16,312 bases of DNA, taken from the NCBI GenBank assembly GCA_014380825.1, contig JACMJD010000255.1:1-16312 (forward strand), given 5' to 3'. Both the position numbers and the translations under genes were made by a program. Numbering within the stretch: position 1 is the stretch's first letter; each line of letters starts with the position of its first letter. This DNA is from Phycisphaerae bacterium (GTDB lineage: Bacteria > Planctomycetota > Phycisphaerae > Tepidisphaerales > Tepidisphaeraceae). The notes under the pieces were generated by a model. It ran no database searches. It was given only the letters and a program-made list of their open reading frames with translations, and was not told the origin of the DNA. Positions 1 through 16,312 of the stretch are shown here, in pieces.

Positions 1-2
1 TG

Positions 3-1433
3 CCACTGATGGCGTTGGAAGAACGCATCGAGCAGGAACTGCAAAACAACCCGGTTCTCGAGCTTCGCGAAACTGAAGACGACGGCGAAACCAAGCATTC
101 CGAAAACGTCGCCGAAGACCAGCACAAGGAATTTTCCGAAGACGAACAAGCGCTCGTCGTCAAGAACGACGGCGACGGCCACGAGGATTTTGAGCGGCTC
201 GCGAAGATCAGTGAGTTCCTCGAAAACGAAGAGTTCGTCACGAACGGAAACTTCCGCCAGGGCGCGTACGAAGGCGAAGGCGAACGCGATCGCAAGCTCG
301 ACGCGATGAACAACACCGCGTCGCGCGGCGAGAATCTCACCGAGCATCTGCTCGATCAGTGGGCGTTCATCGAAGCGCCCAAGGCGATCAAGCTAGCCGG
401 CGAAGCGATCATCAATTACATCGACGGCGAAGGTTACCTCCGCACGCCGCTCGAGCAAATTCAGCAGGATTCGAAGACACCGTTGAAGCTTGAAGACTTG
501 TGCGATGCGCTAACGCTGATTCAAACGCTCGAACCCGCCGGCATCGGGGCACGCGATCTCCGCGAATGCATGCTGCTGCAATTGGCCGTCCTGGAAGAAG
601 ACGAAGAAAGCGCCGAGGGTCACGATTTTGATCTCGAGCGCGCGCTCGTCGCCGATCATCTGAAAGATCTGGAGATGAACCGCTATCCGCAGATCAGCAA
701 GAAGCTCGGCGAATCAATCGAAGACATCAACGCCGCCGTCGAGCGCATCGGCCGAAGCGTGCATCCGCACCCAGGCAAGCTGATCAGTCGCGACGACGCC
801 CCGCCGATCACGCCGGACGCGATCATTTATGTCGATGAGGACACCGGCAATCTCGAAATCCAGATGACGCACGACCCAGTTGCCGGCCTGACGATCAGCG
901 GCAAGTGGCGGAAGTATCTCAAAGAGAAAAAGGGCGACAAGACGACCCGCGAATTCCTGAGCAACAACGTCCGAAACGCACGCTGGCTGATCGAATCGAT
1001 CGAGCAGCGCTCCAGCACGATCCAGCGCGTGATCCGGCAAGTCGTCGACGCCCAGCGCGATTTCTTCGAGAGGGGTCCGGAACATCTCAAGCCGCTGCCG
1101 ATGATCCAAGTGGCCGATCAACTCGGCATCCACGTCGCGACGGTTTCGCGCGCGGTCAGTGAAAAGTGGATTCAAACCCCGCGCGGCGTGTATCCGCTTC
1201 GCCGATTCTTCTCCGGCGGCACCACCAACGCCGAAGGCGAAGACATGAGCTGGGACGCCGTGAAGGAAAAGCTCAAAGTCATCATCGACAACGAAGACAA
1301 GAAGAACCCGCTGAACGACGACGAGATCGTCATCAAGCTCTCCGATCAGGGCCTGACCCTTGCCCGACGCACGGTGGCGAAGTATCGAAAGATCCTGAAC
1401 ATCGCAACGGCGCGGCAGCGGAAAGAATTCTGA
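3..1433 (+). CDS. rpoN: RNA polymerase sigma-54 factor RpoN, 5' end outside the window
   Basis: This is the alternative sigma factor that directs core RNA polymerase to -24/-12 promoters and needs an AAA+ activator. The frame is open at the left edge, and the first visible residues (PLMALEERIEQELQNNPVLE) match the conserved end of Region I, so roughly the first 30 residues are missing. An Asp/Glu-rich linker of about 60-70 residues (Region II) follows and is long for the family. Next come the core-binding domain and a helix-turn-helix around visible residues 369-395 (QVADQLGIHVATVSRAVSEK, then TPRG). The RpoN box ARRTVAKYR is near residues 454-462, and the C-terminal ATARQRKEF fits the family end. 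No activator gene is visible, so its regulon cannot be inferred here. Identity is very secure; the start cannot be assigned. Confidence 0.97.
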   Translation, partial: PLMALEERIEQELQNNPVLELRETEDDGETKHSENVAEDQHKEFSEDEQALVVKNDGDGHEDFERLAKISEFLENEEFVTNGNFRQGAYEGEGERDRKLDAMNNTASRGENLTEHLLDQWAFIEAPKAIKLAGEAIINYIDGEGYLRTPLEQIQQDSKTPLKLEDLCDALTLIQTLEPAGIGARDLRECMLLQLAVLEEDEESAEGHDFDLERALVADHLKDLEMNRYPQISKKLGESIEDINAAVERIGRSVHPHPGKLISRDDAPPITPDAIIYVDEDTGNLEIQMTHDPVAGLTISGKWRKYLKEKKGDKTTREFLSNNVRNARWLIESIEQRSSTIQRVIRQVVDAQRDFFERGPEHLKPLPMIQVADQLGIHVATVSRAVSEKWIQTPRGVYPLRRFFSGGTTNAEGEDMSWDAVKEKLKVIIDNEDKKNPLNDDEIVIKLSDQGLTLARRTVAKYRKILNIATARQRKEF

Positions 1434-1465
1434 TCGGCAAGCAGGTTCGCGCGTGCAACGGCGGG

Positions 1466-1485
1466 CTTGCCGCTTCAGCGGCAAG
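1466..1485. terminator. Hairpin after rpoN, possible terminator
   Basis: A perfect 8-bp stem (CTTGCCGC / GCGGCAAG) with a TTCA loop lies 32 nt after the rpoN stop and 22 nt before the rhodanese start. No T-run follows, so it is not a classical intrinsic terminator. It may stabilise the 3' end of the rpoN message or separate it from the rhodanese-NADAR pair. Confidence 0.4.
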
Positions 1486-1507
1486 TGATTCGAATCCGGA
1501 GCGCGAA

Positions 1508-1885
1508 ATGGCAAAGTCACACTCACCCGGATTCCTGAAGCTCGCCAACGACGCAAAGTCGCGCGTGACCGAGACGAACGTAATGGACGTCAAACATCGC
1601 GTCGACCGTGGCGAGCGTTTCAACCTGATCGACGTCCGCGAAGACCACGAGTGGGCCGAAGGACATCTGCCCGGCGCGATCCACCTGAGCCGCGGGGTCA
1701 TCGAGCGCGACATCGAGAACAAATTCCCCGACCCAACCACCGAGCTGGTCCTGTACTGCGGCGGCGGCTTCCGCTCCGCGCTGGTGGCCGAGAGCCTGCA
1801 GAAAATGGGCTACACCAACGTCAAATCGATGGACGGCGGATTCGGTGGCTGGAAAGATGCGGGCCACAACATCGTGCAGGATTGA
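1508..1885 (+). CDS. Single-domain rhodanese-like sulfurtransferase
   Basis: This is a 125-residue cytoplasmic protein consisting of one rhodanese domain. Family hallmarks are the CH2A-type stretch FNLIDVREDHEWAEGHLPGA (residues 39-58), the persulfide-carrying loop C84-GGGF-R89, and the C-terminal MDGGFGGWKDAG motif (residues 108-119). The active-site Cys is present, so it should be able to carry a sulfane sulfur; the physiological acceptor cannot be read from sequence. I chose the ATG at 1508 because GGAG (1498-1501) lies 6 nt upstream and the domain begins soon after. The open frame extends further 5' only because it overlaps rpoN out of frame. It is followed after 1 nt by the NADAR gene, which suggests a two-gene operon with translational coupling. 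Confidence 0.93.
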   Translation: MAKSHSPGFLKLANDAKSRVTETNVMDVKHRVDRGERFNLIDVREDHEWAEGHLPGAIHLSRGVIERDIENKFPDPTTELVLYCGGGFRSALVAESLQKMGYTNVKSMDGGFGGWKDAGHNIVQD

Positions 1886-1886
1886 A

Positions 1887-2375
1887 ATGCTCATCGGATT
1901 TCTCCTTGCCGTCTCGCTCGCGCTGCAGACTCATCCGACAACCGTGCCAGCGAAGATCGGTGAGTTCCAAGGCGAGTATCGCTTCCTCTCTAACTTCTAC
2001 CCCGCCACGGTTGAGTTCGAAGGCATCAACTATCCAACCGTCGAGCACGCGTATCAATCCGCGAAGACGCTGGACATCGCCGAGCGGAAACGCATCGCGG
2101 TGTTGGCGACTCCATCGGACGCGAAGCGCGAGGGCCGCAAGCTCAAGCTGCGGGACGATTGGGAGACGGCCAAGTTCGACGTGATGGAGCGATGCGTGCG
2201 ATACAAGTTCACGCGCGATGCCGACCTTCGTGCCAAGCTGCTGGCCACGGGCTATGCGGTCCTCGAAGAAGGCAACAACTGGGGCGATCAGGTCTGGGGC
2301 GTCGTCAACGGCGTGGGCGAGAATCGGTTGGGAAAGATTTTGATGAAACTGCGCGAGGAGTTGCGCGAGAAATAG
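1887..2375 (+). CDS. NADAR (YbiA-like) family protein with hydrophobic N-terminus
   Basis: This 162-residue protein matches the NADAR/YbiA fold, whose members are N-glycosidases acting on ADP-ribose-linked or riboflavin-pathway intermediates. Visible hallmarks are GEYRFLSNFYP (residues 29-39), PTVEHAYQSAKT (50-61), a central W..AK.DVM...RYKF segment, and GNNWGDQVWGV near the C-terminus. The ATG lies 1 nt after the rhodanese TGA, and AGGA (1878-1881) sits 5 nt upstream, so the start is well supported. That start gives an unusual leader, MLIGFLLAVSLALQTHP, which looks like a signal peptide or short membrane anchor, whereas typical NADAR proteins begin almost directly at the FxGEYRFLSNF strand. 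A GTG at 1944 would give a conventional short N-terminus but has no ribosome-binding site. The family is secure; its substrate and location are open. Confidence 0.93.
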   Translation: MLIGFLLAVSLALQTHPTTVPAKIGEFQGEYRFLSNFYPATVEFEGINYPTVEHAYQSAKTLDIAERKRIAVLATPSDAKREGRKLKLRDDWETAKFDVMERCVRYKFTRDADLRAKLLATGYAVLEEGNNWGDQVWGVVNGVGENRLGKILMKLREELREK

Positions 2376-2394
2376 CGACATACGGGGGGAACGC

Positions 2395-2418
2395 GATCCT
2401 GGCGGCTGCCGCAGGATC
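2395..2418. terminator. Hairpin between convergent NADAR and DinB genes
   Basis: GATCCTG (2395-2401) pairs with CAGGATC (2412-2418). After one bulged G, CGG/CCG extends the stem around a CTG loop. It lies 19 nt after the NADAR stop and touches the stop codon of the opposing DinB gene, so it could serve as a shared bidirectional terminator. No clear T-run is visible on either strand. Confidence 0.45.
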
Positions 2419-2921
2419 TACGCTCGACGAGCCAGCCCCATCATCCTTCTAAGCAACCGAATCTGCCCTGTGTGATACAGATCGTGCGCCGCCGCGCCGA
2501 GGATCAAGCGTGTCGTCTTCGCGTCCAATCGCTTCGGATCGATTCCCGCAACTGCGTCTCGCAGCTTCACGTGAATCGTGTGCAGCAGGTTCACATCCTT
2601 CTTCCAATTTCGCTCGCTCAATTCCTCCGGCAACATTGGCCAATCGCTGCCTCTTCGTTGGAACGGTTGCGTCCCGATCAGCAGATTCACGACGCGCTGC
2701 TTCCAATACGCCGCGTGCAGCACTTGCTGCCAGATGCTCCTACGGCGGGCGACCGACTTCGCCGCTCGTCGCGCATTCACGCCGCGAATCGAGCTTGTTA
2801 GATTCGGCCCGTGCCAGGCGGTTTTGTCGAACGCGCAATCGAGGTTCTGCAACAGCACCGCGGCGCGCGGATCGACCCGGTGAGCTGAAGTCTGTTTTCG
2901 CTGCATGTTCAAATTCTTCAC
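2418..2921 (-). CDS. DinB-fold protein (DinB/YfiT-like putative metalloenzyme)
   Basis: This is a 167-residue predicted four-helix DinB-like protein. Family marks are the first metal-ligand helix (WQQVLHAAYWKQ), a central TIHVKLRDAVAGIDPKRLD segment, and the C-terminal AAAHDLYHTGQIRLLRRMMG, where the HDxYHxGQ pattern supplies the other His ligands. Members include thiol-dependent transferases and many uncharacterised proteins, so no reaction is assigned. I chose the GTG at 2921 because GGGAGG sits 6 nt upstream. The ATG at 2906 and the GTG at 2945 are alternatives, but the latter lies upstream of that ribosome-binding site. The gene is convergent with NADAR and divergent from the decayed toxin-antitoxin pair. 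Expression is probably from its own promoter in 2922-3028. Confidence 0.85.
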   Translation of the reverse strand: MKNLNMQRKQTSAHRVDPRAAVLLQNLDCAFDKTAWHGPNLTSSIRGVNARRAAKSVARRRSIWQQVLHAAYWKQRVVNLLIGTQPFQRRGSDWPMLPEELSERNWKKDVNLLHTIHVKLRDAVAGIDPKRLDAKTTRLILGAAAHDLYHTGQIRLLRRMMGLARRA

Positions 2922-3028
2922 GGTCCACCTCCCGCAAACAAGCACCGGTATCCCGCGCCGCCATGGATTTCGTGAGGCGGGTTGCCGTCGCGCTCAAAGC
3001 GGCCGTCGATAATCGCGGGCGTCGCAGG

Positions 3029-3034
3029 TATGAT
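3029..3034 (+). promoter_or_regulatory. -10-like hexamer of a probable leaderless start
   Basis: TATGAT is followed by the 6-nt spacer TCACGC and the ATG at 3041. Transcription from this hexamer would begin at or next to the start codon. The same geometry and nearly the same spacer occur upstream of the DUF2917 and nucleotidyltransferase genes. No clear -35 element is visible. Confidence 0.5.
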
Positions 3035-3040
3035 TCACGC

Positions 3041-3231
3041 ATGAGCCTGGCCACCTTCAAGATCGCAAAAGGGAGTTCGTGGTCGTGCCCCGGCGGCGGT
3101 ACGAACAACTGACCAGGGTAGAGCAGGACCAGAAAGACGCGGAGATCGCCCGCAAGGGGCGCGAGGCGTTCCTGGCGGGGAAGCTCAAGACGATTTCGCA
3201 CGAAGAACTCAAGCGCAAACTCGCGCTGTAA
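3041..3231 (+). pseudogene. Frameshifted type II antitoxin (RelB/Phd-like, paired with RelE/ParE remnant)
   Basis: Reading starts at the ATG at 3041 as MSLATFKIAK, but that frame stops early (TGA 3110-3112). The -1 frame continues as REFVVVPRRRYEQL...EIARKGREAFLAGKLKTISHEELKRKL and stops at 3229-3231. Joined at the AAAAGGG run (3067-3073), the two parts give about 63 residues with the usual shape of small antitoxins: a short N-terminal strand, a VVxPRxxYExL hinge, and a C-terminal toxin-wrapping tail ending in SHEELKRKL. Neither frame alone makes the full protein, and the downstream frame has no plausible start codon before the hinge. The toxin remnant begins 3 nt later. I read this as a mutational frameshift in a dying module. 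A sequencing indel is possible; a programmed shift is less likely because AAAAGGG does not allow clean re-pairing of both tRNAs. Confidence 0.65.
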
Positions 3232-3234
3232 GTC

Positions 3235-3369
3235 ATGAGTTACCGGCTCGTCTACACGCCCGGCGCTCAACGTTCGATTGAGCGGCTGCCGCGCGACATC
3301 CAGAAACGCATTCTTAATCGCGCTCAAACCCTCGCCGCCAACCCGCGCCCGCCCTGCACCGTCGATTGA
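3235..3369 (+). pseudogene. Truncated RelE/ParE-like toxin
   Basis: A 44-residue frame begins MSYRLVYTPGAQRSIERLP and continues RDIQKRILNRAQTLAANPRPP. This is the N-terminal half of a RelE/ParE-superfamily toxin: first beta strand, two helices, and the NPRPP turn that usually leads into G..KLKG...WRIRVGDYRVIY. The expected 40-45 C-terminal residues carrying the conserved strand core and catalytic or contact residues are absent, and the frame ends at CTVD-stop. It follows the broken antitoxin by 3 nt, the normal arrangement of such operons. Without its C-terminal half it should not be active. The stop codon falls at the edge of an 11-bp inverted repeat (3369-3379 / 3463-3473). Confidence 0.7.
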
Positions 3370-3473
3370 TCCGCGTATTAGCCGAATCTCCTGAACCCAA
3401 TTGGATTGCCATCGCGGGTCGGTGATGCGCGTAGGATGGACGACTCCGCCGCGCGTTAGCACAATACGCGGAT
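3369..3473. repeat. Segment bounded by 11-bp inverted repeats
   Basis: ATCCGCGTATT at 3369-3379 is matched in inverted orientation by AATACGCGGAT at 3463-3473. The left copy begins in the stop codon of the truncated toxin, and the right copy overlaps the start codon of the asparaginase gene. The roughly 105-nt segment could be a small mobile-element scar or a folded leader. It holds no gene that I recognise. Confidence 0.4.
3460..3465 (+). promoter_or_regulatory. Weak -10-like hexamer before the asparaginase gene
   Basis: CACAAT is followed by 6 nt (ACGCGG) and the ATG at 3472. The spacing matches the better leaderless-type sites in the window, but the hexamer matches TATAAT at only 4 of 6 positions, so this is tentative. 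Confidence 0.25.
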
Positions 3474-4422
3474 GCTCCAACCGCTCATCCTTTCCACCTG
3501 GTCCTTCGGTCAACGTTCCAACGCAGCAGGCTGGCCGATTCTCGCGCGCGGCGGAACGAGTCTCGACGCGGTCGAAGCGGTCGGACGATTCGCGGAATCG
3601 GATCTGACCAATCCGACCGTCGGCATCGGCGGGCTGCCGGACGCGCTGGGGCGCGTGTCGCTCGATGCATCGATCATGCTGTCGCCTGGCAAGTGTGGTG
3701 GAGTCGCGAATGTTCAACGGTTCGGGCATCCGGTTTCGATCGCGCGAATGGTGATGGAGAAAACGCCGCACGTATTGCTCGTTGGCGCGGAGGCGGATGA
3801 ATTTGCGGCCGAGCACGGGTTTGATCCGGAAGAATTGCTGACGCCCGAATCCAAAGCGCGCTGGGAAAAGTGGCGGAAGGAAAATCCGCAGGGCCGCGGA
3901 TCGGGACCGATCCGGAATATCGAAGAGTCGAGCATGGGATTGAAAGGTCGCGACGCCGCGCACTTGCAAACCGCGCGAAACGAATCGCACGACACGATCG
4001 GCGTGCTGTCGATCGACGCCAGCGGCGTGCTCGCCGGCTGCTGCACGACCAGCGGCATGCCGTTCAAAGTTCCCGGCCGCGTGGGCGATTCGCCCATCAT
4101 CGGCCACGGCCTGTACGTCGACCCGCAATACGGCGCGGCAACAGCGACGGGTCACGGCGAGCTGGTCATGGGTATATGCGGATCGTTCTTAGCGGTCGAA
4201 GCGATGCGCCGCGGCGCGAGTCCGCTCGATGCCGCGATCGAAGTGCTCCAGCGCGTGATGAAGTCTTACGATCTCAGCGCTGAAGACCAGCTTGGGGTGA
4301 TCGCGCTCAACGCAAAAGGCGAATGGAGCGGCGCGTCGTTGAGAGACGGTTTCAGCATCGCGGTGAAGAGCGGCGCGCGCGATGAGCTGGTCGATTCACC
4401 TCGCGTGATGATGAAGGATTGA
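3472..4422 (+). CDS. Glycosylasparaginase-type N(4)-(beta-N-acetylglucosaminyl)-L-asparaginase
   Basis: This 316-residue protein is an N-terminal-nucleophile hydrolase of the aspartylglucosaminidase/isoaspartyl peptidase family. Such enzymes cut themselves into two chains and then hydrolyse the GlcNAc-Asn bond or beta-aspartyl amides. The autoprocessing site is the HDTIGV motif, with Asp174-Thr175 as the scissile pair and Thr175 as the new nucleophile. It is followed by the substrate-pocket block FKVPGRVGDSPIIGHGLYVD (198-217) and the ATATGHGELV loop (224-232), both very close to the eukaryotic lysosomal enzyme. The N-terminal half has the NPTVGIGGLPDALG region (47-60). No signal peptide is visible, so a cytoplasmic location is likely. 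The ATG at 3472 lies just before the first conserved strand (LILSTWSFG). There is no Shine-Dalgarno, and a weak -10-like box is 6 nt upstream. Confidence 0.95.
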   Translation: MLQPLILSTWSFGQRSNAAGWPILARGGTSLDAVEAVGRFAESDLTNPTVGIGGLPDALGRVSLDASIMLSPGKCGGVANVQRFGHPVSIARMVMEKTPHVLLVGAEADEFAAEHGFDPEELLTPESKARWEKWRKENPQGRGSGPIRNIEESSMGLKGRDAAHLQTARNESHDTIGVLSIDASGVLAGCCTTSGMPFKVPGRVGDSPIIGHGLYVDPQYGAATATGHGELVMGICGSFLAVEAMRRGASPLDAAIEVLQRVMKSYDLSAEDQLGVIALNAKGEWSGASLRDGFSIAVKSGARDELVDSPRVMMKD

Positions 4423-4538
4423 GTCGAACCCTCCACGGCCGTCCCAGAGCGCAGCGGCGGGCGGCATTCGGCACGCCGTACGTACAGATCACAACGTGAC
4501 AACCAACCGATAATCGCGGACAATCGACGTGATGTCAC

Positions 4539-5048
4539 ATGGGCTACCTACGTCAACCAATCCGTCGCAAAGCGGCGCGCGCCGAGAAGCTCGCGCACTT
4601 TGATGCTGCGCGGAACATTGATCCGGCCGATTGGTTGACCGCTGACCTTTCCGTGCTCCCGGCACGTGGCACGTTCCTTCGATTTATCGTGTTCGACCTG
4701 GAGTTGGGTTGGACCGGCGTGTTTCAGGGGCGATGGATGATTCGCGAATCCGCTGAATTGCCCGACTCAGTTCAGTCGTGCTATCGGGAAAACCGCAATT
4801 GGATGAATCGACATCTGCATTCGCCACGCCACGTGAATCCGGAATCGATCTTCTGGTTCCGTGCAGAAGCCGCCGAGTGCATTGATCGAATCCGCGAGCT
4901 GATCGAGCTCTATCGCGTGGCCGGGCACGAGGTGCGAATGCAGGCGACCCGCGATCCGGGATACATCGTGTATCAAGACGAACATCAGATCGCCGCGACC
5001 CCGCAGAGACAGCCGCGGCGCGGGCGCGTCACTACCAGCAAGTGTTGA
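4539..5048 (+). CDS. Hypothetical protein, family not recognised
   Basis: A 169-residue soluble protein I cannot place in a family. It has a basic N-terminus (RQPIRRKAARAEKLAHFDAA) and a central aromatic-rich stretch (FIVFDLELGWTGVFQGRWM, about 51-69). A Trp/His-rich section follows (RENRNWMNRHLHSPRHVNPE, about 84-103), then an amphipathic helix (AAECIDRIRELIELYRVAG). The end contains PGYIVYQDEHQIAATP and a basic tail. No signal peptide or membrane segment is seen. The last strand pattern before the tail is reminiscent of small planctomycete orphan proteins, but this is only an impression. The start is uncertain: no Shine-Dalgarno is visible, and GATAAT (4509-4514) and GACAAT (4519-4524) lie upstream as possible -10 boxes. 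It ends 8 nt before the convergent DUF2917 gene. Codon usage matches its neighbours, supporting a real gene. Confidence 0.7.
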   Translation: MGYLRQPIRRKAARAEKLAHFDAARNIDPADWLTADLSVLPARGTFLRFIVFDLELGWTGVFQGRWMIRESAELPDSVQSCYRENRNWMNRHLHSPRHVNPESIFWFRAEAAECIDRIRELIELYRVAGHEVRMQATRDPGYIVYQDEHQIAATPQRQPRRGRVTTSKC

Positions 5049-5056
5049 CGCGCTGA

Positions 5057-5356
5057 TCACCCTTCGCACAACCGCCGAACTTCGATCACCGATCGGTCCA
5101 GCGCCTGCACGACGAGCTTGCCGCGGCGGTTGGACAGGTAGCTCATGCCTGGCCGCACGATCACGTCGCGGGCGTCGCCTTCCTGGGTGATCCAGAGTTG
5201 GCCATCGATCGCGCGGATTTGGAGCGATGTGCAGTCGGCGAATGTCGCGACCGCGCCGTTCGCGAGGCGCAGGCGATCGGTTCTCGGGTCAACTTCGCCC
5301 GCGAAATCGTTTTGGATCGATTCGATCCCGCCGACGAAATGTTGAGTCGTCTTCAT
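5057..5356 (-). CDS. DUF2917 domain protein
   Basis: This small 99-residue protein is built around a DUF2917-like core: LRLANGAVATF, then SLQIRAIDGQLWITQEGDARDVIVRPGMSYLSNRRGKLVVQAL. The LWxTQEGDxxDxxxxxGxxxxL pattern is the family signature and suggests a small beta-sandwich or cupin-like fold. Its molecular function is unknown. I chose the ATG at 5356 because it directly precedes the conserved part; the open frame runs on to 5530 but crosses the divergent regulator's promoter and start. Six nt before this ATG is GATGAT with spacer TCAGGC, almost the same as the leaderless-type site at 3029. It is transcribed divergently from the MocR-like regulator, with about 96 nt between start codons. 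It is therefore the most likely local target of that regulator. Confidence 0.8.
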   Translation of the reverse strand: MKTTQHFVGGIESIQNDFAGEVDPRTDRLRLANGAVATFADCTSLQIRAIDGQLWITQEGDARDVIVRPGMSYLSNRRGKLVVQALDRSVIEVRRLCEG

Positions 5357-5362
5357 GCCTGA

Positions 5363-5368
5363 ATCATC
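5363..5368 (-). promoter_or_regulatory. -10-like hexamer for the DUF2917 gene
   Basis: On the minus strand GATGAT is followed by TCAGGC and then the ATG at 5356. The stretch from hexamer to start differs from that at 3029-3043 at only two positions. It would give a leaderless transcript. No obvious -35 is visible. Confidence 0.45.
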
Positions 5369-5381
5369 GCTCGTATTTGTG

Positions 5382-5410
5382 TTGCAAAACAGATTCACAG
5401 CGCGTAAATT
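5382..5410 (+). promoter_or_regulatory. Sigma-70-type promoter of the MocR-like gene
   Basis: TTGCAA (5382-5387) and TAAATT (5405-5410) are separated by exactly 17 nt, each matching consensus at 4 of 6 positions. The predicted transcription start, near 5417, falls inside the repeat assigned as the operator. A leader of about 36 nt would then carry the AGAGGA ribosome-binding site (5441-5446). Confidence 0.5.
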
Positions 5411-5413
5411 GTG

Positions 5414-5431
5414 ACCAGTACAGTTTGGTAC
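5414..5431 (+). promoter_or_regulatory. Candidate MocR-type operator
   Basis: Two (A/G)GTAC half-sites at 5417-5421 and 5427-5431 repeat with a 10-bp period, one helical turn, and ACCA (5414-5417) mirrors TGGT (5426-5429). MocR-family regulators typically bind such spaced direct repeats near their own promoter. Its position over the predicted start of transcription suggests autorepression, and it may also control the divergent DUF2917 gene. Confidence 0.5.
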
Positions 5432-5452
5432 GATCGAATTAGAGGAAATGCG

Positions 5453-6904
5453 ATGGCTCAAGCGACTGCCAGCAAAGAGTTTACGCTTTACGAGAAAGTC
5501 GTCGATCGAATCGTCGACCTGATCGATCACGGCACCCTGCGGCCCGGGGCGAAGCTGCCTTCAGTGCGGAAGCTCAGCCAGCAGCTCGATGTCAGCATCT
5601 CGACGGTGCTTCAGGCTTACCGAATTCTGGAAGATCGCGGAAAGATCTCGGCCAAGCCGCAGTCGGGGTATTACGTGCGGACGGATTCGTGGAAAGCGCC
5701 GCCTGAGCCGCGCGGACCACGCACGAAATCGTGCGCATCGTGCGAAGTCAGCATGGGCGAACGCGTGCGGCGCGTGTACGCCGCGATGGCGAACCCGAGC
5801 GTCGTTCGACTCGGCGCGGCCGTCGCCGGGTGGGAAATTCTGCCGACACGACAACTCAATCGACTCATGGCCGCCATCGCGCGGCGGGCGCCGTCGCAAA
5901 GCAGCAACTACGATCTGCCGCCCGGATGCGAAGCGCTGCGCGTGCAGATCGCGCGGCGCGCGATGGAAGCCGGCTGCGCACTGGCGCCGGACGACATCAT
6001 CACTACAGTCGGCTCATCCGAAGCGCTCGCGCTATGTCTTCGCACGGTCGCGAGGCCGGGCGATACGATCGCAATCGAATCGCCCACCTTCTACGGCATC
6101 CTTCAGACGATCGAACTGCTCGGCATGAAGGCGGTTGAGATCCCGACTCACCCGCGCGAAGGCGTCGACCTGGACGCGCTGGAGAGCGCGATCGATCACG
6201 ACGACGTTCACGCGTGCCTGTTCATCACCAACTTCAACAACCCGCTGGGCAGTTGCATGCCGGCCGAGTCGAAGCGCCGGCTTGTGCAGATGCTGGCCGA
6301 GCGCGAGGTGCCGCTGATCGAGGATGACGTATACGGCGAGCTGCCCTTCGACGACGCGCATGGCCGGCCGAGCACGTGCAAATCATTCGATACGGATGGC
6401 AACGTGATGTTGGTGTCGTCATTCAGCAAGACGCTGGCGCCGGGTTTGCGCATCGGTTGGTGCGCGCCGGGACGCTGGCGAGATGAAGTCCTGCGTGCGA
6501 AGTTGTTTACAACGCTTGCCACGCCGACGATCCCACAACTCGCGATCGCCGAAATGCTCGCCAACGGCGGCTTCGAGCACCATCTGCGGCGAATGCGAAA
6601 AATCTTCCGCGACAACGTTGGCCGGATGACGCAGGCGATCGTCGCACATTTTCCGGCCGAAACGCGCCTCACGCGCCCGGCGGGCGGGTTCGTGCTGTGG
6701 GTGGAATTGCCCGAACAAGTGGACGGAATGACGCTGCACGACCGCGCGATCGCCGAGCATATAAGCATCGCCCCGGGCGAAATGTTCTCGCCCACGCCGC
6801 ACCGGTTTGATCATTTCATCCGGATCAACTGCGGGCAATTGTGGACGGAGAAAACGGAGCGCGCGATCGCGACGCTGGGGAAACTGATCCGCGAAGCGAT
6901 GTGA
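5453..6904 (+). CDS. MocR-like GntR-family regulator with aminotransferase-type PLP domain
   Basis: This 483-residue protein combines an N-terminal GntR winged helix (about residues 8-78, including LRPGAKLPSVRKLSQQLDVS and VLQAYRILEDRG) with a fold-type-I aminotransferase-like domain. PLP-site marks are NFNNPLGS, the IEDDVYGEL Asp/Tyr motif, and SSFSKTLAPGLRIGW, in which Lys326 should form the Schiff base. The FVLWVELP segment and the C-terminal IRINCGQLW Arg region for substrate carboxylate are also present. Length is typical of MocR/PdxR/GabR proteins, which sense PLP or an amino compound rather than act as enzymes. The ATG at 5453 is supported by AGAGGA 6 nt upstream; an in-frame GTG at 5411 lies in the operator. 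A CSAxCEV-like cysteine pair (SCASCEVS, about 90-97) in the linker is unusual and could be redox- or metal-sensitive. Its ligand is unknown. Confidence 0.95.
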   Translation: MAQATASKEFTLYEKVVDRIVDLIDHGTLRPGAKLPSVRKLSQQLDVSISTVLQAYRILEDRGKISAKPQSGYYVRTDSWKAPPEPRGPRTKSCASCEVSMGERVRRVYAAMANPSVVRLGAAVAGWEILPTRQLNRLMAAIARRAPSQSSNYDLPPGCEALRVQIARRAMEAGCALAPDDIITTVGSSEALALCLRTVARPGDTIAIESPTFYGILQTIELLGMKAVEIPTHPREGVDLDALESAIDHDDVHACLFITNFNNPLGSCMPAESKRRLVQMLAEREVPLIEDDVYGELPFDDAHGRPSTCKSFDTDGNVMLVSSFSKTLAPGLRIGWCAPGRWRDEVLRAKLFTTLATPTIPQLAIAEMLANGGFEHHLRRMRKIFRDNVGRMTQAIVAHFPAETRLTRPAGGFVLWVELPEQVDGMTLHDRAIAEHISIAPGEMFSPTPHRFDHFIRINCGQLWTEKTERAIATLGKLIREAM

Positions 6905-6918
6905 CATGGCATGGACTT

Positions 6919-6972
6919 GTGTAGCCCCGCCGCTTGCGGCGGGTCAACCCGCCGCAAGCGGCGGGGCTACAC
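6919..6972. repeat. REP-like perfect palindrome with 26-bp arms
   Basis: The arms at 6919-6944 and 6947-6972 are perfectly complementary around a 2-nt centre. Each arm is itself a hairpin: CCCGCCG/CGGCGGG with loop CTTG (6926-6943), and the same stem with loop CAAG (6948-6965). The RNA could thus form one long stem or two small ones. It begins 14 nt after the MocR-like stop, so it may act as a terminator or mRNA stabiliser, though it lacks a T-run. It resembles repetitive extragenic palindromes; no REP-associated transposase is in the window. Confidence 0.85.
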
Positions 6973-7023
6973 GAATGCGGGGGGGGGCGCGGGACGCGCA
7001 TGCGACGAAACCGAATGAATCGG

Positions 7024-7503
7024 ATGGAAGACAGATCGTTCAACATCATCATCCGTCGCGGGAACACCGAGGAGCTGATCGATCTCCGGCACGAGATTTT
7101 GCGCACCGGCCTGCCGCGCGAGTCGGCGTATTTCAAAGGGGACGATGAACCGACGACAATCCATGTCGTCGCGGCGCTGGACGGCAAGGTCGTCGGCTGC
7201 GCGACGATGCTCCAGCGGCGATGGGAGCACCAATCGGCCTGGCAATTACGCGGCATGGCGGTCGCGCCGTCACTGCGCGGCACGGGGATCGGTGGAAAAC
7301 TGCTGAATGAAATCGAACGCCTGGCGGACGCGCAGGATTTCTCGAATCAATTCTGGGCCAACGCGCGCGTGCCGGCGGTGAAGTTCTATCAAGACCACGG
7401 CTGGACGGTCGTCTCCGAAGAATTCATGATCGAACACGCCGGGCCGCACGTGAAAATAAAAAAGCGAATGGAACCGCAGGTGAACACAGATCAACTCAGA
7501 TAA
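7024..7503 (+). CDS. GNAT-family N-acetyltransferase
   Basis: This predicted acyl-CoA-dependent acetyltransferase has about 159 residues from the ATG at 7024. GNAT features in order are an N-terminal strand and helix (FNIIIRRGNTEELIDLRHEIL), strand beta 2-3 (HVVAALDGKVVGCATML), and beta 4 leading into motif A (WQLRGMAVAPSLRGTGIGGKLLNEIE). The last contains the R/Q-x-x-G-x-G/A acetyl-CoA pyrophosphate loop as RGTGIG. Motif B follows (FWANARVPAVKFYQDHGWTVVSEEF). The substrate cannot be deduced. In-frame ATGs at 7000 and 7015 are equally possible starts, with no convincing Shine-Dalgarno. A nine-G run (6979-6987) and the palindrome lie just upstream. The final codons (VNTDQLR-stop) lie within an intergenic repeat arm (7481-7501), so the normal C-terminus may have been replaced by repeat sequence. 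Confidence 0.9.
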   Translation: MEDRSFNIIIRRGNTEELIDLRHEILRTGLPRESAYFKGDDEPTTIHVVAALDGKVVGCATMLQRRWEHQSAWQLRGMAVAPSLRGTGIGGKLLNEIERLADAQDFSNQFWANARVPAVKFYQDHGWTVVSEEFMIEHAGPHVKIKKRMEPQVNTDQLR

Positions 7504-7553
7504 GAGATTGAGTTTTGGTTTTCCATCTGTGTTAATCTGTGTTCATCTGTGGT
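7481..7553. repeat. Inverted element of ATCTGTGTT units
   Basis: The right arm carries three head-to-tail 10-nt units (7524-7533, 7534-7543, 7544-7553) of the form (C/A)ATCTGTG(T/G)T. The left arm 7481-7501 is the reverse complement of 7525-7545 with two mismatches, separated by 23 nt. The left arm encodes the end of the GNAT protein. The sequence type (AACCACAGATGAACACAGATTAACACAGAT on the other strand, given here only as a description of unit order) is familiar from intergenic regions of diverse environmental bacteria. It may function as a terminator-like fold between GNAT and deaminase. Confidence 0.75.
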
Positions 7554-7572
7554 TAATTAATCTGGAGCCGAA

Positions 7573-8025
7573 ATGGATCAGTTCCTGCGCGCCGCGATCG
7601 ACGAAGCGAAACAAGGTCTAGCCGAAGGCGGCCTGCCGATCGGATCGGTGCTGGTGCGTGACGGCCAGATCATCGGCCGCGGCCACAATCGTCGCGTGCA
7701 GCATGGCGATCCGATGGCGCACGCCGAGATCGACTGCCTCACCCGCGCCGGCCGACAGCGAACGTACAAAGACACCGTCCTCTACAGCACGCTCATGCCG
7801 TGCTTTTTGTGTACCGGCGCGGTGATTCAATTCGGCGTCCCCAAGGTGATCGTCGGCGAATCCGTCAACTTCCCCGGCGGCGAAGGCAAATGGGGAAAAT
7901 CGCCCGCATTCATGCGCGCGAACGGCGTGGAAGTGATCGACCTGCACGATGAAGAATGCATCGAAATGATGAGCACGTTCATCCGCGAGCACCCGACACT
8001 TTGGAATGAAGACATCGGGGTGTGA
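7573..8025 (+). CDS. Cytosine deaminase-like zinc nucleobase deaminase (yeast FCY1 type)
   Basis: This 150-residue member of the CMP/dCMP-deaminase fold hydrolytically deaminates a nucleobase, most likely cytosine to uracil. The zinc site is HAE (His50, Glu52 as proton shuttle) with PCFLC (Cys77, Cys80). It resembles yeast cytosine deaminase more than the amidohydrolase-type bacterial CodA. Shared features are EGGLPIGSVLV, GRGHNRRVQHGDP, YKDTVLYSTLMPCFLCTGAV, the VGESVNF loop, and the C-terminal lid ending HPTLWNEDIGV, whose Trp and terminal Glu/Asp residues close the pocket in the yeast enzyme. The ATG at 7573 has GGAG (7564-7567) 5 nt upstream. No pyrimidine transporter or regulator is adjacent, so it may work in salvage alone. 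A related base, such as isocytosine or a modified cytosine, cannot be excluded. Confidence 0.92.
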   Translation: MDQFLRAAIDEAKQGLAEGGLPIGSVLVRDGQIIGRGHNRRVQHGDPMAHAEIDCLTRAGRQRTYKDTVLYSTLMPCFLCTGAVIQFGVPKVIVGESVNFPGGEGKWGKSPAFMRANGVEVIDLHDEECIEMMSTFIREHPTLWNEDIGV

Positions 8026-8084
8026 GCGATTTCGCGCCAAGTTGACCGATCTGATTGAACGTGGATATTGTGGCCAAGACTTCC

Positions 8085-9803
8085 ATGGAACTAAACAAGC
8101 TCTACAACTCGGACTGCATCGCGGGGATGGCCAAGATTCCCGCGGGATCGATCGACTTGGCCTTTGCGGATCCACCGTTCAACATTGGCTACAAATACGA
8201 CGTCTACGAAGACCGCATGGCGGCGGATCAGTATCTCGACTGGACGAGACAGTGGGGCAAAGCGCTGGTCAAAACGCTGAAGCCCACCGGCACGGCGTGG
8301 CTTGCGATCGGCGACGATTTCGCGGCTGAGTTGAAGATGATCTTCCAGCGCGAGTTGGGGCTGTGCTGCCGAAGCTGGGTGATCTGGTATTACACGTTTG
8401 GCGTGAACTGCAAATACAAGTTCAGCCGCAGCCACACGCATTTGTTTCATTTCGTGAAGAATCCGAAGGAGTTCACGTTCAATCGCGATGCGATTCGCGT
8501 CCCGTCCGCGCGGCAGCTCGTGTATGCCGACGCCCGCGCCGATTCGCGCGGGCGAATACCCGACGACACTTGGATACTTCGCCCGCAGGACGCGCCCGAC
8601 AGCTTCACCGCCGAGGAGGATGTCTGGCACTTCCCGCGCGTCTGCGGAACGTTCAAAGAGCGCGCCGGCTGGCATGGTTGCCAGATGCCCGAGCAACTGC
8701 TCGGCCGAATCATCAATGCGTGCTCGAACGCTGGGGAAACGGTGCTTGACCCGTTCGGCGGCAGCGGAACGACGCTGGTGGTTGCCAAGAAGCTGGGGCG
8801 AAAGTTCATCGGCTTCGAATTGTCGGACAATTATGCCGCACAAATTCAGGCGCGGCTGAATCGCGCTTCGGCAACCGAACCCCTTGAAAATACGGACGAT
8901 TCGCCGATGAAAGCGCCGCCTACCGTCGCGGGCAAGCGCCGCGATGAAGCGGGAAAGCGCATCGCAACAGCGACGGGGGCAACGCAGGCGCCGGCCTTGC
9001 CTGTCGCGCGCCGAGCGAATGCGTCGCTGACGGATCGCGGCGTCGTCGAGGCGTTTGTCGCATCGCGACACGGCTTCCCGGTCGATCGCATCATCGCCGA
9101 CCCCGAGCTCAATGAGCAGTTTCTCGCTGCGTGCGTGCGGCTGGGCGTGCCGGGAAAACCGTTCGACTGGAACCATCGATTGATGCACCTGCGCAAAGCG
9201 AGCATTCTGAAAGGACTGCCCTGCTCGTCGCGCACGGTGCTGCCGTTCAAGCGCAAAGATTTCTACCGCTGCAAGTTCGCCTGCGAGATCGCCATCCAGC
9301 GATTTGAAACCGACTTCAACGTCACGCTTGATCACGTCCTGTGCGACCCAAAACTGGCGAGCCAGTTTGACGAGCTCGTGCTGACGATGCTGCCCGACAA
9401 GCCCAGCTCACTGGAAATTCGCTGGTTCGCGCTGCGAATCCGAAAGGCGGCAGACAAGATTTCTCAAGGCGCTTCGAAGCTGAGCAATCGCATCGCGATG
9501 CCGCGAGAATTCAAAAGCCCGTTCTCCGTCGAAGCCTCCAGCGTGCCGGCGGCTCCCGGTCTCTATTGGCTGCGCGGTGACGGAAGGAATTTGTATGTCG
9601 GCGAAACCGACAACCTTCAGGATCGGTTCGCCGTTCAGTTCGGTCACAAAAAGTTTGATTTCTGGAATACGCCGCTCACGAAGTTGATGCTCACATTCAA
9701 GCAGACTGATGTCCCGATCGCGGCCCTGCCGAAACATCAATCGCGATGGATCTCCGAGTGGCAGCCAATTGGCAATTTCGGCAAGCTGGCGGCAACGCGC
9801 TGA
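8085..9803 (+). CDS. DNA methyltransferase fused to a duplicated module and a GIY-YIG domain
   Basis: This is a 572-residue multidomain protein. Residues 1-260 are a beta-class amino-methyltransferase (N6-adenine or N4-cytosine). The catalytic motif IV DPPF (29-32) comes before the SAM-binding motif I DPFGGSGTT (222-230), followed by FIGFE with Glu245. A low-complexity linker (about 262-310) leads to two similar segments, 333-372 and 415-455, sharing (V/L)D..(I/V)..DP.L..QF and ending in RKA. Residues 490-566 form a GIY-YIG-like domain: GLY (492-494), LYVG (503-506), Arg514, and the QP..N end with Asn564. The position equivalent to the catalytic Glu is Gln552. Together this suggests a modification enzyme with an attached nuclease-derived domain, possibly a restriction-modification protein in one chain. 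I chose the ATG at 8085; TTG 8055 and GTG 8061/8070 are in-frame alternatives. The nucleotidyltransferase-fold gene follows after 27 nt. Confidence 0.9.
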   Translation: MELNKLYNSDCIAGMAKIPAGSIDLAFADPPFNIGYKYDVYEDRMAADQYLDWTRQWGKALVKTLKPTGTAWLAIGDDFAAELKMIFQRELGLCCRSWVIWYYTFGVNCKYKFSRSHTHLFHFVKNPKEFTFNRDAIRVPSARQLVYADARADSRGRIPDDTWILRPQDAPDSFTAEEDVWHFPRVCGTFKERAGWHGCQMPEQLLGRIINACSNAGETVLDPFGGSGTTLVVAKKLGRKFIGFELSDNYAAQIQARLNRASATEPLENTDDSPMKAPPTVAGKRRDEAGKRIATATGATQAPALPVARRANASLTDRGVVEAFVASRHGFPVDRIIADPELNEQFLAACVRLGVPGKPFDWNHRLMHLRKASILKGLPCSSRTVLPFKRKDFYRCKFACEIAIQRFETDFNVTLDHVLCDPKLASQFDELVLTMLPDKPSSLEIRWFALRIRKAADKISQGASKLSNRIAMPREFKSPFSVEASSVPAAPGLYWLRGDGRNLYVGETDNLQDRFAVQFGHKKFDFWNTPLTKLMLTFKQTDVPIAALPKHQSRWISEWQPIGNFGKLAATR

Positions 9804-9818
9804 GCGGCGGCGAGCTGG

Positions 9819-9824
9819 TATAAT
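9819..9824 (+). promoter_or_regulatory. Extended -10 promoter, probable leaderless start
   Basis: A perfect TATAAT preceded by TGG (extended -10, TGn) is followed by CCACGC and the ATG at 9831. Transcription should start at or next to the ATG, giving a leaderless mRNA. No -35 is recognisable, which an extended -10 tolerates. This separates the gene from simple read-through of the methyltransferase gene. Confidence 0.6.
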
Positions 9825-9830
9825 CCACGC

Positions 9831-10472
9831 ATGCTTCAGACCATCGTACGGAAGCCGCGGACTGCGGAAGACATCACCCAGGGGGCAAGGCTCGCCAAGA
9901 TGGACCATCGTGACATTGGGCCGGCGGAAGTCGCGAAAGTTCTCAACGCAGCGAAAGTTAGATTTGTGCTGGTCGGCGCGCACGCGGCCAACGGTTATCT
10001 CGGTCGTCCGCGCAACACGGTCGACGTCGATGTAATCGTTGAGCACCCAAAGAAAGCTTCCATTGCAATCGCGAAAGCATTTTCAAATCTGACGCTACGG
10101 GATACGCCGGTCGTGATCAGATTCACCCGACCGGATGGCGAGGAAGCCATCGATTTGATGAAGCCAGTCGGCTCGCCATTGTGGCGACATCTGCTAAAGA
10201 CCGCGGTGACGGTGAAAATCGATGGCGTGCCCGTTCGAATTCCTCCGGTCGAAGGAGTGCTGGCGGCCAAGCTTGCGGCGATGACGTCGCCGATGCGACG
10301 ACTTCTTGACAAGCAGCAGGATGGATTGGATTTCGCACGGATCGTCTCAGTCAACGAGAAGCTTGACCTTGCCGCGCTCTCAAAGATGGGTGAGCTGGTC
10401 TACGCCGGCGGTGGTCAGGAAATCCTCAAACACGTCGCGGATGCCCGGGCGGGTAAGCGGTTGGAATTCTGA
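9831..10472 (+). CDS. Nucleotidyltransferase-fold protein (AbiEii/MNT-like)
   Basis: A 213-residue protein with a pol-beta-type nucleotidyltransferase core. The line is VRFVLVGAHAANGYLGRPRNTVDVDVIV (43-70): a GA in place of the usual GG/GS at 49-50, then Arg, Thr and the metal-binding Asp65-x-Asp67. A later EEAIDLM segment probably gives the third acidic residue. A helical second half contains a PPVEGVLAAKLAAM stretch and DKQQDGLDFARIV, typical of AbiEii-like and related DUF nucleotidyltransferases (Lys and Asp-rich helix). Such proteins may act as toxins that modify tRNA or protein, or as housekeeping enzymes; no obvious antitoxin partner is next to it. Internal Met24 (MDHRDIG) is an alternative start, but ATG 9831 has the strong -10 hexamer. 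It is followed after 20 nt by the FkbM gene. Confidence 0.8.
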   Translation: MLQTIVRKPRTAEDITQGARLAKMDHRDIGPAEVAKVLNAAKVRFVLVGAHAANGYLGRPRNTVDVDVIVEHPKKASIAIAKAFSNLTLRDTPVVIRFTRPDGEEAIDLMKPVGSPLWRHLLKTAVTVKIDGVPVRIPPVEGVLAAKLAAMTSPMRRLLDKQQDGLDFARIVSVNEKLDLAALSKMGELVYAGGGQEILKHVADARAGKRLEF

Positions 10473-10492
10473 CTTACATCTCGTCGCTCGTC

Positions 10493-11365
10493 ATGTCATT
10501 CACCGAACGCGTCCTGAAACTCTACAGCCGCATCGCGCCGACCGAGCGCGGCGGATATCGGCTCGCTCGCGCAGCGCGCAAAACACGGCCGCGCGACGCT
10601 TGGCGAAGCACATTTCATACGCCTGATGGCTTCGATATCGACCTCGACCTCAGCGACTACCCCGACATCTGCATGGCGTACGGGTTGTACGAGCTGGACA
10701 CGGCCCGGCTCATCAAACGCCTGCTCAAGCCCGGCGATCATTTCGTCGATTGCGGGGCGAACATCGGATACTTCACGCTGATGGCGGCACAATGTGTTGC
10801 CGCAAGCGGGAAGGTCGACGCATTCGAGCCACAGGCGGCGAACTTTCAGCGATTGAGCGAGAACCTGCGTCGGAACAACTTGCTCGATCCCGTGCGGCTT
10901 CACGCGATGGCGCTGTCGGACCGCGAAGGAACGGTCGAGCTGTTTCGGCCAACGGAGAACGTCGACAATCACGGAACGTCGTCGATGTTTCCCGATCCGG
11001 AGTGGCAATCGCGCGCGGCCGGTACGGATGCAGTCGCGACGACCACGCAGGTGCGGACGGCGCGACTGGATGAGGTGCTCGCCGGGTCGAAGCCGAAGCT
11101 GATCAAGATCGACGTCGAGGGCGCCGAGCCGCTTGTGGCGAGTGGGATGAGCGGGCTGCTATCGGGCGATTCGCCGCCGAAGATCATTCTGGAATTCAAT
11201 CCACCCAAAGCCGCAGTCGCGGGATTCGATTCGACCGAGGCCGTAAAGCGATTGCTCGATGTGCGGCCGGACTATCAGATCTACACGGTCGGCTGGCGAC
11301 TGAAGCGCGTGATGATCGGCGAGTTGAAGCGGTTCTCGCAGATCAACGTGCTTGTCACGACGTGA
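10493..11365 (+). CDS. FkbM-family SAM-dependent methyltransferase
   Basis: A 290-residue class I methyltransferase of the FkbM family, typically methylating hydroxyl groups of sugars in glycans or secondary metabolites. SAM-binding motif I is FVDCGANIGYFTL (84-96), the ribose-binding acid is Glu112 in DAFEPQAANF, and the FkbM signature LIKIDVEGAEPLVASGM lies at 203-219. A C-terminal strand pair (QIYTVG, INVLVTT) completes the fold. The acceptor is not predictable. The ATG at 10493 gives the full N-terminus; no Shine-Dalgarno is evident. It is 20 nt downstream of the nucleotidyltransferase gene on the same strand. Its last 11 bp overlap the end of the convergent GT87-like gene, leaving no room for a terminator. 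The neighbouring glycosyltransferase and mutase-like flavoprotein hint at a shared surface-glycan role. Confidence 0.92.
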   Translation: MSFTERVLKLYSRIAPTERGGYRLARAARKTRPRDAWRSTFHTPDGFDIDLDLSDYPDICMAYGLYELDTARLIKRLLKPGDHFVDCGANIGYFTLMAAQCVAASGKVDAFEPQAANFQRLSENLRRNNLLDPVRLHAMALSDREGTVELFRPTENVDNHGTSSMFPDPEWQSRAAGTDAVATTTQVRTARLDEVLAGSKPKLIKIDVEGAEPLVASGMSGLLSGDSPPKIILEFNPPKAAVAGFDSTEAVKRLLDVRPDYQIYTVGWRLKRVMIGELKRFSQINVLVTT

Positions 11366-12668
11366 CAGGATCACGCCGAAACATCCGCCACAGCGCGACG
11401 GTCATCATCAACACGATCGACCAGAGCAGAAACGAATTGATCGGCTCGGTAACATGCCGCGCGCCGAAGACTTTCTGCGGGAACCACGCCAGCAGCAGCG
11501 CAACCGCGACAGCCGGACTAATGAGCAGCGCAGCCCGGCCGCGGGCGTGGAGCGCTTCGAAGATCATCCAGCCGTAGAAGGGGGCGAGGTATGCGAAATA
11601 ATGTTCCCACAGGATCGGGCTGAACATCAGCAGCCAGCAAAGCATGGCCACTGACGCGGCGCATGCGCGGGCCGGGATTCGCCATACGGTGAATGGTTTG
11701 CTGAACAGCGCGACCAGGATAATCAGCAGCAAGACCAGGCGCGCGACTCTCAGCCCGACCAAGGCCGACGGTGGAAGCACATCGACGTCGAGCACGCGAT
11801 GCAAGAACGCGGTTACCGAAACGTTCTGATCGCGAATCACGGGCCGGCCAAGCGTTGGTGCGATTTCGGTGGCGAACGTGCGATACGGTTGCACGCCGGT
11901 GATCGGCAGGGTGAGCAGCACAAACGCGCTGCCGATCGCGAGCGTCCAAATCAGTGTCCGCCAATGGCGCGCCGCCACGTGAATCGGCACGAAGATCGCG
12001 CTGACATATTTTGCCAAACCCGCAATCACCATGGCGATCGCGGGACGCACGCCCTGCCGATCGCTCGCGATTGAGAGGCCGATGTACCCGACAAGCCAGC
12101 CGATCATCGCCGACATGTTGCCCACGCGGGTCCAGCGATGAGCTTGAAGCGAAACGCAGATGAACAAAATGATCAGGCCCGGGACGAAATCGATTCGACC
12201 CGCGCAGAGCGCATACGCGCGAGCGCTTTGCCGCGCGATGCCCCACGTCGCGAAGCAGAGCAGCACGATCCACAGCGCATGCGCGATTCGAATCGGCAAG
12301 AACGTCAGCGGCACCAACAACAGTGCGAACGGCGGCGGCTGCATGTAGCGCGTGCCACCGCCGAGCTCGTCGAAACCGTATTGCCGCGCGAGTTCGGCGT
12401 AGCGCGGGCGCATCGTGGAGTTTTCCGGCTCGCCAGGATTCATCCCGGCGCGTGGGATTGGATATAGATCCGTCCACGCCCCGTGCCGCGCGATCACGCC
12501 GCCCATGTAGTACTGATCAAAATCCTGCGTCTGCGGCAGGTGCTGGCGATCGTACTGCACCCATTTCACGCCTTGGCTGAGCAATAAGAACGCGAGGCCG
12601 GCAATCGAGCAGATGAGATTGAACGTGCGCGGGCTCAATGCAAACAGAAGAATAAACCACGAAGGCAC
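11355..12668 (-). CDS. GT87-like (DUF2029) polytopic membrane glycosyltransferase
   Basis: A 437-residue integral membrane protein with roughly ten predicted hydrophobic segments, consistent with polyprenol-phosphosugar-dependent GT-C glycosyltransferases of the DUF2029/GT87 group. After the first membrane segment comes the extracytoplasmic loop with DFDQYY (about residues 48-54), where the GT-C acidic catalytic residue is expected, and TRYMQPPPFALLLVPL, a typical family stretch. The conserved MFSPILWEHYFAYLAPF block is near the C-terminus. The most upstream start is GTG 12668, which lies inside the repeat arm 12655-12680 and codes the first residues PSWF. A TTG at 12638 would start outside the repeat, so the true N-terminus is uncertain. 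The gene lies downstream of the flavoprotein gene on the same strand, separated by the repeat element. Confidence 0.88.
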   Translation of the reverse strand: MPSWFILLFALSPRTFNLICSIAGLAFLLLSQGVKWVQYDRQHLPQTQDFDQYYMGGVIARHGAWTDLYPIPRAGMNPGEPENSTMRPRYAELARQYGFDELGGGTRYMQPPPFALLLVPLTFLPIRIAHALWIVLLCFATWGIARQSARAYALCAGRIDFVPGLIILFICVSLQAHRWTRVGNMSAMIGWLVGYIGLSIASDRQGVRPAIAMVIAGLAKYVSAIFVPIHVAARHWRTLIWTLAIGSAFVLLTLPITGVQPYRTFATEIAPTLGRPVIRDQNVSVTAFLHRVLDVDVLPPSALVGLRVARLVLLLIILVALFSKPFTVWRIPARACAASVAMLCWLLMFSPILWEHYFAYLAPFYGWMIFEALHARGRAALLISPAVAVALLLAWFPQKVFGARHVTEPINSFLLWSIVLMMTVALWRMFRRDPVTS

Positions 12669-12730
12669 GAAGTCACGAAGAAGGCGCCCAAATAACGGGA
12701 ATCGCTTCGTGTCTTCGTGACTTCGCGGTT
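12655..12730. repeat. Inverted element of CACGAAG units
   Basis: Left arm 12655-12680 holds three CACGAAG-type units spaced 8-9 nt. The right arm 12705-12730 is its reverse complement with three mismatches over 26 positions, and a 24-nt loop separates them. It fills most of the gap between the flavoprotein stop (12742) and the GT87 gene, and supplies that gene's likely GTG start. It has the same architecture as the 7481-7553 element but a different unit. Confidence 0.8.
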
Positions 12731-12741
12731 CAAATTCTTTT

Positions 12742-14196
12742 CTACGAACGTGCCGGTGTCACCGGCGCCTGCCGTTCGGTCTTGGCGATCTCGTGATATT
12801 CGGCGTCTTCGTTGACGGCCCACGGGTCGCGCGGGTCGCCGTGCAATACGTTTTCGGCCGCGATCAGCGCAGTGGCCATCGAGTGGTCCTGGTTGTTGTA
12901 GCGGTGCTGTCCGTTGCGGCCGATGCAGTAGAGGTTGTCGACCGATTTCAGCCAGTTGCGAATGACGTCCAGCCGTTCCTGATAACCCGTGTCGTAAACC
13001 GGATACGCCTTGGGCATGCGAACGACGTAGCCCTTCACCAGGGCCCCGTCGGCCAGGCCGATCTGTTGAAGCTCGCGGTAGCCGAGTTCGATCAGCTTGT
13101 CGTCAGACGATGACCACAGCTCGTCGCCTTCATTCACAAAGTATTCCAAGCCCAGACAAGTCTTCGTCTGATCCGGCACCATGTACGGCGACCAGCTTTT
13201 GAAATTCTGAATCCGGCCCATCTTCACTTCTGGCGCGTGAATGTAGATCCAGTTGTCGGGGAACATATCTGGGTTGTCGATCACCAGCACGACCGTCAGA
13301 AAGTCCCGGTATTTCAGGGCGGTTGCCGCCGCGACGACGTCGGCGGGCGGCGCGGGATTCATCTCCAGCAGCAGATTTCGCAGCGGCATCGAGCTGAACA
13401 CGTGCGCTGCGGGCATCTCGGATGTCGCGCTGTTTCGATCTTGCACTGTCACGGACTTGATCGAGTTCTGATCGCGCGAGATGCCAACGACGCGCGTGTT
13501 CATCCGCACATCCCACCCGGCCGCGGTGATCGTCTTCGTCACGTTCTCCCACAACTGGCCCGGGCCGTGGCGGGGATATTTGAATTCATCAATCAACGTC
13601 GTCATCACCGCGCCATTTTTCTTCTGACCAAACAGCGCGTTGCGGACCGCCGAGCCGAGACTCAATCCTTTGATACGCTGGGCCGCCCAGTCGGCGCCGA
13701 TCTCTTTGCACGGGATGCCCCACACTTTTTCCGTGTAGCTCTTGAAAAACATGTTGAACAGCTTGCTGCCGAACTTATCGCTCACCCATTCTTCGTAGTT
13801 CTTCGGGTCGCGATTCGGCATCATACGCGCCTTGCCGTAACTCATCATGCAACTGGCGGCGCGAATCAGGCCCATGTTTTTCAAAGCGTTGGTGGCGCGA
13901 AGCGGGTAGTCGTAGAACTTTCCGCCGTAAAAGATGCGGCTCATGCGCGGGCGGAGGAGCATCGGCTCGCCGAGCATTTCGTCCCAGAGCGCTTCGATCG
14001 ATTTGACCTTCGAGAAGAATCGATGCCCGCCGATGTCGAAACGATAGCCGTCGCGCTCGACCGTCCGGGCGATCCCACCGACGACATCGTCGGATTCGAC
14101 GACCGTGCCGCGGCGACCGGCTTTCATCAGCGCATAGGCGGCGGTCAAGCCGGCAGGGCCGGCGCCGATGATCAGAATGTCGTCCGGATTACTCAC
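12742..14196 (-). CDS. FAD-dependent oxidoreductase, UDP-galactopyranose mutase-like group
   Basis: A 484-residue flavoprotein. The N-terminal Rossmann motif IIGAGPAGLTAAYALMKAG (9-27) is followed by VVESDDVVGGIARTVERDGYRFDIGGHRFFSK, the FAD-binding pattern shared by protoporphyrinogen-oxidase-like and UDP-galactopyranose-mutase-like proteins. The middle contains YTEKVWGIPC, and the C-terminus ends the FAD fold with IGRNGQHRYNNQDHSMATALIAAENV (from about residue 425). The latter motif is characteristic of polysaccharide-cluster members. The exact substrate is unknown; a sugar nucleotide or a lipid-linked intermediate is plausible. I chose the GTG at 14196 because the conserved fold starts seven residues later. 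The frame reaches an ATG at 14343, but the extra 49 residues look unconserved and overlap the HD gene. GT87-like and FkbM neighbours support a glycan role. Confidence 0.92.
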   Translation of the reverse strand: MSNPDDILIIGAGPAGLTAAYALMKAGRRGTVVESDDVVGGIARTVERDGYRFDIGGHRFFSKVKSIEALWDEMLGEPMLLRPRMSRIFYGGKFYDYPLRATNALKNMGLIRAASCMMSYGKARMMPNRDPKNYEEWVSDKFGSKLFNMFFKSYTEKVWGIPCKEIGADWAAQRIKGLSLGSAVRNALFGQKKNGAVMTTLIDEFKYPRHGPGQLWENVTKTITAAGWDVRMNTRVVGISRDQNSIKSVTVQDRNSATSEMPAAHVFSSMPLRNLLLEMNPAPPADVVAAATALKYRDFLTVVLVIDNPDMFPDNWIYIHAPEVKMGRIQNFKSWSPYMVPDQTKTCLGLEYFVNEGDELWSSSDDKLIELGYRELQQIGLADGALVKGYVVRMPKAYPVYDTGYQERLDVIRNWLKSVDNLYCIGRNGQHRYNNQDHSMATALIAAENVLHGDPRDPWAVNEDAEYHEIAKTERQAPVTPARS

Positions 14197-14305
14197 GCGA
14201 ACCGCACACTCTACGCGGCCCGTGTAGGCAGGCAAGCGACTGCAGCGTGCAGCGGTGAGGTTGCTCACAGCGCGAGCGGACGTTGCGGCAAGCTGTGCGG
14301 ATTCT

Positions 14306-14938
14306 TCATGCGTGCGCAACAGTGTGCGCACGTTCGACGGCAACTTCCACCTTCAAATCGAGCAATTCTTCCAGCAGGCGGAACTTCTTGCGGCGTCGGA
14401 AGACTCTGCGGGCTTTATTGAGATCAGACTGAACGAAACAGTTGATTGAAAGGCGGCTGCCCTTCAGCGCGATCGCCAGCGTGGGCGGGTGAAGCTGGCG
14501 GCTGTCGAGCACGTCCGCGGCGCGGAGCAGCGCGAGGATCTTCATGAGCGACTTGCGGCCGTCGCCGTCGCGGAGAATGCCGTCGAAGCCGAGGCGCGGC
14601 ACGGCGCCGCGGTGATATCGCGTCAGATACGCAAGCGCCCGGCGCTGTCGCGCGGTGAGCGGCAGATAACCGTCTTCCTCGATCATCCGCGCGCCGTCGG
14701 CGGGATGATTCTTCTCGCCGAAGCGCCTTCCGATATCGTGCAGCAGCGCCGCCAGGCGCAGCAGGCGGCGGTCGCGCGGGTTCAGGCCGTGCAACTCTTC
14801 CGTTAGATCAAACAGTTTGCTCGCGATCACCAGCACGCGGCGCTCGTGATCGAGCTGCTTGAGCTGCCGCCGCGCATAGGTGGCCGCAGCGTGTTCTTTG
14901 AGGGAGGAATGATTGCCGACGCGCCGATCCTGTGGCAT
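14306..14938 (-). CDS. Stand-alone HD-domain protein related to the Ppx/GppA C-terminal domain
   Basis: A 210-residue protein corresponding to the HD-type helical module found behind the phosphatase domains of exopolyphosphatase/guanosine pentaphosphatase. Features are His31 in LDHERRVLVIASKLFD, the HD pair His67-Asp68 in LAALLHDIGRRFGEKNHPADGARMI, TARQRRALAYLTRYHRGAVP, and a C-terminal part with LLRAADVLDSRQ and a basic RRVFRRRKKFRLLEELLDLKVEV. The actin-like Ppx/GppA catalytic domains are absent, and no partner supplying them is in the window. It may act alone on a phosphorylated nucleotide or be a separated subunit. The ATG at 14938 is the only good start; CCGGAG lies about 10 nt upstream. 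The last codons include a perfect 8-bp hairpin (14311-14318 / 14325-14332). It precedes the flavoprotein gene by 109 nt on the same strand. Confidence 0.85.
   Translation of the reverse strand: MPQDRRVGNHSSLKEHAAATYARRQLKQLDHERRVLVIASKLFDLTEELHGLNPRDRRLLRLAALLHDIGRRFGEKNHPADGARMIEEDGYLPLTARQRRALAYLTRYHRGAVPRLGFDGILRDGDGRKSLMKILALLRAADVLDSRQLHPPTLAIALKGSRLSINCFVQSDLNKARRVFRRRKKFRLLEELLDLKVEVAVERAHTVAHA
14311..14332. repeat. Short perfect hairpin at the 3' end of the HD gene
   Basis: CGTGCGCA (14311-14318) and TGCGCACG (14325-14332) form an 8-bp stem with a 6-nt loop, inside the last coding codons of the HD gene. There is no T-run. It may be fortuitous or help define the mRNA 3' end. Confidence 0.35.
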
Positions 14939-15093
14939 GAGCCTGCACGACTCCGGTGAATCCTTTCACTGCATCGGATAAATCCATGATGATCTTAGCG
15001 GAAATACCGATGGCGGCGAAGAAAGTTTCTCTGACATGCGTCAGGTGGAGACTTTTTACTCAATCACGTAATTTCGTAGTTAAGTAGCCGCAC
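14939..15093. other. Divergent intergenic region
   Basis: This is the longest gene-free stretch, between the divergent HD and cation-transporter genes, and is more A/T-rich in its right half. It should hold both promoters. A TAGTTAAGT stretch shortly before the transporter ATG could contain a -10 element, but no box pair is convincing. I see no riboswitch-like fold or metal-regulator palindrome. Confidence 0.4.
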
Positions 15094-16023
15094 ATGCAAC
15101 ATTCGCCCGAACGATCCCGATCGGAAATCCGCGCGGCGCTGATGGCGCTCGTGGTCGGGTTCGTGCTGCTGGCGGTGAAGTTCATCGCGTATCTGCTCAC
15201 CGATTCCGCCGCCATCTTTTCGGATGCGCTGGAAAGCATCGTCAACGTGCTGGCGGCGGCGCTGGCGTTGTACTCCGTGATTCTGGCGAATCGACCGGCG
15301 GATGCGGATCACCCGTACGGTCATGGCAAGGTCGAATTTGTTTCGGCCGGCTTCGAAGGTGGGATGCTGCTGTTGGCGGCGTTCGTGATCGCGCTGCGTG
15401 CGGTCGAACAATTCTTTCAGGGTGCGCGGATCGAGGAGGGAAAGATTTCCGCCGCGGCCGTGCTCCTCATCGCGACGATTGTTGTGAACGGCGCGATGGG
15501 CATCTATCTGGTGCGCAGTGGTCGCCGTGGAGGATCGATCACGCTGGAAGCGGACGGCCGACATCTGCTCACGGATGTTGTCACCAGCATCGGCGTGCTG
15601 GTCGCGATCGTCGCGGTGAAGTTGACCGGCTGGAAGCCGATCGATCCGATCGCCGCGATCGTCATTGCGGCGTATGTCGCGATCACCGCGATCGGCCTGC
15701 TGCGTCGCAGCGCGGCGGGGTTGATGGACGAGCAGGATCACGAGGACGATCGCCTGCTGCGGCAGATCCTGGATTCGCACGTCGGCCCGAACGAGAAAGA
15801 GCCGCGCATCTGTTCGTATCACAAGTTGCGGCACCGCCACAGCGGGCGGTTTCACTGGGTCGATTTTCACATCATGGTCCCGCGCGACTGGGACATCGAG
15901 CGCGGCCACCAGGTCGCAAGTGCGATCGAATATGAGATTGAGCTGGCGCTTCGCGAAGGAAACGCGACGGCGCATGTCGAGCCGTGTGCGAATTCTGATT
16001 GTCCGATCTGCGCCCGTCCGTAA
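15094..16023 (+). CDS. Cation diffusion facilitator (CDF) family transporter
   Basis: A 309-residue inner-membrane proton-coupled exporter of divalent metals (Zn, Fe, Mn or Co). Six hydrophobic segments lie near residues 15-36, 40-64, 84-106, 118-140, 158-177 and 183-204, followed by a cytoplasmic domain. TM2 has SDALESIVNVL, the TM2-TM3 loop has the family mark DHPYGHGKVE (72-81), and TM5 has HLLTDVVTS with His157 and Asp161. The TM2 half of the metal site reads Glu47-x3-Asn51 rather than the usual Asp/His-x3-Asp. The cytoplasmic domain has the expected conserved strands (FHWVDFHIMVPRDWDIERGHQVA) and ends HVEPCANSDCPICARP, where His plus three Cys could bind metal. The ATG at 15094 lies just before the first membrane helix. 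No metal regulator is next to it, and the substrate is unassigned. Confidence 0.94.
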   Translation: MQHSPERSRSEIRAALMALVVGFVLLAVKFIAYLLTDSAAIFSDALESIVNVLAAALALYSVILANRPADADHPYGHGKVEFVSAGFEGGMLLLAAFVIALRAVEQFFQGARIEEGKISAAAVLLIATIVVNGAMGIYLVRSGRRGGSITLEADGRHLLTDVVTSIGVLVAIVAVKLTGWKPIDPIAAIVIAAYVAITAIGLLRRSAAGLMDEQDHEDDRLLRQILDSHVGPNEKEPRICSYHKLRHRHSGRFHWVDFHIMVPRDWDIERGHQVASAIEYEIELALREGNATAHVEPCANSDCPICARP

Positions 16024-16047
16024 GATATTGAACTCGCATTTCTAGCT

Positions 16048-16053
16048 AGGAGG
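16048..16053 (+). promoter_or_regulatory. Strong Shine-Dalgarno of the DUF1559 gene
   Basis: A perfect AGGAGG lies 4 nt before the ATG at 16058. It is by far the strongest ribosome-binding site in the window, suggesting high translation of the pseudopilin-like protein, in contrast to the leaderless-type starts elsewhere. Confidence 0.75.
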
Positions 16054-16057
16054 TTAA

Positions 16058-16312
16058 ATGTCACATCGCTCGAGCAAACGCGCGTTTACGCTCGTCGAAC
16101 TGCTGGTCGTCATCGCGATCATTGGCGTGCTCGTGGCACTGCTTTTACCGGCCGTTCAGGCCGCCCGCGAAGCGGCGCGCATGAAGCAATGCACGAACAA
16201 CCTCAAGCAGGTCGGCCTTGGGTTTTTGAATCATCACGACACGCAGAAATTCTTTCCGACGAGCGGGTGGGGCTTTGACTGGGAGCCAGAGCCCGACCGG
16301 GGCTTCGGCAAA
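16058..16312 (+). CDS. DUF1559 prepilin-type protein, 3' end outside the window
   Basis: The first 85 residues of a planctomycete-type DUF1559 protein. A short basic leader (MSHRSSKR) is followed by the type IV prepilin motif [20 protein letters not shown], with Glu5 of the mature helix present. Cleavage by prepilin peptidase is expected before the Phe; Ala takes the place of the more usual Gly at -1. Then comes [23 protein letters not shown], the hallmark of the family, and [18 protein letters not shown], leading into the globular domain cut by the window edge. Such proteins occur in large numbers in Planctomycetes and resemble type II secretion/type IV pilus minor pseudopilins; their individual roles are mostly unknown. 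It lies 34 nt downstream of the transporter gene and has its own strong AGGAGG site. Confidence 0.97.

Follow-up and report, generated by a model that had tools for sequence, protein, structure and literature searches.

A beta-class DNA methyltransferase of Planctomycetota whose tail is probably an inactivated paralogue of its partner GIY-YIG nuclease

The stretch of DNA analyzed here, referred to as the window, is a whole contig of 16,312 bases and contains at positions 8085-9803 (forward strand, as for all features given below) a methyltransferase gene, the product of which is called M in the following. Re-reading of this gene agreed with the original prediction of a single continuous frame leading from methyltransferase motifs through a duplicated region to a GIY-YIG-like domain: a methyltransferase domain is followed by a helical module, the two halves of which are related to each other, and by a GIY-YIG fold. 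The methyltransferase domain (residues 1–262, 8085..8870) was assigned by PF01555 (E = 2.1e-48) and the structures of CcrM, MboIIA, M.BceJIV and RsrI. Its DPPF motif IV (residues 29–32, 8169-8180) precedes the FGGSGTT motif I region (DPFGGSGTT, residues 222–230, 8748-8774), and this order of DPP[FYW] before FxGxG, together with the PF01555 profile, is that of the beta class. DPPF usually indicates N6-adenine methylation, and judged from these motifs M is most likely a beta-class enzyme of the adenine-N6 type, which would methylate adenine at a specific site. A linker of low model confidence (residues 263–312, 8871..9020; pLDDT about 30 for 270–311) connects this domain to the module, the first half (residues 313–371, 9021..9197) and second half (residues 390–463, 9252..9473) of which were delimited by model helices and repeat comparison. 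A GIY-YIG fold after residue 480 was looked for in the structure prediction and is present (residues 484–570, 9534..9794); it carries the GxY and YxG motifs of the superfamily and is predicted, based on the structure model and the active-site columns, to be catalytically dead. Pfam applied to the whole of M found confidently the methylase alone.

The gene following M (9831-10472) encodes a protein resembling DUF2204 nucleotidyltransferases (E = 3.2e-5), which also matches AbiEii weakly (E = 0.001), and no match to it was found in the 80 genome loci (best of at least 560) described below. The genes at 9-8025 and 10493-14938 are ordinary by Pfam and comprise a sigma-54 factor, rhodanese, NADAR, asparaginase 2, GntR-aminotransferase, GNAT, deaminase, FkbM methyltransferase and an HD domain protein. 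That no separate restriction endonuclease gene lies near M, as stated originally, was borne out within the window, whereas relatives carry a paralogous gene next door; it encodes a stand-alone partner-type protein, here called R. The window holds no remnant of R or of the small gene X that accompanies it elsewhere, R being absent within the 16 kb, and methylase and nuclease genes do not stand side by side here.

A search with residues 275-572 returned 95 proteins including the query, 85 of them with a length of 533–635 aa and 10 shorter, and a genome scan yielded at least 560 related stretches, of which the 80 best were taken as loci (78 labelled Planctomycetota, 2 labelled 'bacterium' alone). 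Besides the query, 94 proteins share this architecture, as do genome loci of Planctomycetota, and the concern that the fusion might be an assembly error does not hold. Within the phylum the distribution is patchy, tail-bearing methylases being present in 14 of 294 sampled genomes. The methylases of L038, L055, L066 and L068, 71–78% identical to the window's methylase domain, have no tail, and no R was found in these genomes at the threshold used; the tail is therefore dispensable in these four close relatives.

In 20 of the 80 loci (best of at least 560), the next gene after M encodes R, a stand-alone protein consisting of the module and a GIY-YIG domain; 16 of these genes are complete, two reach the contig end (L034, L051) and two are stopped early (L003, L006). 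An adjacent R is absent from 52 loci, of which four also lack the tail on M, and eight loci end within 700 bases after M. Because of these 52 loci, most M are not explained by protection against a neighboring R. The active-site residues G, Y, Y, G, R, H, E and N of R were invariant in 16/16 aligned examples and in all 120 homologues listed (of 1016 found), and on the strength of its sequence R is very likely a nuclease. With in-frame start codons picked by position, the start of R overlaps the stop of M by four bases in 10 of 18 loci and by one base in four, and lies within 10 bases of it in the other four.

Scanning 298 genomes of one class (that of G358) with an R profile, with at most eight candidates scored per genome, gave a match at 1e-20 in 23 genomes. 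Sorting by E-value and frame length, with R taken as E below 1e-80, assigned 14 genomes to R, three to M without such an R (two with an R piece), one to a different tail-bearing methylase and five to other stand-alone forms. Each of the 14 R genes is preceded immediately by M on the same strand, and R was seen only behind M in this class sample. Eight of the 14 genomes had previously been found through M; the other six were new, and each of the newly found pairs has Glu in R (6/6), Gln in M (6/6) and an overlapping start (6/6). A scan of 392 genomes of the phylum detected R once, beside M, and a scan of 45 genomes of one order detected it once, in the same genome. As R lies directly behind M in 14/14 cases, usually with overlapping starts, it is not a chance neighbor. 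Among 50 genomes with M and no adjacent R, 46 matched the R profile, none of them below 1e-80, and eight encode a related stand-alone protein elsewhere. We consider it quite probable that R and M form a restriction-modification pair, in which R would cleave and M would protect.

The tail alignment comprised the 95 database proteins and the 80 genome loci (best of at least 560). In the column of the metal-binding Glu, none of the 170 rows having a residue shows Glu, although these are not independent cases because some rows of both sets represent the same protein: all 94 database rows with a letter have Gln, and the 76 genome loci with a letter have Q (64), R (7), K (4) or F (1). In the window's M this residue is Gln552 (9738..9740), the column of which falls on the UvrC Glu in the UvrC alignment, and the metal-binding Glu of an active GIY-YIG nuclease is thus missing. 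The position of R's catalytic His (Arg+4) is occupied by Gln518 (9636..9638); it is Gln in 91 of 94 database rows, which are close relatives, and varied among the 80 genome loci (Gln 27, Thr 14, His 10). Both Tyr residues, the Arg and the Asn are retained in nearly all aligned M tails. The tail of some M is badly decayed. According to the accessible part of a study on R.Eco29kI, the E142A variant lost cutting and nicking with fairly robust DNA binding retained, and H108F lost cutting and bound more weakly than E142A (PMC1952068). From these active-site columns, the tail of M is almost certainly dead as a nuclease.

An unrooted tree from a quick search (80 rows: 44 M tails, 28 R and 8 exported-looking forms), which includes two long M branches, contains one branch (SH-aLRT 99) parting the 44 M tails from the 36 stand-alone forms. 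Since related nucleases carry the Glu, its loss in M is the simpler reading. Across 16 pairs, R distances correlated with methylase-domain distances (Mantel r = 0.36, p = 0.0001) and, weakly, with tail distances (r = 0.27, p = 0.019). A dN/dS of 0.05–0.24 in the tail versus 0.02–0.08 in the methylase was obtained for the 18 closest M pairs, which are not independent because they were drawn from four clusters. Purifying selection thus acts on the tail in these relatives, and the presumably dead domain is maintained under looser constraint than the methylase. No R was seen alongside the M of these pairs, with L009 and L021 ending too soon to tell, and the tail is more decayed in several R-bearing loci (e.g. 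L010, L016, L022, L032).

The genome locus nearest to the window by tail on this tree, L056, carries M, R and X, as does L002, and L191 contains M in two pieces, an R piece of 120 aa and X. As L056 and also L002 have all three genes, the pair is the likely older state in the window lineage, and a local change by which R was lost or moved elsewhere is likely. A separate paralogous gene outside the window most likely encodes, or once encoded, the nuclease partner; the original prediction missed R because its gene is absent from the window. Given that no partner gene is present there, the window's M probably works alone.

With some confidence, we favor the reading that M is the modification half of a pair that is patchy in Planctomycetota and ends in a paralogue of its partner nuclease R that has been inactivated. 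The N-terminal domain would methylate its adenine site, while the tail, corresponding to R's helical module and GIY-YIG fold minus the metal-binding Glu, would most likely still hold DNA (or R) and help the methylase to reach the site that R would cut; R, where encoded, lies immediately after M and in most cases overlaps the M stop codon. It appears comparably probable that the tail serves as an address rather than only as a partner of R. A single-chain restriction-modification enzyme of a type IIC-like kind, in which the GIY-YIG tail cuts and the N-terminal domain protects, was among the options offered originally and would be in line with the retained fold and most active-site residues (two Tyr, Arg, Asn), as well as with an engineered one-chain fusion of Eco29kI R and M that works, as described in the accessible part of the source (PMC3039593). 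This option is very improbable, as Glu is missing in 170/170 rows, the His position is Gln in 91/94, and the equivalent E142A variant of R.Eco29kI neither cuts nor nicks in the data accessible to us (PMC1952068). The other option, a methyltransferase using a nuclease-derived domain for DNA binding, stands as far as the nuclease-derived tail is concerned, while its binding of DNA is what we infer.

Two further explanations bear on the role of R. M and its tail could act in host gene expression or replication as an orphan regulatory methyltransferase, R being a secondary or unrelated neighbor. CcrM and M.BceJIV are among the close structural relatives of M, 52 of the 80 loci (best of at least 560) lack an adjacent R, purifying selection acts on the tail in pairs for which no R was seen, and the orphan methylase BCAM0992 of Burkholderia cenocepacia affects gene expression according to the accessible part of its description (PMC7364216); however, the patchy distribution (14/294 phylum genomes with a tail-bearing methylase) and the position of R directly behind M in 14/14 cases, usually with overlapping starts, argue against this role, which we regard as fairly unlikely. 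Alternatively, M and R might form one complex, the dead GIY-YIG domain pairing with the live one to yield a methylation-checked nickase or a regulated nuclease. Tail and R are indeed paralogues of the same layout, stem from overlapping genes and show weakly correlated divergence (r = 0.27, p = 0.019), but the tail stays under selection in loci without a seen R, and its stronger decay in several R-bearing loci such as L010, L016, L022 and L032 is the opposite of what would be predicted for a needed partner, and such a complex is improbable.

How two unrelated enzymes come to, and continue to, read the same site is an old question in type II restriction-modification. An M that carries a seemingly dead paralogue of its apparent own nuclease bears on this question, and with several states seen among relatives (complete pair, R broken, R gone, tail gone) it therefore becomes testable by tail deletion or exchange. 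The two-gene GIY-YIG type II system Eco29kI likewise has separate methylase and nuclease genes, and R.Eco29kI has the Y-Y-R-H-E-N set in common with R. In contrast to Eco29kI-type systems, M here belongs to the DPPF, adenine type and bears the apparently dead R paralogue, a helical module lies at the N-terminus of R, and the small gene X is often third; the family may be regarded as a naturally occurring equivalent of R.Eco29kI E142Q, an inactive variant made by engineering. Deinococcus radiodurans reportedly possesses an m4C two-gene type II restriction-modification system with a GIY-YIG nuclease. CcrM, M.BceJIV and MboIIA resemble M in methylase domain, motif order and fold (26–28% identity), yet to our knowledge none has a GIY-YIG tail; CcrM has its own C-terminal DNA-binding extension. 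The N-terminal GIY-YIG domain of UvrC is the closest solved one to the M tail by sequence profile and structure, but UvrC retains the Glu, has other partner domains and is a repair enzyme.

The combination of methylase and GIY-YIG in one chain is already known from the accessible parts of earlier reports (PMC1564403; PMC3039593). In Lactobacillales, a methylase is fused ahead of an Slx1-cluster GIY-YIG; unlike in M, this methylase is of the NPPY, COG4123 type and the GIY-YIG belongs to another cluster, and the accessible part of that report does not refer to a dead partner-nuclease copy (PMC1564403). Winged-helix GIY-YIG type IV enzymes, as far as their description was accessible, cut adenine-methylated DNA and have a helical part before the GIY-YIG, as in R (PMC11037411). 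An inactivated partner-nuclease copy inside a methylase is new within reach of the literature searched.

The eight stand-alone forms encoded elsewhere (L165-L171, L173) combine the module with a GIY-YIG domain retaining Glu and have a hydrophobic N-terminus resembling a signal peptide, as judged by eye; they are possibly exported nucleases. No methylase was found in the 3-4 kb read around these genes. With such Glu-bearing forms lacking a neighboring methylase, the module does not have to serve as a site reader matched to a methylase. L192, one of the five other stand-alone forms of the class scan, has lost the Glu, and no methylase lies within 3 kb of it. L194 (G624) encodes a different methylase, spread over two open frames (5773-7740 and 7807-10944), which terminates in the module and GIY-YIG known from the M tail; its Glu position, as read by eye, is occupied by Arg. 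PADLOC assigned the first frame to DrmMI (E = 1.9e-68) and the second to type IIG, Pfam assigned Eco57I to both, and a DpdE/DrmD-like helicase (DpdE E = 2.1e-261) is encoded next to them in a defense-gene neighborhood. In this one case the same tail sits on an unrelated DrmMI/type IIG-like methyltransferase. We tentatively raise the possibility that module and dead GIY-YIG constitute a portable addressing part from an inactivated restriction nuclease: the methylase would locate its sites by means of a dead copy of the nuclease against which it protects, with both halves of the system sharing one target reader. Such a part would keep nuclease and methylase specificities in step by a route other than a shared specificity subunit.

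Sampled proteins of the small third gene X (about 118–126 aa) matched nothing above cut-off in Pfam, NCBIfam or PADLOC. The gene follows R in 10 loci (L001, L002, L004, L005, L010, L011, L022, L032, L041, L056) and five more (L184, L185, L187, L189, L191). The R frame of L185, a locus with M and X as well, includes the complete R sequence of Anaerobaca lacustris (P0191) without a mismatch. Finally, M and a short R piece in L003 and L081 are located on a 20,538-base contig that is listed as viral in IMG/VR and is perhaps a provirus.
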